A stretch of DNA of 64,000 bases. Origin: Ruminococcus sp. AF46-10NS. GTDB taxonomy: Bacteria > Bacillota > Clostridia > Lachnospirales > Lachnospiraceae. The notes below the pieces were generated by a model, which made no database searches, was not told the origin of the DNA, and saw only the letters and a program-made list of their open reading frames with translations. Location of the stretch: NCBI RefSeq assembly GCF_003474435.1, contig NZ_QRNF01000018.1:5415-69414 (forward strand), read 5' to 3'. The translations under genes were made by a program, and so were the position numbers. Shown here piece after piece: positions 1 through 64,000 of this stretch (the first letter of the stretch is position 1; every line of letters begins with the position of its first letter).

Positions 1-192
1 GCCTTCACCGCTTAAGATATAGTAGGTTTCTGTCTCGCCATGATGCTCATGGTATCCCAGAGAACATCCTTTTTCGATGGTAACCTGTGCGTAAAGTCCG
101 CATTTCCCTTTCAGCTCGTCTCCCTCAAGAATGTCTTTGATGATCACATGGCCTTTACCGCCGCACATATTTTCTACTCTTCTGATACCCAT
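1..192 (-). CDS. Cupin-domain protein, C-terminus beyond window edge
   Basis: The first 64 codons of a small cupin protein; the rest lies before position 1. It starts MGIRRVENMCGGKG, and the first cupin metal motif is visible as GYHEHHGETETYYILSGEG, with the usual two histidines and glutamate. AAAGGGG about 8 nt upstream supports the ATG at 192. Cupins of this size in Clostridia are stand-alone metal-binding beta barrels of unknown substrate. It has its own promoter (277-305), so it is separate from dapL upstream. Confidence 0.8.
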   Translation of the reverse strand, partial: MGIRRVENMCGGKGHVIIKDILEGDELKGKCGLYAQVTIEKGCSLGYHEHHGETETYYILSGEG

Positions 193-276
193 GATAAAAT
201 CCCCTTTCGTGATTGCGTAAATTGTGAATTTTTATGAACCCAGACTCTCTGCGGTCTGTGCTTCACTTCCCGTACA

Positions 277-305
277 ATTATAAACGATATGATGAATTTT
301 CGCAA
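277..305 (-). promoter_or_regulatory. Sigma-A promoter of the cupin gene
   Basis: On the minus strand TTGCGA (300-305) and TATAAT (277-282) are separated by exactly 17 nt. The leader of about 75 nt contains a small hairpin (CAGAC/GTCTG). No clear terminator separates it from dapL. Confidence 0.75.
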
Positions 306-321
306 TCCTCATTGTTATAGA

Positions 322-1545
322 TTACAGATTTTTAATTCTCTCAATTGCTTTCAGTGTATTCTCATAGCTTCCGAATGCAGTCAGACGGAAATATCCCTCG
401 CCGTGTGCACCAAAACCTGAACCTGGAGTTCCTACGATGTGTGCTTTCTCAAGAAGATAATCAAAGAACTCCCAGGAGGTCATCTGATCCGGTGTTTTCA
501 GCCAGATATATGGAGCATTTTTTCCACCGGATACGGAAAATCCTGCTGTAGAAAGTCCCTCGAGGATAGTCTTTGCATTACGCATGTAATAAGCGATCTG
601 CTCCTTCAGCTGTGCTTTTCCCTCCGGAGAATAAACAGCCTCACCTGCTCTCTGTACAATGTACGGAGCACCGTTAAACTTGGTTCCGTGGCGTCTTGCC
701 CAGAGACTGTGAAGCTCTGCGCCATCACGCACCAGTTCCTTCGGAACAACAGTAAATCCAAGACGAACACCTGTAAAGCCTGCATTTTTGGAAAAGCTTC
801 GAAGCTCGATGGCACAGGTTCTTGCACCCTCGCACTCATAAATGCTGTGCGGAACATCCTCCTCAGAAATATATGCCTCATATGCTGCATCATAGATGAT
901 CACGCAGCCGTTTTTGTTGGCGTAGTTGACCCACTCCTGAAGAGCAGCCTTTGTGATCGCACCGCCGGTCGGATTATTCGGGAAGCAGAGATAAATCAGA
1001 TCCGGCACCTCATCTGTCGGGATCTCCGGAAGGAAACCATTCTCCTCTTTGCAAGGCATGTAGATCACGCCGTCAAAGTTCTCTCTCTCCTTGTTATAAA
1101 GACCAGTACGTCCGGCCATAACGTTGGTATCTACATATACAGGATAAACCGGGTCGCAGACTGCAACCTTGTTATCCAGTCCGAAGATCTCCTGAATATT
1201 TCCGGAATCGCTCTTTGCTCCATCGGAAACAAAGATCTCATCTGCGCTGATATCACATCCTCTGGACTGATAATCATTTTTTACAATGGCACTTCTTAAG
1301 AACTCATATCCGAGATCCGGAGCATATCCGTGGAAGGTCTCTGCGTGTGCCATCTCGTCTACGGATTTATGAAGGGCATCGATGATCGCCGGTGCAAGTG
1401 GCTGTGTCACATCACCGATTCCAAGACTGATCACCGAATCCTTAAATTCCGGATTGGCCTCCTTATATGCGCTTACCTTCTTTGCAATATTGGAAAACAG
1501 ATAGCTTCCCGGAAGTTTTAAATAATTCTGATTTACTGTAACCAT
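322..1545 (-). CDS. dapL: LL-diaminopimelate aminotransferase
   Basis: Converts tetrahydrodipicolinate directly to LL-diaminopimelate using glutamate, a one-step route to lysine and peptidoglycan precursors. It is 407 residues, normal for DapL, with class I/II aminotransferase fold. Visible motifs are the N-terminal LGIGDVTQPLAP, the substrate-loop region FPNNPTGGAI, and the PLP lysine in SFSKNAGFTGVRLGF. It begins 6 nt after the gatB stop, with GGAGA about 9 nt before ATG, so it is read from the aspS-gatCAB operon. Asd, which supplies the same pathway, is at 43 kb. Confidence 0.95.
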   Translation of the reverse strand: MVTVNQNYLKLPGSYLFSNIAKKVSAYKEANPEFKDSVISLGIGDVTQPLAPAIIDALHKSVDEMAHAETFHGYAPDLGYEFLRSAIVKNDYQSRGCDISADEIFVSDGAKSDSGNIQEIFGLDNKVAVCDPVYPVYVDTNVMAGRTGLYNKERENFDGVIYMPCKEENGFLPEIPTDEVPDLIYLCFPNNPTGGAITKAALQEWVNYANKNGCVIIYDAAYEAYISEEDVPHSIYECEGARTCAIELRSFSKNAGFTGVRLGFTVVPKELVRDGAELHSLWARRHGTKFNGAPYIVQRAGEAVYSPEGKAQLKEQIAYYMRNAKTILEGLSTAGFSVSGGKNAPYIWLKTPDQMTSWEFFDYLLEKAHIVGTPGSGFGAHGEGYFRLTAFGSYENTLKAIERIKNL

Positions 1546-1551
1546 AGTATT

Positions 1552-2991
1552 TTATCTCCTTCTCTCAATTTCCTCTGCCAGTGCTTTTCTGACGCTGTCA
1601 GGATTTGCCTTGCCTTTCAGTTCTCTCATCAGCTGTCCTACGAAAAATCCCATAACCTTATCCTTACCGCCCAGAAGCTCTGCCAGCGGTCCGGGGTTTG
1701 CATCTACGATCTTTTTCACAGTTTCAGTGAGAAGGCCTGTGTCTTCTACGATCTTAAGACCATTCTCTTCTATATATACAACCGGATCAATATCCTCGTC
1801 AAACACTTTTTCAAATACTTTCTTTGCATTCTGTGCACTGACCTCTTTTTTCTCTACCATGGAAAGAAGGTCTGCCAGATGCTTCGGTGTAAAGTTTACT
1901 TTCTCAGGATCAAGGCCCTTGTCCTTTGTCAGGCGGAGAACCTCCACCATAAACCAGTTTGCCACCTTTTTCGGGTTTCCGAGAAGAACCGCTGTCTCCT
2001 CAAAAAGCCCTGCCAGATGTCTGGATTCGGTAAGGATTCCTGCATCATAGGCCGGAAGCTCATACTCCTTCTGATAACGTTCCATCTTGGCTTCACGAAG
2101 CTCCGGAATGGAAGTACGCAGCTCTTCGATCCATGCATCGGAAATGTGGATCGGCGGAAGATCCGGGTCCGGGAAATAACGGTAATCTTTGGCATCCTCC
2201 TTGGAACGCATCGCATGGGAAGACTCTTTGTTATCGTCCCATCTTCTTGTCTCCTGGACAACGGATCTGCCTTCTTCCAGAAGCTCGATCTGACGTTCTC
2301 TCTCACCCTCGATTGCTCTCGCAATGGCCTTGAAGGAGTTCAGGTTCTTCATCTCTGTTCTTGTTCCGAAGGTCTCGCTTCCCACCTCACGGACAGAAAG
2401 GTTGACATCAGCACGCATGGAGCCCTCCTGGAGCTTGCAGTCAGAAACTCCCAGATATTGCATGGTGCAGCGGAGCTTTTCCAGATATGCGATAACCTCC
2501 TCAGAGCTTCTCATATCCGGCTCGGATACGATCTCGATCAGCGGTACTCCGCTTCGGTTATAGTCAACAAGAGAGCAGTCTTCCCACTCATCATGGATCA
2601 GCTTACCGGCATCCTCCTCCATATGCATCTCATGGATACGTACAGTCTTTTTGCCTGCGGAAGTCTCAATCTCAACAGCTCCGTCGTAGCAGATCGGCAG
2701 ATACAGCTGGGAAATCTGGTAGTTCTGAGGGTTATCCGGGTAAAAATAGTTCTTACGGTCAAACTTGCAGTACTGATGGATATGACAGTTTGCCGCAAGT
2801 CCTGCCTTGATAGCAAACTCTACCACTTTTTTGTTGAGGACCGGAAGAGATCCCGGCATACCGGTGCAGACCGGGCAGGTATGTGTATTTGGTGCGCCTC
2901 CGAATTCTGTGGAGCATCCGCAGAAGATCTTTGTTTTTGTGGCAAGCTCCACATGCACCTCAAGTCCTATGACTGTCTCATACTGTTTCAT
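1552..2991 (-). CDS. gatB: Asp-tRNA(Asn)/Glu-tRNA(Gln) amidotransferase subunit B
   Basis: The tRNA-binding and kinase subunit of GatCAB. It activates the side chain of misacylated Asp-tRNA(Asn) or Glu-tRNA(Gln) with ATP, and ammonia from GatA then makes the amide. It has 479 residues, full length, with the N-terminal signature ETVIGLEVHVELAT, zinc-type cysteines near residues 24-41, and a C-terminal YqeY-like helical tail. Its ATG overlaps the stop of the corrected gatA frame as ATGA, which points to translational coupling. Confidence 0.96.
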   Translation of the reverse strand: MKQYETVIGLEVHVELATKTKIFCGCSTEFGGAPNTHTCPVCTGMPGSLPVLNKKVVEFAIKAGLAANCHIHQYCKFDRKNYFYPDNPQNYQISQLYLPICYDGAVEIETSAGKKTVRIHEMHMEEDAGKLIHDEWEDCSLVDYNRSGVPLIEIVSEPDMRSSEEVIAYLEKLRCTMQYLGVSDCKLQEGSMRADVNLSVREVGSETFGTRTEMKNLNSFKAIARAIEGERERQIELLEEGRSVVQETRRWDDNKESSHAMRSKEDAKDYRYFPDPDLPPIHISDAWIEELRTSIPELREAKMERYQKEYELPAYDAGILTESRHLAGLFEETAVLLGNPKKVANWFMVEVLRLTKDKGLDPEKVNFTPKHLADLLSMVEKKEVSAQNAKKVFEKVFDEDIDPVVYIEENGLKIVEDTGLLTETVKKIVDANPGPLAELLGGKDKVMGFFVGQLMRELKGKANPDSVRKALAEEIERRR

Positions 2992-4459
2992 GCCTTTTCT
3001 CCCCCTTCCATCGCTGTTCCGAAATCACCACGTTTTTTCTCATAGGCATGTGCTGCGCGGAACAGGTTGTTTTCTTTGAAGCAGTCACCGATCATCTGGA
3101 TTCGATCGGAAGTCCTGCTGCGTCTTTTCCGCATGGAACTGTGATTCCGGGAAGTCCGCACAGGTTTACTGCTACCGTATAAATATCGCCAAGATACATG
3201 GCAAGAGGGTCTTTCAGGCTCTCTCCCAGCTTTGGTGCCGTAAAAGGTGATGCCGGTGCAAGAAGAACGTCATATTTTGAAAAGGCCTGGTCAAATTCCT
3301 TCTTGATAAGAGCTTTTGTGCGAAGTGCTTTCAGATAGTAAGCATCGTAATAACCAGAGCTTAATACAAAGGATCCAAGCATGATACGACGCTTTACTTC
3401 CTCGCCAAAGCCTTCTGTTCTTGTCTTCTTGTACATATCATGAAGTCCCTCGTACTCTTTTGCACGGAAGCCGTACTTCACTCCGTCAAAGCGTTCCAGA
3501 TTGGAGCTGGCCTCTGCGCTGGCAATGATATAGTAAGCAGGGATCATATATTCTGTTGTCTTCATGGAGAAGAATTCTACTACTGCGCCCATCTCGGTAA
3601 GGCTCTTCAGCGTATTCATAAAGGCCTCTTTTACCTCCGGGTTCAGTCCCTCTGAGAGATATTCCTTCGGCACGCCGAATTTCATTCCCACGATCTTATC
3701 TGTCATGGAAGCGGAGAAATCAAGATCCTCTCTCTTCATGGATGTGCTGTCCTTGGCATCGTGTCCGGCAATGATCTCAAGAAGCGCCGCACAGTCCGCA
3801 ACATCCTTTCCAACCGGTCCGATCTGGTCCAGAGAGGAGGCATAGGCAACCAGTCCGTAACGGGATACCGTTCCGTAGGTCGGTTTGATTCCGGTAACAC
3901 CGCAATAGGAGCTTGGCTGACGGATGGAACCGCCGGTATCAGAACCCAGTGCCAGATAAGTCTCTCCTGCTGCCACTGCCGCGCAGGAGCCGCCGGAGGA
4001 GCCTCCCGGAACATGCTCCAGATCCCACGGGTTTCTGGTAACGCCGTAAGCGGATGTTTCTGTTGTACTTCCCATGGCAAACTCATCCATATTTGTCTTT
4101 CCGATGATCACAAGCCCCGCCTGCTCCAGACGATCAATAACCTCGGCATTGTACTGCGGCACAAAATTCTCAAGGATCTTTGATGCACAGGTAGTTGTTT
4201 TTCCCTTGATGCAGATATTATCTTTAATTGCAACAGGTACACCTGCAAGAGGTCCGGTATAAGTTCCGTCCTCAATGCCCTTCTGTACCTTTTTTGCTCT
4301 TGCATAGGCTTCTTTTTTGTAAGTATCAAGATAAGCGTGGATCTTGTCCTCTTTTGCTTCGATCTGATCAAAAACGTATTTCACACCGTCCAGGACGCTT
4401 ATCTGATGCTGTTTTATCTTTTCCGCAAGCTGTAATGCGGTTAATTTTCCCAAATCCAT
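2988..4459 (-). CDS. gatA: Asp-tRNA(Asn)/Glu-tRNA(Gln) amidotransferase subunit A, frameshifted
   Basis: Amidase subunit that releases ammonia from glutamine for GatB. The amidase-signature Ser-cisSer-Lys region is intact: GGSSGGSCAAVAAG, downstream serines in GSDTGGSIRQP, and the upstream lysine in VAIKDNIC. As read, the frame stops after GLPIESR (455 residues). Restoring one G near 3103 (ATCGAATCC to ATCGGAATCC) continues as GIQMIGDCFKENNLF and ends at 2988, giving about 490 residues and an ATGA overlap with gatB. Both the length and the overlap favour the repaired frame, so a sequence error is likely. Confidence 0.92.
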
Positions 4460-4474
4460 GTCCTGTCTCCTGTC

Positions 4475-4768
4475 TTATCCAATTGTTTTCGGAACCTGAT
4501 ACTGGTTTTCTTTCTGCTTCGGTGCATTGGCAAGCATTGCCTCATGGTTGTCTCCGTTTGTCACAACATCTTCACGGAATACGTTTTCGTCCTCAAAAAT
4601 ATGGGACATAGGCTCTACGGAAGAGGTGTCAAGCTCATCCAGCTTGTCTACATAGTCCAGCATCTTCTGCATATCCTCTTTTGCTTTTTCCTTCTCATCC
4701 TCTGTCAGGGAAAGCTTCGCAAGGATGCAGACATTTTCCATTGTTTCATCATCGATTATCTTTGCCAT
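4475..4768 (-). CDS. gatC: Asp-tRNA(Asn)/Glu-tRNA(Gln) amidotransferase subunit C
   Basis: Small subunit (97 residues) that wraps around GatA and GatB and stabilises the complex. Two N-terminal helices are followed by the typical linker LDTSSVEPMSHIFEDENVFREDVV. It lies 14 nt downstream of aspS and 15 nt upstream of gatA, in the middle of the operon. Confidence 0.95.
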   Translation of the reverse strand: MAKIIDDETMENVCILAKLSLTEDEKEKAKEDMQKMLDYVDKLDELDTSSVEPMSHIFEDENVFREDVVTNGDNHEAMLANAPKQKENQYQVPKTIG

Positions 4769-4782
4769 CTTTTTTCTCCTTA

Positions 4783-6114
4783 TTACGGCTCAAGTCTGTT
4801 CATATCACGTGGGAACAGACAGGTCTCACGAACGTTTTCTTCTCCAAGGATCTGCATGGTAAGACGTTCCAGTCCGATTCCAAGTCCTCCGTGAGGTGGC
4901 ATTCCATGCTTGAAGGTATCCAGGTACTGCTCCATGCCCTCTTCATCCATACCACGGGCTGCGATCTTATCCTTCAGCATCTGATAATCATGGATACGCT
5001 GTCCGCCTGTTGTCACCTCAAGTCCTTTGAACAGAAGGTCAAAACTTAATGTAAATTTCTCATCTGCCGGATCATCCATTGCGTAGAACGGACGCTTCTT
5101 GGACGGATAATGTGTGACAAAAACAAAATCAGCATCATATTCTTCTTTGAAATATCTTCCGATCAGCGCCTCTTCCTCCGGCTCCAGATCATATGGGTTG
5201 CGGATCTTACGTTTATATTTTTCAGCTACCAGCTCTTTGGCCTTGTCAAAACGTACTGCCGGGATCTTGTCCACCTTCGGAAGCTCCACCTTCAAAATGG
5301 AAAGCTCATGGGCATAGTCTTTCTTAAGAAGCTCTACTGCGTACTGGAGAAATCCTGTTTCCATTTCCATGATATCCTCAAATCCGTTGATATAGCCCAT
5401 CTCAAAATCAAGGCTTGTATATTCGTTCAGATGACGTTTTGTGTTATGCTTCTCTGCGCGGAATACAGGTCCGGTCTCAAATACACGGTCAAAAACGCCT
5501 ACCATCATCTGTTTATAAAACTGCGGGCTCTGTGCCAGAACAGCCGGTTTATGAAAATAGCTCAGCTTGAACAGGTTTGCACCGCCCTCTGCACCTCTGG
5601 CTCCGATCTTCGGTGTGTGGATCTCGGTAAATCCCTTTTCATAGAGATAATCACGAAATGCCCGCACCAGAGCTTCCTGGATCTTGAATTTTGCACGCTC
5701 CTGCACATTACGCAGGGCGATAGGACGATAATTCAGCTTTGCCTCCAGGGAAGTATTCAGTTTCCATTTGTCAATGGCCAGCGGAAGAGGCTCTGCAGGT
5801 GAGGAAAGGATCTCCACATGGCTGATGCGGAGTTCTCTTCCGTGAGGTGCTCTTTCTTCCTCATGAAGAGTTCCTGTGAGACGCACACACATTGCCTCCT
5901 TCAGATCATGAATGGAAACATTTGTCTTGTCGTTTTCATATACGGTCTGAAAAAGCCCTTCTTTTTTTCGAAGTATCACAAATGCCACATCACCCATATT
6001 ACGGATGCTGTGTATTGCACCTTCCACTGTCGCTTCCTGGTCTTTCATGCTCTCGGAAAGAAGCACATCCCAGGCACATTCTCTAGTCTTACAGATTCCA
6101 TCCATAAATTCCAT
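4783..6114 (-). CDS. aspS: Archaeal-type aspartyl-tRNA synthetase, probably non-discriminating
   Basis: Charges tRNA(Asp), and probably tRNA(Asn), with aspartate. It has about 443 residues, lacks the bacterial GAD insertion, and has an N-terminal OB fold then class II motifs, for example FETGPVFRAEKHNTKRHLNE and GGLGIGLERLTM. The in-frame TTG at 6129 is less likely as start; GGAGG lies 8 nt before the ATG at 6114. In the OB fold, EGAIHSIRNMG places His35 where discriminating archaeal enzymes have Trp26. Established work on archaeal-type AspRS links this change to relaxed tRNA choice. Being upstream of gatCAB fits the two-step route to Asn-tRNA(Asn). Confidence 0.93.
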   Translation of the reverse strand: MEFMDGICKTRECAWDVLLSESMKDQEATVEGAIHSIRNMGDVAFVILRKKEGLFQTVYENDKTNVSIHDLKEAMCVRLTGTLHEEERAPHGRELRISHVEILSSPAEPLPLAIDKWKLNTSLEAKLNYRPIALRNVQERAKFKIQEALVRAFRDYLYEKGFTEIHTPKIGARGAEGGANLFKLSYFHKPAVLAQSPQFYKQMMVGVFDRVFETGPVFRAEKHNTKRHLNEYTSLDFEMGYINGFEDIMEMETGFLQYAVELLKKDYAHELSILKVELPKVDKIPAVRFDKAKELVAEKYKRKIRNPYDLEPEEEALIGRYFKEEYDADFVFVTHYPSKKRPFYAMDDPADEKFTLSFDLLFKGLEVTTGGQRIHDYQMLKDKIAARGMDEEGMEQYLDTFKHGMPPHGGLGIGLERLTMQILGEENVRETCLFPRDMNRLEP

Positions 6115-6252
6115 TCCCTCATCCTCCAATTCAAAGTAGTTTCACCGAATCAGGAAATCCCCTGAGGAATTTTCCCCGATCCGGTGTGATATCAGGCATT
6201 CAGAGCAGATCATTTCTGTCCGCTCTGTTGTTTTTTTGTTTTTTACACAGAA

Positions 6253-6795
6253 TCATACAAAAGCATCAGAACCATCTGCTGTCTCAACCATATTAGTCCC
6301 GGAATCCATACTGCATTTCTGAATATAGCGGTATGCGTCTTCCTCACTCAGATGATTTCTTTCCATTAAAAGCATCTTTGCATTTGAAATATAATTCTGC
6401 TCTTTCCATGAACGCTGCTTCGGCTTTTTCTTATCTTTTTTCCAGCGCCTTTCTATCTGGGAAAGCATCATGCTCACCGTATTTACCAGATCTCCGGCCT
6501 TCAGAGGCATTCCCACACATAAAACGGAGGTTGGTGCCTCGCTGATCACTCCCTGGGAGGCCATAAGCAGCATTTCAAAATAATCCGGCATATAGTCCAG
6601 AAGATCACGGTAATACATATCCTGAAGGTGATAACCGCAAAGCAGAACACCGCCATCAAGCTCCGAGATACTGGCAAGGGCATTTGCACCCGAATTGCAT
6701 ACCGCCGCTACCGTGAATCCATATCTGTTAAGGACTGTGCGGATCTTTTTTGCATCTTCTATTTTCGGTAATGCAATCACGATACTCGTGTTCAT
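6253..6795 (-). CDS. ANTAR-domain antitermination regulator, NitR-like
   Basis: A 180-residue protein with an N-terminal receiver-like domain, a basic linker (KKDKKKPKQR, about 119-130), and a C-terminal ANTAR domain (about 135-170: AKMLLMERNHLSEEDAYRYI). ANTAR domains bind paired RNA hairpins in leaders and prevent termination. At the usual phospho-acceptor place the sequence is VLLCGYHLQ, with no aspartate, so the receiver is probably degenerate. It lies 38 nt after glnA. This glnA-ANTAR order is known from Clostridium saccharobutylicum, where NitR acts in nitrogen control; the role here is inferred from that. Confidence 0.85.
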   Translation of the reverse strand: MNTSIVIALPKIEDAKKIRTVLNRYGFTVAAVCNSGANALASISELDGGVLLCGYHLQDMYYRDLLDYMPDYFEMLLMASQGVISEAPTSVLCVGMPLKAGDLVNTVSMMLSQIERRWKKDKKKPKQRSWKEQNYISNAKMLLMERNHLSEEDAYRYIQKCSMDSGTNMVETADGSDAFV

Positions 6796-6833
6796 AAGCC
6801 GCCACTCTCTTTCGTCCCATTATGCCTCGTTCA

Positions 6834-8154
6834 TCAGATCCGATACAGATACTCCTCGATCTCCCAATCGGAAATCTCCTGGGAATAACGCAGCCATTCT
6901 TTTCTCTTGGCCTGTGCATACTGTTTGCAGAAAGTCTCCCCAAGGATTTCCTTCATCCAGCTGCTGTCCTCAAACAGCGTGATCGCTTCCCGCAGGTTCT
7001 CCGGTAAATTCTCGATACCCTGTTCCTTCTGATCCGACTCTGAAAGAGAACGATCAGAAGCTTTTGTAGGATAGATCTTCTTCTGGATTCCATCCAGGCC
7101 CGCTGCCAGGCATACTGCAAAAACAAGGTATGGGTTGGATGCAGCATCCGGGCTTCGAAGCTCAATCCTGGTATCAGCACCATTAATTCTCGGGATCCTT
7201 ACAAGTGAATTCTGGTTATTTCTCGTCCAGGTCAGTTCTGTCGGTGCATCAAATCCAGGCACAAGACGTTTGTAGGAATTTACAAGCGGATTTGTGACAA
7301 GAGCCATTTCCCGGCTATGTGCCAGAAGACCTCCGATAAAGAAACATGCTTCTTCACTGAGTTTGGACGGATCATCCGGATCCACGAAAATATTTTTCCA
7401 TTTTTAAACAGCGAAAAATGGATATGCATGGCTGAACCGTTTACTTCCCGTCTTGGCTTCGGCATAAACGTTGCATGAAGCCCATGACGTTTGGCTACAG
7501 TTCTTACTGCCATCTTAAAGGTCATAACTTCGTCTGCCATCTTACGTGCTTCCCCGTAATGAAGGGCAATCTCATGCTGTGCAGGTGCTGTCTCATGATG
7601 AGAGGATTCCACCTCAAATCCCATATCCTCAAGAGTCAGTACCATATCACGTCTTGCATTTTCACCTAAGTCCACCGGACTTACATCCAGGTATCCGGCT
7701 TTTTCGTGAGAAACCGTTGTAGGCATTCCGTTGTCATCAATATGAAACAGGAAAAACTCACATTCCGGATCAACATAGCAGGTATAACCTGCCTTTTCTG
7801 CTGCCTGCGCTGTTTTTTTCAGAATATATCTTGAGCTCATCTCATGCTCAGATCCATCTGCACGGCGCATATCGCAGATCAGTCTTGCAACCTTTCCCTG
7901 CTGAGGACGCATGGGAGAATTGAAAAGGTATCATAGTCCGGATACAGGATCAGATCCGGCTCCTTCTCTCCCACAATGCCCGCAATATGAGAGCCATATA
8001 CAACGCACTGGTTATCCAGGGCTCTTGGAAGCTCTCTTGCTGTGATCGCAATATTTTTCAGAGTTCCAAACATATCTGTAAACTGGAGGCGGATGAACTC
8101 TACGTCTTCCTCCTCTGCCATTGCAAGAATCTCTTCTCTGGTATAATTCCCCAT
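6834..8154 (-). CDS. glnA: Glutamine synthetase type I, frameshifted twice
   Basis: Makes glutamine from glutamate, ammonia and ATP. Three adjacent reading frames join into one 440-residue GSI: MGNYTREEILAMAEEEDVEF at the start, EFFLFHIDDNG and HHETAPAQHEIA (metal/ATP site) in the middle, and NSYKRLVPGFDAPTELTW and RIELRSPDAASNPY (glutamate/adenylation-side region) at the end. The breaks are repaired by one G near 7910 (CCATGCGT to CCATGGCGT) and one A near 7393-7397 (A5 to A6). Corrected length equals the family norm. It has a consensus promoter, a leader hairpin, and ANTAR gene downstream. Confidence 0.93.
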
Positions 8155-8205
8155 AGTATTCTCTCCTTTATTTCCTCATCACACAAAATAATTACCCTCA
8201 AAATC

Positions 8206-8252
8206 AGAAAAAGGGTGCACTTCAGAGAGCTTCCGCTCCTGAAGAACACCCT
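8206..8252 (-). promoter_or_regulatory. Attenuator-like terminator hairpin in the glnA leader
   Basis: Starting about 14 nt after the -10 box, the minus strand folds as outer stem GGGTG/CACCC and inner stem CTTCAG-GAGC/GCTC-CTGAAG with a GGAA loop, followed by TTTTT and about 50 nt to the glnA ATG. Its place between promoter and gene makes it an attenuator candidate. The dual hexaloop (A at 1, G at 4) of known ANTAR targets is not evident. Confidence 0.7.
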
Positions 8253-8266
8253 TGTTCATGGACGTA

Positions 8267-8295
8267 ATTATAGCAATCGGTCAATTCTTTGTCAA
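8267..8295 (-). promoter_or_regulatory. Consensus sigma-A promoter of glnA
   Basis: A perfect TTGACA (8290-8295) and perfect TATAAT (8267-8272) with 17 nt between, on the minus strand. A promoter this strong implies that control is exerted after initiation, consistent with the downstream hairpin. Confidence 0.93.
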
Positions 8296-8300
8296 CCATT

Positions 8301-8368
8301 TTTTAAAAGGGGCAAAAACTCAAAAGCTTTATCGCGGAAACACGAACAGTTTTTTGACCTTTTGCCCC
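8301..8368 (-). terminator. Terminator of the pyrG-gltB-gltD transcript
   Basis: After the gltD stop the minus strand forms GGGGCAAAA..TCAAAA paired with TTTTGA..TTTTTGCCCC around a 26-nt loop, followed by TTTT. It separates the gltD transcript from the glnA promoter. Confidence 0.75.
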
Positions 8369-8382
8369 TGGTATCTGTTATT

Positions 8383-9870
8383 TTACTGTAAATAAGAATA
8401 GCTCATCAGTGATTCGTCAACTGCCTTCGCAGCCTCACGTCCCTCATGGATCGCCCATACAACAAGAGACTGACCACGGTGCATATCACCTGCTGTGAAT
8501 ACACGGTCTACGCTTGTTGCATACTGCTCAGGTTTCGTCTCCACGTTGGTTCTTGGTGTAAGAGCTACGCGGAAAGCATCTGTCACATATTTCTCGCTGC
8601 CAAGGAAGCCTGCAGCAATAAGAACCACATCTGCAGGGATCACTTCCTCACTGCCCTCAACCGGTACCATATTGAATCTTCCGGTCTTTTCATCCTTTAC
8701 GCTCTTCAGCTTTACGATCTTGGCCTTGCAGACATTTCCTTTTTTGTCCTTGATAAATTCGGTAACGGTTGTCTGATAGATCCGAGGATCATGGCCAAAT
8801 ACTGCAATAGCCTCTTCCTGGCCGTAATCGGTTTTCAGGATCTTCGGCCACTCCGGCCATGGATTGGAAGGAGTTCTTGTTGCCGGAGGCTGCGGCATCA
8901 TCTCAAGCTGTGTTACAGATTTCGCACCAAGACGGACGGATGTTCCCACACAGTCATTACCGGTATCTCCACCGCCGATGACCAGAACATTTTTGCCCTT
9001 TGCAAGCTCATATGGAAATTTTGCAAAATCTGTATCCAGAAGACTTTTTGTTACCTGCTTCAGGAAATCCACTGCAAAGTAAATTCCCTTGGCATCTCTT
9101 CCCGGAACCTTGATATCTCTCGGATGAGAAGCTCCACAGCAGAGAAGGACACGGTCATAATCCTTCAGAAGCTGTTCTGCAGTGATGTCAACACCAACAT
9201 TGATATTGGTAACAAATTTCACGCCTTCCTCTTCCATCAGCTTCAGTCTGCGGTCAATGACCTTTTTCTCCAGCTTCATGTTCGGAATGCCGTAGCGGAG
9301 AAGTCCTCCGATACGGTCGTTTCTCTCAAATACGGTTACGCTGTGGCCACGGCGGTTCAGCTGCTGTGCTGCTGCCAGTCCGGAAGGACCACTTCCGATG
9401 ACTGCGATCGTCTTTCCTGTGCGGACAGGCGGGATCTGCGGTTTTACCCATCCTTCTGCATAGGCTGTCTCAATGATCGCTTTCTCATTCTCCTTTGTGC
9501 TGACCGGATCTCCGTTCAGGTTACAGGTACATGCAGCTTCGCAAAGTGCTGGACACACTCTGGATGTAAACTCCGGAAAGCTGTGTGTCTTATTTAAACG
9601 AAGGAATGCCTGCTTCCAGTTTCCTGTGTACACAAGATCATTTGTCTCAGGAACCAGGTTGTGCAGCGGACAGCCAGAAGCCATTCCGCCGATCATCATA
9701 CCTGCCTGGCAGAAGGGGACGCCGCAGGCCATGCAGCGTGCTCCCTGAAGTTTCTGTTTTTCTTTATTTAATGGAATACGAAATTCGTTGAAATTCTGAA
9801 TACGTTCCTTTGGCGGCAGAACCTTTGCCGTTTCTCTTTCATAATCTAAAAATCCAGTTGGCTTTCCCAT
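8383..9870 (-). CDS. gltD: Glutamate synthase (NADPH) small subunit
   Basis: Takes electrons from NAD(P)H through FAD and Fe-S clusters to the large subunit GltB. The 495 residues contain N-terminal Fe-S cysteines (RCMACGVPFCQAG and CPALCEAACTC), an FAD Rossmann motif (VIGSGPSGLAAAQQL), a second nucleotide motif (VIGGGDTGNDC), and the C-terminal FTAGDMHRGQSLVVWAI typical of the GltD/PreT family. It starts 13 nt after gltB. Confidence 0.96.
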   Translation of the reverse strand: MGKPTGFLDYERETAKVLPPKERIQNFNEFRIPLNKEKQKLQGARCMACGVPFCQAGMMIGGMASGCPLHNLVPETNDLVYTGNWKQAFLRLNKTHSFPEFTSRVCPALCEAACTCNLNGDPVSTKENEKAIIETAYAEGWVKPQIPPVRTGKTIAVIGSGPSGLAAAQQLNRRGHSVTVFERNDRIGGLLRYGIPNMKLEKKVIDRRLKLMEEEGVKFVTNINVGVDITAEQLLKDYDRVLLCCGASHPRDIKVPGRDAKGIYFAVDFLKQVTKSLLDTDFAKFPYELAKGKNVLVIGGGDTGNDCVGTSVRLGAKSVTQLEMMPQPPATRTPSNPWPEWPKILKTDYGQEEAIAVFGHDPRIYQTTVTEFIKDKKGNVCKAKIVKLKSVKDEKTGRFNMVPVEGSEEVIPADVVLIAAGFLGSEKYVTDAFRVALTPRTNVETKPEQYATSVDRVFTAGDMHRGQSLVVWAIHEGREAAKAVDESLMSYSYLQ

Positions 9871-9883
9871 TTCCTCATCCTCC

Positions 9884-12800
9884 TTAATGTTTCACGCCGA
9901 TGCTCTCATAGAACGCTTCCATCTGTGCCTGCTGGCTGGTCAGACCTTTTTCTTCCAGCTTTGCACTTAATGTGATCATTCTCTTGTACTCATCCGGAAT
10001 GAGTTTTTTGAAGTGAGGCAGATAGGAATCAAAATCAGCCAGCACCTTCTTACCGATCTCGGAGCCTGTTGCTTCCACATGAGCCTCGATGAGATCACGA
10101 AGCTCTTTTTTATCATATTTATTATCCACTTTTTCAATGGAGATCATTGCTTTATTGAGGTTCTTGTAAAGAACGTTATCCACATCAAGAACATAAGCGA
10201 TACCACCGCTCATACCTGCTGCAAAGTTCTTTCCTGTTTTTCCAAGAACTACCACACGGCCACCTGTCATGTACTCGCAGCCATGCTCGCCAACGCCCTC
10301 AACAACTGCAACCGCACCGGAGTTACGTACTGCAAAACGCTCACCTGCAACACCGTTGATAAATGCAGTTCCACTGGTTGCACCATAGAGTGCCACGTTT
10401 CCGACGATGATATTCTCTTCAGCCTTGTATCCGGCCTTCTCCGGAACCTTAACGATCAGCTTACCGCCGGAAAGACCTTTTCCGAAGTAGTCGTTGCTGT
10501 CACCGGTCAGTTTCAGTGTCAGTCCCTTCGGGATAAAGGCACCGAAGCTCTGTCCGCCTGCACCTGTACAGTTTACAGTTACAGTATCCTCCACAAGTCC
10601 GTCCTTATGGTTTCTTGTGATCTCAGATCCGAGAATGGTACCAAATGCACGGTCTGTATTTGTAACATTTACATCAACAGAAACCTTCTCACCCTTTTGG
10701 ATCGCCGGTGCACATTTCCTGACCAGAACTTTTTCATCCAGAGTTTTCTCAAGATTGAAATTGTATACAGCCTCGGATCAAAGGTTACTTTACCCTTTCC
10801 TGCATATGGGTTGTTCAGAATGGCACTTAAATCAACCTTACCCTTATGCGGCTCCTGCACACTGTCAGAAACTGTAAGAAGGTCTGTACGGCCTACCATC
10901 TCATCGATGGTGGCAACACCAAGGCGTGCCATGTACTCTCTCAGCTCCTGTGCGATAAAGCGCATGAAGTTCTCCACATACTCCGGTTTTCCGCGGAATC
11001 TCTTACGAAGCTCCGGATTCTGGGTAGCCACACCAACCGGACAGGTATCCAGGTTGCAGACTCTCATCATCACGCAGCCCATCGTTACAAGCGGTGCTGT
11101 TGCAAAACCGAATTCCTCTGCACCGAGAAGTGCTGCAATGGCAACGTCACGGCCGCTCATCAGCTTACCGTCTGTCTCGATACGTACACGGTTACGAAGT
11201 CCGTTCATGATCAGTGTCTGATGTGTTTCTGCAAGTCCAAGCTCCCATGGAAGTCCTGCATTATGGATGGAGCTTCTTGGCGCTGCTCCTGTACCTCCGT
11301 CATATCCGGAGATCAGAACAGTCTGTGCACCGGCCTTTGCAACACCGGCCGCAACCGTACCAACACCCGCCTCAGAAACCAGCTTTACGGAAATATCCGC
11401 ATATTTATTGGCGTTTTTCAGGTCATAGATCAATTCTGCCAGATCCTCGATAGAATAGATATCATGATGTGGCGGCGGAGAGATCAGGCTGACTCCTGGT
11501 GTGGAATGACGGGTTTTTGCGATCCACGGATATACCTTCTTTGCAGGAAGATGTCCGCCTTCACCAGGCTTTGCACCCTGTGCCATCTTGATCTGGATCT
11601 CTCTTGCAGAAACCAGGTAACGGCTGGTAACACCGAAACGTCCGCTGGCTACCTGTTTGATCGCTGAGCAGCGGTCATTGTCTGTTCCTGCAGAATCCAG
11701 ACGCTCGTCGCTTTCACCACCCTCACCGGTATTGGATTTTCCATGGAGATGGTTCATGGCAATAGCCAGTGTCTCATGTGCTTCCTGGGAAATAGAACCG
11801 TAGGACATGGCACCTGTCTTAAATCGTTTTACAATGTCCTCAACACTCTCAACCTGGTCGATTGGAATAGGCTCCTTGGCAAACTTGAAGTCCAGAAGAC
11901 CTCTTAAGTTTCCATGTCCCTCGTCATCTACCAGCTTTGTATATTCCTTGAACATCTCATAGCTGCCCTGTTTTGTGGACTGCTGGAGAAGATGAATGGT
12001 ACGTGGGTTATATTTGTGCTCCTCACCCTGGCTTCTCATCTTATGGGCACCTACGCTGTCCAGTGTAAGATCTGTGGCAAGTCCAAGGGGATCAAATGCC
12101 TCAGAATGAAGTTTTTCTACATTATCCTCGATATCTTCCAGTGTGATTCCGCCTACACGGCTTACGGTTCCTGTAAAGTAACGATCGATCACATCCTGGG
12201 AAATTCCGATTGCCTCAAAGATCTGAGATCCCTGATAGGACTGGATAGTGGAAATACCCATCTTGGAAGCGATCTTTACGATACCGCTGATCACCGCATG
12301 ATTGTAATCATCAACAGCTGCGTAATAGTCCTTATCCAGCATATGTGTATCGATCAGCTCATGGATAGTATCCAGTGCCAGATACGGATTGACTGCACTT
12401 GCGCCATATCCAAGAAGTGTTGCGAAATGATGTACCTCTCTCGGCTCACCGGACTCCAAGATCAGGGCAAGGGAAGTGCTCTTCTTTGTTTTTACAAGAT
12501 GCTGATGTACTGCGGAAACCGCCAGCAGGGACGGGATTGGCATATGGTTCTCATCCACGCCACGGTCAGAAAGAACCAGGATGTTTGCTCCCTCACGGAA
12601 GGCTTTGTCTACCTCTACGAACAGACGGTCAATGGCACGTTCGAGCTTTGTGCTCTTATAATATAAGGTAGAAATAGTCACAACCTTGAATCCGTCCTTT
12701 TTCATATTTTTGATTTTCAGCATATCGGTGTTGGTCAGGATCGGATTGTTGATCTTCAGCACCTGACAGTTCTCCGGCTTCTGGATCAGAAGGTTTCCGT

Positions 12801-14427
12801 CTTTACCTACATATACACTTGTGGAAGTAACGATCTCCTCACGGATCGCATCGATCGGCGGGTTTGTTACCTGTGCGAAAAGTTGTTTGAAGTAGTCAAA
12901 CAGCGGATAATGTTCCTTGGAAAATACCGCAAGCGGAGTATCATGTCCCATGGCTCCGATGCTTTCTGAGCCGTTTAATGCCATGTTGCGGATGGAAGTA
13001 CGGTACTGCTCATAAGTGTATCCGAATGCTTTCTGAAGGCGTGCTCTCTCCTCCGGTGTGTACTCGACAACTCTCTGATTCGGGATCTTGATATCACGAA
13101 GCTGTACCAGATTGCTGTCCAGCCACTCGCCATAAGGCTGTTTTTTCGCATATTTTTCTTTGAGTTCATTATCATCGATGACACGACCCTGAACGGTATC
13201 AACCAGGAGCATTTTTCCCGGATGAAGACGTTCTTTTAATACGATTTTCTCCTCATCTACAGGAAGAACACCAACCTCGGAGGAAAGAATCATATAGCCA
13301 TCAGAGGTGATATAGTATCTGGATGGACGAAGACCGTTTCTGTCAAGAACTGCTCCCATCACATCACCATCCGAGAACAGAATGGACGCAGGACCGTCCC
13401 ATGGCTCCATCATGGTCGCATAGTATTGATAAAAATCTCTCTTCTCCTGAGAGATCGTATCGTTGTTTGCCCATGGCTCCGGAATTGTGATCATCACTGC
13501 AAGTGGAAGATCCATTCCACTCATAACCAGAAATTCCAGGGTATTGTCAAGCATTGCGGAGTCAGAACCATTGCGGTTAACTACAGGAAGAACCTTATGC
13601 AGCTCATCCTTCAGATACGGAGACTCCATATTTTCCTCACGGGCAAGCATCTTATCGGCATTGCCACGGATCGTGTTGATCTCACCGTTATGTACAATGA
13701 AACGGTTCGGATGTGCTCTCTCCCAGCTCGGGTTCGTGTTGGTACTGAAACGGGAATGTACCACTGCAATGGCAGACTCGTAATCCTGGCTCTGAAGATC
13801 GCCAAAGAAGGTACGGAGCTGTCCTACCAGGAACATACCTTTGTATACGATGGTACGGCTGTTCATGGAAACCACGTAGGTATTGTCATTACTCTGCTCA
13901 AATTCACGGCGTGCGATGTAAAGCATACGGTCAAAGGCAAGACCCTTTTCCACATCCTCCGGTTTCTTAACAAATGCCTGCATGATGCACGGCATGCACT
14001 CTTTCGCTTTATGACCGAGTACCTCCGGAAAAACCGGCACTGTACGCCATCCCAGAAGCTCCAGTCCCTCTTTTTCCACGATGATCTCAAACATCTTCTT
14101 TGCCTGGGCACGTTTGATCTCCTGCTGTGGAAAAAAGAGCTGGGCTACACCGTATTCTCTCTCACCACCAATGTCAAATCCCTCTTTTTTACAGACCCTC
14201 TTAAAAAATTTATGGGAGATCTGAAGAAGGATACCGACACCATCACCGGTTTTTCCTTCTGCATCCTTACCTGCACGATGCTCAAGATTCTCTACGATCT
14301 TAAGAGCATTGGCAACTGTATCATGTGTTTTCTTTCCTTTTATATTAACAACAGCTCCGATACCGCAGTTGTCATGTTCGAATTCAGGGCGGTAGAGGCC
14401 CTGCTGCTGATTTGCTACTTCTCTCAT
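9884..14427 (-). CDS. gltB: Glutamate synthase large subunit, frameshifted
   Basis: Transfers the glutamine amide to 2-oxoglutarate, giving two glutamates. Domains in order: class II glutaminase (nucleophile Cys in [11 protein letters not shown]), central domain, FMN-binding synthase domain ([20 protein letters not shown]; Fe-S cysteines in [17 protein letters not shown]), and the GXGXG beta-helix tail ([15 protein letters not shown]). The frame breaks near 10773; adding one A (CCGAGGCTG to CCGAAGGCTG) reconnects it and gives about 1,515 residues, the family norm. An ATG at 14436 overlaps the pyrG stop, but AAAGG suits the ATG at 14427 better. Confidence 0.95.
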
Positions 14428-14432
14428 TTTTC

Positions 14433-16059
14433 TCATCCTTTCATTGCAGCTTCTTCTGCCGTCTTTTTATCAACTGCCGCCTGCACAAACCCACGGAACA
14501 GAGGATGTGCATGGTTTGGTCTGGATTTAAATTCCGGATGCCCCTGTGTTCCCACAAAGAACGGATGTCCGGCAATTTCGATCATCTCAACAATATGAGC
14601 ATCCGGGGATGTTCCCACAATGGACATTCCCTTTTCGTCCAGTTCCTTACGGAATGCGTTGTTTACCTCATAACGATGTCTGTGGCGTTCCTGAATCTCT
14701 TTCTTCCCAAAAAGCTCATAGGATCTTGAACCTTCTGCAAGCACACACGGATAGCTTCCAAGACGAAGGGTTCCTCCAAGATCTTCCACATCCTCCTGAT
14801 CTGGCATCAGGCAATGACCGGATGCGTTGTTTCCGGTGCCAGCTCAATACTGTTGGCATCTTCATATCCAAGCACATGGCGGGCAAATTCCACAATAGCC
14901 ATCTGCATTCCAAGGCAGATTCCAAGGTACGGGATCTTATGAACTCTTGCATACTGCGCCGCAGGATCATTCCTTCTGTACCACGGTTTCCGAATCCTCC
15001 CGGAACCAGGATACCATCTACGGAATGAAGGGTCTGATCCAGATTCTTCTCATTGAGTTCTTCAGAATCTACCCACACGATATCAACCTTTGCACGGCAG
15101 GAGATTCCTCCATGCTTCAGTGCTTCCACAACACTCAAGTATGCATCATGAAGCTGTGTATACTTACCAACCATCGCGATCTTCACAGTTTTATCAGGGT
15201 GACGGAGATTTTCCACCATATTCTCCCAGTCTGTAAGATCCGGTTTGCGGTTCTCAAGTCTTAAGCTCTGCAGTACCACGTCTGCAAGCTTTTCTCTCTC
15301 CATTGCAAGAGGAGCTTCATATAAATATTCCACATCCAGATTCTGAAGCACATTGCTTACAGGCACATTACAGAACAGGGCGATCTTTCCACGGATATCC
15401 TCAGTAAGAGGATACTCACTTCTGCATACCAGGACATCCGGCTGGATTCCCATTCCCTGAAGCTCTTTTACACTGGCCTGGGTCGGTTTGGTCTTCATCT
15501 CTCCGGAAGCACGGAGATATGGGATCAGAGTTACATGGATAAGGATCGCATTGTCATGTCCCACATCATGCTGGAACTGACGGATGGATTCTAGGAACGG
15601 CTGGCTCTCAATATCACCGACTGTACCGCCAACCTCGATGATGGCAATTCTGTCTTCGTCTGCGGATTTTGCTCTGTAAAAACGACTCTTGATCTCGTTG
15701 GTAATATGCGGGATCACCTGAACGGTACCTCCGCCGAAATCACCATGACGCTCTTTCTGAAGAACAGACCAGTAAATCTTACCGGTTGTCACATTGGAAT
15801 TTTTGTCAAGGCTTTCATCAATGAAACGTTCATAATGTCCAAGGTCAAGATCAGTCTCTGTACCGTCATCGGTTACAAAAACCTCTCCATGCTGAATGGG
15901 GTTCATAGTTCCCGGGTCAATATTAATGTAGGGATCAAATTTCTGCATGGTCACCTGATACCCTCTGGCTTTCAGAAGGCGCCCAAGAGACGCTGCGGTA
16001 ATTCCTTTTCCCAGACCGGAAACAACTCCACCCGTTACAAAAACATACTTTACTGCCAT
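14433..16059 (-). CDS. pyrG: CTP synthase, frameshifted twice
   Basis: Makes CTP from UTP, ATP and glutamine. It starts [19 protein letters not shown] (synthetase P-loop) after GGAGGAGG. The C-terminal glutaminase has the nucleophile Cys in [11 protein letters not shown] once frames are corrected, and the catalytic His-Glu near HPEFKSRP. Adding one G near 14962 (CTGCGGCG to CTGGCGGCG) and one C near 14811 (GCCTGATG to GCCCTGATG) gives 542 residues, the normal length. The operon pyrG-gltB-gltD joins two enzymes that consume glutamine. Confidence 0.94.
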
Positions 16060-16093
16060 CTTCGATTTCCTCCTCCATTTTGTGTTCCACAAC

Positions 16094-16160
16094 AAAAAGG
16101 CGTCCGGAACAGGTTCCAAGGGGCGAGAATTCCCCTGTGGTATCCGTTCCTGACGCCTTT
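16094..16160 (-). promoter_or_regulatory. Attenuator-like terminator hairpin in the pyrG leader
   Basis: The minus-strand leader forms AAAGGCGTC/GACGCCTTT with further pairing (GGAAC/GTTCC) and an inner GGGG/CCCC helix, followed by TTTTTG, about 34 nt before the pyrG ATG. It is a strong terminator lying between promoter and gene. The Bacillus pyrG reiterative-G mechanism does not fit well because the transcript start is not G-rich. Confidence 0.75.
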
Positions 16161-16190
16161 GTCAGTTATCTTTCATATAAAATATGGTTT

Positions 16191-16219
16191 ACTATAAACT
16201 ATTTTTTTTTATTTGTCAA
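16191..16219 (-). promoter_or_regulatory. Promoter of pyrG-gltB-gltD
   Basis: TTGACA (16214-16219) and TATAGT (16191-16196), 17-nt A-rich spacer, minus strand. Confidence 0.85.
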
Positions 16220-16273
16220 TAACAGATTTTTTATATAGTCTGCAGAATTTCTTCCTATGAAATGGTTACAAAT

Positions 16274-16334
16274 AAAAAACAGACGTCTGCCGAGGATTTC
16301 CATCTGATCTCCTGTCTCTGCAGCCACGTCTGTC
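16274..16334 (-). terminator. Terminator after the HPr-like gene
   Basis: Minus strand ACAGACGT pairs with ACGTCTGT across a long loop, followed by TTTTTT. It ends the transcript before the pyrG promoter. Confidence 0.7.
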
Positions 16335-16379
16335 TTTTCTTTTTTGTCTTTTATATCTTGTCTGTCTCTGCACTGTCTG

Positions 16380-16604
16380 TCAGGCAACTGCATATTTCTG
16401 AAGGAAACAATTAAACTCATGATCCTCACCATGACAGGTTACTGTAAGAACCTTGGTCAGATCCATGCTGAGGATTCCAAGAATAGATTTTGCATCAATT
16501 AAAATTCTGTTATATGAAATATCTACATCAAAATCACATTTACTTGCAGCCTTAACAAATTCTTTAACATCCTCTGTCGCATTCAATCTAATTTTTTTAG
16601 ACAT
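16380..16604 (-). CDS. HPr-family protein lacking the phospho-histidine
   Basis: A 74-residue protein with the HPr fold pattern. The regulatory-serine helix is recognisable as AKSILGILSMDL, but the segment where HPr has its His15 (usually GLHARPA) reads TEDVKEFVKAASKCDFD, with no histidine. It therefore cannot relay phosphate as PTS HPr does, and a structural or regulatory role is more likely. The start at 16604 follows GAGAGG. It is a single-gene transcript with promoter, leader structure and terminator, set among glutamine genes. Confidence 0.75.
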   Translation of the reverse strand: MSKKIRLNATEDVKEFVKAASKCDFDVDISYNRILIDAKSILGILSMDLTKVLTVTCHGEDHEFNCFLQKYAVA

Positions 16605-16630
16605 AAATATCATCCTCTCTTTTATCTCGG

Positions 16631-16687
16631 TAAAAACCGGCATTGTTCCGGCCTCGCTGTTTTCCTGTATTTTCCAGACCAGCGGCC
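16631..16687 (-). promoter_or_regulatory. Possible attenuator in the HPr-like gene leader
   Basis: Two overlapping folds can be drawn on the minus strand. One is a hairpin GGCCGCTG...CAGC-GA-GGCC; the other is a short terminator CCGG-AACAATG-CCGG followed by TTTTT that uses part of the same GGCC. The two exclude each other, as in an antiterminator/terminator pair. It is short and could be chance. Confidence 0.4.
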
Positions 16688-16709
16688 TTTTCTCATCTGG
16701 CTGTTCCAC

Positions 16710-16738
16710 ATTATGTCTCATGTTGTCAGATTTGTCAA
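16710..16738 (-). promoter_or_regulatory. Promoter of the HPr-like gene
   Basis: TTGACA (16733-16738), 17 nt, CATAAT (16710-16715), minus strand. Confidence 0.85.
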
Positions 16739-16889
16739 GTTGATATTTTTTATCGTTTTGGACGTTTTTCCTATAGAAACGAATTTTATATGATAAAATC
16801 CGGGTTTCTTAGATATTTATTGTGCAGTTTTCATATTTTCATTTTTCAATCCATTATTTTTAACTGTGAGATTAATTCCATATAGTTCA

Positions 16890-18284
16890 TTAATCCTGTT
16901 TGATTTCTTCTGGTATCTCCATCGGATAATTACCATCAAAGCATGCTTTGCACAACGGAAGGCCACCTGCCATGCCTTCCAGATAATCGATCTGCATGTA
17001 GCCAAGAGAATCCGCACCGATCATCTTGCGAATCTCTTCCGTACTATGCTGTGCCGCAATCAGCTGATCATTGGACGGCACATCCGTACCGAAATAACAG
17101 GGATGTAAAAATGGCGGGGAGCTGATACGTACATGTACTTCTTTGGCTCCGGCTTCTTTCAGCATGTGGATCAGATTGGCAATGGTAGTTCCACGGACAA
17201 TGGAATCATCCACCAGAACGATTCTCTTACCCTTCACCACTGATTCCAGAACGCTCAGCTTCAGATGAACGCTTGACTCTCTCTCCTGCTGTGTAGGCTT
17301 GATAAAAGTTCTTCCAATGTAACTGTTTTTATAGAATGCAAAACCAAACGGGATTCCAGATTCCTCCGAATAGCCTTTTGCTGCCGGAAGTCCGGATTCC
17401 GGTACACCGGTTACCAGATCCGCTTCTACCGGATAGGACTTTGCAAGAGATTTTCCTCCACGAATCCTTGCATCATAGATTTTTACGCCATCCATAGTGC
17501 TGTCCAGTCTTGCAAAATAAATATATTCAAAAACACAATGAGCATGCTTTTTCTGTTCAGCCAGCTTGCTGGATTTCAGTCCGTCCCTGGTGATCGTGAC
17601 GATCTCACCCGGTTCAATATCACGGATAAATTCCGCTCCTACAGATGTCAGTGCACAGCTCTCAGATGCCAGAACATAAGCATTGTCTCTCTTTCCAAGG
17701 CAAAGTGGTTTCAGTCCGTACGGGTCACGGGCACCGATCAGCTTCCTCGGGCTCATGATCACAAGCGCATATCCGCCCCTGATCTTCTCTACTGTTTTAT
17801 GTACTGCTTCCTCTACAGTTGCAGAATGAACACGTTCCCTTGCAATATGGAAAGCAATAACCTCTGAATCTGTCGTTGTATGGAAGATCGCTCCTGTCTG
17901 GATCAGTTCCCATTTCAGAGCTTCTGTATTAACCAGATTTCCGTTATGTGCCAGTGCCAGACTTCCCTTAATATAAGAAAGTACCAGCGGCTGTGCATTC
18001 TCCGCAACAGACTCTCCGGTGGTGGAATAACGAACATGTCCGATTCCGATGTCACCATTCATATTATGTACAACATCTTTTCGTAAAACTTCGCTTACCA
18101 GTCCGAGATCTTTATGAAACTGTACGTTTCCTCTTTCTCCGTCCGTCCTTGAAACGGCCATTCCGCAGGACTCCTGTCCTCTGTGCTGCAGCGAAGTAAG
18201 ACCATAATAAATAGATGGTGCAATATTCCCTCCATCCAGATCATAAATCCCGAATACGCCACATTCTTCCTTTACTCCTGACAT
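16890..18284 (-). CDS. purF: Amidophosphoribosyltransferase
   Basis: First committed step of purine synthesis: PRPP plus glutamine to phosphoribosylamine. An N-terminal glutaminase follows a short propeptide (MSGVKEECGVFGIYD, nucleophile Cys8 after processing). The C-terminal phosphoribosyltransferase domain has the PRPP loop IVLVDDSIVRGTT. Late cysteines (CYFGTD, CKACFDG) resemble the Fe-S-type enzyme of Bacillus. The second ATG (18284) is chosen because GGAGG lies 5 nt before it; the ATG at 18296 has no ribosome site. Confidence 0.95.
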   Translation of the reverse strand: MSGVKEECGVFGIYDLDGGNIAPSIYYGLTSLQHRGQESCGMAVSRTDGERGNVQFHKDLGLVSEVLRKDVVHNMNGDIGIGHVRYSTTGESVAENAQPLVLSYIKGSLALAHNGNLVNTEALKWELIQTGAIFHTTTDSEVIAFHIARERVHSATVEEAVHKTVEKIRGGYALVIMSPRKLIGARDPYGLKPLCLGKRDNAYVLASESCALTSVGAEFIRDIEPGEIVTITRDGLKSSKLAEQKKHAHCVFEYIYFARLDSTMDGVKIYDARIRGGKSLAKSYPVEADLVTGVPESGLPAAKGYSEESGIPFGFAFYKNSYIGRTFIKPTQQERESSVHLKLSVLESVVKGKRIVLVDDSIVRGTTIANLIHMLKEAGAKEVHVRISSPPFLHPCYFGTDVPSNDQLIAAQHSTEEIRKMIGADSLGYMQIDYLEGMAGGLPLCKACFDGNYPMEIPEEIKQD

Positions 18285-18400
18285 ATTTTCCTCCATCTGT
18301 TTTTCCGTATTGTGTATCTTTGTAACTGGTCAAAAAGCTTCTTTTTCCATGATCCCTTATAGCGATCACTGACTTTTCGAATGTATAACTACGATATCAG

Positions 18401-18428
18401 ATTATAATAAAAGGACAAGATTTGTCAA
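18401..18428 (-). promoter_or_regulatory. Promoter of purF
   Basis: TTGACA (18423-18428), 16 nt, TATAAT (18401-18406), minus strand. It is divergent from the glnN promoter about 65 bp away. The 110-nt leader shows no purine riboswitch or terminator that I can recognise. Confidence 0.8.
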
Positions 18429-18491
18429 CCCTGCCTATTTTCCGACAGTCCGATCGCCCTGATCGATTTTTTAGATTTTTTTAAAAAGCTC

Positions 18492-18519
18492 TTGACAATA
18501 TTTTATTTTGGTGTATACT
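18492..18519 (+). promoter_or_regulatory. Promoter of glnN
   Basis: TTGACA (18492-18497), 16 nt, TATACT (18514-18519). The hairpin at 18534 follows. Confidence 0.85.
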
Positions 18520-18533
18520 GCAACACATAAAGC

Positions 18534-18577
18534 AAAGGCGCTTTGGATACGACAAGTATCTGAAGCGCTTTTTTTGT
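18534..18577 (+). promoter_or_regulatory. Attenuator-like terminator hairpin in the glnN leader
   Basis: AAAGGCGCTT pairs with AAGCGCTTT outside, GATAC with GTATC inside (loop GACAA), then a run of seven T. It sits about 15 nt after the -10 and about 100 nt before the glnN ATG. It has the same outer AAAGGCG helix as the pyrG and amt leaders. Confidence 0.75.
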
Positions 18578-18673
18578 TTTTTCGGTCCGTAATACCCGGT
18601 CATTCCGGCAGCGGTCCTTATAAGATAATTAAAAATTATAATGAATGAGTGAAATCGAAAGGAGTGTACCTAT

Positions 18674-20776
18674 ATGGCACAGAGTATCCCTGAAATGTAT
18701 GGCAGCCTTGTATTCAATGACAAAGTGATGCGAAGCAAACTGCCAAAGGACATGTACAAAGCATTAAAGAAAACAATTGAAAACGGAACTCATCTGGAGC
18801 TGGATGTTGCAAATTCCGTAGCAGTTGCAATGAAAGAATGGGCTACCGAAAACGGTGCAACACATTACACACACTGGTTTCAGCCGATGACAAACGTAAC
18901 AGCAGAAAAACATGATAGCTTCATCTCCCCTACAGGTGATGGACAGGTGATCATGGATTTCTCCGGTAAAGAGCTGGTAAAAGGTGAGCCGGATGCATCC
19001 AGTTTCCCGTCAGGTGGTCTTCGTGCTACTTTCGAAGCAAGAGGATATACAGCATGGGATCCTACTTCACCAGCATTCATCAAAGATAAGACACTTTACA
19101 TTCCTACAGCATTCTGTTCCTACAGCGGAGAGGCACTTGATAAGAAAACTCCTCTTCTCCGTTCCATGGATGAACTTAACAAAGAAGCAGTTCGTATTCT
19201 TCACATCCTTGGAAACAAAGAGGTTCGTCATATCAACACAACAGTAGGACCTGAGCAGGAGTACTTCCTGGTTGACAAGGATCTCTATAAAAAGAGAAAA
19301 GACCTGATTTTCTGCGGACGTACACTTCTGGGAGCTTCCGCACCAAAAGGACAGGAGATGGAGGATCATTACTTCGGAGCTCTGAAACCTCGTGTTGCTG
19401 CTTACATGCATGATCTTGACGAAGAGCTCTGGAAGCTTGGCATTCCGGCCAAAACAAAGCATAACGAGGTTGCTCCTGCACAGCACGAGCTGGCTCCTGT
19501 ATTTGATACCACAAATGTTGCTGTCGACCACAACCAGCTGACCATGGAAATTATGAAAAAAGTTGCTGACAAGCACAACATGGTCTGCCTCCTTCACGAG
19601 AAACCATTTGAGGGAATCAACGGAAGCGGTAAACACAACAACTGGTCCATGAGCACAGACACAGGTGTAAACCTTCTTGATCCTGGAAAAACACCGGCAG
19701 AGAATACACAGTTCCTGGTATTTTTGGTAGCTGTTATTAAAGCCGTTGACGATTACGCTGATCTTCTCCGTGTATCCGTTGCAAGTGCCGGAAACGATCA
19801 TCGTCTCGGAGCAAACGAGGCACCGCCTGCGATCGTATCCATCTTCCTCGGAGACGAGCTGACAGACATACTGAAATCCATTGAAAATGATACCTTCTTC
19901 AACAACAAGCATGCAGTACAGATGGATATCGGAGCAAAGGTACTTCCTCACTTCACAAAGGATACCACTGACAGAAACCGTACTTCACCGTTTGCATTTA
20001 CAGGAAACAAATTTGAGTTCCGTATGCTTGGTTCCGCGGCATCTGTTGCAAACCCGAACATCGTACTGAACACTGCTGTTGCAGAGGTTCTTGCTGAATT
20101 CAGCGCAGCTCTTAAGGATGTTCCGGAAGAAGAAATGGAAAGCGCAGTACATGCACTTCTTAAGAAAACCATTGAAGAGCATAAACGCATCATCTTTAAC
20201 GGAAACGGCTATACAGACGAGTGGGTTGAAGAAGCTGAGAAACGCGGTCTCTACAACCTGAAAACAACTCCTGATGCTCTTCCTCATTTCATTGCCGAGA
20301 AGAACATTGAGCTGTTTACAAAGCATGGCATCTTTACAAAGGAAGAACTCTTCTCCCGTTACGAGATCTGGCTTGAGAACTATTATAAGACCATCAACAT
20401 CGAGTCCAACACTCTTGCTGAAATGATCCAGAAACAGGTAATTCCTTCTGTATATACATATGTTGAAAAGCTTGCAGATACTGCAGCTGCAAAGAAATCT
20501 GTAGTAGCTGACGTTTCTGTAGCAAGCGAAGTTGCTCTGATTTCCAAACTGAGTACACTTGCAGACACCATGGCAACGGATCTGGAAACTCTGAAAGCAG
20601 ATACAGCAAAAGCTCTTGCTTCTTCTGACGATGTACTTGCATGCTCTAAGGCTTATCAGGAAACTGTTCTGGAAGACATGGAAGCTTTAAGAAAATCTGC
20701 TGATGAGGCAGAGGCTCTGATCCCGGATGAGTTACTTCCATATCCGACTTATGACGAGCTGTTATTCTCTATCTGA
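18674..20776 (+). CDS. glnN: Glutamine synthetase type III
   Basis: A second glutamine synthetase, of the large GSIII class (700 residues, normal length). The N-terminal GSIII domain (MYGSLVFNDKVMRSKLPK) is followed by the catalytic core with VGPEQEYFLVD, KTKHNEVAPAQHELAP, GINGSGKHNNWSMS and FRMLGSAASVANPN, and a C-terminal helical tail. GSIII often works alongside GSI in Clostridia and Bacteroides. The start has AAAGGAG upstream. It is divergent from purF and followed by amt-PII on the same strand, each with its own leader hairpin. Confidence 0.96.
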   Translation: MAQSIPEMYGSLVFNDKVMRSKLPKDMYKALKKTIENGTHLELDVANSVAVAMKEWATENGATHYTHWFQPMTNVTAEKHDSFISPTGDGQVIMDFSGKELVKGEPDASSFPSGGLRATFEARGYTAWDPTSPAFIKDKTLYIPTAFCSYSGEALDKKTPLLRSMDELNKEAVRILHILGNKEVRHINTTVGPEQEYFLVDKDLYKKRKDLIFCGRTLLGASAPKGQEMEDHYFGALKPRVAAYMHDLDEELWKLGIPAKTKHNEVAPAQHELAPVFDTTNVAVDHNQLTMEIMKKVADKHNMVCLLHEKPFEGINGSGKHNNWSMSTDTGVNLLDPGKTPAENTQFLVFLVAVIKAVDDYADLLRVSVASAGNDHRLGANEAPPAIVSIFLGDELTDILKSIENDTFFNNKHAVQMDIGAKVLPHFTKDTTDRNRTSPFAFTGNKFEFRMLGSAASVANPNIVLNTAVAEVLAEFSAALKDVPEEEMESAVHALLKKTIEEHKRIIFNGNGYTDEWVEEAEKRGLYNLKTTPDALPHFIAEKNIELFTKHGIFTKEELFSRYEIWLENYYKTINIESNTLAEMIQKQVIPSVYTYVEKLADTAAAKKSVVADVSVASEVALISKLSTLADTMATDLETLKADTAKALASSDDVLACSKAYQETVLEDMEALRKSADEAEALIPDELLPYPTYDELLFSI

Positions 20777-20811
20777 CAACTGATATCAGATAACAATTTC
20801 ATACGGTAAAT

Positions 20812-20900
20812 ACAGGGGATATCCCTTATGAACTCTACTTCATAATTCATTATCGATTTCCTCATCCATTAATCACACGATACAGATATCCCCTGTTTTA
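20812..20900 (+). terminator. Possible terminator of glnN
   Basis: A perfect 12-nt inverted repeat, ACAGGGGATATC and GATATCCCCTGT, is separated by 61 nt and followed by TTTTA. The loop is unusually long for a terminator, so a processing structure is also possible. Confidence 0.5.
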
Positions 20901-20922
20901 CATATACTTATTTTGATTTCGT

Positions 20923-20961
20923 AAAGGCGCGGAAGAGAATTTCCTCTCTCCTGCGCTTTTT
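20923..20961 (+). promoter_or_regulatory. Attenuator-like hairpin before amt
   Basis: AAAGGCGC-GGA-AGAG pairs with CTCT-TCC-GCGCTTTTT around loop AATTTC, about 118 nt before the amt ATG. TATACT (20903-20908) lies 17 nt before GGCGC, as in glnN, but no good -35 box is seen. It could instead end read-through from glnN. Confidence 0.6.
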
Positions 20962-21078
20962 CGTTATACTGATACCGGATAAATTCTGTCTGTTTTTCTC
21001 CTGTCCGGTATTATAAAAATCCTTCCTGTATATATCTTATATAATAGGAAGGAAAAAATTGGGAAAGGGAGTGTTACT

Positions 21079-22802
21079 ATGTATTCTTCAGTAAACACAT
21101 TATGGGTCCTCGTCGGTGCCGCACTGGTCTTCTTCATGCAGGCTGGCTTTGCAATGGTTGAAACAGGATTCACAAGAGCAAAAAACGCAGGTAATATCAT
21201 CATGAAAAACCTGATGGATTTCTGTATCGGAACTCCGGTCTTCTGGCTGGTTGGATTCGGCATCATGTTCGGTGCAGGAAACGGTTTCTCCGGCAAGATC
21301 GGCGGAATCGCCTCAGAGGCAAACTACGGAAACGCAATGCTTCCGGATGGAGTTCCTTTCTGGGCATTTCTCATCTTCCAGACAGTATTCTGTGCTACCT
21401 CTGCAACTATCGTATCCGGTGCCATGGCAGAACGTACCAAATTCATTTCCTACTGTATCTACAGCTTACTGATCAGCCTCGTTGTATACCCCGTATCCGG
21501 CCACTGGATCTGGGGCGGCGGATTTATCAGCCAGATGGGATTTCATGATTTCGCAGGTTCCTGTGCCGTTCATATGGTAGGTGGTGTTGCTGCACTGATC
21601 GGTGCCATCATCCTCGGACCTCGTATCGGAAAATATTCCAAATCCGGTAAATCCCGAGCAATCCCCGGACATAACCTTACTGTTGGTGCACTTGGTGTAT
21701 TTATCCTCTGGTTCTGCTGGTTCGGTTTCAACGGTGCATCCACTGTCAGCATGGAAGGCGATGCCATTGTAAGTGCCGGAAAAATCTTCGTAACAACAAA
21801 CCTTGCAGCTGCCGTTGCAACTGTAACAGTTATGCTGATCACATGGATCCGCTACAAAAAACCGGATGTTTCCATGTCACTCAACGGTTCTCTTGCAGGA
21901 CTGGTAGCCATCACAGCAGGCTGCGATACTGTATCTCCTACATCTGCAGCTATCATCGGAATCATTTCCGGATTCATTGTAGTATTTGGTATTGAATTCA
22001 TTGACAAAGTTCTCAAAATTGATGACCCTGTTGGTGCTGTTGGTGTTCACGGTCTCAACGGTGCTTTCGGAACTCTTGCTGTAGGTCTTTTCTCTGACGG
22101 TGCAGGTACCGAGTGGAAAGGTCTCCTCACAGGCGGTGGTTTCCATGGCTTCGGTGTTCAGTTTATTGGTATGGCTATTACTATCGCATGGGTTGCTGTT
22201 ACTATGACAATTATCTTCCAGGTGATCAAACACACCATCGGTCTTCGCGTTTCCGCTGAGGAAGAGATTGCAGGTCTGGATGTGAAAGAGCATGGCCTTG
22301 CAAGTGCATACGATGGATTCTTTGTACAGGATACCATGACAAAGGCTCCGACTCCAATGGGAACTTCCGTAAAAGCCCTGTTGTAAAACACGCTCCTTCT
22401 GCTCCTGCTGAATCTGTTCCTGAGATTCCGGCAGACGGCGTACACAAACTGACAAAAGTTGTTATCATCACACGTCAGAACAAGCTGGATGAATTTATGC
22501 AGGCCATGAACGAGATCGGCGTAACCGGTATCACTATCACAAATGTTATGGGATGTGGTGTTCAGAAGGGTGCTCCAACCTACTATCGTGGTGTTGAGGT
22601 TGACATGAACCTCCGTCCGAAGGTTAAGATCGAAATCGTTGTAAGTCTCGTACCTGTTCAGAAGGTTATTGATACTGCAAAGGCAGTTCTTCATACCGGC
22701 CAGATCGGTGATGGTAAAGTCTTCGTTTACGACATCGAAAACGTAGTAAAGATCCGTACCGGCGAGGAAGGCTTCCTGGCTCTGCAGGATACAGACGCAT
22801 GA
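21079..22802 (+). CDS. amt: Ammonium transporter fused to a PII signal domain, frameshifted
   Basis: An ammonium channel of about 11 membrane segments ([34 protein letters not shown], and the pore His region [10 protein letters not shown]) continues into a C-terminal PII/GlnK domain from about residue 457. PII features are the T-loop [26 protein letters not shown] and IRTGEEG. The frame breaks at 22376-22378; one more C (GCCCTGTTG to GCCCCTGTTG) joins the parts through a Pro/Ala linker into 574 residues. The fused PII could gate its own channel in cis. It lies downstream of glnN. Confidence 0.92.
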
Positions 22803-22862
22803 TCCTCTTATAATCAAAACAGATAAAATCTTTCTACGCAATATAAACCAAATAAAAGCCAG

Positions 22863-22904
22863 AAAAGATCCGGAACAATTCCTTAAATGTTCCGGATCTT
22901 TTCA
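22863..22904. terminator. Bidirectional terminator between amt and the TRIC gene
   Basis: A 14-bp perfect stem AAAAGATCCGGAAC/GTTCCGGATCTTTT with A and T tracts on both sides, between convergent genes. Confidence 0.85.
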
Positions 22905-22908
22905 TATA

Positions 22909-23559
22909 TTATTCTCTTCTCAGTCTCGGCAAATTCCACCGATAATGCGCTGCCAGATACCGGATCAGGATCACCACTACCGTTCCGATCACCATAGCCG
23001 GCACTCCACCCCACAGCCTGTATATCCAAACACAGGCAATGGCACCTACAATAGATGCACAGGCATAAATATGGCGCACAAAAATATATGGCGGTACTCC
23101 TGCCATCATATCACGGATCAGACCGCCGCCAACTCCTGTGACAGTCCCAAGAAACACAAGAAAAAAAGTTCTTCCCATATATCCCTGTGAAATCCCCTTA
23201 TCAACACCCATAACAGTAAACACGCCAAGTCCAACCGTATCCATCACCAGCATCACCTTATCATAGACCAGCCGGTTCCCGCCTTCCAGAAGCTCCTGTT
23301 TCCAGTACATCACTGCAAAAACAATACAGGACGTCACTGTTGCCACAATGGTATACAGCGGATCCTGAAACATTCCCGGCGGCACGATTCCCAGGATAAT
23401 ATCCCTGGTAGCTCCTCCTCCCACTGCAGTCACCACTCCTAGAACGCAGACCCCGAAAATATCCATTCCCCGCTGCGCTCCCACCATAGCTCCGGAAGCA
23501 GCAAACGCAATAGTTCCTGCCATCTCCAGCATAAATGTAAACATACTCTGATAATCCAT
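22909..23559 (-). CDS. TRIC/UPF0126-family membrane protein
   Basis: A 216-residue protein with two repeats of three membrane segments, each carrying the glycine signature of the family (AVGGGATRDIILG and GVGGGLIRDMMAG). It is related to bacterial TRIC channels, reported to be cation channels and, for some homologues, glycine transporters; the substrate here is unknown. GGAGGGGG just before ATG 23559 fixes the start. It lies downstream of niaR on the same strand but after a strong hairpin, so co-transcription is doubtful. Confidence 0.85.
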   Translation of the reverse strand: MDYQSMFTFMLEMAGTIAFAASGAMVGAQRGMDIFGVCVLGVVTAVGGGATRDIILGIVPPGMFQDPLYTIVATVTSCIVFAVMYWKQELLEGGNRLVYDKVMLVMDTVGLGVFTVMGVDKGISQGYMGRTFFLVFLGTVTGVGGGLIRDMMAGVPPYIFVRHIYACASIVGAIACVWIYRLWGGVPAMVIGTVVVILIRYLAAHYRWNLPRLRRE

Positions 23560-23665
23560 TTCCCCCTCCATGCATATCAAGCCGTATTTTTTCTCACCCT
23601 CATATCTGCATCCTGTTTTCCCTGTCTGTACATTTCCACAAGGTGCACATTTCCGCAGGGTGCAA

Positions 23666-23694
23666 GAAGGAACCCTGCCATGCAGGATTCCTTC
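23666..23694 (-). terminator. Hairpin after niaR, possible terminator
   Basis: GAAGGAA-CCTGC/GCAGG-TTCCTTC with a 3-nt loop. It is very stable but is followed only by a mixed TTGC tail, so termination is uncertain. Confidence 0.5.
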
Positions 23695-23776
23695 TCCTAT
23701 TTTCGTGATCACTATATTTTCATATTAACAGAATTTTCTCATTCTGTATATCTTTTCTTTTTGTATCTGACTTCTG

Positions 23777-24289
23777 TTATTCTGCTTCGATCAGAAATCC
23801 TCGCCGTTTCAGCATATCCTGGATCATATCCAGGATTTCCTCGGATTCTGCTTCTACTTTATGATAATGATAATCCGCTGTGATATTCTTCAGAGGACTG
23901 GACTTGCCGCTTCGGATATCCTCCATAAAATTCTCAACCTGGCGTCTGGAGCTGATATTCAGTTCTGCCTCGATATGTCCGTAAACTCTGTGATTCACCA
24001 TTACATTGATCACTTTTCCGCCAAGATCCACAATCCCGCAGAGCTCATTCTTCAGATCTGCATCTGTATGATGCACTTTGAATATCCGGCTCACAGTATG
24101 AGGAGCATTGAAAATATATCCCCTGTTGGTGGATATCACGTCGTTCCCTTCTGCGCGTATCAGCGCAACATCCTGCACGATCACCTGTCTGCTGACCTGA
24201 AATGTTCTGGCCAGAGCACTTCCCGAGACCGGCCGGTCACTGTTTTTAATTTGATCCATGATCGCTGTCCTGCGTTCTGAACCAGTCAT
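23777..24289 (-). CDS. niaR: NiaR-type transcriptional repressor of NAD synthesis
   Basis: A 170-residue protein with an N-terminal winged HTH (SGSALARTFQVSRQVIVQDV) and a C-terminal 3H domain, named for conserved histidines, seen here as KVHHTDADLK, VNHRVYGHIEAEL and ADYHYHK. NiaR binds nicotinate and represses nad genes and niacin uptake in Firmicutes. It lies 192 nt after nadC and is probably part of the nad transcript or its neighbour. A candidate operator is upstream of nadA. Confidence 0.9.
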   Translation of the reverse strand: MTGSERRTAIMDQIKNSDRPVSGSALARTFQVSRQVIVQDVALIRAEGNDVISTNRGYIFNAPHTVSRIFKVHHTDADLKNELCGIVDLGGKVINVMVNHRVYGHIEAELNISSRRQVENFMEDIRSGKSSPLKNITADYHYHKVEAESEEILDMIQDMLKRRGFLIEAE

Positions 24290-24481
24290 TTAAGTTCCCC
24301 TTTCCTGGCTGTACCTGTACTATTTATTCCGATATCTGTCTCCTTCATTCTCGCGATATCTCCCACCCGGTTCAGATATTACCTGTTATGCCTCTGCTTC
24401 CGACAATTCTCGCTTCTTTTTTTCTGATATTCCGGATATTTCCTGTCACAGCACTCGGTATTTTGCAAAATTCTGTGATCT

Positions 24482-25336
24482 TCAGGAAAGCGGATGAAGA
24501 TTCTTAAGTGAAATATCAAGAATCGGTGCGGAATGTGTTAATACACCACTTGATACATAGTCTACACCAACATCCCTGATCTTTGCAATATTTTCTTTTG
24601 TAACATTTCCGGAACATTCTGTTTTCGCTCTTCCGTCAATGAGTTTTACTGCTTCTTTCATTATTTCCGGAGTCATATTGTCAAGCATGATGATATCTGC
24701 TCCAGCCTCAACAGCTTCTTTTACCTGAGCAAGAGTTTCCACCTCAACTTCGATCTTGCGGACAAAAGGAGCGTACTCCTGTGCCATTTTTACAGCATTT
24801 GTAACGCTTCCTGCCGCTCCGATGTGATTGTCTTTCAGCAGAACTCCATCAGAAAGATTATATCTGTGGTTCTGTCCGCCGCCTACGCGAACTGCATATT
24901 TCTCAAAAATACGCATATTCGGCGTTGTTTTTCTGGTATCCAGTAAAGTGATCCCCGTTCCCTCAAGAAGAGACGCAACAGAATGTGTGTAAGTTGCGAT
25001 TCCGCTCATTCTCTGCAGATAATTCAGTGCCACACGCTCGCCGGAAAGAAGCACGCGGATATCTCCGGTAACTTTTCCCATTTTCTGGCCTTTTTTTACT
25101 TCATCACCGTCTTTACAGAACAGCTCTACTTTTGTATCAGCATCCAGAAGCGTAAATACACGGCTGAAGATTTCCAGTCCCGCAATGATTCCATCCTCTT
25201 TACAGATCAGGTCTACCTCTCCCGGAACTGCTTCTTTCATAACAGAGTTTGTGGTAACGTCTTCGCTTGAAATATCTTCTTTTAAAGCCTCCAGGATCAG
25301 ATGATCTACCTGGAGTGTCATTGTAATTTTATTCAT
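24482..25336 (-). CDS. nadC: Nicotinate-nucleotide pyrophosphorylase (carboxylating)
   Basis: Converts quinolinate and PRPP to nicotinate mononucleotide. It has 284 residues, full length. Visible motifs: GERVALNYLQRMSGIATYT, the DTRKTTPNMR loop with catalytic Lys, GGGQNHR-type segment GGQNHRYNLSDGVLLKDNHI, and IIMLDNMTPEIM. It is third in the nadA-nadB-nadC series, about 100 nt after nadB. Confidence 0.96.
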   Translation of the reverse strand: MNKITMTLQVDHLILEALKEDISSEDVTTNSVMKEAVPGEVDLICKEDGIIAGLEIFSRVFTLLDADTKVELFCKDGDEVKKGQKMGKVTGDIRVLLSGERVALNYLQRMSGIATYTHSVASLLEGTGITLLDTRKTTPNMRIFEKYAVRVGGGQNHRYNLSDGVLLKDNHIGAAGSVTNAVKMAQEYAPFVRKIEVEVETLAQVKEAVEAGADIIMLDNMTPEIMKEAVKLIDGRAKTECSGNVTKENIAKIRDVGVDYVSSGVLTHSAPILDISLKNLHPLS

Positions 25337-25438
25337 TTTACAATACCTTCTCTTTCCTAATTATCATAGCAGCCCTGTTCTCCGAAGCAAGGCTGCTCCC
25401 TTCTTTCATAATACGCATATTTATATTGCAGGCTGCAT

Positions 25439-26698
25439 TCACGCCGCACCTGCAGCACTTTTCTTTTCTGTGGAAATTGCTTTCGCCGCGCGTTTTGCAA
25501 ACACAAGGCTTTCCAGCAGGGAATTACTTGCCAGCCTGTTTGCTCCATGTACACCGTTGCAGCTGGTCTCTCCCACTGCATAAAGCCGGTCCATACTGGT
25601 CTTGCTGTCAGAATCCACCCAGATTCCTCCCATGAAATAATGCTGAGCAGGAACAACAGGGATACATTCCTTTGTCACATCATAGCCTTCTTCCAGACAT
25701 CTCTGATAAATATTCGGAAAATGATTCAGGATCGTATCTTTATCAATATTCTCCATGGAAAGCCATACGTGATCTGTTCCTTCTTTTTTCATTTCTTCCC
25801 GGATCGCATTTGTTACTACATCTCTTGGAAGAAGTTCATTGACAAAGCGCTCTTTTTTGTTGTTATAAAGTACTGCGCCTTCTCCGCGGACTGACTCTGA
25901 GATCAGAAATCTTCGGCCTGGTCTCTTGGAGTACAGCGTTGTCGGATGGATCTGCACATAATCCAGATGTTCCAGACGCACATTATGTTTTTTCGCAATA
26001 TCAAGGGCGTCACCTGTGAGATGTGGATAGTTGGTGGAATGCTCATATCTTCCTCCGATTCCGCCACTTGCCAGGATTGTATCCTGTGCATAGATTTCTA
26101 CCTGGATCTCTCCACCTGGCTGGATTTCCTCCTGGATCTTCACAGCATTTCCAGCTTCCATTGCTTTCAGACGATCTCTGTTACCTTCCGCGGAAACAGC
26201 CTTTAAGCCCGCACATTTGTCGTTTTCCACAAGAATATCCTGCATGGTAGTATATTCCAGAATTGTTACATTATCAAGCTTTAACACCTGCTGGAGAAGC
26301 TTTTCGGAAATTTCTTTTCCTGTGATATCTTCATGATAAAGGATCCTCGGCCTGGAATGTGCGCCTTCTCTTGTATAGGCAAAATCATCTCCATCCATCT
26401 TGAAATCCACACCATATCCAACAAGGTCATTAATGATGTCCCTGGAACCTCGGATCATAATGTCAACGGATTCTTTTCTGTTTTCGTAATGTCCTGCCTT
26501 CATGGTATCTTCAAAATAACTGTCGTAATCATTTTCATCACGGAGCACGCAGATTCCACCCTGCGCCAGGAAAGAATCACTGCTTCTCATATCCTCTTTT
26601 GTGATGATCACGATCTTTTTATCCCGCGGAAGTTTCAGCGCGCTGAACATTCCTGCAACACCTGTTCCGACGATCACTACATCTGTTTTAATTTTCAT
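25439..26698 (-). CDS. nadB: L-aspartate oxidase, short form
   Basis: FAD enzyme oxidising aspartate to iminoaspartate for quinolinate synthesis. FAD motif VVIVGTGVAGMFSALKL at the start; SFLAQGGICVL and RPGRRFLISESVRGEGAVL in the middle; and VGETSCNGVHGANRLASNS near the end. At 419 residues it lacks the C-terminal helical extension of the E. coli enzyme, which is usual in Clostridia. No frameshift is evident. It lies 24 nt downstream of nadA. Confidence 0.94.
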   Translation of the reverse strand: MKIKTDVVIVGTGVAGMFSALKLPRDKKIVIITKEDMRSSDSFLAQGGICVLRDENDYDSYFEDTMKAGHYENRKESVDIMIRGSRDIINDLVGYGVDFKMDGDDFAYTREGAHSRPRILYHEDITGKEISEKLLQQVLKLDNVTILEYTTMQDILVENDKCAGLKAVSAEGNRDRLKAMEAGNAVKIQEEIQPGGEIQVEIYAQDTILASGGIGGRYEHSTNYPHLTGDALDIAKKHNVRLEHLDYVQIHPTTLYSKRPGRRFLISESVRGEGAVLYNNKKERFVNELLPRDVVTNAIREEMKKEGTDHVWLSMENIDKDTILNHFPNIYQRCLEEGYDVTKECIPVVPAQHYFMGGIWVDSDSKTSMDRLYAVGETSCNGVHGANRLASNSLLESLVFAKRAAKAISTEKKSAAGAA

Positions 26699-26722
26699 TG
26701 CATTTCGCCTCTCTGTCTCTGT

Positions 26723-27628
26723 CTATTTTGCCAGTTCCAGCATCCGTTCCAGCGGTTTCTTTGCTTTTTCACGAGTCTCATCTGTTACATGCACTTCATT
26801 CTCTCCTGTTTTCAGAACATGGAGAACTTTTTCCAGAAGTACTTTTTTCATGTTTTTGCAGACCGGAACCGTTTCTGTGAAGTAGAATTTTTTATCCGGG
26901 CAGGTGGTTTCCAGCTTGTACTGAACGCCGCATTCTGTGCAGATGATAAATTCTTTGTTATCGCTTTCCTGCGCATATTTAATGATCCCGGATGTGCTTC
27001 CGATATAATCAGCCTGTTTCAAAACTGTCTGCGGACATTCCGGATGAGCCAGAACCAGTGCATCCGGATGGTCCTCTTTCGCTTTTTTTACTTCTTCCGG
27101 ATCCATAAATTCGTGGACAATGCAGAATCCTTCATTATAAATAAAATTTTTCTCAGGAACCTGCTCCGCAATAAAGTGTGCAAGATTTCTGTCCGGAATA
27201 AAAAAGATATTTTTGTTCGGAAGTGCCTTCACGATCTTTACTGCATTTGCGGAAGTAACACATACATCTGAAAGTTCTTTCAATGCTGCTGTGGAATTGA
27301 TGTAACAGACAACTGCTACATCGTCATATTCTTCACGCACTTTGCGGATGCCTTCCTCTGTTGCCATATGAGCCATCGGACAATCTGCATCCATTGCAGG
27401 CATCAGAACGGTTTTGTCCGGACTTAATATCTTTGCGCTCTCTCCCATAAATCCTACGCCGCAGAACACGATGGTCTTCTCTTTCGCACTGGCTGCGATC
27501 TTGCTCAGATAAAAGGAATCTCCTATATAATCAGCTACATCCTGTACTTCGGGACGCACGTAGTAGTGTGCAAGGATGATGGCATCTTTTTCTTTTTTTA
27601 ATTTCTGGATTTCTTCTGCAACTGTCAT
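26723..27628 (-). CDS. nadA: Quinolinate synthase
   Basis: A 4Fe-4S enzyme that condenses iminoaspartate with dihydroxyacetone phosphate. It has 301 residues, with ILAHYYVRPEVQDVADYIGD near the start. The probable cluster cysteines are Cys83 (DADCPMA), Cys169 (EGFCIVH) and Cys257 (VPVCKNM), spaced as in characterised NadA. First gene of the nad operon, with promoter and candidate NiaR site directly upstream. Confidence 0.96.
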   Translation of the reverse strand: MTVAEEIQKLKKEKDAIILAHYYVRPEVQDVADYIGDSFYLSKIAASAKEKTIVFCGVGFMGESAKILSPDKTVLMPAMDADCPMAHMATEEGIRKVREEYDDVAVVCYINSTAALKELSDVCVTSANAVKIVKALPNKNIFFIPDRNLAHFIAEQVPEKNFIYNEGFCIVHEFMDPEEVKKAKEDHPDALVLAHPECPQTVLKQADYIGSTSGIIKYAQESDNKEFIICTECGVQYKLETTCPDKKFYFTETVPVCKNMKKVLLEKVLHVLKTGENEVHVTDETREKAKKPLERMLELAK

Positions 27629-27750
27629 TATCTTTCACCTTTCCTGCAGGTTTTTTTCGAATTCCTGCTTTTGCTTTCTGGTCTTTATTATGCAGATGCT
27701 TCTGATCTGCTTTTTTTATTATCATGTAGCTTTTTCAAAACATCTTACAC

Positions 27751-27788
27751 ATAATACCACAGTCCTTTACATGTGACAAGACAGTTGT
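27751..27788 (-). promoter_or_regulatory. nadA promoter with candidate NiaR operator
   Basis: Minus strand TTGTCA (27774-27779), 17 nt, TATTAT (27751-27756). A 20-bp imperfect dyad with the pattern ACAnnTGnCnnGnCAnnTGT covers 27769-27788 and so overlaps the -35 box. A flanking CTTTACAT/ATGTAAAG repeat is also present. The identity as NiaR box rests on place and on the regulator gene in the same cluster. Confidence 0.65.
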
Positions 27789-27883
27789 TTGATATATGTA
27801 AAGTTTTTGTAAAAAAGGCAGCAAAAAACACGGTTTCCACAATGAAACTTTCATCCTGGAAACCGTGTTCCTGTACGCATTCA

Positions 27884-28804
27884 TTATTTACCCAGCAGTT
27901 CTCTTTCAATCCGCTCTCTTGCTTCCGGTGCCTGTTTATCCATCTTCTCAGGGAATCCAAACATGGAAACGCAGGCAATATTATCGCCGCCGGCTTTCGG
28001 CGCATCTGGTTTCAACTGCTTGTTGGCGAAATCCATTTTTCTCAATGTCTCAAAAATTCCATCAAAATCCACATCTCCTTCACCCATAGCCAAATGCTGA
28101 TGTACAGTCACATCTGCTTTTCCACGTCCATTAAGCCACGGTGGATTCAGAATATATCTGCAGTCCATAGTCTGGTTAAAAGTATCTGCAAAGAGCACAT
28201 GTGTCAGCTCATCGCCTGCATATTTCAGCATGGAACGCACATCACCTTTTCCTTCATCATAGAAGAATCCATGCGGAGAAGAATATACGTATCCAAGGTT
28301 CGGAGAACGGAACGATTTCACCATATCACAGGTCTCATTATTCAGCTCGCAAAAATCATACGGATGGGACTGGATTTCCACGCGGATGCCCTCACGCTCA
28401 ATCAGCGGAAGCAGCTCTTCCATGGATTTAAACCACATACCATTGCAGATCTCCTGCTGGTTCGGATCACCGGAAAGCTCTGTATTGATAACTTTTACGC
28501 CCATATCTCCTGCGATCTGTATCATACGCTTCCAGTTTGCAACCGCAAACTGCCTCTGTTCCTCTGTCGGACCGGACCAACGGTATACTACGATAAAAGA
28601 AGAAATCTCTACACCGGTTTCCCTCAAAGCCTGTCTGTATTCCTCCTCACACTCTTTCGAAAACAGCGGATGCTTATAGAATGGATTGATTCTCGGATGA
28701 GGAGACTGTTCAATATATTTGTACCCCCAATCTGCAACCTGATGAACCATACGGTTGATATCCATCTGCTTTGCAAGAACATCTACGTCAAATGCGATCT
28801 TCAT
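27884..28804 (-). CDS. Sugar-phosphate isomerase/epimerase, IolE/IolH-like TIM barrel
   Basis: A 306-residue AP-endonuclease-2-type TIM barrel (MKIAFDVDVLAKQMDINRM; metal-type residues in NTELSGDPNQ, EIQSHPYDF and HVLFADTFNQ). Members of this family isomerise or dehydrate inositol-derived and other keto-sugars. It is the last gene of a four-gene operon and its ATG overlaps the stop of the transporter gene upstream. The substrate is unknown; inositol-like catabolism is inferred from the neighbours. Confidence 0.8.
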   Translation of the reverse strand: MKIAFDVDVLAKQMDINRMVHQVADWGYKYIEQSPHPRINPFYKHPLFSKECEEEYRQALRETGVEISSFIVVYRWSGPTEEQRQFAVANWKRMIQIAGDMGVKVINTELSGDPNQQEICNGMWFKSMEELLPLIEREGIRVEIQSHPYDFCELNNETCDMVKSFRSPNLGYVYSSPHGFFYDEGKGDVRSMLKYAGDELTHVLFADTFNQTMDCRYILNPPWLNGRGKADVTVHQHLAMGEGDVDFDGIFETLRKMDFANKQLKPDAPKAGGDNIACVSMFGFPEKMDKQAPEARERIERELLGK

Positions 28805-30909
28805 GATATATTCCCTCCTTTTTCCTCTTCTTTATTCCGGATATAATCCAGGATCAGACCTGCAGCTCCGGCCGCTCCTGTTTTGGATACATTGATCACC
28901 ATATCATAATAATGGGGATCGTCTCTGCGGATTCCGGTAAACTTCTCATAGTATTCATTTCGGATCTGATCACGTTTTTTCAGCTCTCCAAGAGACTGAC
29001 CTTTATAATATTCCTGTCCCTCTTTTTCCCGGTAATCATCATCTGCAGAAACGAAAAAGCTGTATGTATGCGGCTCTCCACGAAGCACATAGTTGGCACA
29101 TCTTCCCAGGAATACACCTGGCCTTCTCTCAGAAAGCTCACGGATGATCCGACTCTGCACTTCAAACATCTGAACACCTGTATAATCTGCTGCCGCACCT
29201 GCCGATGAATGTCCATACGGGGAAAACGTAAGCTCAGAATCCTCATAATTGTAAGAATCCAGATACTGCTTTACGCTTTCCAGATCTGCTTTCTCCATAC
29301 CGAACTTTTCTGCCATAAGACAAATGATCTGGCGGTCATAAACCTTGCAGTCCAGTGCTTTTGCAACATCCTCGGCAATCTTTCTTCCACTGCTGCCATA
29401 CAGTCTTCCAATTGCCACGTTGATCCGGTTTCCGGAAGCTTCCGGTAATGGCATGGACTGGATCTCGCCCTGTACAGATGCAGTTTTTTCTCCAGCTTCT
29501 CTCTGGATCAGCTCTCTCATCATCCTGTCATAAACTTTATCCAACTGATAGCAGGCTGCGATCCCAAACATCACCACCCAGATTGCTATCGGAACATACA
29601 GATAAAATCCCTTGATCACACGGATGGCTTCAGCCGACTGCTCCGCTGCTGTTGCCTTTGTTCCATCAAAATATGCTGCAGAAAGAATTCCTCCCATAAT
29701 AGCAGAAGTCAGTCCTGAACCTGCTTTCTGGCCCATGCTCATAGATGAAAACATCAGACCCTCCACACGCTTGCCTGTTTTCCACTGGCCATACTCAATG
29801 GCATCACTTGGAAGAGAATACTGCACGCCATAAAACGGTGCGATTCCGATTCCTCTCATAATACAGGTTACAACGCCAAGAGAAACGCTGGTAATATTCA
29901 TCAGAAACAGAAGCTGTCCTGCAACCCCCAGGATACAGCCAGCACAGATGAGATTTCTTTTTCCATAGCGCGGAAGCACCTTCGGCAGAAGGGCAATTCC
30001 TGCCACAGTTGCCAGTTTCTCCGCTGCGGAAAGAGGCATGACGAGGTCTACATTTCCAAGTACATACTGACAATAATAGGTAAGATCCGTTCCGATAATG
30101 ATCTGATATGCGGTATAAAAGATCATCAGCCCCAGAGCAATGAGAAAATACCGGTTAGTAACAGTTGCTTTAAATGCTTCCGCAAAAGGAATATCTTCCT
30201 TTTCCTGTTTTGCTGCTGAAACACGCTCTGTACAGACCATGTAAGTATTCACAAGTACACCGACAGAAATGATCGCATAGCCAGCAGTTACCAGGATCCA
30301 GGCCATCTGCTGATTGCCTGTAATATTTGCCACGATATTGATCAGCGGCAGCGTAAACGCAGTAATGATCATACTTGCCGTAATAGACAATACCATGCGA
30401 ATATTGCAGATCACATCACGCTCACGGCGGTCACGGCTCATCAGAGATCCCAGTGCATGGAATGGCTGGCTGATAGCAGTGTATACAACCGTATTCATGA
30501 TATTATAGGTAACAAAAGCATAGATGATCTTTCCCATATTTCCTATCGGCGGCATGGTGAACAGAAGCACCGCTGCCAGCGCATAGGGAACCGCAAGTCT
30601 TAAGATCCAGATCCTGGCTTTTCCATACCTGGAATGAGTCCGGTCGATAATAGTTCCCATCAGCACATCTGAAAATCCGTCAAAAACACGGGACAAAAGC
30701 ATGATCATTCCTACTGCACCTGCTGATATTCCAACAACATTGGTATAAAAATAGATCAGCAGTGTTGTAGTCATGGTATACATCAAGGTCAGTGCCGGAT
30801 CGCCAAAGCAATATGCCAGTTTTTCCGACAACGGAACCTTGATGAATTCATTCAAGTCTTTCCCCTTCTGCTTATAATTCAACAATTCAGGGATTCCCTT
30901 ACCAGCCAT
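28801..30909 (-). CDS. GPH-family sugar transporter fused to a cytidylate-kinase-like domain
   Basis: A 702-residue protein. Residues about 25-465 are a GPH:cation symporter with 12 membrane segments (LSRVFDGFSDVLMGTIIDRT, YSLPSDAIEYGQWKTGKRVE). After a linker, residues about 496-695 are a complete cytidylate-kinase-like domain: phosphate loop AIGRLYGSSGRKIAEDVA, then GVFLGRCANYVLRG and RNEYYEKFTGIRRDDP. The frame is continuous and no start site lies at the junction. GPH carriers usually end near 460 residues, sometimes with an EIIA domain; this tail is unusual. The transported sugar is probably the inositol-like substrate of the operon. Confidence 0.85.
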   Translation of the reverse strand: MAGKGIPELLNYKQKGKDLNEFIKVPLSEKLAYCFGDPALTLMYTMTTTLLIYFYTNVVGISAGAVGMIMLLSRVFDGFSDVLMGTIIDRTHSRYGKARIWILRLAVPYALAAVLLFTMPPIGNMGKIIYAFVTYNIMNTVVYTAISQPFHALGSLMSRDRRERDVICNIRMVLSITASMIITAFTLPLINIVANITGNQQMAWILVTAGYAIISVGVLVNTYMVCTERVSAAKQEKEDIPFAEAFKATVTNRYFLIALGLMIFYTAYQIIIGTDLTYYCQYVLGNVDLVMPLSAAEKLATVAGIALLPKVLPRYGKRNLICAGCILGVAGQLLFLMNITSVSLGVVTCIMRGIGIAPFYGVQYSLPSDAIEYGQWKTGKRVEGLMFSSMSMGQKAGSGLTSAIMGGILSAAYFDGTKATAAEQSAEAIRVIKGFYLYVPIAIWVVMFGIAACYQLDKVYDRMMRELIQREAGEKTASVQGEIQSMPLPEASGNRINVAIGRLYGSSGRKIAEDVAKALDCKVYDRQIICLMAEKFGMEKADLESVKQYLDSYNYEDSELTFSPYGHSSAGAAADYTGVQMFEVQSRIIRELSERRPGVFLGRCANYVLRGEPHTYSFFVSADDDYREKEGQEYYKGQSLGELKKRDQIRNEYYEKFTGIRRDDPHYYDMVINVSKTGAAGAAGLILDYIRNKEEEKGGNIS

Positions 30910-30954
30910 AGTATCTACCTCCTATCGGTTTAAGGTCGGACCTTTCTGAATGAA

Positions 30955-31788
30955 TTATCCGAAATATTTCTGCACAAAGTCTCTGGTAACTTCCGCAGCC
31001 TTTTTCACGTTGTCCTCATGGCTCATTGCATAGTATTCCGGACGGAACTCTTCGATAGTGCATACACCGTCAAAGCCAATCTCCTTCAGTGCTGCTGCGA
31101 TTCCCGCATGATCCACAACACCTTCACCCGGCCACAGTCTCTTATCGTCTCCACAGGAGCCAAGAGGAAGATCCTCACAGTCATTTAAATGGTATGCAAA
31201 AATCTTCCTGCCATCTGCTGCTTTTAAATCTTCCAGGCGTGAACACATCTCATGGAAATGGAAAGTGTCCACAGTAATGCCTACATTATCTCTGTCCACT
31301 GCTTTTACTACATCATAAGCTGTCCCAAACTGGTTGATGGAGCAGTTCGGTGCACCACAGAACTCCAGAGAGATCTTCATCTCAGAGCCCACTTTGTCAG
31401 AAAGATAACGAAGACGTGCAACTGCTTCTTCTTTAATCTCACTTACAGATTTATCTTTTACATCAAAACTTGGAACTGTGATCAGCATTTTCATTCCGAT
31501 AGCTTCGGAAACCTTCAGAATAAAATTAACTTCGTCGTCAATCTCTTTTTCCCCTGCCTCATCTCTCTGGTTAAAGAAGATCAGAGTGTTATATGCCCAT
31601 GGTTTCAGATGATGGTTCTTAAACCAGTCTGCCATTTCCTCTAGTGTATGCTCTTTAAGATAATCCTTTACACAATCAAAGCGGATCTCAATATAATCAA
31701 AGCCATATTTCTCACACATCTCCAGGTCTGCCATAAGAGACTGTCCTTTACATTCCAGTGCAGTTGCTTCATTAAATCCTAATTTCAT
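30955..31788 (-). CDS. Sugar-phosphate isomerase/epimerase, IolI-like TIM barrel
   Basis: A 277-residue TIM barrel (MKLGFNEATALECKGQSLMA; metal ligands likely in SLEFCGAPNC, TVDTFHFHEM and CTIEEFRPEY). It resembles 2-keto-myo-inositol isomerase, which acts after IolG. GGAGGG about 8 nt before ATG 31788 sets the start; the upstream extension of the frame has no ribosome site. Second gene of the operon. Confidence 0.82.
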   Translation of the reverse strand: MKLGFNEATALECKGQSLMADLEMCEKYGFDYIEIRFDCVKDYLKEHTLEEMADWFKNHHLKPWAYNTLIFFNQRDEAGEKEIDDEVNFILKVSEAIGMKMLITVPSFDVKDKSVSEIKEEAVARLRYLSDKVGSEMKISLEFCGAPNCSINQFGTAYDVVKAVDRDNVGITVDTFHFHEMCSRLEDLKAADGRKIFAYHLNDCEDLPLGSCGDDKRLWPGEGVVDHAGIAAALKEIGFDGVCTIEEFRPEYYAMSHEDNVKKAAEVTRDFVQKYFG

Positions 31789-31989
31789 CTTCAATACCCT
31801 CCATATATTTTTACTTTTCAGTCGATTATTCTGATCGATCTCACCGGAGGATTTCCGCTGCAGCTTCTGTAAAACCGTAGCGGAATCGGACTCTGCCGGT
31901 GACTGCCGCCGCAGGCACATTGGGAAAGCCTGCGACAATAAGCTGGTATGATAACTCACACTTGATGAGGTGGAGTTCGTAATATATAT

Positions 31990-32994
31990 TTATTTATAAA
32001 ATTCCGGCTTCTCAACTGCTGTGACGATCTTCTCGATCTGACCGGTTTCCTGTGCTTTTACAAGAGCATCTGCAGTGATCGCTGCCAGGTATCCATCCCA
32101 TGCATTCGGTCCTGTGATTACTCCTGCCTCTGCGTTGTCAACCCAGTCCTGAACTTCTTTATCATAAGCGTCTTTAAATCTTACGAAGCAGTCTGTGTCA
32201 ATGGCACTGGATACTGCTGCATTTTTACGGATAGACGGATAAGCCGGCTGTGCCATTTTCAGCGCGCCATCCTCACATACAACTTCACAGTTGATGTCAT
32301 ATCCGAACTTGCAGTTTACAAATACTTCCACATCAATGCAAACGCCTTTTTTTGTACGGAGCATCATGATCTGCGGATCTTTCAGTTCGGAGTGAGAATA
32401 TTTTGTCACTCTTGGCATTACTACCTGTGCGGATTCATACTCGTCATCTACAAGCCAGTGAAGAACATCGATCTCATGTATTGCGGTATCGTGCACAGCC
32501 ATCGGTGTATTATAATTGGTTCCTACCTCCGGATTTCTGTGTGTACAGTGAAGGATCAGCGGCTCGCCGTATTCACCGGTTGCAAGTGCCTCCTTGATCT
32601 GCTGATATCCCTTATCATAACGTCTCATAAATCCGAGCTGGATAAGGTGTTTGCCGGCTGCCTCCTCTGCCTTTACCACTTTCAGACAGTCCTCAGCAGT
32701 TGTACATAATGGTTTCTCACAGAAAATTCTCTTGCCGGCCTCGATTGCCTGAAGAAGGGAATCTACATGTGCAAAGCCCGGAGATACGATAAATACTGCA
32801 TCTACGCTCTCTGCATTAATGAGTTCCTTACTGTCTGCATAAACTTTTGCTCCGCAGATCTGGGCTGCTTTCCTTGCACTTTCCTCAAATACATCTGAAA
32901 CAGCTACCACTTCCGCTCCCTGGATTTTCTCTGTCAGTCTTCTGATATGATCTCTTCCCATTCCGCCGCATCCGATAACTCCAACTCTTAACAT
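31990..32994 (-). CDS. Gfo/Idh/MocA oxidoreductase, inositol 2-dehydrogenase-like
   Basis: NAD(P)-dependent sugar dehydrogenase of 334 residues. N-terminal Rossmann fold (VGVIGCGGMGRDHIRRL), the family catalytic EKP motif (IFCEKPLCTT), and the His-containing active-site helix (HDTAIHEIDVLHWL) are all present. Closest in kind to IolG, oxidising myo- or scyllo-inositol at C2. First gene of the operon, after a promoter overlapped by a candidate operator. There is a 200-nt gap to the next gene. Confidence 0.85.
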   Translation of the reverse strand: MLRVGVIGCGGMGRDHIRRLTEKIQGAEVVAVSDVFEESARKAAQICGAKVYADSKELINAESVDAVFIVSPGFAHVDSLLQAIEAGKRIFCEKPLCTTAEDCLKVVKAEEAAGKHLIQLGFMRRYDKGYQQIKEALATGEYGEPLILHCTHRNPEVGTNYNTPMAVHDTAIHEIDVLHWLVDDEYESAQVVMPRVTKYSHSELKDPQIMMLRTKKGVCIDVEVFVNCKFGYDINCEVVCEDGALKMAQPAYPSIRKNAAVSSAIDTDCFVRFKDAYDKEVQDWVDNAEAGVITGPNAWDGYLAAITADALVKAQETGQIEKIVTAVEKPEFYK

Positions 32995-33056
32995 TTTAAA
33001 TTCCTCCGTTCATTTTATTATTTTGTTTGTTTTTCTGTTCTGTTCTTGATGATGCT

Positions 33057-33085
33057 ATATTATCATTTTGTGCACGTGAACGCAA
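33057..33085 (-). promoter_or_regulatory. Promoter and candidate operator of the inositol-like operon
   Basis: Minus strand TTGCGT (33080-33085), 17 nt, TAATAT (33057-33062). The plus-strand motif GTGCACGTGAACGCA (33070-33084) covers the -35 box and spacer. A close copy lies 188 bp away at 33258. This placement would suit a repressor, possibly LacI-type. Confidence 0.65.
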
Positions 33086-33257
33086 TATCCTTTTTGTACA
33101 AATTTTCTGATTCAATTTTATGCGTTTTCACAATTCGTTACTTGATTTACAATTTTCTGTTGATTTTTCAAGAGTTTTTAGATGTTTTTTAATTATACAG
33201 CTAACGGCAAGTGCTATCTTCCCTGTTCTTTGTGTTAATTATGTAACATTTTGATGT

Positions 33258-33272
33258 GTGCACCAGAACGCA
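33258..33272. promoter_or_regulatory. Second copy of the candidate operator
   Basis: GTGCACCAGAACGCA matches GTGCACGTGAACGCA in 13 of 15 positions, same orientation. It lies 48 bp upstream of the metY -35 box, within a 430-bp stretch that has no gene and otherwise holds only AT-rich sequence. Confidence 0.5.
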
Positions 33273-33319
33273 CTTCTTTCTTTTCCCTTATACCCTACTA
33301 TAGTTTACGGAGAATATTG

Positions 33320-33348
33320 TTGTGTTTTCACACATAAAGAGTTATAAT
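33320..33348 (+). promoter_or_regulatory. Promoter of metY
   Basis: TTGTGT (33320-33325), 17 nt, TATAAT (33343-33348). No SAM riboswitch is recognisable in the 80-nt leader. Confidence 0.7.
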
Positions 33349-33427
33349 CGTAGATAGATTTATAAAAAATGAACAAGAGCATTTCATTTTCTACGGAAAT
33401 AAGATGTTTCAGAAAGGAATTACCCCT

Positions 33428-34711
33428 ATGAGCGATTATAATTTAGAAACCAAATGTATCCATTCCGGCTACACTCCTTCCAAAGGTGAACCGTGTGCAC
33501 TTCCAGTTTACCAGAGCACTACCTATAAGTATGATACAACAGATGAGATGGGACAGTTATTTGACCTGAAAGCAGATGGATATTTCTACACCCGTCTCCA
33601 GAATCCAACCAATGATGCAGTCGCTGCGAAGATTGCTGATCTGGAAGGCGGTGTTGCTGCGATCCTTACTTCTTCCGGACAGGCAGCTAACTTCTATGCA
33701 GTATTTAACATCTGTGAAGCAGGCGACCATGTTGTTGCAGCTTCCACAATTTACGGTGGAACGTTCAATCTTCTTGCTGTTACCTTTAAGAAGCTGGGAA
33801 TTGACTGCACATTCGTTGATACAGATGCCAGCGAGGAAGAGATCGCAGCTGCATTTAAGCCGAATACAAAGGTTCTTTTTGCAGAGACTATTGCCAACCC
33901 TGCTCTTGTTGTTCTTGATATTGAGAAATTTGCACGCGTTGCACATCAGAACGGCGTGCCGCTTATTGTGGACAACACTTTTGCCACACCGGTAAACTGC
34001 CGCCCGTTCGAGTGGGGTGCTGATATCGTTACTCACTCTACCACCAAATATATGGACGGACATGCTGTTCAGGTTGGCGGTGCCATTGTTGACAGCGGAA
34101 ACTTTGACTGGGATGCTTATGGACATAAGTATCATGGTCTGACAGAGCCGGATGAATCCTACCACGGTGTAATATACACCAAACAGTTTGGTAAAAAAGC
34201 CTATATCACCAAGGCTACATCTCAGCTGATGCGTGATCTTGGCTCTATTCCGTCTCCAATGAACTGTTTTCTTCTGAATCTCGGACTGGAGACACTTCCG
34301 CTCCGTATGGAACGCCACTGTTCCAATGCACAGAAGATCGCTGAGTACCTGAATGCCCACAAAAAAGTTTCTCACGTAAACTATGCCGGTCTTCCAGATG
34401 ACAAATATCATGCACTGGCACAGAAATATATGAAAAACGGTCAAACCTGCGGTGTTATCTCCTTTGAGCTGACCGGCGGCCGTGATGCAGCAGTCCGTTT
34501 TATGGACAGCCTGAAGCTTGCCACAATTGCTACCCATGTTGCCGCTTCTATTACCATGGTCCTTCATCCGGCCAGCCATACTCATCGTCAGATGAACGAC
34601 GAACAGCTGGTTGAAGCAGGGGTTTCTCCTGGAATGATCCGTCTTTCCATTGGTATTGAAAATGCGGATGATATTATCAAAGATCTGGATCAGGCACTTG
34701 AGAACGCCTGA
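33428..34711 (+). CDS. metY: O-acetylhomoserine sulfhydrylase family PLP enzyme
   Basis: Makes homocysteine (or related thiols) from O-acetylhomoserine and sulfide, for methionine synthesis. 427 residues from ATG 33428, which has AAAGGA upstream. The Cys/Met-metabolism fold is clear: LETKCIHSGYTPSKGEP, AILTSSGQAANFYAVF, VDNTFATPVNCRP, and PLP lysine in HSTTKYMDGHAVQVGG. C-terminal SPGMIRLSIGIENADDI is typical. Single-gene transcript with its own promoter and terminator. Confidence 0.93.
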   Translation: MSDYNLETKCIHSGYTPSKGEPCALPVYQSTTYKYDTTDEMGQLFDLKADGYFYTRLQNPTNDAVAAKIADLEGGVAAILTSSGQAANFYAVFNICEAGDHVVAASTIYGGTFNLLAVTFKKLGIDCTFVDTDASEEEIAAAFKPNTKVLFAETIANPALVVLDIEKFARVAHQNGVPLIVDNTFATPVNCRPFEWGADIVTHSTTKYMDGHAVQVGGAIVDSGNFDWDAYGHKYHGLTEPDESYHGVIYTKQFGKKAYITKATSQLMRDLGSIPSPMNCFLLNLGLETLPLRMERHCSNAQKIAEYLNAHKKVSHVNYAGLPDDKYHALAQKYMKNGQTCGVISFELTGGRDAAVRFMDSLKLATIATHVAASITMVLHPASHTHRQMNDEQLVEAGVSPGMIRLSIGIENADDIIKDLDQALENA

Positions 34712-34724
34712 TAAAACATATTCG

Positions 34725-34760
34725 GGGAAGTGTCCGTAATTGCGGATACTTCCCTGTTGT
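34725..34760 (+). terminator. Terminator of metY
   Basis: GGGAAGTGTCCG pairs with CGGATACTTCCC, then TGTTGTTT. Confidence 0.85.
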
Positions 34761-34784
34761 TTCCGATATAGGCTCTGTTTATTT

Positions 34785-35618
34785 TTACTTTGTATTTGCT
34801 TTCATGTGTTCGATCACTTTTTTCCAGGTTGATGCTCCGCAAATACCATCTGCTGAAATTTTCACATTTTTCTGGAATGTTTTTAATGAAGCTTCGGTTT
34901 TCGCACCAAAAGATCCATCAACAGTCACTCCTAACATAGCCTGCAGCATGGATACGGAAGTTCCTTTGCTTCCTTTCCTGATAACAGGGAGCTGTATGCT
35001 GATTTTTTCTGTAAGTACAGACGTTTTTGCTGCTGATCTTATTGTTTTCGGGTTCTTCTGTGTGTCTTTTTTCTGTCCTGTTTCTATTTTTCCCATACTC
35101 TGCCCTGTCTTCATATATGCATCTGTTTTTTTCAAAAATTCCGACCACTTACCTTCATCCATTAATCTTCTGGGGCAATGTTTTCCAGAAGCATCGTAAT
35201 GCCTTTTCAGCCTGTCAGTCTTCCATCCATACTGCTTCAGCAAAAGAGCCGCCAGCTGTTCTGTCTTGTCTACAGCTGTGTAATAATCAGTTTCCGGATT
35301 CACACAGATCTCGATGCTGATAGAATTTCTGTTCGTGATGCCGTATTTTCCTTTTCCGTCACCTACAGCCCAGGCTCCGTCGCTGTGATCCAGAGTCTGA
35401 TATATGGATTTAGAATCTACATAATAATGCACAGTACCGGCCAGATTACCATTTTTCATCGCTGTTGCATGGGCTTTGGCATCTGCCCCCTTACTCCAGT
35501 TATCCGTTTCGTGGATCACAATATATGCCGGCCTATTCTGGCCGATATAACAATTCTTTTTGCTGATCATTTTTATGATATTCATATAATTCTCTTTTTT
35601 CATCTTTCTCTTTATCAT
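34785..35618 (-). CDS. N-acetylmuramoyl-L-alanine amidase with peptidoglycan-binding domain, endolysin-like
   Basis: 277 residues. The amidase_2 domain has the zinc ligands in YIVIHETDNW and RHYDASGKHCPRRL; a linker of about 60 residues rich in Lys, Thr and Ser follows; and a C-terminal PG_binding_1 repeat (VIRKGSKGTSVSMLQAML, FGAKTEASLKTFQK). No signal peptide is seen, as in phage endolysins released by a holin. The start is uncertain: ATGs at 35618, 35603 and 35585 are in frame. It begins 6 nt after the holin gene. Confidence 0.85.
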   Translation of the reverse strand: MIKRKMKKENYMNIIKMISKKNCYIGQNRPAYIVIHETDNWSKGADAKAHATAMKNGNLAGTVHYYVDSKSIYQTLDHSDGAWAVGDGKGKYGITNRNSISIEICVNPETDYYTAVDKTEQLAALLLKQYGWKTDRLKRHYDASGKHCPRRLMDEGKWSEFLKKTDAYMKTGQSMGKIETGQKKDTQKNPKTIRSAAKTSVLTEKISIQLPVIRKGSKGTSVSMLQAMLGVTVDGSFGAKTEASLKTFQKNVKISADGICGASTWKKVIEHMKANTK

Positions 35619-35624
35619 ATGCAG

Positions 35625-35918
35625 TTATTCATCTTTTTCTAACTGTTTGATCAGCTGATTTACATATGTAGAAAGTCCTGCTACCAGGATTCCCTGTGTT
35701 ACAGATGTAAATACCGCCATGGCAATGTCCTGGCCACCAACACAGGAGCAGGTGGCAAATACATAAATCCCACATATAAGAATCCCTGCACTTCCCAGTA
35801 TCAGCGGAATATATTTATCCTTCACAGTCTGGGCTTCCTTCAGTGCGATTCCCATAAAATACAAAGCAACTGCTGTAATCAGCAATTCCGGTTTAATATA
35901 ATTCACAAGTGCTTCCAT
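35625..35918 (-). CDS. Phage-type holin
   Basis: A 97-residue protein with three hydrophobic segments (about 11-27, 36-56 and 66-86) and a charged tail (KQLEKDE). Size, topology and linkage to the endolysin mark it as a holin that forms membrane lesions for enzyme release. No capsid, tail, integrase or packaging gene is near. Confidence 0.75.
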   Translation of the reverse strand: MEALVNYIKPELLITAVALYFMGIALKEAQTVKDKYIPLILGSAGILICGIYVFATCSCVGGQDIAMAVFTSVTQGILVAGLSTYVNQLIKQLEKDE

Positions 35919-36009
35919 AAATAACCTGCCACTGCAGCTTTATTTTATTTTATGAACTTTTCTGAAATTTGTTTCACAAATTCTTCAAAATCGCATCACG
36001 CTTTGCATA

Positions 36010-36046
36010 AAAAAAAGGCTGCAAACCCTAGAGTTTACAGCCTTTC
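36010..36046 (-). terminator. Terminator of the GGGtGRT operon
   Basis: AAAGGCTGTAAAC pairs with GTTTGCAGCCTTT and is followed by a T tract of about eight, minus strand. Confidence 0.9.
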
Positions 36047-36069
36047 CCAATATTTTTCGTTATCTGAAA

Positions 36070-37080
36070 TTAGAACTTACCAGCGTCAGCAGCTTCCTGT
36101 ACGGAAACAGCTACAGCAACTGTCATACCAACCATCGGGTTGTTTCCAGCGCCGATGAGACCCATCATCTCTACGTGAGCTGGTACGGAAGAAGATCCTG
36201 CGAACTGAGCGTCAGAATGCATACGTCCAAGTGTATCAGTCATACCGTAGGAAGCAGGACCTGCTGCCATGTTGTCCGGGTGAAGTGTACGTCCTGTACC
36301 ACCGCCAGAAGCAACTGAGAAGTATTTTTTACCTTTCTCGTTGCACTCTTTTTTGTATGTTCCTGCTACCGGATGCTGGAAACGAGTCGGGTTTGTGGAG
36401 TTTCCTGTGATGGAAACGTCAACGCCCTCTTTCCACATGATAGCAACACCTTCCGGAACACTGTTTGCGCCGTAGCAGTTAACTTTTGCACGAAGTCCCT
36501 CTGAATAGGATTTACGGAATACTTCTTTAACCTCGTTCTTATATGGATCATACTCTGTCTCTACATATGTAAAGCCGTTGATACGGGAGATGATCTGAGC
36601 AGCGTCTTTACCAAGACCGTTCAGGATGACACGAAGAGGTTTTTTACGAACTTTGTTTGCTTTCTCAGCAATACCGATAGCACCCTCAGCTGCTGCGAAA
36701 GACTCATGTCCTGCAAGGAAGCAGAAGCAGTCTGTCTCTTCCTCAAGAAGCATTTTTCCAAGGTTTCCATGTCCAAGACCTACTTTACGTGTGTCTGCAA
36801 CGGATCCCGGAATACAGAATGCCTGAAGTCCCTCTCCGATAGCTGCTGCTGCATCAGCTGCTCTTCTGCAGCCTTTTTTGATTGCGATTGCTGCACCTAC
36901 TGTATAAGCCCAGCAAGCGTTCTCGAAGCAGATCGGCTGAATGCCTTTGATCTGATCGTAAACGTTCAGACCTGCGTCTTTAGTGATTTTCTCAGCTTCT
37001 TCGATAGAAGCGATTCCATAGCTGTTTAAAACAGAATTGATCTTGTCAATTCGTCTCTCATATGATTCAAATAAAGCCAT
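36070..37080 (-). CDS. GGGtGRT protein of unknown function
   Basis: 336 residues. The family is named for its motif, here SVASGGGTGRTLHPDN with GGGTGRT at 259-265. Other glycine-rich stretches are GLGHGNLGKM (101-110) and GLIGAGNNPMVGM (307-319). No transmembrane segment. The family is widespread in anaerobic Firmicutes with an adjacent NifU-like scaffold gene, and its function is not established. It follows the scaffold gene by 39 nt and shares one strong-looking transcript with it. Confidence 0.9.
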   Translation of the reverse strand: MALFESYERRIDKINSVLNSYGIASIEEAEKITKDAGLNVYDQIKGIQPICFENACWAYTVGAAIAIKKGCRRAADAAAAIGEGLQAFCIPGSVADTRKVGLGHGNLGKMLLEEETDCFCFLAGHESFAAAEGAIGIAEKANKVRKKPLRVILNGLGKDAAQIISRINGFTYVETEYDPYKNEVKEVFRKSYSEGLRAKVNCYGANSVPEGVAIMWKEGVDVSITGNSTNPTRFQHPVAGTYKKECNEKGKKYFSVASGGGTGRTLHPDNMAAGPASYGMTDTLGRMHSDAQFAGSSSVPAHVEMMGLIGAGNNPMVGMTVAVAVSVQEAADAGKF

Positions 37081-37119
37081 TTCCTGTAACCTCCTGATTT
37101 TTTTACCTTACGAATGTAA

Positions 37120-37812
37120 TTACTCTTTTCTTGGGTCGATGATCTTAACAGCATCTGCAACACGGCCGTACTGACCTTTTGCTTTCTCCCATGCTGTGTT
37201 CGGGTCATCACCTTTCTTAATGAAGTCAGTCATTTTTCCAAGGCTTACGAACTGATATCCGATGATCTCATCGTCCTCATCAAGAGCGATACCTGTAACA
37301 TAACCCTCAGCCATCTCAAGGTAACGAGGTCCTTTTTTCAGAGTTCCATACATTGTACCAACCTGAGAACGAAGTCCTTTTCCAAGATCCTCAAGACCAG
37401 CACCTACTGCAAGTCCGTCCTCGGAGAATGCAGACTGGGAACGTCCGTATACGATCTGAAGGAAAAGCTCTCTCATAGCTGTATTGATTGCATCACATAC
37501 AAGGTCTGTGTTCAGTGCCTCCATTACAGTAAGTCCTGGAAGAATCTCTGCTGCCATAGCTGCTGAATGAGTCATTCCTGAACATCCGATTGTCTCAACA
37601 AGTGCCTCCTGAATGATTCCTTCTTTTACGTTAAGGGACAGCTTACAGGCACCCTGCTGCGGAGCACACCAGCCTACACCGTGTGTAAATCCGGAGATAT
37701 CCTTTACTTCTTTTGCCTGAACCCATTTTGCTTCTTCCGGGATCGGAGCGGCACCATGATGTACGCCCTGTGCCACTGGACACATTTCTTCTACTTCGCG
37801 TGAATAAATCAT
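37120..37812 (-). CDS. NifU/SufU-like iron-sulfur scaffold protein
   Basis: 230 residues with a NifU_N-like core. Candidate cluster ligands are Cys11 (EMCPVAQ), Cys49 (VGWCAPQQ), Cys56 (GACKLS) and Cys77 (TIGCSGMTHS). It is longer than IscU or SufU (about 130-150), with an extra C-terminal half. No cysteine desulfurase or other suf gene is nearby; the constant partner is the GGGtGRT gene. AAAGGAG precedes the ATG. Confidence 0.85.
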   Translation of the reverse strand: MIYSREVEEMCPVAQGVHHGAAPIPEEAKWVQAKEVKDISGFTHGVGWCAPQQGACKLSLNVKEGIIQEALVETIGCSGMTHSAAMAAEILPGLTVMEALNTDLVCDAINTAMRELFLQIVYGRSQSAFSEDGLAVGAGLEDLGKGLRSQVGTMYGTLKKGPRYLEMAEGYVTGIALDEDDEIIGYQFVSLGKMTDFIKKGDDPNTAWEKAKGQYGRVADAVKIIDPRKE

Positions 37813-37842
37813 TTTAAAACTCCTTTCAAGTATAGATTGACC

Positions 37843-37874
37843 GATGTTATTGAGAAAAAAAGTTCGATAACATC
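37843..37874 (-). other. Leader hairpin before the scaffold gene
   Basis: A perfect 8-bp stem GATGTTAT/ATAACATC with a 16-nt loop, about 30 nt before the start codon and outside the ribosome site. It may stabilise the mRNA. No convincing -35/-10 pair was fixed for this operon. Confidence 0.45.
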
Positions 37875-38059
37875 CTATGGGTATTTTCTCACAAAACCTT
37901 TGTTTCGTCCAGTCATATTTGATAATTTTTTGCCATAAAAAGTATATTATTGGAAGTTATCTCTTCGGGTATTATATACCTAACTGTCAAATATTTCTGG
38001 CAACTGTTCTATATCTGTGATAATATATTAGCAAGTCTGACCTTGGAGGTGTATTTTTT

Positions 38060-38797
38060 ATGAATGTGTCAGCAGAATCTGTTTTTCCAGAAAAATACCG
38101 GATTCTCAGCGGAAGCACGCTGAAAGTGATCGCTGTTGTTACTATGCTGATCGATCATATTGGCGCAATTCTTTTAAGTATGTATCAACCTGCTCTTAAA
38201 ACTCTTTTTACACTTTTCGGAAGAGAATACAGTGTGTATCTGATTTTTCGTGATATCGGACGGGTGGCATTTCCAATCTTCTGTTTTCTCCTTCTGGAGG
38301 GATTTCTGCATACCCATGACCGTTTCCGGTATGGCATGAATCTTTTTATTTTTTCACTGATTTCTGAAATCCCGTGGAACCTGATGTTCACCAACACTCT
38401 GCGTTATGAAAAACAGAATGTGTTTTTCACTCTTTTCCTTGGGTATCTGGCATTTTGTGCAATCGAACATTTTCAGGATGAACAAACAATGCAGCTTTTC
38501 TGTATCCTGGGACTGCTTGCTGTTTCTATTTTTCTGAAAGCAGATTACGGATGGCGGGGATATATTTTTCTGCTGATCATGTATTATATGCGAAACGATA
38601 AACCGGGACAGACAATCCTGGGAAGCTGCTGGCTCTATTATGAATGGAGGGCCTGTTTCGCCTTTCTGTCCATTAACATGTACAATGGAGAAAGAGGATT
38701 TATCCGCGGAAAAGCGGCGAAATACTTCTTCTACTGGTTTTATCCGGTCCATATTATAGGACTGGTGGTGATCAGGCGGATTTTGTTTTTGTCATAG
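38060..38797 (+). CDS. TraX-family membrane protein
   Basis: 245 residues with about seven membrane segments (LKVIAVVTMLIDHIGAILL, RDIGRVAFPIFCFLLLEGFL, FYWFYPVHIIGLVVIRRILF). TraX was first seen in F pilin N-acetylation, but chromosomal members in Firmicutes stand apart from conjugation genes and act on unknown substrates. GGAGG lies about 10 nt before the ATG. Single gene, divergent from the scaffold operon. Confidence 0.85.
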   Translation: MNVSAESVFPEKYRILSGSTLKVIAVVTMLIDHIGAILLSMYQPALKTLFTLFGREYSVYLIFRDIGRVAFPIFCFLLLEGFLHTHDRFRYGMNLFIFSLISEIPWNLMFTNTLRYEKQNVFFTLFLGYLAFCAIEHFQDEQTMQLFCILGLLAVSIFLKADYGWRGYIFLLIMYYMRNDKPGQTILGSCWLYYEWRACFAFLSINMYNGERGFIRGKAAKYFFYWFYPVHIIGLVVIRRILFLS

Positions 38798-38892
38798 TGT
38801 TAATTTCTTTTCAGGGGAATTTTTGTTCTTGACAGAATGGGAATGGGGCCTTTTTCCAGGGAGACACTATGCCGATAGAATTTAAACTGAAC

Positions 38893-38918
38893 AAAAAAAC
38901 GGCCCGCTTTGCGGGCCT
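38893..38918 (-). terminator. Terminator of the topB operon
   Basis: Minus strand GGCCCGC-AAAG-CGGGCC then GTTTTTTT. Confidence 0.9.
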
Positions 38919-38965
38919 GTTCTCTGTTTACGAATCACTTCAGTAAAAAAGAAATCTTCTTTTAC

Positions 38966-39634
38966 TTACTTTTTCTTAATAATCTCTTTGGTATTCTTAT
39001 AAATAGAATCTGCCGGAACGCATCCTCTTACCGGTGACAGGGGATAGATATTGGAATTTCTTCCGATCACAGTTCCTGGATTGAGTACAGAACCGCAGCC
39101 AACCTCAACATGATCTCCAAGCATTGCTCCGAACTTTTTAAGTCCGGTCTCGATCTTCTCATCTCCGTCTTTCACAACAACAAGTTTCTTGTCGGATTTT
39201 ACGTTAGAACAGATTGATCCGGCTCCCATATGGGACTTGTATCCAAGTACTGCATCTCCAACATAGTTGTAATGCGGAACCTGTACCTTATTAAACAGTA
39301 CTGCATTCTTAAGCTCAGTGGAATTACCAACTACTGCGCCCTCGCCAACAATGGCCTTGCCGCGGATAAACGCACAGTGGCGCACCTCAGCGTCTTTACC
39401 GATGATCGCCGGACCTGTGATGCTTGCTGTCGGTGCAACAGCAGCTGATTTTGCGATCCAGATATTCTCGCCTTTTTCCTCATACTCAGCCGGATCAAGA
39501 GTTTTTCCCAGTTTAATGATAAAATCTCCGATCTCCGGAAGAACTTCCCACGGATAGGTCTTTCCCTCAAAAAGCTCTGCAGCGATGGTCTCGCCCAGAT
39601 CCAGCATATTGCTGATGGTAAAATCTTTCATCAT
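38966..39634 (-). CDS. Left-handed beta-helix acyl/nucleotidyl-transferase-like protein
   Basis: 222 residues with hexapeptide repeats from about residue 60 on (APTASITGPAIIGKDAEVRH, GEGAVVGNSTELKN, GCGSVLNPGTVIGRNSN). This is the GlmU C-terminal type of fold, without a nucleotidyltransferase domain. Probably an acetyltransferase acting on a sugar nucleotide, substrate unknown. Its ATG overlaps the topB stop. Confidence 0.75.
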   Translation of the reverse strand: MMKDFTISNMLDLGETIAAELFEGKTYPWEVLPEIGDFIIKLGKTLDPAEYEEKGENIWIAKSAAVAPTASITGPAIIGKDAEVRHCAFIRGKAIVGEGAVVGNSTELKNAVLFNKVQVPHYNYVGDAVLGYKSHMGAGSICSNVKSDKKLVVVKDGDEKIETGLKKFGAMLGDHVEVGCGSVLNPGTVIGRNSNIYPLSPVRGCVPADSIYKNTKEIIKKK

Positions 39635-41677
39635 GATTTTTTTCCTCCCTGTCCGGAAGCCCGCTCCTGCTTCCTGTAATTTACAGCGGCCGCATCAAAA
39701 AACTGCCGCAGGTTATACTGATAATTGCTGGCCTCCACCTGCCGGGTCCTTACCCGCACAAAATGTTCCAGCTTGTCCATATATTCCTGTTCCGTAATAC
39801 TGCCCTCTGCCACATAGGTAAGGCCTTTTTCCCAGCTTGCCGTAAGCTCCGGGTTCAGAAGCTGCCGGATAGAGCAGTTTACCACATCAAAGATCATTTC
39901 ACCAAGAAGCGTTGGAGTGATCACCTGGGTCTTTTTATTCAGTGCCAGATATTTGATGTTAAAAAGCTTCTTCAGGATCTCGGCACGGGTAGCACTGGTG
40001 CCGATCCCGCTTCCCTTAATCTGGGCTCGAAGCTCCTCATCCTCGATCAGCTGTCCTGCATTTTCCATGGCAAGGATCATGGAACCGGAATTGTATCGTT
40101 TGGGCGGTGAAGTCTCACCCTCTTGATACTCAAACCGTTCACAGGAAGTATATCACCCTTTTTCAGCTTCTGCAACGCCTCCAGGAGTACAGTATCACAG
40201 GAAACCTCGTCTTCCTCTCCATTTCTGTTTTTCTCACTGTCTGAAGCCCTTTTCCGCGAAAAAGAATTAGTGGCGATCTTCAGATAGCCTTCTTCTTTGA
40301 GAACCTTAAAGGATGAAAAGAATGCCTCGCCGTCCAGCTTCGTCACAAGACTCACCTTCTGATAAACGGCCGGCGGATAAAAAATACACAAAAATCTCCG
40401 TACAATAGTCTCGTACACACGCTGTGCAGTAAGAGACACGCTTCCAAGCGCGTTCAATCCCTGACCGGTAGGAATGATCGCGTAATGGTCTGTGATCTGC
40501 TTGTCATTCACATATCTGGTTTTTGCAATGCTTTTCCAGGATTCCATCCCCAAAACCTCTGCTGCCGCAGCACCGGCCTGCTGATAATTTCGAAGACCGG
40601 AAATATTCTTGTATATCTCCTTGGCCACTGCCGTGGAAAGAACTCTTGCATCCGTTCTCGGATAAGTCACCAGCTTTTTCTCATAAAGCTCCTGTACGAT
40701 CCGGAGTGTCTCGTCCGGACTGATCTTAAACAGCTTTGAGCACACATTCTGAAGCTCTGCCAGGTTAAAAAGAAGCGGCGGATTTTTGTTTTCTTTTTTT
40801 CGTTCCACCTTTTCCACAATACAGGAAAGGGGCTGGTTCACCATCAGCTGATCGATCAGCATCTGTGCATGCTCTTTTTTCCTGAAGCCGTTTTCTTTAT
40901 AAAGATACGGAGACTGGAAATACCGGCTGCCTTCCACAGCTCTCCATTCACCGTCAAAATTTTCGCCTGCAAGTCCAATGCTGCCAAGGACACGGTAAAA
41001 CGGTGTCTTCACAAAGACACGGATCTCCCGTTCTCTCCGCACCACCATGCCAAGAACACAGGTCATCACACGCCCAACTGCAATGGCCTGATATTTGGAA
41101 TGGAGATAATTGGTGACACTGCTTCCGTAGCGCAAGGTCAGAACTCTGGAAAAATTGATTCCCATAAGATAATCTTCCTTTGCGCGGAGATACGCAGATG
41201 CTGCCAGATTATCATACTCCGAGATATCCTTCGCTTCACGGATCCCTCTTAAGATTTCTTCCTCTGTCTGGGAATCGATCCACACACGTTTCTGGACTTT
41301 CCCCTTTACTCCTGCCATCTGGGCTACCAGACGGTAGATATATTCACCCTCACGTCCGGAGTCGGTACACACATAAATGGTATCCACATCCGGCCGGTTC
41401 AGCAGTCCTTTTACGATCTCGAACTGCTTTTTGACCCGGGGATCACTTCATATTTAAATTCGCGCGGCAAAAAAGGCAGGGTATCAAAACTCCACCTTTT
41501 AAACTTGATATCATATTTTTCGGGATAGCTCATGGTAACCAGGTGTCCTACACACCAGGTTACCACAGAATCATCAGATTCCAGATATCCGTCTTTTCTC
41601 TGACCGTTGATCTTCAAAGCCTTCGCAAATTCCTGTGCCACGCTGGGCTTCTCCGCTATGTATAAAGCCTTTGCCAT
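39631..41677 (-). CDS. topB: DNA topoisomerase III, frameshifted twice
   Basis: Type IA topoisomerase that decatenates DNA. Three frames join to about 682 residues: Toprim start MAKALYIAEKPSVAQEFAKA, Toprim acidic motif YVCTDSGREGEYIYR, active-site Tyr in LVTYPRTDARVLS, and GIGTSATRAEILKKL near the end. The breaks are repaired by one G at 41435-41437 (CCCGGGTC to CCCGGGGTC) and one G near 40122 (AAGAGGG to AAGGAGGG). It starts just after the FNT gene stop with only a weak ribosome site. Confidence 0.92.
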
Positions 41678-41678
41678 A

Positions 41679-42434
41679 CTATTTATCTGCACTCATCTTT
41701 CTAAGCGGCCATGCCAGAAGCACAGCTCCGCCAACTATATTTCCCAGTGTTACGATCACCATGCTTTTAAGCATAGCGCCGACAGACAATCCTGGCACCA
41801 TACAGAATGCAACTGTAAAAATACCCATATTTGCAATACAATGCTCAAATCCGCTGACAACGAAACCTGAAATACAGATCACGATCATCAGGAACTTGCC
41901 TGACTCACTCTTCAGCTTAATGCCGCAGAGAACAGCAAGACAGACGAAGAAATTACAAAGTACCGCCCGGAAAAACATCTGTCCTGCCGGAATACTCAGT
42001 TTTCCGTTTATAAATCCGGCAAAATAATCTGCTGTACCGGACGCTCCGGCACCTGCAAAGATCAGCGCCAGGATCAGGCATCCCACAAAATTGCCGATAT
42101 AACTGATTCCCCAGACCTTTCCTACGTCTTTCCATGATACGCTCTTGTCATACGCACCAAAAGCCATTACCAGATTGTTACCGGTAAAAAGCTCTCCACC
42201 TACCATCACGATCAGAAGTACCGCGATGGAAAACACGATAGCTCCAAGGAATTTCCCCCATTCCGGGAATGTCTTGGAAAATACATTTCCAACAACGTTA
42301 CTGTAGATCATCGCCACATCAATAAAAAATCCGGCCATGATCGCCCGCATAAAGTATTTTCCGAAATTGCTGTTCAGTAAGTTTATCTTACCCTTCGCAG
42401 CGGTTGACAGTTTCTCTACATCCTCCCTGTTCAT
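41679..42434 (-). CDS. Formate/nitrite transporter (FNT) family channel
   Basis: 251 residues with six membrane segments and FNT signatures (GELFTGNNLVMAFGAYDK in the first loop, GFEHCIANMGIFTVAF in the fifth). Members carry formate, nitrite or hydrosulfide; in a fermentative anaerobe formate is the likeliest, but the substrate cannot be fixed here. GGAGG 8 nt before ATG 42434 sets the start. A long leader hairpin precedes it. Confidence 0.88.
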   Translation of the reverse strand: MNREDVEKLSTAAKGKINLLNSNFGKYFMRAIMAGFFIDVAMIYSNVVGNVFSKTFPEWGKFLGAIVFSIAVLLIVMVGGELFTGNNLVMAFGAYDKSVSWKDVGKVWGISYIGNFVGCLILALIFAGAGASGTADYFAGFINGKLSIPAGQMFFRAVLCNFFVCLAVLCGIKLKSESGKFLMIVICISGFVVSGFEHCIANMGIFTVAFCMVPGLSVGAMLKSMVIVTLGNIVGGAVLLAWPLRKMSADK

Positions 42435-42460
42435 AAATAGCACCTCCACATATTTTTAGC

Positions 42461-42506
42461 AAGCGTGGCACTTTGTTGCTGCTTCTTTGTTCACAGCAAC
42501 ACGCTT
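42461..42506 (-). promoter_or_regulatory. Two-tier hairpin in the FNT leader
   Basis: Minus strand AAGCGTG/CACGCTT outside and TTGCTG/CAGCAA inside with a 12-nt loop, just before the GGAGG site. No T tract follows, so it is not a terminator. Confidence 0.5.
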
Positions 42507-42526
42507 TCCGGAAATCTGCTTGTTAT

Positions 42527-42555
42527 ATTGTAACACTTTACTAATTATTTAACAA
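42527..42555 (-). promoter_or_regulatory. Promoter of the FNT gene
   Basis: TTGTTA (42550-42555), 17 nt, TACAAT (42527-42532), minus strand. Confidence 0.7.
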
Positions 42556-42615
42556 TAAAAATGCGAAAATTTTCAAAAATTTCCGTTTTGTTACATACAA
42601 CAAACAATATCCGTT

Positions 42616-42852
42616 TTATACCAGAACACGATAGATGCCATCCCAGGCCAGTTCCTTTTTTTTCAGGAATTTTTCTGTTTCCTTCTCTGATTGCTCCACG
42701 CATTTCCATGCCAGTCCGCACTGGGCACTGATCTCTGAAGGGATCGGGATCAGCCTTCCCGGAAATTCAGATTCCTTGGCCGTTCTTTCCATTTTCATGG
42801 CAGCCGTGGTTGTGGAAAATGTCACAACTGTAGTAATTACTTTTCTGCGCAT
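42616..42852 (-). CDS. DUF3343 protein, possible Se/S carrier-like
   Basis: 78 residues, starting MRRKVITTVVTFSTTTAAM after AAAGGAG. The family pattern is visible: AMKMERTAKE then PGRLIPIPSEISAQCGLAW, with the conserved Cys. DUF3343 proteins are described as putative selenium/sulfur carriers by gene context, without direct proof. It lies between asd and the FNT gene on the same strand. Confidence 0.75.
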   Translation of the reverse strand: MRRKVITTVVTFSTTTAAMKMERTAKESEFPGRLIPIPSEISAQCGLAWKCVEQSEKETEKFLKKKELAWDGIYRVLV

Positions 42853-42951
42853 ATCTCCTTTGTTCCTTCCACATACGCAAAAACAGGACACCGGAAAAAC
42901 CGATATCCCGTTTCTGATGATTTTCTTTATTTCCTGTAAAGGATCCAGTTC

Positions 42952-44037
42952 TTATTTAGCCTGGATATATCCTTTCGCTTTCAGAGTCTCTGCACAGAGA
43001 ACTGCTCCGCCTGCGGCACCTCTTACTGTGTTATGGGAAAGTCCGATGAACTTGTAATCATAAACAGTATCCTCACGAAGACGTCCTACAGATACTCCCA
43101 TTCCATTCTCATAGTTTACATCCATCTGTACCTGCGGACGGTTGTCCTCCTCAAGATACTGGATGAACTGCTTCGGAGCGCTTGGAAGCTCAAGCTCCTG
43201 CGGAAGTCCCTTAAACTCAACCAGCTTCTGGATCAGCTGCTCTTTGGTAGGTTTCTTGCGGAATTTAACAAATACAGCTGCTGTATGTCCGTTGAGGACC
43301 GGAACACGTACACACTGGCATGTGATGACAGGTGTGGTAGCCGGAACGATCACGCCGTCCTCGATCTTGCCCCAGAGTCTTAATGGCTCCTTCTCACTCT
43401 TCTCTTCCTCACCACCGATGTACGGAATGATGTTGTGCTCCATCTCCGGCCAGTCCTTGAAGGTTTTTCCTGCTCCGGAAATAGCCTGGTATGTAGTGGC
43501 AACTACTTCATACGGCTCGAACTCTTTCCATGCGGTAAGTACCGGAGCGTAGCTCTGGATAGAGCAGTTCGGTTTAACAGCTACAAAGCCGCGTTTTGTT
43601 CCGAGACGTTTCTTCTGGAATTCGATAACCTCGAAGTGCTCCGGATTGATTTCCGGAACTACCATCGGAACGTCCGGTGTCCAGCGGTGTGCGCTGTTGT
43701 TGGACACAACCGGTGTCTCTGTCTTTGCATATTCTTCCTCGATCGCCTTGATCTCATCTTTAGTCATATCAACTGCGGAAAATACAAAGTCAACAGTAGC
43801 TGCAACCTTCTCAACCTCGTGGATATCCATAACAACCAGCTTCTTTACTGCCTCCGGCATCGGAGTATCCATTTTCCATCTGCCGCCTACAGCCTCCTCG
43901 TAGGTCTTGCCTGCGCTTCTCGGGCTTGCCGCTACAGTAACCACCTCAAACCACGGGTGATTCTCCAGAAGAGAAATGAATCTCTGACCAACCATTCCAG
44001 TTGCACCTAAAATACCGACTTTAAGCTTTTCACTCAT
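42952..44037 (-). CDS. asd: Aspartate-semialdehyde dehydrogenase, archaeal/fungal type
   Basis: Reduces aspartyl phosphate to the semialdehyde for lysine, methionine and threonine. 361 residues. NADP motif VGILGATGMVGQRF; active-site Cys in VKPNCSIQS, the NCS form of the archaeal/fungal branch rather than the NCTT of E. coli; C-terminal GLSHNTVRGAAGGAVL. GGAG about 9 nt before ATG 44037 sets the start. It serves dapL (1 kb) and metY (33 kb). Confidence 0.94.
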   Translation of the reverse strand: MSEKLKVGILGATGMVGQRFISLLENHPWFEVVTVAASPRSAGKTYEEAVGGRWKMDTPMPEAVKKLVVMDIHEVEKVAATVDFVFSAVDMTKDEIKAIEEEYAKTETPVVSNNSAHRWTPDVPMVVPEINPEHFEVIEFQKKRLGTKRGFVAVKPNCSIQSYAPVLTAWKEFEPYEVVATTYQAISGAGKTFKDWPEMEHNIIPYIGGEEEKSEKEPLRLWGKIEDGVIVPATTPVITCQCVRVPVLNGHTAAVFVKFRKKPTKEQLIQKLVEFKGLPQELELPSAPKQFIQYLEEDNRPQVQMDVNYENGMGVSVGRLREDTVYDYKFIGLSHNTVRGAAGGAVLCAETLKAKGYIQAK

Positions 44038-44093
44038 AATAAAACTCTCCTCATCTCGTGTCCCTCCATGGCACACATTTGTCTTTTCTGTAA

Positions 44094-44122
44094 ATACTAT
44101 ACCAATTTTTCCTAAAATGCAA
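44094..44122 (-). promoter_or_regulatory. Probable promoter of asd
   Basis: TTGCAT (44117-44122), 17 nt, TAGTAT (44094-44099), minus strand. An alternative -10 TATAGT overlaps with a 15-nt spacer. Confidence 0.5.
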
Positions 44123-44130
44123 GCATTATC

Positions 44131-45510
44131 TTAATTTTTTTCAAGATATTCTTTATTCTGAGCGATCACCTGCTCCATCACGTCCGGTCCCGGCGCTCCC
44201 AGAGTCACACGTTTTTCCACGCAGGTCTTCATACTGATGGCTTCATAGATGTCCTCCTCAAACACAGGACTGATCTCTTTGTACTCGGAAAGCGGAAGCT
44301 CATCCAGAGAGATTCCCTTATCCAGACAGAGAAGGACCAATCTTCCGACGATGCCGTGAGCATCACGGAACGGTACACCGTGGTTAACCAGATAGTCTGC
44401 TGCGTCTGTGGCGTTTGTAAAGCCTCTCTTTGCACTTGCCTCCATGTTGGCTTTGTTGAACTGCATAGTGGAAACCATGCCTGTAAACAGGGCAATACAA
44501 CCCTTTACGGTGTCAATGGCATCAAAAGTCAGCTCCTTGTCTTCCTGCATGTCTTTGTTGTATGCAAGCGGGATTCCCTTCATGGTTGTAAGGATAGATG
44601 TCAGCGCACCATAGACACGGCCTGTTTTTCCACGGACAAGCTCTGCGATATCCGGATTCTTTTTCTGAGGCATGATACTGCTGCCTGTGCTGTATGCATC
44701 ATCGATCTCCACGAAGCGGTACTCATTGGAGTTCCACAGGATGATCTCCTCTGAAAAACGGCTCAGGTGCATCATAATCGTAGAAAATGCACTGAGAAGC
44801 TCGATCACATAATCCCTGTCAGATACAGAATCCATGCTGTTTCTGGTCGGTGCATCAAAGCCGAGAAGCTCTGCAGTATAAGCGCGATCCAGCGGATAAG
44901 TAGTTCCTGCCAGTGCTCCTGCTCCAAGCGGACAGGTATTCATTCTCTTCCGAATATCAAAGAGTCTTTCACGGTCTCTTCTGAACATCTCAAAATAAGC
45001 ACCTACGTGATGTGCCAGTGTTACAGGCTGTGCTTTCTGAAGATGGGTAAATCCCGGCATGTAAGTGTGTACATTCTCTTCCATGATCTTCTGCAGGGCA
45101 AGAAGAAGCTCCTTAAGTTCCTTATCTGTCTCGTCGATCTCATCACGGACATAAAGCTTCATATCCAGAGCTACCTGGTCATTACGGCTTCTTCCTGTGT
45201 GAAGTTTCTTTCCTGCATCACCAATACGGTCGATCAGGTTTGCTTCCACGAAGCTGTGGATATCTTCATACTCAGATGTGATCTCAAGCTTTCCTGATTC
45301 CACATCTGCAAGAATTCCGTCCAGACCTTCTGTGATCTGATCTTTCTCTTCCTCTGTCAGGATTCCCTGTTTTGCCAGCATGGCAACATGTGCTTTGCTT
45401 CCACGGATATCCTGTTTGTAAAATTTCTGATCAAAGGAAATTGATGCGTTAAAATTGTAAACCAGCTTGTCCGTTTCTTTTGTGAAACGGCCTCCCCATA
45501 ACTGTGCCAT
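44131..45510 (-). CDS. argH: Argininosuccinate lyase
   Basis: Last step of arginine synthesis, splitting argininosuccinate to arginine and fumarate. 459 residues from MAQLWGGRFTKETDKLV. Fumarase-superfamily signature GSSIMPQKKNPDIAELVRGK with catalytic Ser, and HTGRSRNDQVALD earlier. GTGAGGA precedes ATG 45510; the upstream extension has no ribosome site. No argG or other arg gene is in the window. Confidence 0.96.
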   Translation of the reverse strand: MAQLWGGRFTKETDKLVYNFNASISFDQKFYKQDIRGSKAHVAMLAKQGILTEEEKDQITEGLDGILADVESGKLEITSEYEDIHSFVEANLIDRIGDAGKKLHTGRSRNDQVALDMKLYVRDEIDETDKELKELLLALQKIMEENVHTYMPGFTHLQKAQPVTLAHHVGAYFEMFRRDRERLFDIRKRMNTCPLGAGALAGTTYPLDRAYTAELLGFDAPTRNSMDSVSDRDYVIELLSAFSTIMMHLSRFSEEIILWNSNEYRFVEIDDAYSTGSSIMPQKKNPDIAELVRGKTGRVYGALTSILTTMKGIPLAYNKDMQEDKELTFDAIDTVKGCIALFTGMVSTMQFNKANMEASAKRGFTNATDAADYLVNHGVPFRDAHGIVGRLVLLCLDKGISLDELPLSEYKEISPVFEEDIYEAISMKTCVEKRVTLGAPGPDVMEQVIAQNKEYLEKN

Positions 45511-45587
45511 ATTATTCTTCCTCACTTTTCTTTTTTGCTGCAGAAAATATTTTGTCGGGCAAAAATTCTTCTGCACTTCTCTGTGTT

Positions 45588-45615
45588 AGTGTACCATACT
45601 TTCATAAAAATGCAA
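45588..45615 (-). promoter_or_regulatory. Promoter of argH
   Basis: TTGCAT (45610-45615), 16 nt, TACACT (45588-45593), minus strand. The leader can form an imperfect GCAGAA/TTCTGC stem. Confidence 0.6.
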
Positions 45616-45627
45616 AGATTTTCATAC

Positions 45628-46278
45628 TTATACATTTTCTGCATTTCTCTGCCCGTCCCGCTCCTGGGCTTCTCTTTTTGAAAAAACACATCCACAGTAG
45701 TTCTGCCTGTATAATTCGTGCTCATGGGATAATTCAATGGAACGCTTATAACCGTTCTTCTTCTTGAAATCAGACGGCAGATGCGGGACTTTATAGATCC
45801 CTGACAGTTCCTCACCGATCTCGTTGATCTTTTCTGCATTTTTCAGGGGGCTGATACTAAGAGTGGTGGTAAAATAATCATAACCGCCGTCCCTGGCAAT
45901 TTTCGCCGCCTCTTCCATCCGCAGACGATAGCACTTAAAGCAGCGTTCCCCTCCCTCTGGCACATCCTCCAGACCTTTTGCCATATCATAGAATTCCTTC
46001 GGATCATAATGTCCCTCCACCAGAGACACCGGATGGATAAACTCCATCTCTCCGATCAGCCGGCGGATCTCTGCCACCCTGTGAGCATATTCTTCTTCAG
46101 GCGCAATATTGGGATTGTAAAAAAATATGGTGATCTCAAAATACTGTGACAGGTATTCCATCACATAACTGCTGCACGGCGCACAGCAGGCGTGAAGAAA
46201 AAGTCTGGGGGTTCTGCCTTCTTTCCGAACATTTTCGATCAGCTTATCCAGCTCTTTCTGATAATTTCTTTTATTCAA
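45628..46278 (-). CDS. queH: Epoxyqueuosine reductase QueH
   Basis: Last step of queuosine synthesis, reducing epoxyqueuosine in tRNA. The QueH cysteine pairs are present: LFLHACCAPCSSYVM, GGERCFKCYRLRM and QNYCGCVFS; these hold an Fe-S cluster and iron in the characterised enzyme. TTG at 46278 (reading LNKRNYQKELDKLIEN) is preferred, because AAAGGAG lies 8 nt before it. The ATG at 46368 has no ribosome site and adds a tail atypical of the family. Confidence 0.9.
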   Translation of the reverse strand: MNKRNYQKELDKLIENVRKEGRTPRLFLHACCAPCSSYVMEYLSQYFEITIFFYNPNIAPEEEYAHRVAEIRRLIGEMEFIHPVSLVEGHYDPKEFYDMAKGLEDVPEGGERCFKCYRLRMEEAAKIARDGGYDYFTTTLSISPLKNAEKINEIGEELSGIYKVPHLPSDFKKKNGYKRSIELSHEHELYRQNYCGCVFSKREAQERDGQRNAENV

Positions 46279-46487
46279 AATCGGATCTCCTTTCCGTCCA
46301 TCGTATTCATTACTGTTTGCTGCGTGACCAGCAATACTCTGAATATATTCGTAAACTGTAATCATCATTTTCTATATTGCCGAATCTATCCCCGGCACCA
46401 CGGAACATTCCCTTATCCGTGCGCCTTCTTATGATTCAGACATATGATAATATTATACCATCAAATATGAAACGGAGGCAAATATTC

Positions 46488-47255
46488 ATGGATCCTGTCT
46501 TAAAAGTACGGGATGTGTGTCTTTCCTATCACACCTTATCCGGCGAGACACCCGCCCTTTCCCATATATCCTTTGACCTGATGCCTGGTGAATTCCTGTC
46601 CATTGTAGGACCTTCCGGCTGCGGAAAATCCACCCTTCTTAACCTTATCGCCGGCCTGATCGAACCGGAATGCGGCTCCATCACTCTGGAGGGAAAAACA
46701 GTTTCTTCCGGCAGTACGTCTGTTGGATACATGCTCCAGAAGGACCATCTTCTGGAATGGCGCAGCATCTATAAAAACATCCTCCTTGGCCTTGAGATCC
46801 GGGGAGAACTCACCCCTGAAAAGCTTGCACACGCAGAAGAGCTTCTTCACACCTACGGTCTTGACCGCTTTCGGGATGTCCATCCTTCCCAGCTTTCCGG
46901 CGGTATGCGCCAGCGCGCAGCACTGATCCGTACCCTTGTGCCGGAGCCTGAACTTTTACTTTTGGATGAGCCCTTTTCTGCGCTGGATTACCAGACACGG
47001 CTGAATGTCAGTGACGACATCGGAAAAATCCTCAAGAGCTCAGGCAAGCCTGCGATTCTGGTGACGCACGATATCTCTGAGGCTATCAGCATGGCTGACC
47101 GGGTACTGGTTCTTTCCGCCCGTCCTGCCACAGTTCAAAAAGTAGTAGATATCCATCTTTCTGTGGAAAAACGTACCCCTCTTACTTCCCGGAATGCTCC
47201 TGATTTCAAAAAATATTTCAATCTCATATGGAAGGAGCTGAACAAAAATGCCTGA
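46488..47255 (+). CDS. ABC importer ATPase, SsuB/TauB/ThiZ type
   Basis: 255 residues from ATG 46488 (GGAGG 9 nt upstream). Walker A VGPSGCGKSTLLNLIAGL, signature LSGGMRQRAALIRTL, Walker B ELLLLDEPFSALD, and switch His in VTHDISEAISMAD. The family energises uptake of nitrate, sulfonates, taurine or thiamine precursors. The permease gene overlaps its end by 8 nt. No binding-protein gene is adjacent, so substrate is open. Confidence 0.88.
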   Translation: MDPVLKVRDVCLSYHTLSGETPALSHISFDLMPGEFLSIVGPSGCGKSTLLNLIAGLIEPECGSITLEGKTVSSGSTSVGYMLQKDHLLEWRSIYKNILLGLEIRGELTPEKLAHAEELLHTYGLDRFRDVHPSQLSGGMRQRAALIRTLVPEPELLLLDEPFSALDYQTRLNVSDDIGKILKSSGKPAILVTHDISEAISMADRVLVLSARPATVQKVVDIHLSVEKRTPLTSRNAPDFKKYFNLIWKELNKNA

Positions 47256-48041
47256 AATCTCCACCCGACAGAAACAATATCTATCCCGGAAGAAAAAAGA
47301 AAAACACCTGATTTTTGCAGCGCGTATCCTTCTCTTTGTCCTGTTTATAGGACTCTGGGAAGTGTCCGCCTCCCGCGGATGGATCGACTCTTTTATTTTC
47401 AGCAGTCCATCCCTGATTGCAAAAACCTTCCTCACCATGTGCAGGGATCAGTCGCTTTTTTCCCATATTGCAGTTACGCTGGCAGAGACTCTTGTCAGTT
47501 TCTTTTTTGTTGTGATCCTGGGTGTAGGGACAGCTGTCCTTCTCTGGTGCTCTCCGCGGACTTCCCAGGTTCTGGAACCTTACCTTGTGGTTCTCAACAG
47601 TCTGCCGAAATCAGCTCTTGCACCACTTCTTATTGTGTGGCTCGGTGCCAATGAACGTACCATCGTTGTGGCCGGTATGTCCGTTGCCATCTTTGGCTCC
47701 ATCATCAATCTGTATTCCGGTTTCTGCCAGGTTGACCCGGATAAACTGAAACTGATCGAAACTCTTGGCGGACATAAAAAAGAGAAGCTGACAAAAATCG
47801 TTCTGCCTGCTTCTGTTCCTCTGATCTTAAGTGTTATGAAAGTAAATATCGGCCTTTGTCTGGTTGGTGTGATCATCGGCGAATTCATCGGTGCCAGAAA
47901 AGCCTTGGATATCTTATTATCTACGGCAGCCAGACCTTTAAGCTCACCTGGGTGCTGATGTCCATTGTGATCCTGTGCATCATTGCCATGGGTCTGTACG
48001 CAGTGCTGAACCTTGTAGAAAAGAGTGTTCAAAAGAAATAA
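47248..48041 (+). CDS. ABC importer permease, SsuC/TauC type, frameshifted
   Basis: BPD_transp_1 permease, 264 residues once repaired, with about six membrane segments and the EAA loop near ETLGGHKKEKLTKIVLPASV. The frame breaks at 47907-47908; adding one G (CCTTGGATATC to CCTTGGGATATC) restores GYLIIYGSQTFKLTWV and the last membrane segment. It overlaps the ATPase gene, as in a coupled pair. Confidence 0.86.
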
Positions 48042-48066
48042 TGAACCTCTTATTGTCACTGGTTAA

Positions 48067-48103
48067 AACAGCCAAAAGCAGCTTTGCTTCGCTTTTGGCT
48101 GTT
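48067..48103. terminator. Bidirectional terminator between permease and DUF3786 genes
   Basis: AACAGCCAAAAGC pairs with GCTTTTGGCTGTT between convergent genes. The minus-strand reading is followed by TTTAACC. Confidence 0.75.
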
Positions 48104-48106
48104 ATC

Positions 48107-48760
48107 TTAATGCATGTGGAAATTTTTTCCCCGGAGAGGCAAGCCTGCAATCTCTGCCAGACGTTTAATTCCTACGTCAGCAATGGATACTGCACTTTCC
48201 ACGTGATTGAAATCCGTTGCACTGTAATCAAAGAGAATGTTTCCTTCTGCTTCAAACTCCTCATCCCGATCCCAGAAAAAGAACCTCAGTGGAATGCACT
48301 GGAACGCTTTGATCTCATAGCCCACATCTCCCTGAGGAAGTCCTTTTCCTCCAAGTTTTATAAAAGCTTCCCGCAGCTCCTTCGCATGGCCGGAAAATGT
48401 TGCACTGAACACATCCGTCTCACCGATCTTGTATGCTGGTGCAAAAGGCCTGGCATTGCGAAGATCTGCAAAAGGAACCCACCTGTCCATAAAAAAAGCT
48501 CCTTCTTTTGCGTAGCCAAGGAGTGTATAAATATTTAGCATCTCCGTTGTGTCCGGCTCCTGATCCCCATCCAGGCTGCAGATACTTCCATCCTTTTCAC
48601 TGATCCCATATTTTCGTCCAAAATGCTCTATCGTCAGATATCCTTTTTCTTCTTTCAGCTCAGGAACCCGTCTTAACAGATCCTGCCGATCCATCTGCAT
48701 AAATTTATCCGCCCATTCCATGCAGAGCTTCACATAGTTGGAAATTTTTTCTTCCTGCAT
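48107..48760 (-). CDS. DUF3786 protein
   Basis: 217 residues, soluble, no signal peptide. Recognised as DUF3786 by its layout: YLTIEHFGRKYGISEKDGSI, then a Leu-rich middle (ILLY-type segment MLNIYTLLGYAKEG) and FQCIPLRFFFWDRDEEFEAE near the end. Function unknown; relatives in other anaerobes are often linked to corrinoid or redox proteins, but nothing here supports that. GGGAGG precedes ATG 48760. Confidence 0.75.
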   Translation of the reverse strand: MQEEKISNYVKLCMEWADKFMQMDRQDLLRRVPELKEEKGYLTIEHFGRKYGISEKDGSICSLDGDQEPDTTEMLNIYTLLGYAKEGAFFMDRWVPFADLRNARPFAPAYKIGETDVFSATFSGHAKELREAFIKLGGKGLPQGDVGYEIKAFQCIPLRFFFWDRDEEFEAEGNILFDYSATDFNHVESAVSIADVGIKRLAEIAGLPLRGKNFHMH

Positions 48761-48763
48761 CAC

Positions 48764-49087
48764 ATTTCCTCCCGAAGTATTTTGTTGTACTTTACGTGGT
48801 TTTTTTCAGAATACACTTTTCCCCTCTTATGCGCAAGCATATCCGGGCCTGAATGTTTCTGATTTTTTCTCCGGCATTGTGGACTGACTTTGTATGTTTC
48901 GTTCTTATCCGACAAATCATGTCATGAATTTTACTTATCTGCTAAAAATTTTAACACAAAAATAACGTTTTTTTGCACAAAAAACTAGATTTTCATTCCA
49001 AAAAGGTGTATAATATGAACAAAGTTTATCGTTTTAATGGTTAATTTTTTCCTGGCGGTAAACAAGAAATGAAAGTGAGGATTCGCC
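48764..49087. other. Gene-free intergenic stretch with the glgC promoter
   Basis: AT-rich, no open frame worth naming. On plus, TATAAT (49009-49014) with a weak TAGATT (48986-48991) at 17 nt forms the likely glgC promoter, and a leader of about 70 nt follows. No riboswitch was recognised. Confidence 0.5.
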
Positions 49088-50227
49088 ATGAAACAAAACA
49101 GTATGTTAGCAATGATCCTGGCCGGTGGAAGAGGAAGTCGTCTTCACGAGTTGACGAATAAAGTTGCCAAGCCAGCCGTTGGTTATGGCGGTAAATACCG
49201 TATCGTGGATTTTCCGCTCAGTAACTGTGCCAACAGCGGCATTGATGTCGTAGGTGTACTGACACAGTATGAATCAGTTTTACTGAACAGCTATGTAGCA
49301 GCCGGTGGCCGCTGGGGCCTTGATGCCAAGGACAGCGGAGTTTATGTACTTCCTCCACGTGAGAAGGCTGATGCCGGTCTGGATGTATACCGTGGAACAG
49401 CTGATGCGATCTCTCAGAATATTGATTTCATCGACTCACAGAACCCGGAATACCTTCTGATCCTTTCCGGTGACCACATCTATAAGATGAATTATGCAAA
49501 GATGCTTGATGACCATATCCAGCATAAGGCAGATGCCACTATTGCAGTTATCGAGGTTCCCATGAAGGAAGCCAGCCGTTTCGGTATCATGAACACCGGT
49601 GAAGATGACCGCATCGTGGAATTTGAAGAGAAACCGGAACACCCGAAGAGCAATCTTGCCTCCATGGGTATCTACATATTCAACTGGAAGCTTCTGCGCA
49701 AGCTCCTGCTGGCAGATATCAAAAATCCAGATTCCAATCACGATTTCGGTAAAGACATCATCCCTACACTCCTTGCACAGGACAAGGCACTCTACGCCTA
49801 CAAGTTCAAAGGCTACTGGAAGGATGTAGGAACCATTGATTCCCTCTGGGAAGCAAACATGGATCTTCTCAGTCCAAACAGTGAACTGGATCTTAACGAT
49901 CCTACCTGGAAGATCTACACTGAGGATGCTACATCTCTTCCACAGTATATCTGTGATACCGCTGTGATCAACACTGCTTTCATCACTCAGGGCTGTGTTG
50001 TGGAGGGTGAGATCACCAACTCCGTACTTTTCACAGGCGTCAAGGTCGGTCCTGGTGCCAAGATCATCGACAGTGTCCTGATGCCGGGTGTTGTTGTCGA
50101 GGCAGGTGCCGTTGTCCAGCGTGCTCTCGTTGCAGGCGGAGTCGTGATCGGTGCCAACGCTCGTGTCGGTTCCAAAGACAGTGAGCATATCGAACTTGTA
50201 TCAAAACGTGTAAAGGGGGCTGAGTAA
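49088..50227 (+). CDS. glgC: Glucose-1-phosphate adenylyltransferase, catalytic subunit
   Basis: Makes ADP-glucose for glycogen. 379 residues: nucleotide loop [40 protein letters not shown] and [11 protein letters not shown], then a C-terminal beta helix ([20 protein letters not shown]). Catalytic residues are intact. glgD follows after 1 nt; the two form the heteromeric enzyme known in Firmicutes. Confidence 0.95.
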
Positions 50228-50228
50228 T

Positions 50229-51350
50229 ATGTTTAAAGCATTTGGAATCGTGAATTCCTCAGAAAGAAATATCCATGTGGAGGGGCTTCAGGACTACCGT
50301 GCGATCGGCGCCTTTTCATTTCTCGGAAGATATCGTGTCATCGACTTCCCGATCTCAAATATGACCAACAGCGGAATTGAGTACATTCAGGTCTATGTAA
50401 AGAACAAACCCCGTTCTCTTGTAGAACATCTCGGAACCGGACGTCACTACAACATCAACTCCAAGAGCGGTAATCTCCAACTCCTCTTTTCAGAACATTC
50501 CGGAGTCAACGATATCTATAACACCGATATCGACAACTACTACTCCAATCTGGAGTGCATCGAAGCAGTTCATTATCCGTATGTTGTTATCGCTCCGAAT
50601 TACATGATCTACACCACCGACTATTCCAAGCTGATCGATGCCCATATCGAATCCGGTGCAGATGTGACCATGCTTTATCATTCCGTTGATAATGCCAAGG
50701 AGAACCATCTGAACTGCCACATCCTGAACCTGAACCGTCAGAAGGGTGTTCTCTCCATTGAGCACAACCACGGCAATGCAAAGAACCGCAACATTTTCAT
50801 GGATACCTACGTAATGAGCAAGGAGCTTTTCATCAGCCTCATCCATAAGGCAAAAGAGATCTCCTCTCTTTATACCCTTGCAGACGTGATCAATGCCGGC
50901 TGCAGAGACGGTGAGCTGGATGTACGTGGTGTATCCCATCGCGGATATTTTGCATCGATCACTGATTTCAAGAGCTATCACGATGCAAATATGAATCTGA
51001 TTGACTACAAAACTGCAACGGATCTTTTCCATGATAACTGGCCAATCTATACACGCACCAATAACTCCTGCCCGACCCATTATTTTGACACAGCCAATGT
51101 TTCCAACTCCGTTATCTCCAACGGCTCCATGATCGAGGGAACGGTAGAGAATTCTATTGTCGGACGTGGCTGTACCATCAAAAAGGGCGCTGTTATCAAG
51201 AACTGTGTAGTTCTTGCAGACTGCACCATCGGTGAGAATGTCCATATCGAAAATCTGGTGGTAGACAAGCATGCCAAGATCACGCATGCCAAGGAGATCA
51301 TCCGTCCTGCGGATGAGCCTGGCTACATCAAACGTAACGATACACTGTAA
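50229..51350 (+). CDS. glgD: Glucose-1-phosphate adenylyltransferase, regulatory subunit
   Basis: 373 residues homologous to GlgC, but the nucleotide loop is lost: the N-terminus reads MFKAFGIVNSSERNIHVEGL instead of a GGxGxRL loop. GlgD is therefore the non-catalytic partner that modulates GlgC. Fold otherwise kept (RYRVIDFPISNMTNSGI; C-terminal beta helix SVISNGSMIEGTVENSIVG). Confidence 0.93.
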   Translation: MFKAFGIVNSSERNIHVEGLQDYRAIGAFSFLGRYRVIDFPISNMTNSGIEYIQVYVKNKPRSLVEHLGTGRHYNINSKSGNLQLLFSEHSGVNDIYNTDIDNYYSNLECIEAVHYPYVVIAPNYMIYTTDYSKLIDAHIESGADVTMLYHSVDNAKENHLNCHILNLNRQKGVLSIEHNHGNAKNRNIFMDTYVMSKELFISLIHKAKEISSLYTLADVINAGCRDGELDVRGVSHRGYFASITDFKSYHDANMNLIDYKTATDLFHDNWPIYTRTNNSCPTHYFDTANVSNSVISNGSMIEGTVENSIVGRGCTIKKGAVIKNCVVLADCTIGENVHIENLVVDKHAKITHAKEIIRPADEPGYIKRNDTL

Positions 51351-51362
51351 TATTCATATATA

Positions 51363-51403
51363 ATAAGGCCTCCGGTTCCTGTGTTACGAACCGGAGCCTT
51401 ATT
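51363..51403 (+). terminator. Terminator of glgC-glgD
   Basis: AATAAGG-CTCCGGTTC pairs with GAACCGGAG-CCTTATT, then TATC. It lies just before the convergent gene at 51436. Confidence 0.85.
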
Positions 51404-51435
51404 TATCTCTGTACTCAGCTAAGCATATGGATCCA

Positions 51436-52143
51436 TCATTTCAGAACAGACTGGATCCATTTCAACGCATTATCCTTATTCTTCACATTACCCGGAAGGC
51501 AGATGCACACCGGATCATATCTCAGGCCAAATTCCTCTGCCACACAGCTGCTGTCAAGCTCCAGATGCTGATCATCCACAGCGCCCAGAGACTCAAACAC
51601 CTCATCTCCAAACGTTTCCCTGAGATCTGCATACATTCCGCTGTCTTTCTCATGTTCATAGAGTTCCTTCGGCATGATCAGGACATCAACGGTAGCACTC
51701 TGGATTTCCGTCACATATGCGATCCTGGCATAGTAATCAAAATCCTCTCCTGTCTCGTCCGTCATCAGATTCTGCGCCACACTGACTTCTGCATATTTAT
51801 CCTCTGTTCCCAGTGTCTTCAGAGCATCCTCTTCCACCTTCTCAGAGTCAAAATTCCCTGCATTCACCACCGCAATGGAAAGCACCGTCTTCATCTGTGC
51901 GTGCCGGTAAATATTCACTCCTAGGCAGACTCCGCCAATGGCAAGAAGCACGCACAGCATATGTATCTTATAATACATCCAGATATACTGAATCTTCTTC
52001 CCTGTTCCCATTCCCTTCAGTTTCTCTTTTTCGATCCGGCGGCGTTCCTTCTTCGTCAGATCAGTTTCGTTGGGCATCTCCGGATTCAGTACACTCTCAT
52101 CGTGTCCGTCACTGCCGGCCTCCGCTCTGTTTTGTAAATCCAT
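51436..52143 (-). CDS. Uncharacterised single-pass membrane protein
   Basis: 235 residues. An acidic N-terminus (1-30) and a basic helix (KKERRRIEKEKLKGMGTGKK) lead to one membrane segment (about 58-80, IHMLCVLLAIGGVCLGVNIY) and a soluble outer domain of about 150 residues (VLSIAVVNAGNFDSEKVEED, TEIQSATVDVLIMPKELYEH). The outer part resembles a degenerate periplasmic-binding fold, but I do not recognise a family. It follows the acyltransferase by 170 nt on the same strand. Confidence 0.7.
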   Translation of the reverse strand: MDLQNRAEAGSDGHDESVLNPEMPNETDLTKKERRRIEKEKLKGMGTGKKIQYIWMYYKIHMLCVLLAIGGVCLGVNIYRHAQMKTVLSIAVVNAGNFDSEKVEEDALKTLGTEDKYAEVSVAQNLMTDETGEDFDYYARIAYVTEIQSATVDVLIMPKELYEHEKDSGMYADLRETFGDEVFESLGAVDDQHLELDSSCVAEEFGLRYDPVCICLPGNVKNKDNALKWIQSVLK

Positions 52144-52313
52144 AAAACTCTCCTTTGTCTTTCATGTCTCAGTATTTTTTACCCTGAAGCAGGATATTCC
52201 AGTCGTTTTCCCCGCATCCTCCGGGTGGGTGCTGTGACTTATCAATAAAGGATATTTTAGCATATTTTGGTACAAAATCACAGCGCATAAATATGAAAAT
52301 ACCATAAACTCTT

Positions 52314-53311
52314 CTATTCCCGGCAGATCCTCATTCCATATCCATACATTACCGCCACAGCAGTCACAAGAACACAGACCATCACCGGTCTCATCCACAA
52401 ATATAAGAGATTTTTCTCAATTCCTGCTGCCACAGCCACATCCTTCAGGATGTCAGCCACACAGAGATGGAACAGATAAATAAAAAATGCATATTTCTGA
52501 CCGATGGCTGCCGGAAGCTCGGGCACTTTCCGATCCTTTCCCATGATCGCAATGAGAAAAAGACCAACAGCCATAAGTACGGAGCCCAGAAACAATTCCA
52601 GTTTGCCAAAATACCGATATTCCAGCAGACTTATGATCCCGCCGACAGCTGCCATGCCATACAAAAGAAACACTTTTTTTCCTGCAAAACAGGCTTCCAG
52701 CTTTTCCTGATATCTGTGTATCAGATGTCCCCACATAAAAAACGGAAATCCGGTAAACAGATAGTTGCGAAACTGCATAACACGGAAATGCTTTTCCGGG
52801 AACAGGAAGGTCGAAAATTCCTCCATTCCGAAATGGATCAGAATAAGCACCGGTATCAGAACATATACCTGCTTACAAATCCGGAATCTTGCTGCCAGGG
52901 CAAAAAGAAGATAACAATAGAGCAGTGCCGGGAGAAACCACAGATGCCATTTCACCTGAGAGCTGTTATTATATAGAAGAAACTGGCGGATATGCTCCCC
53001 TGAAATCAGGCTTCCAGCCATTCCTTCTGGCTTGCTCCGTCGATGTGGTTCTGGATCAGCTCCCACAGACAGCAGACCGGAAATGCCACAAGCATCAGCT
53101 TCAGAACATGCCGGATCTTTTTTCCGGTTCTTATAAATTCCGTATCATCGCCACGGAAACAAAAATATCCGGATACCATAAAAAACACAGGTACTGCAAA
53201 TCTGGCAAGTACATTGGCTATAATTCCGGCATTTCCCGGAAAATGGACGTGAAGAAGCACAACTGCATAAGCACAGATCGCCTTTACCATATCCAGAGTA
53301 CGGTTTCGCAT
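52314..53311 (-). CDS. Acyltransferase-3 family membrane protein, frameshifted
   Basis: An integral membrane O-acyltransferase, 332 residues once joined, about ten membrane segments. The family start is clear: RNRTLDMVKAICAYAVVLLH with catalytic His, then FMVSGYFCF, and in the second frame WHLWFLPALLYCYLLFAL. The break at 53009-53010 is repaired by one C (GCCTGATT to GCCCTGATT), reading WLEALISGEHIRQF. Such enzymes acetylate cell-wall or exopolysaccharide sugars, fitting the surface genes to the right. Confidence 0.85.
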
Positions 53312-53430
53312 AAAAATTACTCCTTTTTATATCGAACGCTTATCCCGGAAATATGATTCCAGGGTTCCCTTTTTTTCGAAACGATATACTAACAAACCAG
53401 CAGAATTTTGTCAATGCTGTTTTTCTCCTG

Positions 53431-53480
53431 TACGGTTTACTCTTATACGGTTTACTCTTATACGGTTTACTCTTGTACGG
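53431..53480 (+). repeat. 15-bp tandem repeat before the MerR-type gene
   Basis: TACGGTTTACTCTTA occurs twice exactly (53431-53460), then once as TACGGTTTACTCTTG (53461-53475), then a partial TACGGCTT. The third unit supplies the -35 box TTGTAC of the next gene. Confidence 0.85.
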
Positions 53481-53501
53481 CTTCCGGATCTGAATTATAA
53501 T
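53473..53501 (+). promoter_or_regulatory. Promoter of the MerR-methyltransferase gene
   Basis: TTGTAC (53473-53478), 17 nt, TATAAT (53496-53501). Each upstream repeat unit carries TTATAC at the same phase, so extra weak -35 boxes lie 15 and 30 bp upstream. Confidence 0.7.
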
Positions 53502-53560
53502 TCTTTTATGACTTCTATGACAGGATGTTTGTTATTTCCTCAGAAAGGATTCTATTTTTT

Positions 53561-54742
53561 ATGAAAAAAGACGGCTACTACTCTTCCGGCGAATTTGCAC
53601 GCATGGCTCATGTTACCCTGCGCACAGTCCGCTATTATGATAAACAGGATATCCTGAAACCTTCTCTGGTCACAGAATCCGGTGCACGTTTTTATACAGA
53701 TGAGGATTTTGCAAGGCTCCAGCAGATCCTGCTTCTGAAATACCTTGGTTTTTCCCTGGATGATATCCGTGAAATGACGATCGGCGATTCTGACTACCAT
53801 TTCATGCTCAATTCCCTAAATATCCAGCTCAGACTTGTGCGCGACCGAATTGAGCAGATGCAGCTTGTGGAAAAAGCCATCCAGGATACAGCGCAGGCAA
53901 TCCAGGAAAAGCACACCATCGACTGGAGTCAGATGCTGAACCTGATCCACCTTACAGGCATGGAAAAAAGCCTCAAGAACCAGTATCAGAATGCCACCAA
54001 TATTTCCTCCAGGATCAACCTCCACAGCCTTTATTCACAAAACAAACAGGGCTGGTTTCCATGGATTTTTCAGCAGTGCCACATTAAACCGAGACTTCGT
54101 ATCCTGGAACTGGGCTGCGGTGACGGAACTCTCTGGACTGACAATCTGGCTCTGATCCCGGAAGATATCTCCATTACACTTTCTGACATCTCCAGCGGCA
54201 TGCTCCGCGATGCCAGACGCGCTATCGGTTCCTCTGATACCCGTTTTGCTTTCCGGGCTTTTGACTGCAAAAAAATTCCTTACAAAGATGAAAGCTTTGA
54301 TCTGGTGATCGCCAACCATGTGCTTTTTTACTGTGATGATATTCCTGCCGTGCTGAAAGAGATCTGCCGCGTGCTTTCCCCTGAAGGACATTTTCTCTGC
54401 AGTGCCTACGGGAAAGCCCATATGCAGGAAGTCAGCCAGCTTGTAGAAGATTTTGACAACCGTATCGTTCTCTCCGCTGATAAACTTTATGAACGTTTCG
54501 GAAGAGAAAACGGCAGGAAAATCCTGGAGCCTTTTTTCCCGGATGCAAAATGGCTCTCCTATGAAGATTTTCTCCTGGTCCAGGATGCGGAGCCGCTGAT
54601 TTCCTATGTTCTCTCCTGTCATGGCAATCAGAATCAGTATATTCTTGACCACTACAAAGAATTCCGAGCCTTTGCTACAAAAAAAACTGCCAAAGGTTTC
54701 CGTATTACCAAGGATGCCGGCGTATTTCTTTGTGAAAAATAG
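53561..54742 (+). CDS. MerR-family regulator fused to a SAM methyltransferase
   Basis: 393 residues. The N-terminal MerR HTH (YYSSGEFARMAHVTLRTVRY, FYTDEDFARLQQILLLKYLG) and its dimer helix (to about 120) are followed by a class I methyltransferase from about 175 (LRILELGCGDGTLW as SAM motif I, FDLVIANHVLFYCDD, and LSPEGHFLCSAYG). A ligand-sensing role for the methyltransferase part is possible. Start at 53561 after AAAGGA. A MerR-style promoter lies right after its stop. Confidence 0.87.
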   Translation: MKKDGYYSSGEFARMAHVTLRTVRYYDKQDILKPSLVTESGARFYTDEDFARLQQILLLKYLGFSLDDIREMTIGDSDYHFMLNSLNIQLRLVRDRIEQMQLVEKAIQDTAQAIQEKHTIDWSQMLNLIHLTGMEKSLKNQYQNATNISSRINLHSLYSQNKQGWFPWIFQQCHIKPRLRILELGCGDGTLWTDNLALIPEDISITLSDISSGMLRDARRAIGSSDTRFAFRAFDCKKIPYKDESFDLVIANHVLFYCDDIPAVLKEICRVLSPEGHFLCSAYGKAHMQEVSQLVEDFDNRIVLSADKLYERFGRENGRKILEPFFPDAKWLSYEDFLLVQDAEPLISYVLSCHGNQNQYILDHYKEFRAFATKKTAKGFRITKDAGVFLCEK

Positions 54743-54771
54743 ACAAAAATAAAAAACATGAAAAAAGTCTC

Positions 54772-54802
54772 TTGAAAGTAACCCAACGTCACCTTTTATA
54801 AT
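54772..54802 (+). promoter_or_regulatory. rfbA promoter with 19-bp spacer and inverted repeat
   Basis: TTGAAA (54772-54777), 19 nt, TATAAT (54797-54802). The spacer region holds an imperfect dyad, AAAGTAAC-CCAAC-GTCACCTT (54775-54795; 6 of 8 paired positions). Long spacers with a central dyad are the hallmark of promoters activated by MerR-family proteins, and such a gene lies 30 bp upstream. Confidence 0.6.
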
Positions 54803-54867
54803 GAAACTACAGTAACCAAGTGCAGGTACGTCAATGCTGCACATGACAAATGCAAAGGAGAAATGAT

Positions 54868-55764
54868 ATGAAAGGAATTATTTTAGCCGGTGGATCAGGA
54901 ACACGTCTTTACCCGCTTACCATGGTAACATCCAAACAGCTTCTGCCGATTTATGACAAACCGATGATCTACTATCCGATGTCCGTTCTTATGAATGCAG
55001 GCATCCGTGATATCCTGATCATTTCCACACCACAGGATACTCCAAGATTCGAGGAACTTCTCGGCGATGGCCATCAGTTCGGTGTAAACCTTACCTATGC
55101 TGTACAGCCAAGCCCGGACGGGCTGGCTCAGGCATTCATTATCGGCGAGGAATTCATCGGAAATGATACTGTATGCATGGTTCTTGGAGACAACATTTTC
55201 GCAGGACATGGACTTAAGAAGCGTCTCAAAGCTGCTGTTGACAATGCAGAATCCGGCAAAGGTGCTACTGTTTTCGGATACTATGTAGATGATCCGGAGC
55301 GTTTCGGAATCGTAGAATTCGACCAGAACGGAAAAGCTGTTTCTATTGAAGAGAAACCGGCACAGCCAAAAAGCAACTACTGCGTAACAGGTCTTTACTT
55401 CTACGACAACAAAGTTGTTGAGTATGCAAAGAATCTGAAACCAAGTGCAAGAGGCGAGCTTGAGATCACAGACCTGAACCGCATCTATCTTGAGAAAGGT
55501 CAGCTGAATGTTGAGCTTCTGGGACAGGGATTTACATGGCTGGATACCGGTACACATGAAAGCCTTGTTGAGGCAACCAACTTCGTAAAAACCATGGAGC
55601 AGCATCAGCACCGTAAGATCGCGTGCCTTGAAGAGATCGCATACTTAAATGGCTGGATCACAAAAGATGACGTTCTCAAAGTTTATGAAGTCCTCAAGAA
55701 AAACCAGTATGGACAGTATCTGAAGGATGTTCTGGATGGTAAATATCTGGACGCACTTCACTGA
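54868..55764 (+). CDS. rfbA: Glucose-1-phosphate thymidylyltransferase
   Basis: First step of dTDP-rhamnose synthesis. 298 residues: [52 protein letters not shown] and [16 protein letters not shown], all as in RmlA. GGAGA before ATG 54868. First of rfbA-rfbB-rfbD. Confidence 0.96.
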
Positions 55765-55861
55765 GACAGACGTTTTCACAGTTTCATAACACTATAATTC
55801 ATCTGTAGATTCTGTTTCTGCTGAGTCTGCAGCAGATCAACTATATTAAAGGAGATTTTTT

Positions 55862-56896
55862 ATGACAATTATCGTTACCGGCGGTGCCGGATTTATCGGA
55901 AGCAACTTTATTTTTCATATGATGGAGGCTCATCCGGACTATCGCATCGTATGCCTGGACTGCCTGACTTATGCAGGAAATCTTTCCACTCTTGCACCAG
56001 TCATGGACAAACCGAACTTCCGTTTCGTAAAAGAAAGCATTACAGACCGTGAGGCAGTTTACAAACTCTTCGAGGAAGAACATCCTGACATTGTTGTAAA
56101 CTTCGCAGCTGAGAGCCACGTAGACCGTTCCATCGAGAACCCGGAAGTATTCCTTGATACAAATATCAAAGGTACTGCTGTTCTTATGGATGCCTGCCGT
56201 AAATACGGCATCCAGCGTTATCATCAGGTTTCCACTGATGAGGTTTACGGAGATCTTCCCCTTGACAGACCGGATCTCTTCTTTACAGAGGAAACTCCGA
56301 TCCACACAAGCAGCCCATACAGCTCTTCCAAAGCCGGTGCTGACCTTCTTGTTCTTGCTTATCACAGAACATACGGCCTGCCTGTAACCATCAGCCGCTG
56401 CTCCAACAACTACGGCCCGTACCACTTCCCTGAAAAACTGATCCCACTTATGATCGCCAATGCGCTGAATGACAAACCTCTTCCTGTTTACGGAAAAGGT
56501 GAGAATGTTCGTGACTGGCTCTATGTTGAAGACCACTGCCGTGCTATCGACCTGATCATCCACAAAGGACGCGTAGGTGAGGTTTACAACGTAGGCGGAC
56601 ACAATGAGATGAAAAATATCGACATCGTTAAACTGATCTGCAAAGAACTCGGCAAACCTGAGAGCCTGATCACACATGTCGCTGACCGTAAAGGCCATGA
56701 CATGCGTTACGCCATCGACCCGACCAAAATCCATAATGAACTTGGATGGCTTCCTGAGACAAAATTCGCAGACGGTATCAAAAAGACGATCAAATGGTAC
56801 CTTGACAACAAAGAGTGGTGGGAAACTATCATCTCCGGCGAGTATCAGAATTATTATGAAGAAATGTATGGAAACCGCGAGGAGGTTAAAGCATGA
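55862..56896 (+). CDS. rfbB: dTDP-glucose 4,6-dehydratase
   Basis: 344 residues, extended SDR: ITVTGGAGFIGSNF-type start (IVTGGAGFIGSNFIFHMM), FAAESHVDRSIENP, catalytic YSSSKAGADLLV with Tyr and Lys, and RCSNNYGPYHFPEKLIPLM. It forms the 4-keto-6-deoxy sugar for rhamnose. About 97 nt after rfbA; its end overlaps rfbD by 4 nt. Confidence 0.96.
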   Translation: MTIIVTGGAGFIGSNFIFHMMEAHPDYRIVCLDCLTYAGNLSTLAPVMDKPNFRFVKESITDREAVYKLFEEEHPDIVVNFAAESHVDRSIENPEVFLDTNIKGTAVLMDACRKYGIQRYHQVSTDEVYGDLPLDRPDLFFTEETPIHTSSPYSSSKAGADLLVLAYHRTYGLPVTISRCSNNYGPYHFPEKLIPLMIANALNDKPLPVYGKGENVRDWLYVEDHCRAIDLIIHKGRVGEVYNVGGHNEMKNIDIVKLICKELGKPESLITHVADRKGHDMRYAIDPTKIHNELGWLPETKFADGIKKTIKWYLDNKEWWETIISGEYQNYYEEMYGNREEVKA

Positions 56897-57825
56897 AATT
56901 TTTCGTAACAGGCGTTGGTGGCCAGCTTGGCCATGACGTAATGAATGAACTCTCTCTCCGCGGCCATGAAGGAACAGGAAGCGACATCGCACCTTCCTAC
57001 AGCGGAATTGCTGACGGTACACCAGTTACTACCATGCCATATGTACAGCTTGATATCACTGATAAAGAAGCTGTTGCAAAAGTGATCCGTGAGGCAAATC
57101 CGGATGCTGTGGTTCACTGTGCTGCATGGACAGCTGTAGATGCGGCCGAAGATGATGAGAACCGCGAGAAAGTACGTCTTGTCAATGTTGTAGGAACCCA
57201 GAACATCGCAGACATTTGCAAAGAACTTGGCATCAAGATGATGTACATCTCCACTGACTATGTTTTCGACGGCCAGGGAACTGCTCCATGGGATCCCGAC
57301 TGCAAGGATTACGCCCCGCAGAACGTATATGGCCAGACAAAACTTGACGGAGAGCTAGCTGTATCCGGCACTGTAGATAAGTTCTTTATCGTGCGTATTG
57401 CCTGGGTATTCGGCAAAAACGGCAAGAACTTCATCCGTACTATGATAAACCTTGGAAAAACTCATGATAAGCTTACTGTTGTCAGCGACCAGATCGGCAC
57501 ACCGACCTACACCTTCGATCTTGCCCGTCTTCTGGTAGACATGCTGGAGACAGAGAAATACGGATACTATCACGCAACCAACGAGGGTGGATATATCAGC
57601 TGGTATGATTTCACAAAAGAAATCTTCCGCCAGGCTGCTGCCCTCGGCCATAAAGAATATGAGAAAGTAGAAGTTTCCCCTGTTACAACAGCTGAATACG
57701 GTGTATCCAAAGCTGTCAGACCATTCAACAGCCGCCTGGATAAGTCCAAACTTGTGAAAAACGGATTCCAGCCACTCCCAACATGGCAGGATGCACTGGA
57801 GCGATATCTGAAAGAGATTCTGTAA
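56893..57825 (+). CDS. rfbD: dTDP-4-dehydrorhamnose reductase
   Basis: 310 residues, SDR: FFVTGVGGQLGHDVMNEL, AWTAVDAAEDD, STDYVFDGQGTAPW, and YGQTKLDGELAV with catalytic Tyr and Lys. Last step to dTDP-rhamnose. The epimerase gene rfbC, normally between, is not in this cluster. Confidence 0.95.
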   Translation: MKFFVTGVGGQLGHDVMNELSLRGHEGTGSDIAPSYSGIADGTPVTTMPYVQLDITDKEAVAKVIREANPDAVVHCAAWTAVDAAEDDENREKVRLVNVVGTQNIADICKELGIKMMYISTDYVFDGQGTAPWDPDCKDYAPQNVYGQTKLDGELAVSGTVDKFFIVRIAWVFGKNGKNFIRTMINLGKTHDKLTVVSDQIGTPTYTFDLARLLVDMLETEKYGYYHATNEGGYISWYDFTKEIFRQAAALGHKEYEKVEVSPVTTAEYGVSKAVRPFNSRLDKSKLVKNGFQPLPTWQDALERYLKEIL

Positions 57826-57846
57826 AAAATATTATAATTTATAAAA

Positions 57847-57890
57847 TCAGCCTGGGAAGTTCATCATGTCCTTCCCGGGCTGTTCTGTTA
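57847..57890 (+). terminator. Terminator of rfbA-rfbB-rfbD
   Basis: CAGCC-GGGAAG pairs with CTTCCC-GGCTG, then TTCTGTT. Confidence 0.8.
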
Positions 57891-57921
57891 CTTCTATTTT
57901 CAGTTTTAATCTGTTTATTTA

Positions 57922-59484
57922 TTACTGCTGTACAGCTCCGTCTGTTGTCTGTGTATCTGTTACTGCACTGCTATCGCTATCCTGTGCAGCTGCTGTAGAT
58001 GTTCCTGCATCTGCCTCTTCCTGAGATACCGGCTCACCATCACGAATTCTCTTCATCATCTGCTGTGCCTTCTGAACAGTAGACTCATCTGGGATCATAA
58101 CATAAGCATTTTGACTCATAGAATATGGCTTCTGTGTATCACCTGTACCATCTACACTGTAGCTTACAATATTCCAAGAACCACCATTGTTCAGCTGCTG
58201 CTGAAGCAATCTTGCGATCTCCTCATAAGAGATATTAGTCTCAAAACATCCCTGAATACTGGAAAGAACAGAAGAATAATTCTTCAGAAGCTCCGGTGAA
58301 AGAGCTTTATTAATAACGCCCTTAATAACAGCCATCTGGTTCTTTCCTCGCTGACGATCACCTGATGCAAATGCATAGCGCTCACGACTAAATACCAACG
58401 CCTGCTCGCCATTTAAGAAATTCTCTCCTTGGTTAAAATGATATCCCAGTTGATTCTTTGCATCAAAATCATAATCTGAATAAACAGTAATACCACCAAG
58501 CGCATCAATCAACTGTTCGAAACCAGCAAAATTAATTCTAAAATAGTAATTAATATCCTCATTGTAAAGCATACCAAGAGTATCCATACACACATTAATA
58601 CCATAGATACCTGCATGCGTTAGTTTATCTTTCTGTCCATTTGATATAGAAAGTGGAACAAAATAATCACGTGGTGTAGAAACCAGTAATACCTGTCTTG
58701 TATTCGTATTCACAGTTGCAATGATATTAGAATCACTTCTACTCTTTGATACAAGACCACTGCGGCTGTCAATACCACTAACAAAAATAGTATATACAGA
58801 ACCATTATTTGTACTCTCTGCATCTGCGTTCTCTGTCTCCTGTGGTTCAATTGTTGTTTCTACCTGTTTTACAGTGAGTTCCTTAATTTTAGAAGAAACA
58901 TCAGAATATCCATCCATTTCTTCAATAACACTCAAATATGCACTATTCAGTACGATTGCTCCTGTCTGTCCATTTAGAAGACCATCAACAAGCTCTGTAA
59001 GTCCTGCATATTCTTGAACCTGAACACTTTTGCCAACTTCAGCATCCACTTCCTGGATTGCTTTATCAGAGTTCTCTCTGTCAAGATCCGTCAACACACC
59101 ATACACATAATCTGCTGTTGCGGAAACAGAATCAGCAGCATCATCTGCGCGAACATAAATACCTACTTCTGTAATTTCCGTGTTCACTCCTGAAATGCCA
59201 GCAAGCGCAGAATGTGTTTTATAAACATAAATACTTCCAGTAATAAACACAGCTGCAAATACGGCTGCCAGAATCACACCCACAATAAAACGAATCCTGC
59301 AATCTGTACTCCATACAAGCAGACCAACGATTACAATCAGAATCAGCATAATTATACCAATTCCTGCAAGAAACTTCGTTGGAACAACATTCATATTCAG
59401 AAGCATTACTACAAATACTATTGCTGTAATCAGAACCAATAGTGTTACAATCAGCCCTGGGATATGTTTTCCCATTTTTCTCAT
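57922..59484 (-). CDS. LytR-CpsA-Psr (LCP) family ligase
   Basis: Attaches wall teichoic acid or capsule-type polymers to peptidoglycan. 520 residues: several N-terminal membrane segments (HIPGLIVTLLVLITAIVFVV and two more to about 105), an accessory domain, then the LCP core with IFVSGIDSRSGL, VSTPRDYFVPL, KLTHAGIYG and SRERYAFASGDRQRGKNQ (conserved arginines). The tail is Ser/Thr/Ala/Asp-rich. ATG 59484 follows GGAGG; an upstream ATG overlaps that site. Confidence 0.9.
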   Translation of the reverse strand: MRKMGKHIPGLIVTLLVLITAIVFVVMLLNMNVVPTKFLAGIGIIMLILIVIVGLLVWSTDCRIRFIVGVILAAVFAAVFITGSIYVYKTHSALAGISGVNTEITEVGIYVRADDAADSVSATADYVYGVLTDLDRENSDKAIQEVDAEVGKSVQVQEYAGLTELVDGLLNGQTGAIVLNSAYLSVIEEMDGYSDVSSKIKELTVKQVETTIEPQETENADAESTNNGSVYTIFVSGIDSRSGLVSKSRSDSNIIATVNTNTRQVLLVSTPRDYFVPLSISNGQKDKLTHAGIYGINVCMDTLGMLYNEDINYYFRINFAGFEQLIDALGGITVYSDYDFDAKNQLGYHFNQGENFLNGEQALVFSRERYAFASGDRQRGKNQMAVIKGVINKALSPELLKNYSSVLSSIQGCFETNISYEEIARLLQQQLNNGGSWNIVSYSVDGTGDTQKPYSMSQNAYVMIPDESTVQKAQQMMKRIRDGEPVSQEEADAGTSTAAAQDSDSSAVTDTQTTDGAVQQ

Positions 59485-59641
59485 ATGCAAATCCTCCATT
59501 TTTTATCTCAAACATCTTAATCATTTTACGCTTTTTTGCCTATAAAAGCAAGAAAATCTGTAATTCCAGAAAAAACAGTTTCATGGTACCACTGCCATAC
59601 TCCCACATGATACCATGAAACTGTCATTAACAAAATCCAGC

Positions 59642-61478
59642 TTATTCTACTGTAACACTCTTTGCAAGATTTCTCGGTTTATCGACATCCAGTCCCTTAT
59701 TCACACTTACATAATATCCCAGCAGCTGCAGCGGAATTACTGCCAGAGATGTTGCAAAATGCGGATCTGTCTTTGGAATATATACAGTAAAATCTGCAGT
59801 ATCTTCAATGTTATAATTTCCAAAAGTAGTCAGTCCCATAAGATAAGCTCCACGGCTCTTACACTCCACCATATTGCTTACTGTTTTCTCATAAAGCTGC
59901 GGCTGTGTAAGAACACCAATTACAAGAGTTCCATCTTCGATCAGGGAAATCGTTCCATGTTTCAGTTCGCCAGCTGCATAAGCCTCTGAATGGATGTAGC
60001 TGATCTCCTTCATCTTCAGACTTCCCTCAAGGCTGATCGCATAATCAATTCCTCTTCCAATAAAGAAAATATCCTTAGCATTGGCCTGTTTGGAAGCAAA
60101 CCACTGCAGTCTCTCTTTATCTTCAATGATCTTTTCAATCTTTTCCGGAATCGTCTGCAGCTCTTTTACATAAGCATCACACTGTTCCTCTGTTATCTCG
60201 CCTCTGACCTTTGCAAACTGAAGTGCCAGTACATAAGAAGCGATCAGCTGAGTACTGTAAGCCTTTGTAGTTGCAACAGAAATCTCCGGACCAGCAAGAG
60301 TATAGAATACATTATCTGCCTCTCTCGCAATAGAAGAACCGATCACATTTACAATAGCAAGCGTGCGGATTCCTTTTGCCTTGCATTCACGAAGTGCTGC
60401 CAGACTATCTGCCGTTTCACCGGACTGACTGACGATCACTGCAAGTCCGTTTGGATCAAGAATCGGATTTCTGTAGCGGAATTCAGAAGCCAATTCCACA
60501 CGAACCGGGATTCTCGCCAGATCTTCCAGTACATACTGTGCTGCCATACCTACATGATATGCAGATCCGCAGGCAACAATATAAATCTGGCTGATGTTCT
60601 TAATCATCTCATCATCCATTCCCAGTTCTGAAAGATCGATTTTTCCATCTTTAACAACAGAATTCAGTGTATCGGAAACAGCCTCGGCTGCTCATGGATC
60701 TCTTTCATCATGAAATGCTCAAAACCGGCCTTCTCAGCAGCCTCAGCATCCCATTCAACAGTTTTAAGTTCTTTCTCGATCTCTTCTCCATCCAGATTAT
60801 AAAAAGTGATCTCTCCCATTTTTACACGAGCCATCTCCAAATTTCCAATATAATAAACATTTCTCGTGTATTTCAGGATTGCAGGAACATCAGAAGCAAT
60901 ATAGGATTCTCCATCCTGCACACCAAGGATCATCGGGCTGTCTTTTCTTGCAACATAAATTTCACCCGGATGATCACGGAACATCATGCCAGTGCATAAG
61001 ATCCTCTGATACGTACCATTGCATGATTAACAGCCTCAATTGGTGATTCTCCATATTTTTTATAATAATAATCAACCAGCTTTACGGCAACTTCTGTGTC
61101 AGTAGCAGAATAAAAAGAATATCCTTTGCGCAAAAGCTTCTCTTTCAGTTCCTGATAATTTTCAATAATACCATTATGAACAGCAACTACATTTCCATCA
61201 TCACTGGCATGCGGATGTGCATTCGTCTCAGATGGCTCTCCATGAGTTGCCCATCTTGTATGTCCGATGCCACAAGTACCCGGAACAGATTCTCCTCCAT
61301 TGGTCTTCTCTGCCAGGACTTTCAGACGTCCCTTCGCTTTAATGATCTCTGTTTCTTTCTCTCCGTCACGAACTGCAATACCGGCAGAATCATATCCACG
61401 ATATTCCAGTTTGGAAAGTCCATCCAGTAAAATCGGTGCAGCCTGATGTCTGCCTGTAAAACCTACAATTCCACACAT
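59642..61478 (-). CDS. glmS: Glutamine-fructose-6-phosphate aminotransferase, frameshifted twice
   Basis: Makes glucosamine-6-phosphate for wall and capsule. Three frames join into 612 residues: N-terminal glutaminase MCGIVGFTGRHQAAPILL (Cys2), CGIGHTRWATHGEPS, then two SIS domains (VACGSAYHVGMAAQYVLEDL, IVSQSGETADSLAALREC) and the C-terminal KPRNLAKSVTVE. Repairs are one C near 60988 (CTGGCATG to CTGGCCATG, inferred) and one A near 60685 (CCGAGGCTG to CCGAAGGCTG). No glmS ribozyme is seen upstream. Confidence 0.94.
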
Positions 61479-61555
61479 AATATTTCATCTCCTCTGTCCA
61501 GTCTCTCGTATAAAAAGTAATCTGTGATTTCTATTATATAATATGTCTGATTTCT

Positions 61556-61663
61556 TCACTGTGAAAGTATAGCACAAATTTGTGATTTTGGCGATAACGG
61601 ATTTAAACCAAGGTGCAACGATGTCATACTCACATGCCCCAAGCTGCGTTTTCGCAAGTACAT
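61556..61663 (-). CDS. Possible 35-residue peptide upstream of glmS
   Basis: A short open frame (MYLRKRSLGHVSMTSLHLG, ending SPKSQICAILSQ) preceded by AGGAGG 8 nt before its ATG, the best ribosome site possible. It ends 77 nt before glmS. It could be a leader peptide, a small protein, or part of a dispersed repeat. No family recognised. Confidence 0.4.
   Translation of the reverse strand: MYLRKRSLGHVSMTSLHLGLNPLSPKSQICAILSQ
61573..61584. promoter_or_regulatory. 12-bp palindrome upstream of glmS
   Basis: CACAAATTTGTG, a perfect palindrome, lies just before TATACT on the minus strand, where a regulator of glmS could bind. It falls inside the short 35-codon frame. No clean -35 is seen for either nearby -10-like box. 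Confidence 0.4.
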
Positions 61664-61775
61664 ATAGAATACCTCCTGAACTTTAAGGAGAGTGTAGCAG
61701 AATAAGTATCTGTTGTTTCCCCTTGACTGGCTGATCCGGTTATTTGGCGATAAATACAATTACTAATTTGTCTTA

Positions 61776-63014
61776 TCAATCTCTTTTAAAAATATCTCTT
61801 GTATACACTTTTTCTTTCATATCATCAAGACAGCTATCATATCTATTAGCAATAATTGCCTGGCTCTGCTCCTTGAATTTTGCAAGATCATTCACTACCT
61901 TACTTCCGAAAAATGTGCTGCCATCTTCCAAAGTCGGTTCATAAATAATCACTGTAGCTCCCTTTGCCTTGATGCGCTTCATAACACCTTGGATTGAAGA
62001 TTGTCGGAAATTGTCAGAATTAGATTTCATAGTAAGACGATATACCCCAATTACAACCTCTTTTTCCATAGAAGCATCATAAGTATTCTCATCTCCATAC
62101 GCATAATATCCCGCTTTCTGCAAAACCCTATCTGCTATAAAATCTTTTCTTGTTTTATTGGATTCAACTATTGCAGACATCATATTCTGCGGAACATCTT
62201 CATAATTAGCCAAAAGCTGCTTTGTATCTTTTGGCAGGCAGTATCCACCATATCCAAATGACGGATTATTATAATGGGAACCAATTCTAGGATCAAGACA
62301 CACACCATCTATAATCTGCTGTGTATTTAATCCTTTCATCTCAGCATAAGTATCTAATTCATTGAAATATGAAACTCTAAGTGCCAGATATGTATTAGCA
62401 AACAATTTCACTGCCTCTGCTTCTGTAAATCCCATAATCAATGTATCAATATTTTCTTTAATAGCACCTTCCTGCAGTAATCCTGCGAATGTATTCGCAG
62501 CCTTTACAAGTCTCGCATTTTCAATATCTGTTCCCACAATAATTCTGGATGGATAGAGATTATCATATAATGCCTTAGATTCACGCAGAAATTCCGGACT
62601 AAAAATAATATTATCACAATGAAATTTTTCTCTGACATTCGCTGTATATCCTACCGGAATTGTTGATTTTATAACCATAATTGCATCCGGATTGTACTTA
62701 ATTACCAGCTCAATTACTGCTTCTACTGCGGATGTATCAAAAAAGTTCTTCTTGCTGTCATAATTTGTCGGTGCCGCAATAACTACAAAATCTGCATCTT
62801 TATATGCAGCTTCTGCATCTAATGTAGCTGTTAGATTTAACTCTTTCTCACTTAAGTACTTTTCAATGTACTCATCCTGAATCGGACTAACTCTATTATT
62901 AATCTTCTCAACCTTTTCTGGAATAATATCTACTGCCATTACCTCATGGTTTTGAGATAACAATGTGGCAATAGAAAGTCCCACATATCCCGTTCCTGCT
63001 ACTGCAATCTTCAT
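61776..63014 (-). CDS. ugd: UDP-glucose 6-dehydrogenase
   Basis: Oxidises UDP-glucose to UDP-glucuronate for capsule sugars. 412 residues: [49 protein letters not shown], and catalytic Cys in [19 protein letters not shown] 63014 has GGAG 8 nt upstream; an in-frame GTG 9 nt earlier overlaps that site. Markedly AT-richer than genes to the left. Confidence 0.94.
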
Positions 63015-63073
63015 TTTATTCACTCCTTCAAATAAATTGAATCCTAACTATTTCATTCTGAAAATTAAGCATT

Positions 63074-64000
63074 TTATGCTTTTTTTCTGATTTCCCTTTT
63101 CCAAATATCATATAACTCATGCTTAGTTACAATTACATAACCCAAACTCAATACCACATATACTATCGCACCAATAACTATTTGAACCATCAAAGTAGCT
63201 ATCGACGTGTGCATAAATACTTCAATGCCTCTTATCACACCAAACATAATAGCACCTATACATATAAAAGGAATACTCTGCATAATATATGTTTTGATAG
63301 GAAGACATTTAGACACAAATAACGCTTGAGCAACACAAACACTTGTTTCAGCTGCAATCGTTCCAATAACAGCTCCAACTGCATGGAATTGAGGAATCAG
63401 TAAATAGTTAATAACAACATTCACAATTGCACCTATGCATAATGATATTGTATATTGTTTATCCCACCTATTAGGAATAAGATATTGTGTTCTTAATACA
63501 CTTGCAAATCCCTGGACTGGTAAATAAATTGCTAATAATGCTAAAAGAATTCCACATTCTGAAAAACCTTTTCCCCAGAAAATTGGCGCAAAATCATGAG
63601 AGATTCCAGAAATTCCAAAAGCCATTGCACATGCCATAACCATAACACACTCCATTGAAATGCGTATATATTTTTTACTTGCTTCTGTATCTCCTTTTGC
63701 TACCATATTCGACATACGCGGTAACATAACTGTTCCAACCGATCCTATCACAGACGAACAAACCGTTGTTATTTTAAATGAATTTTCATAAAATCCAAGC
63801 TCTGTTGTTCCTGCTAATGCTCCCAGCATAATCTTATCCATATAATTATAAAAACTTACTGCAATCGTAGGAATAAAAAGAATTGACATTTGCGGAAGAT
63901 GCTTAAATATTTCTTTTCTCTCCACCTTAACTATTTTTACAAGTTTTTTTATTTTAAACCATAAATATATTTGACTTGCAAAATTGGAAAATGCCAAAAT
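63074..64000 (-). CDS. Polysaccharide flippase (Wzx/MATE-like), N-terminus beyond window
   Basis: About 309 residues of a MOP-superfamily flippase; the first part lies past position 64000. Eight or so membrane segments are visible (MSILFIPTIAVSFYNYMDKI, GSVGTVMLPRMSNMVAKGD, YTISLCIGAIVNVVINYLLI), with the LG-type motif KIMLGALAGTTELGFYE. It would move lipid-linked oligosaccharide units across the membrane. Very AT-rich, 59 nt upstream of ugd on the same strand. Confidence 0.85.
   Translation of the reverse strand: MLAFSNFASQIYLWFKIKKLVKIVKVERKEIFKHLPQMSILFIPTIAVSFYNYMDKIMLGALAGTTELGFYENSFKITTVCSSVIGSVGTVMLPRMSNMVAKGDTEASKKYIRISMECVMVMACAMAFGISGISHDFAPIFWGKGFSECGILLALLAIYLPVQGFASVLRTQYLIPNRWDKQYTISLCIGAIVNVVINYLLIPQFHAVGAVIGTIAAETSVCVAQALFVSKCLPIKTYIMQSIPFICIGAIMFGVIRGIEVFMHTSIATLMVQIVIGAIVYVVLSLGYVIVTKHELYDIWKREIRKKA

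Follow-up and report, generated by a model that had tools for sequence, protein, structure and literature searches.

Candidate single-hexaloop attenuators of glutamine and nitrogen genes in Lachnospiraceae and the ANTAR protein that probably acts on them

ANTAR proteins regulate antitermination by binding RNA. The ANTAR protein AmiR of Pseudomonas aeruginosa is under the control of a ligand-binding partner, AmiC. The EutV leaders of Enterococcus faecalis (EutV/EutW) carry two hairpins, P1 and P2, and deletion of P1 or mutation of P2 was described as impairing induction (Ramesh 2012, PMC3369931; Walshe 2022, PMC8934654). In its account of EutV binding, the structural study revised the binding unit to a single hexaloop, with two still needed for antitermination, and called for bioinformatics on the reach of single hexaloops (PMC8934654). 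Several nitrogen operons of one Desulfotomaculum genome, glutamate synthase included, have been described as lying under ANTAR leaders (Ramesh 2012, PMC3369931), and NitR of Clostridium saccharobutylicum is an ANTAR antiterminator said to induce the genes of the GS/GOGAT cycle on nitrogen limitation (PMC6316151, citing Stutz et al. 2007).

Here we analysed a stretch of 64,000 nt (the window), in which the initial annotation had pointed to look-alike terminator hairpins ahead of four nitrogen-related transcripts. The bacterium is a gut Blautia. The features discussed below are:

6253..6795, minus strand: gene of a 180-aa ANTAR-domain protein, directly 3′ of glnA (Pfam ANTAR, E 4.8e-14)
6834..8154, minus: glnA, type I glutamine synthetase; frame broken in the window, 447-aa open frame in the relative genome G001
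8206..8252, minus: glnA leader terminator and T tract, MFE -28.1 kcal/mol, z -5.3; overlaps the hexaloop and the 3′ arm of its stem
8244..8257, minus: glnA candidate antiterminator hairpin GAAC[AAGGGT]GTTC, 9 nt from -10 box to stem
8267..8295, minus: glnA promoter, TTGACA 8295-8290, spacer 17, TATAAT 8272-8267; similar promoters in relatives
8383..14436, minus: gltB and gltD, glutamate synthase (ORF list, Pfam); gltB frame broken in the window
14433..16059, minus: pyrG, CTP synthase (glutamine amidotransferase), heading pyrG-gltB-gltD; frame broken in the window
16094..16160, minus: pyrG leader terminator, MFE -37.3 kcal/mol, z -5.7
16150..16165, minus: pyrG-gltBD candidate antiterminator hairpin CTGAC[AAAGGC]GTCAG, 25 nt from -10 to stem
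16219-16214 and 16196-16191, minus: pyrG promoter, -35 TTGACA and -10 TATAGT, from the sequence
18492-18497 and 18514-18519, plus: glnN promoter, -35 TTGACA and -10 TATACT, from the sequence
18528..18545, plus: glnN candidate antiterminator hairpin TAAAGC[AAAGGC]GCTTTG, 8 nt from -10 to stem
18534..18577, plus: glnN leader terminator, MFE -23.0 kcal/mol, z -6.0
18674..20776, plus: glnN, type III glutamine synthetase (Pfam GSIII_N)
20917..20934, plus: amt candidate antiterminator hairpin TTTCGT[AAAGGC]GCGGAA, U-G closing pair, 8 nt from TATACT to stem
20923..20961, plus: amt leader terminator, MFE -19.7 kcal/mol, z -4.2
21079..22802, plus: amt (ammonium transporter) and a PII protein (glnK-like) (Pfam)

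The terminators are as the initial annotation had described them: all four leaders have a stable hairpin followed by a T tract (MFE -19.7 to -37.3 kcal/mol; z -4.2 to -6.0 against dinucleotide shuffles), the AAAGGCG opening is present in three of them and AAGGGTG in glnA, and the promoters of pyrG, glnA and glnN, called strong, have near-consensus -35 and -10 boxes by eye. For amt, a TATACT lies at 20903-20908 with no -35 box recognisable by eye. The terminators look alike because each begins inside a short hairpin with a 4–6 bp stem and a hexaloop, AAAGGC or, in glnA, AAGGGT, whose first letter is A and whose fourth is G (A1/G4) in all four leaders, the signature of RNAs that ANTAR proteins are reported to bind; the common letters are the hexaloop and the 3′ arm of this hairpin. 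In each of the four, hexaloop hairpin and terminator are mutually exclusive. Both strands of the window were scanned for terminators overlapped by an A1/G4 hexaloop whose stem has at least 4 bp and at least two G-C pairs. This gave six sites, four of them the leaders of glnA, pyrG, glnN and amt, whereas 30 dinucleotide shuffles averaged 0.3 sites and never exceeded 2. The two further sites lie at 52655 and 48345 on the minus strand. Folded alone, the short hairpins reach -4.9 (pyrG), -2.9 (glnN) and -2.1 kcal/mol (amt), and since pyrG alone among these clearly beats its shuffles, the hairpin is unremarkable by energy.

The gene 38 nt downstream of glnA, which probably shares the glnA leader, encodes a receiver-like domain and an ANTAR domain. 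Its AlphaFold2 model (pLDDT 87) is closest among PDB folds to EutV, then to Rv1626 and AmiR (Foldseek 8.9e-06 for AmiR). The system resembles EutV in its protein fold, in its A1/G4 hexaloop and in the overlap of the hexaloop with an intrinsic terminator, as far as the EutV leaders are described, and it resembles AmiR/AmiC in having an ANTAR protein with a receiver-like domain. EutV is described as phosphorylated and as using two hexaloops, whereas the window leaders have one each and the phosphosite is lost: in a profile alignment the position of the EutV phospho-Asp is G54, and none of 25 aligned homologues has Asp there. Judged by these residues, the receiver cannot be phosphorylated. Four positions that contact RNA in EutV are also changed (R168 to Q, N173 to D, R175 to G and R177 to N), so that RNA binding by this protein is not to be taken for granted. 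An ANTAR gene is present in 35 of 38 genomes of the same genus and in 131 of 150 genomes of the family, nearly always as a single copy where present; a search of viral contigs returned no relative of the protein. We consider it a likely trans-acting antiterminator. A common factor of this kind had been one of the explanations proposed for the four leaders, and it is very probably right, because the leaders share the A1/G4 hexaloop, their two folds are exclusive and an ANTAR gene lies directly after glnA.

The arrangement extends well beyond the window. Across 80 named loci (1.43 Mb), the hexaloop-plus-terminator scan gave 71 sites, compared with nine in one shuffle, and with A1 and G4 alone imposed the loop was AAAGGC in 30 and AAGGGC in 19 of them. 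Thirty-three sites precede glnA; 32 are of the AARGG type, all with a -10 box 5–16 nt upstream of the stem. Of 79 named glnA loci from Lachnospiraceae, a promoter-first survey picked out 54 in which the hairpin follows a strong promoter; these promoters score 10–12 of 12 and stand directly before the stem. Hexaloop position 1 is A in 51 of these 54 leaders and G in three, and the terminator takes up the loop and arm in all 46 with a detected T tract (none was detected in the other eight). The hairpin is kept in related species, though not at every locus: of the 25 glnA loci that lack the arrangement, 12 have no strong promoter and 13, Hungatella included, have a promoter that no [AG]ARGGY hairpin follows. 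Several of the 12 sit directly after gltD. Covariation among homologues, whose absence the initial annotation had named, along with loss of the hairpins from related species, as grounds for refutation, is found in the stem, with 45 double-changed cells against 17.5 in shuffles for a set picked for stems, and eight against 2.8 (1 of 500 shuffles) for a set not picked for them. Of 84 leader segments, 19 were removed by eye ahead of alignment A2 (near-duplicates, doubtful promoters or loci, and the amt-type leader L046 with a U-G closing pair), and 13 of 64 stretches were left out of alignment A3 (another loop, or a loop not 10–16 nt after the -10 box).

From the sequences, the layout of the RNA looks new, with a single hexaloop at the 5′ end of the leader and no upstream P1. 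Described ANTAR leaders as a rule carry two hairpins in tandem, and the start sites used here are predicted, so the real starts might lie upstream of the predicted promoters, giving a canonical RNA that carries P1. We regard this as improbable. In the 45 nt upstream, a stretch that takes in the promoter, another A1/G4 hexaloop was seen in nine of 64 leaders, no excess over the 12.9% in shuffles (seven of 71 scan sites were set aside as off-type), and the high-scoring promoters of the 54 glnA leaders stand immediately before the stem. With the -10 box 5–16 nt before the single stem in 54 of 79 glnA loci, there is hardly any room for P1, and an upstream P1 hexaloop hairpin was seen in none of the 54 glnA leaders, a count that depends on predicted start sites and on a P1 detection that had no positive control. 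EutA loci examined as a dual-hexaloop control showed no clear dual leader.

The second hexaloop could instead lie downstream, within the terminator, and at first count 16 of 46 glnA leaders do have an A1/G4 hexaloop on at least 3 bp in the stretch that runs from the hairpin to where the T tract ends, against 4.0 expected. However, 12 of the 16 sit in the 3′ arm of the terminator and pair with the T tract, as in AAG[AATGCC]TTT; loops of this sort are a common by-product when such an arm complements the first hairpin. With the part in the 3′ arm removed, a downstream hexaloop is left in two of 46 leaders against 3.1 expected, and the 3′ arms of the glnA, pyrG and glnN terminators of the window have none by eye. 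A dual motif of this kind thus appears quite unlikely.

Letters alone do not identify these leaders: the bare pattern AAAGGCG...CGCCTTT was no commoner than its backwards control in 38 genomes, and a promoter-plus-hairpin model was therefore used. Training of the model drew on loci picked via the window ANTAR protein and on same-genus leaders, which favours both its matches within the genus and their co-occurrence with ANTAR. Genome-wide in the genus, 52 of 67 matches at E ≤0.05 precede glnA, glnN or purF, a share due in part to how the model was built. Of the other 15, 14 were inspected and lie mostly before nitrogen-related genes. The model matched in 63 of 131 genomes with the ANTAR gene and in one of 19 without (Fisher p 0.0003, subject to the same training bias); under strict filters, with 48 candidates scored per genome, 68 of the 131 have no match. 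One genome (G019) has the glnN motif and no ANTAR match, and another (G191) a model match without ANTAR. Four matches at E >0.05 (L375, L376, L377 and L381) had no terminator by eye and were regarded as chance. The predicted regulon comprises the glutamine synthetases, amt and the glutamine-spending amidotransferases pyrG, gltB, purF, carA, asnB and glmS. Compared by description only, it resembles that of NitR in tying an ANTAR protein to GS/GOGAT genes and nitrogen limitation, and differs from NitR as described in extending to pyrG, purF, carA, asnB, glmS and amt.

A leader element common to four related transcripts might also suggest a riboswitch for glutamine or another metabolite, and a glutamine-sensing RNA had indeed been offered for these leaders. 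This idea did not hold up and is very improbable: within the window no Rfam family reaches its gathering threshold, the alternative fold amounts to no more than a 14–18 nt hairpin, and the conserved element, a stem of 4–6 bp with fixed loop letters, is too small for a typical aptamer, while the model matches co-occur with the ANTAR gene. Unregulated terminators that are alike through chance or duplication, as the unenriched bare pattern would allow, are just as hard to reconcile with six sites in the window against 0.3 per shuffle, with covarying stems and with hairpins placed directly after nitrogen-gene promoters in relatives. CTP-sensing reiterative attenuation, considered for pyrG, was rejected: by eye, the predicted start has no run of G close by, and glnA, glnN and amt would go unexplained.

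We consider it highly probable that the leaders are ANTAR-controlled transcription attenuators with one hexaloop each, run by the ANTAR protein whose gene follows glnA. Left to itself, the nascent leader would fold into the intrinsic terminator and transcription would end. On nitrogen (glutamine) limitation, the ANTAR protein would bind each leader at its hexaloop hairpin, which lies at or close to the 5′ end; the bound hairpin would stay closed and withhold its loop and 3′ arm from the terminator, and RNA polymerase would continue into glnA-ANTAR, pyrG-gltBD, glnN and amt-glnK. Since glnA and the ANTAR gene are 38 nt apart and probably under one leader, the regulatory loop would be self-reinforcing. 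We infer that the protein binds, that it acts in this direction and that nitrogen is the signal, as well as the route by which that signal reaches a receiver predicted to be non-phosphorylatable; by analogy with AmiC and AmiR, it may travel through contact with feedback-inhibited glutamine synthetase or PII.

More generally, we lean towards a widespread class of ANTAR attenuators that manage with one hexaloop at the 5′ end and dispense with a recruitment hairpin: what emerges first from RNA polymerase is already the antiterminator. The initial annotation had suggested an undescribed attenuation family. As to its kind, this is not so, ANTAR control of GS/GOGAT genes having been published for NitR; the placing of a single hexaloop at the 5′ end is another matter, and no description of it was found in the literature searched. 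If the layout is as proposed, the published need for an ANTAR dimer to contact each of two hexaloops would not be general, and the leaders would offer many natural cases for testing the two-hairpin requirement. Desulfotomaculum likewise has several nitrogen operons with ANTAR leaders in one genome, but its regulons, as described, were found by a search demanding two hairpins. On this view, such surveys would have missed what appears to be the principal glutamine regulon in many Lachnospiraceae, under an ANTAR protein predicted to be non-phosphorylatable. The leaders suggest that glutamine synthesis and the enzymes that spend glutamine may be under joint control in this large family of gut bacteria.

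The leaders that the initial annotation had placed before glnA, pyrG (of pyrG-gltBD), glnN and amt are present as stated and fold far better than shuffled sequences. They had been described as look-alike terminators; the resemblance is real, but their common feature is a hexaloop hairpin, more than a shared terminator. In each of the four, a six-base loop (AAAGGC in pyrG, glnN and amt, AAGGGT in glnA) is carried on a stem of 4–6 bp, and the 5′ strand of the terminator consists of this loop and the 3′ arm of the hairpin. Six sites combining a hexaloop with a terminator were found in the window, compared with a mean of 0.3 per shuffle, and four of them are these leaders. The other two, which likewise have A at loop position 1 and G at position 4 (A1/G4, the mark of ANTAR-protein targets), lie on the minus strand at 52655 and 48345 and have the loops ATGGCA and AAGGAC. 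The genes concerned are:

6253–6795, minus strand: ANTAR protein ORF, directly 3′ of glnA (Pfam E-value 4.8e-14)
6834–8154: glnA, frame broken in the window; open frame of 447 aa in the related genome G001
10669–14436: gltB, frame broken in the window; open frame of 1527 aa in G001
14433–16059: pyrG, frame broken in the window; open frame of 576 aa in G001

The three broken frames look like assembly indels. Elsewhere in the window (23777–26698), a NiaR-like regulator with 3H and HTH_11 domains lies beside genes that by eye resemble nadC and nadB.

Two approaches agree that the leaders carry one hexaloop, at the predicted 5′ end of the RNA. In the first, hairpins in 80 named Lachnospiraceae loci were each paired with the top-scoring promoter in the preceding 50 nt; the −10 element ends 5–16 nt before the stem at all 32 glnA sites and 12–34 nt before it at 16 of 17 pyrG sites. 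Starting from promoters, 54 of the 79 loci that have glnA show a promoter score of at least 10 (maximum 12) followed by the hairpin within 28 nt, with A (51) or G (3) at loop position 1; in the rest, a strong promoter is missing (12) or a promoter is present without such a hairpin (13). Since the stem of these 54 leaders begins 5–16 nt (median 7.5) after the predicted −10, and transcription usually starts about 7 nt after it, the hairpin would open the RNA. In none of the 54 does the predicted transcript contain another A1/G4 hexaloop before this hairpin, largely because there is no room for one. When the leaders of all genes are pooled, the preceding 45 nt hold such a hairpin about as often as shuffles do (9/64 versus 12.9%). 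We also sampled 40 glnA regions from 68 family genomes with an ANTAR gene and no match to our covariance model. Promoters scoring at least 10 occur in 24; read by eye, 12 of these have one hexaloop hairpin at a distance of 9–19 nt downstream of the −10, and additional hexaloops, where present, lie only downstream of that hairpin. The other 12 have none or a doubtful one.

In the available portions of the articles cited here, Ramesh 2012 (PMC3369931) describes dual hexaloops, the A1/G4 rule, terminator overlap and a link to nitrogen genes, a companion perspective (PMC3369936) lists glutamine synthetase among ANTAR targets, and an actinobacterial survey likewise demanded dual stem-loops (PMC8164766). 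Walshe 2022 (PMC8934654) defined one hexaloop as the binding unit but still held that antitermination needs two; it pointed to mycobacterial targets, some of which deviate from the dual motif, and called for work on single hexaloops; only this article matched a search for ANTAR and “single hexaloop”. No description of a single-hexaloop 5′-end variant was found in the literature searched, which covers a minority of subscription journals.

The modelled ANTAR protein (mean pLDDT 87) has EutV, Rv1626 and AmiR as its best fold matches. Its receiver is probably a pseudo-receiver, because profile alignment puts G54 at the phosphorylated aspartate of EutV and none of 25 aligned homologues has aspartate there. 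Of the loop-contact positions of EutV, Y155 is kept (F or H in 5/25 homologues), as is M163 (Met in 25/25), whereas four other RNA-contact positions, as given in the available part of PMC8934654, differ. Within the genus, each of the 35 genomes with ANTAR has exactly one ANTAR match; in the family sample, 128 of the 131 genomes with ANTAR have a single match. Model matches at E ≤0.05 occur in 63 of these 131 genomes versus 1 of 19 without ANTAR (p = 0.0003), an association favoured by training loci found through the same ANTAR protein; in the genus the figures are 32/35 and 1/3, the exception being G019.

The hairpin recurs before glnA, glnN, pyrG and amt in same-genus genomes. A strict terminator filter was passed by 11/31 glnA, 23/31 glnN, 18/31 pyrG, 16/31 amt and 3/30 gltB rows, counts that include the window's own rows (its amt row failed) and a few other hairpins. 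Scanning the 80 named loci, with only A1, G4, stem and terminator imposed, gave 71 sites versus 9 in one shuffle, with AAAGGC (30) and AAGGGC (19) among the loops. Seven off-type sites were left out, giving the 64 leaders used for promoter distances; AARGG-type sites precede glnA (32), pyrG (17), gltB (2), glnN (1), purF (1), lysS (2) and other genes (9). The nearest named locus is from Blautia schinkii (L211; ANTAR protein 98% identical).

The covariation among homologues that the initial annotation made decisive was found both with and without selection for stems. In 51 glnA hairpins (32 distinct) chosen without a stem criterion, 91.3% of cells pair versus 88.9% in shuffles (15/500 as high), with 8 double changes versus 2.8 (1/500); a broader set of 65 leader segments, chosen for stems, has a covariation score of 0.500 versus 0.312 (0/500). 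The closing C-G pair, though not imposed, is invariant in both alignments and not in amt leaders, where 7 of the 16 rows passing the strict filter have T-G. Each of the 46 glnA leaders in which a T tract was detected folds into a terminator that absorbs loop and arm.

Variants were also seen. A GARGGY loop, with G for A at position 1 and the stem kept, precedes glnA in L256, L262 and L282. An apparent tandem pair of hairpin-plus-terminator modules before amt of G037 (L379) suggests stacked attenuators. In Hungatella and a few others, a terminator immediately follows a like promoter and the 5′ arm is different; glnA leaders of this type (L279, L285, L257, L289, L459, L462) have an AACGGGG or GACGGGG segment without the usual hexaloop hairpin.

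We built a covariance model spanning the −10 and the hairpin; across 38 genomes of the genus it yielded 113 matches at E 0.5 or better and 67 at 0.05 or better. By position, 52 of the 67 lie before glnA (25), glnN (22) or purF (5, all confirmed by tblastn), partly by construction because some of the training leaders came from the same genomes. In some Blautia (L037, L039, L041, L042, L052) a divergent purF has its hexaloop leader between glnN and purF; the window scan found none before the window's own purF. We inspected genes at 14 of the other 15 matches and at six weaker ones:

Genes following inspected model matches (names from NCBIfam for ten proteins, Pfam for eight; NAD-synthase, urea-type, NRAMP, PEP-synthase and PII matches below NCBIfam cut-offs; two asnB, one NRAMP, two PPDK_N and the flavin protein named by eye)
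Strong, amidotransferase-type names: asnB (three), carA, glmS
Strong, others: NAD-synthase-like; urea-type ABC binding protein; amt with PII-like tail; NRAMP-like (two); PPDK_N-domain protein (three); ABC ATPase
Weaker: LL-diaminopimelate aminotransferase; flavin oxidoreductase-like protein; four apparently chance

The PPDK_N-domain protein, of more than 800 aa, lies 3′ of a match and terminator in three genomes (L374, by Pfam; L363 and L367, by eye). Among further named loci, L233 and L271 contribute carA (Pfam), L238 contributes asnB, and L267 an aminotransferase.

Many genes of the predicted regulon encode proteins that make, import or spend glutamine nitrogen. NitR controls GS/GOGAT in C. 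saccharobutylicum, as cited in the available part of a review (PMC6316151); by analogy with NitR and from the gene content, these leaders would switch their genes on under nitrogen limitation.
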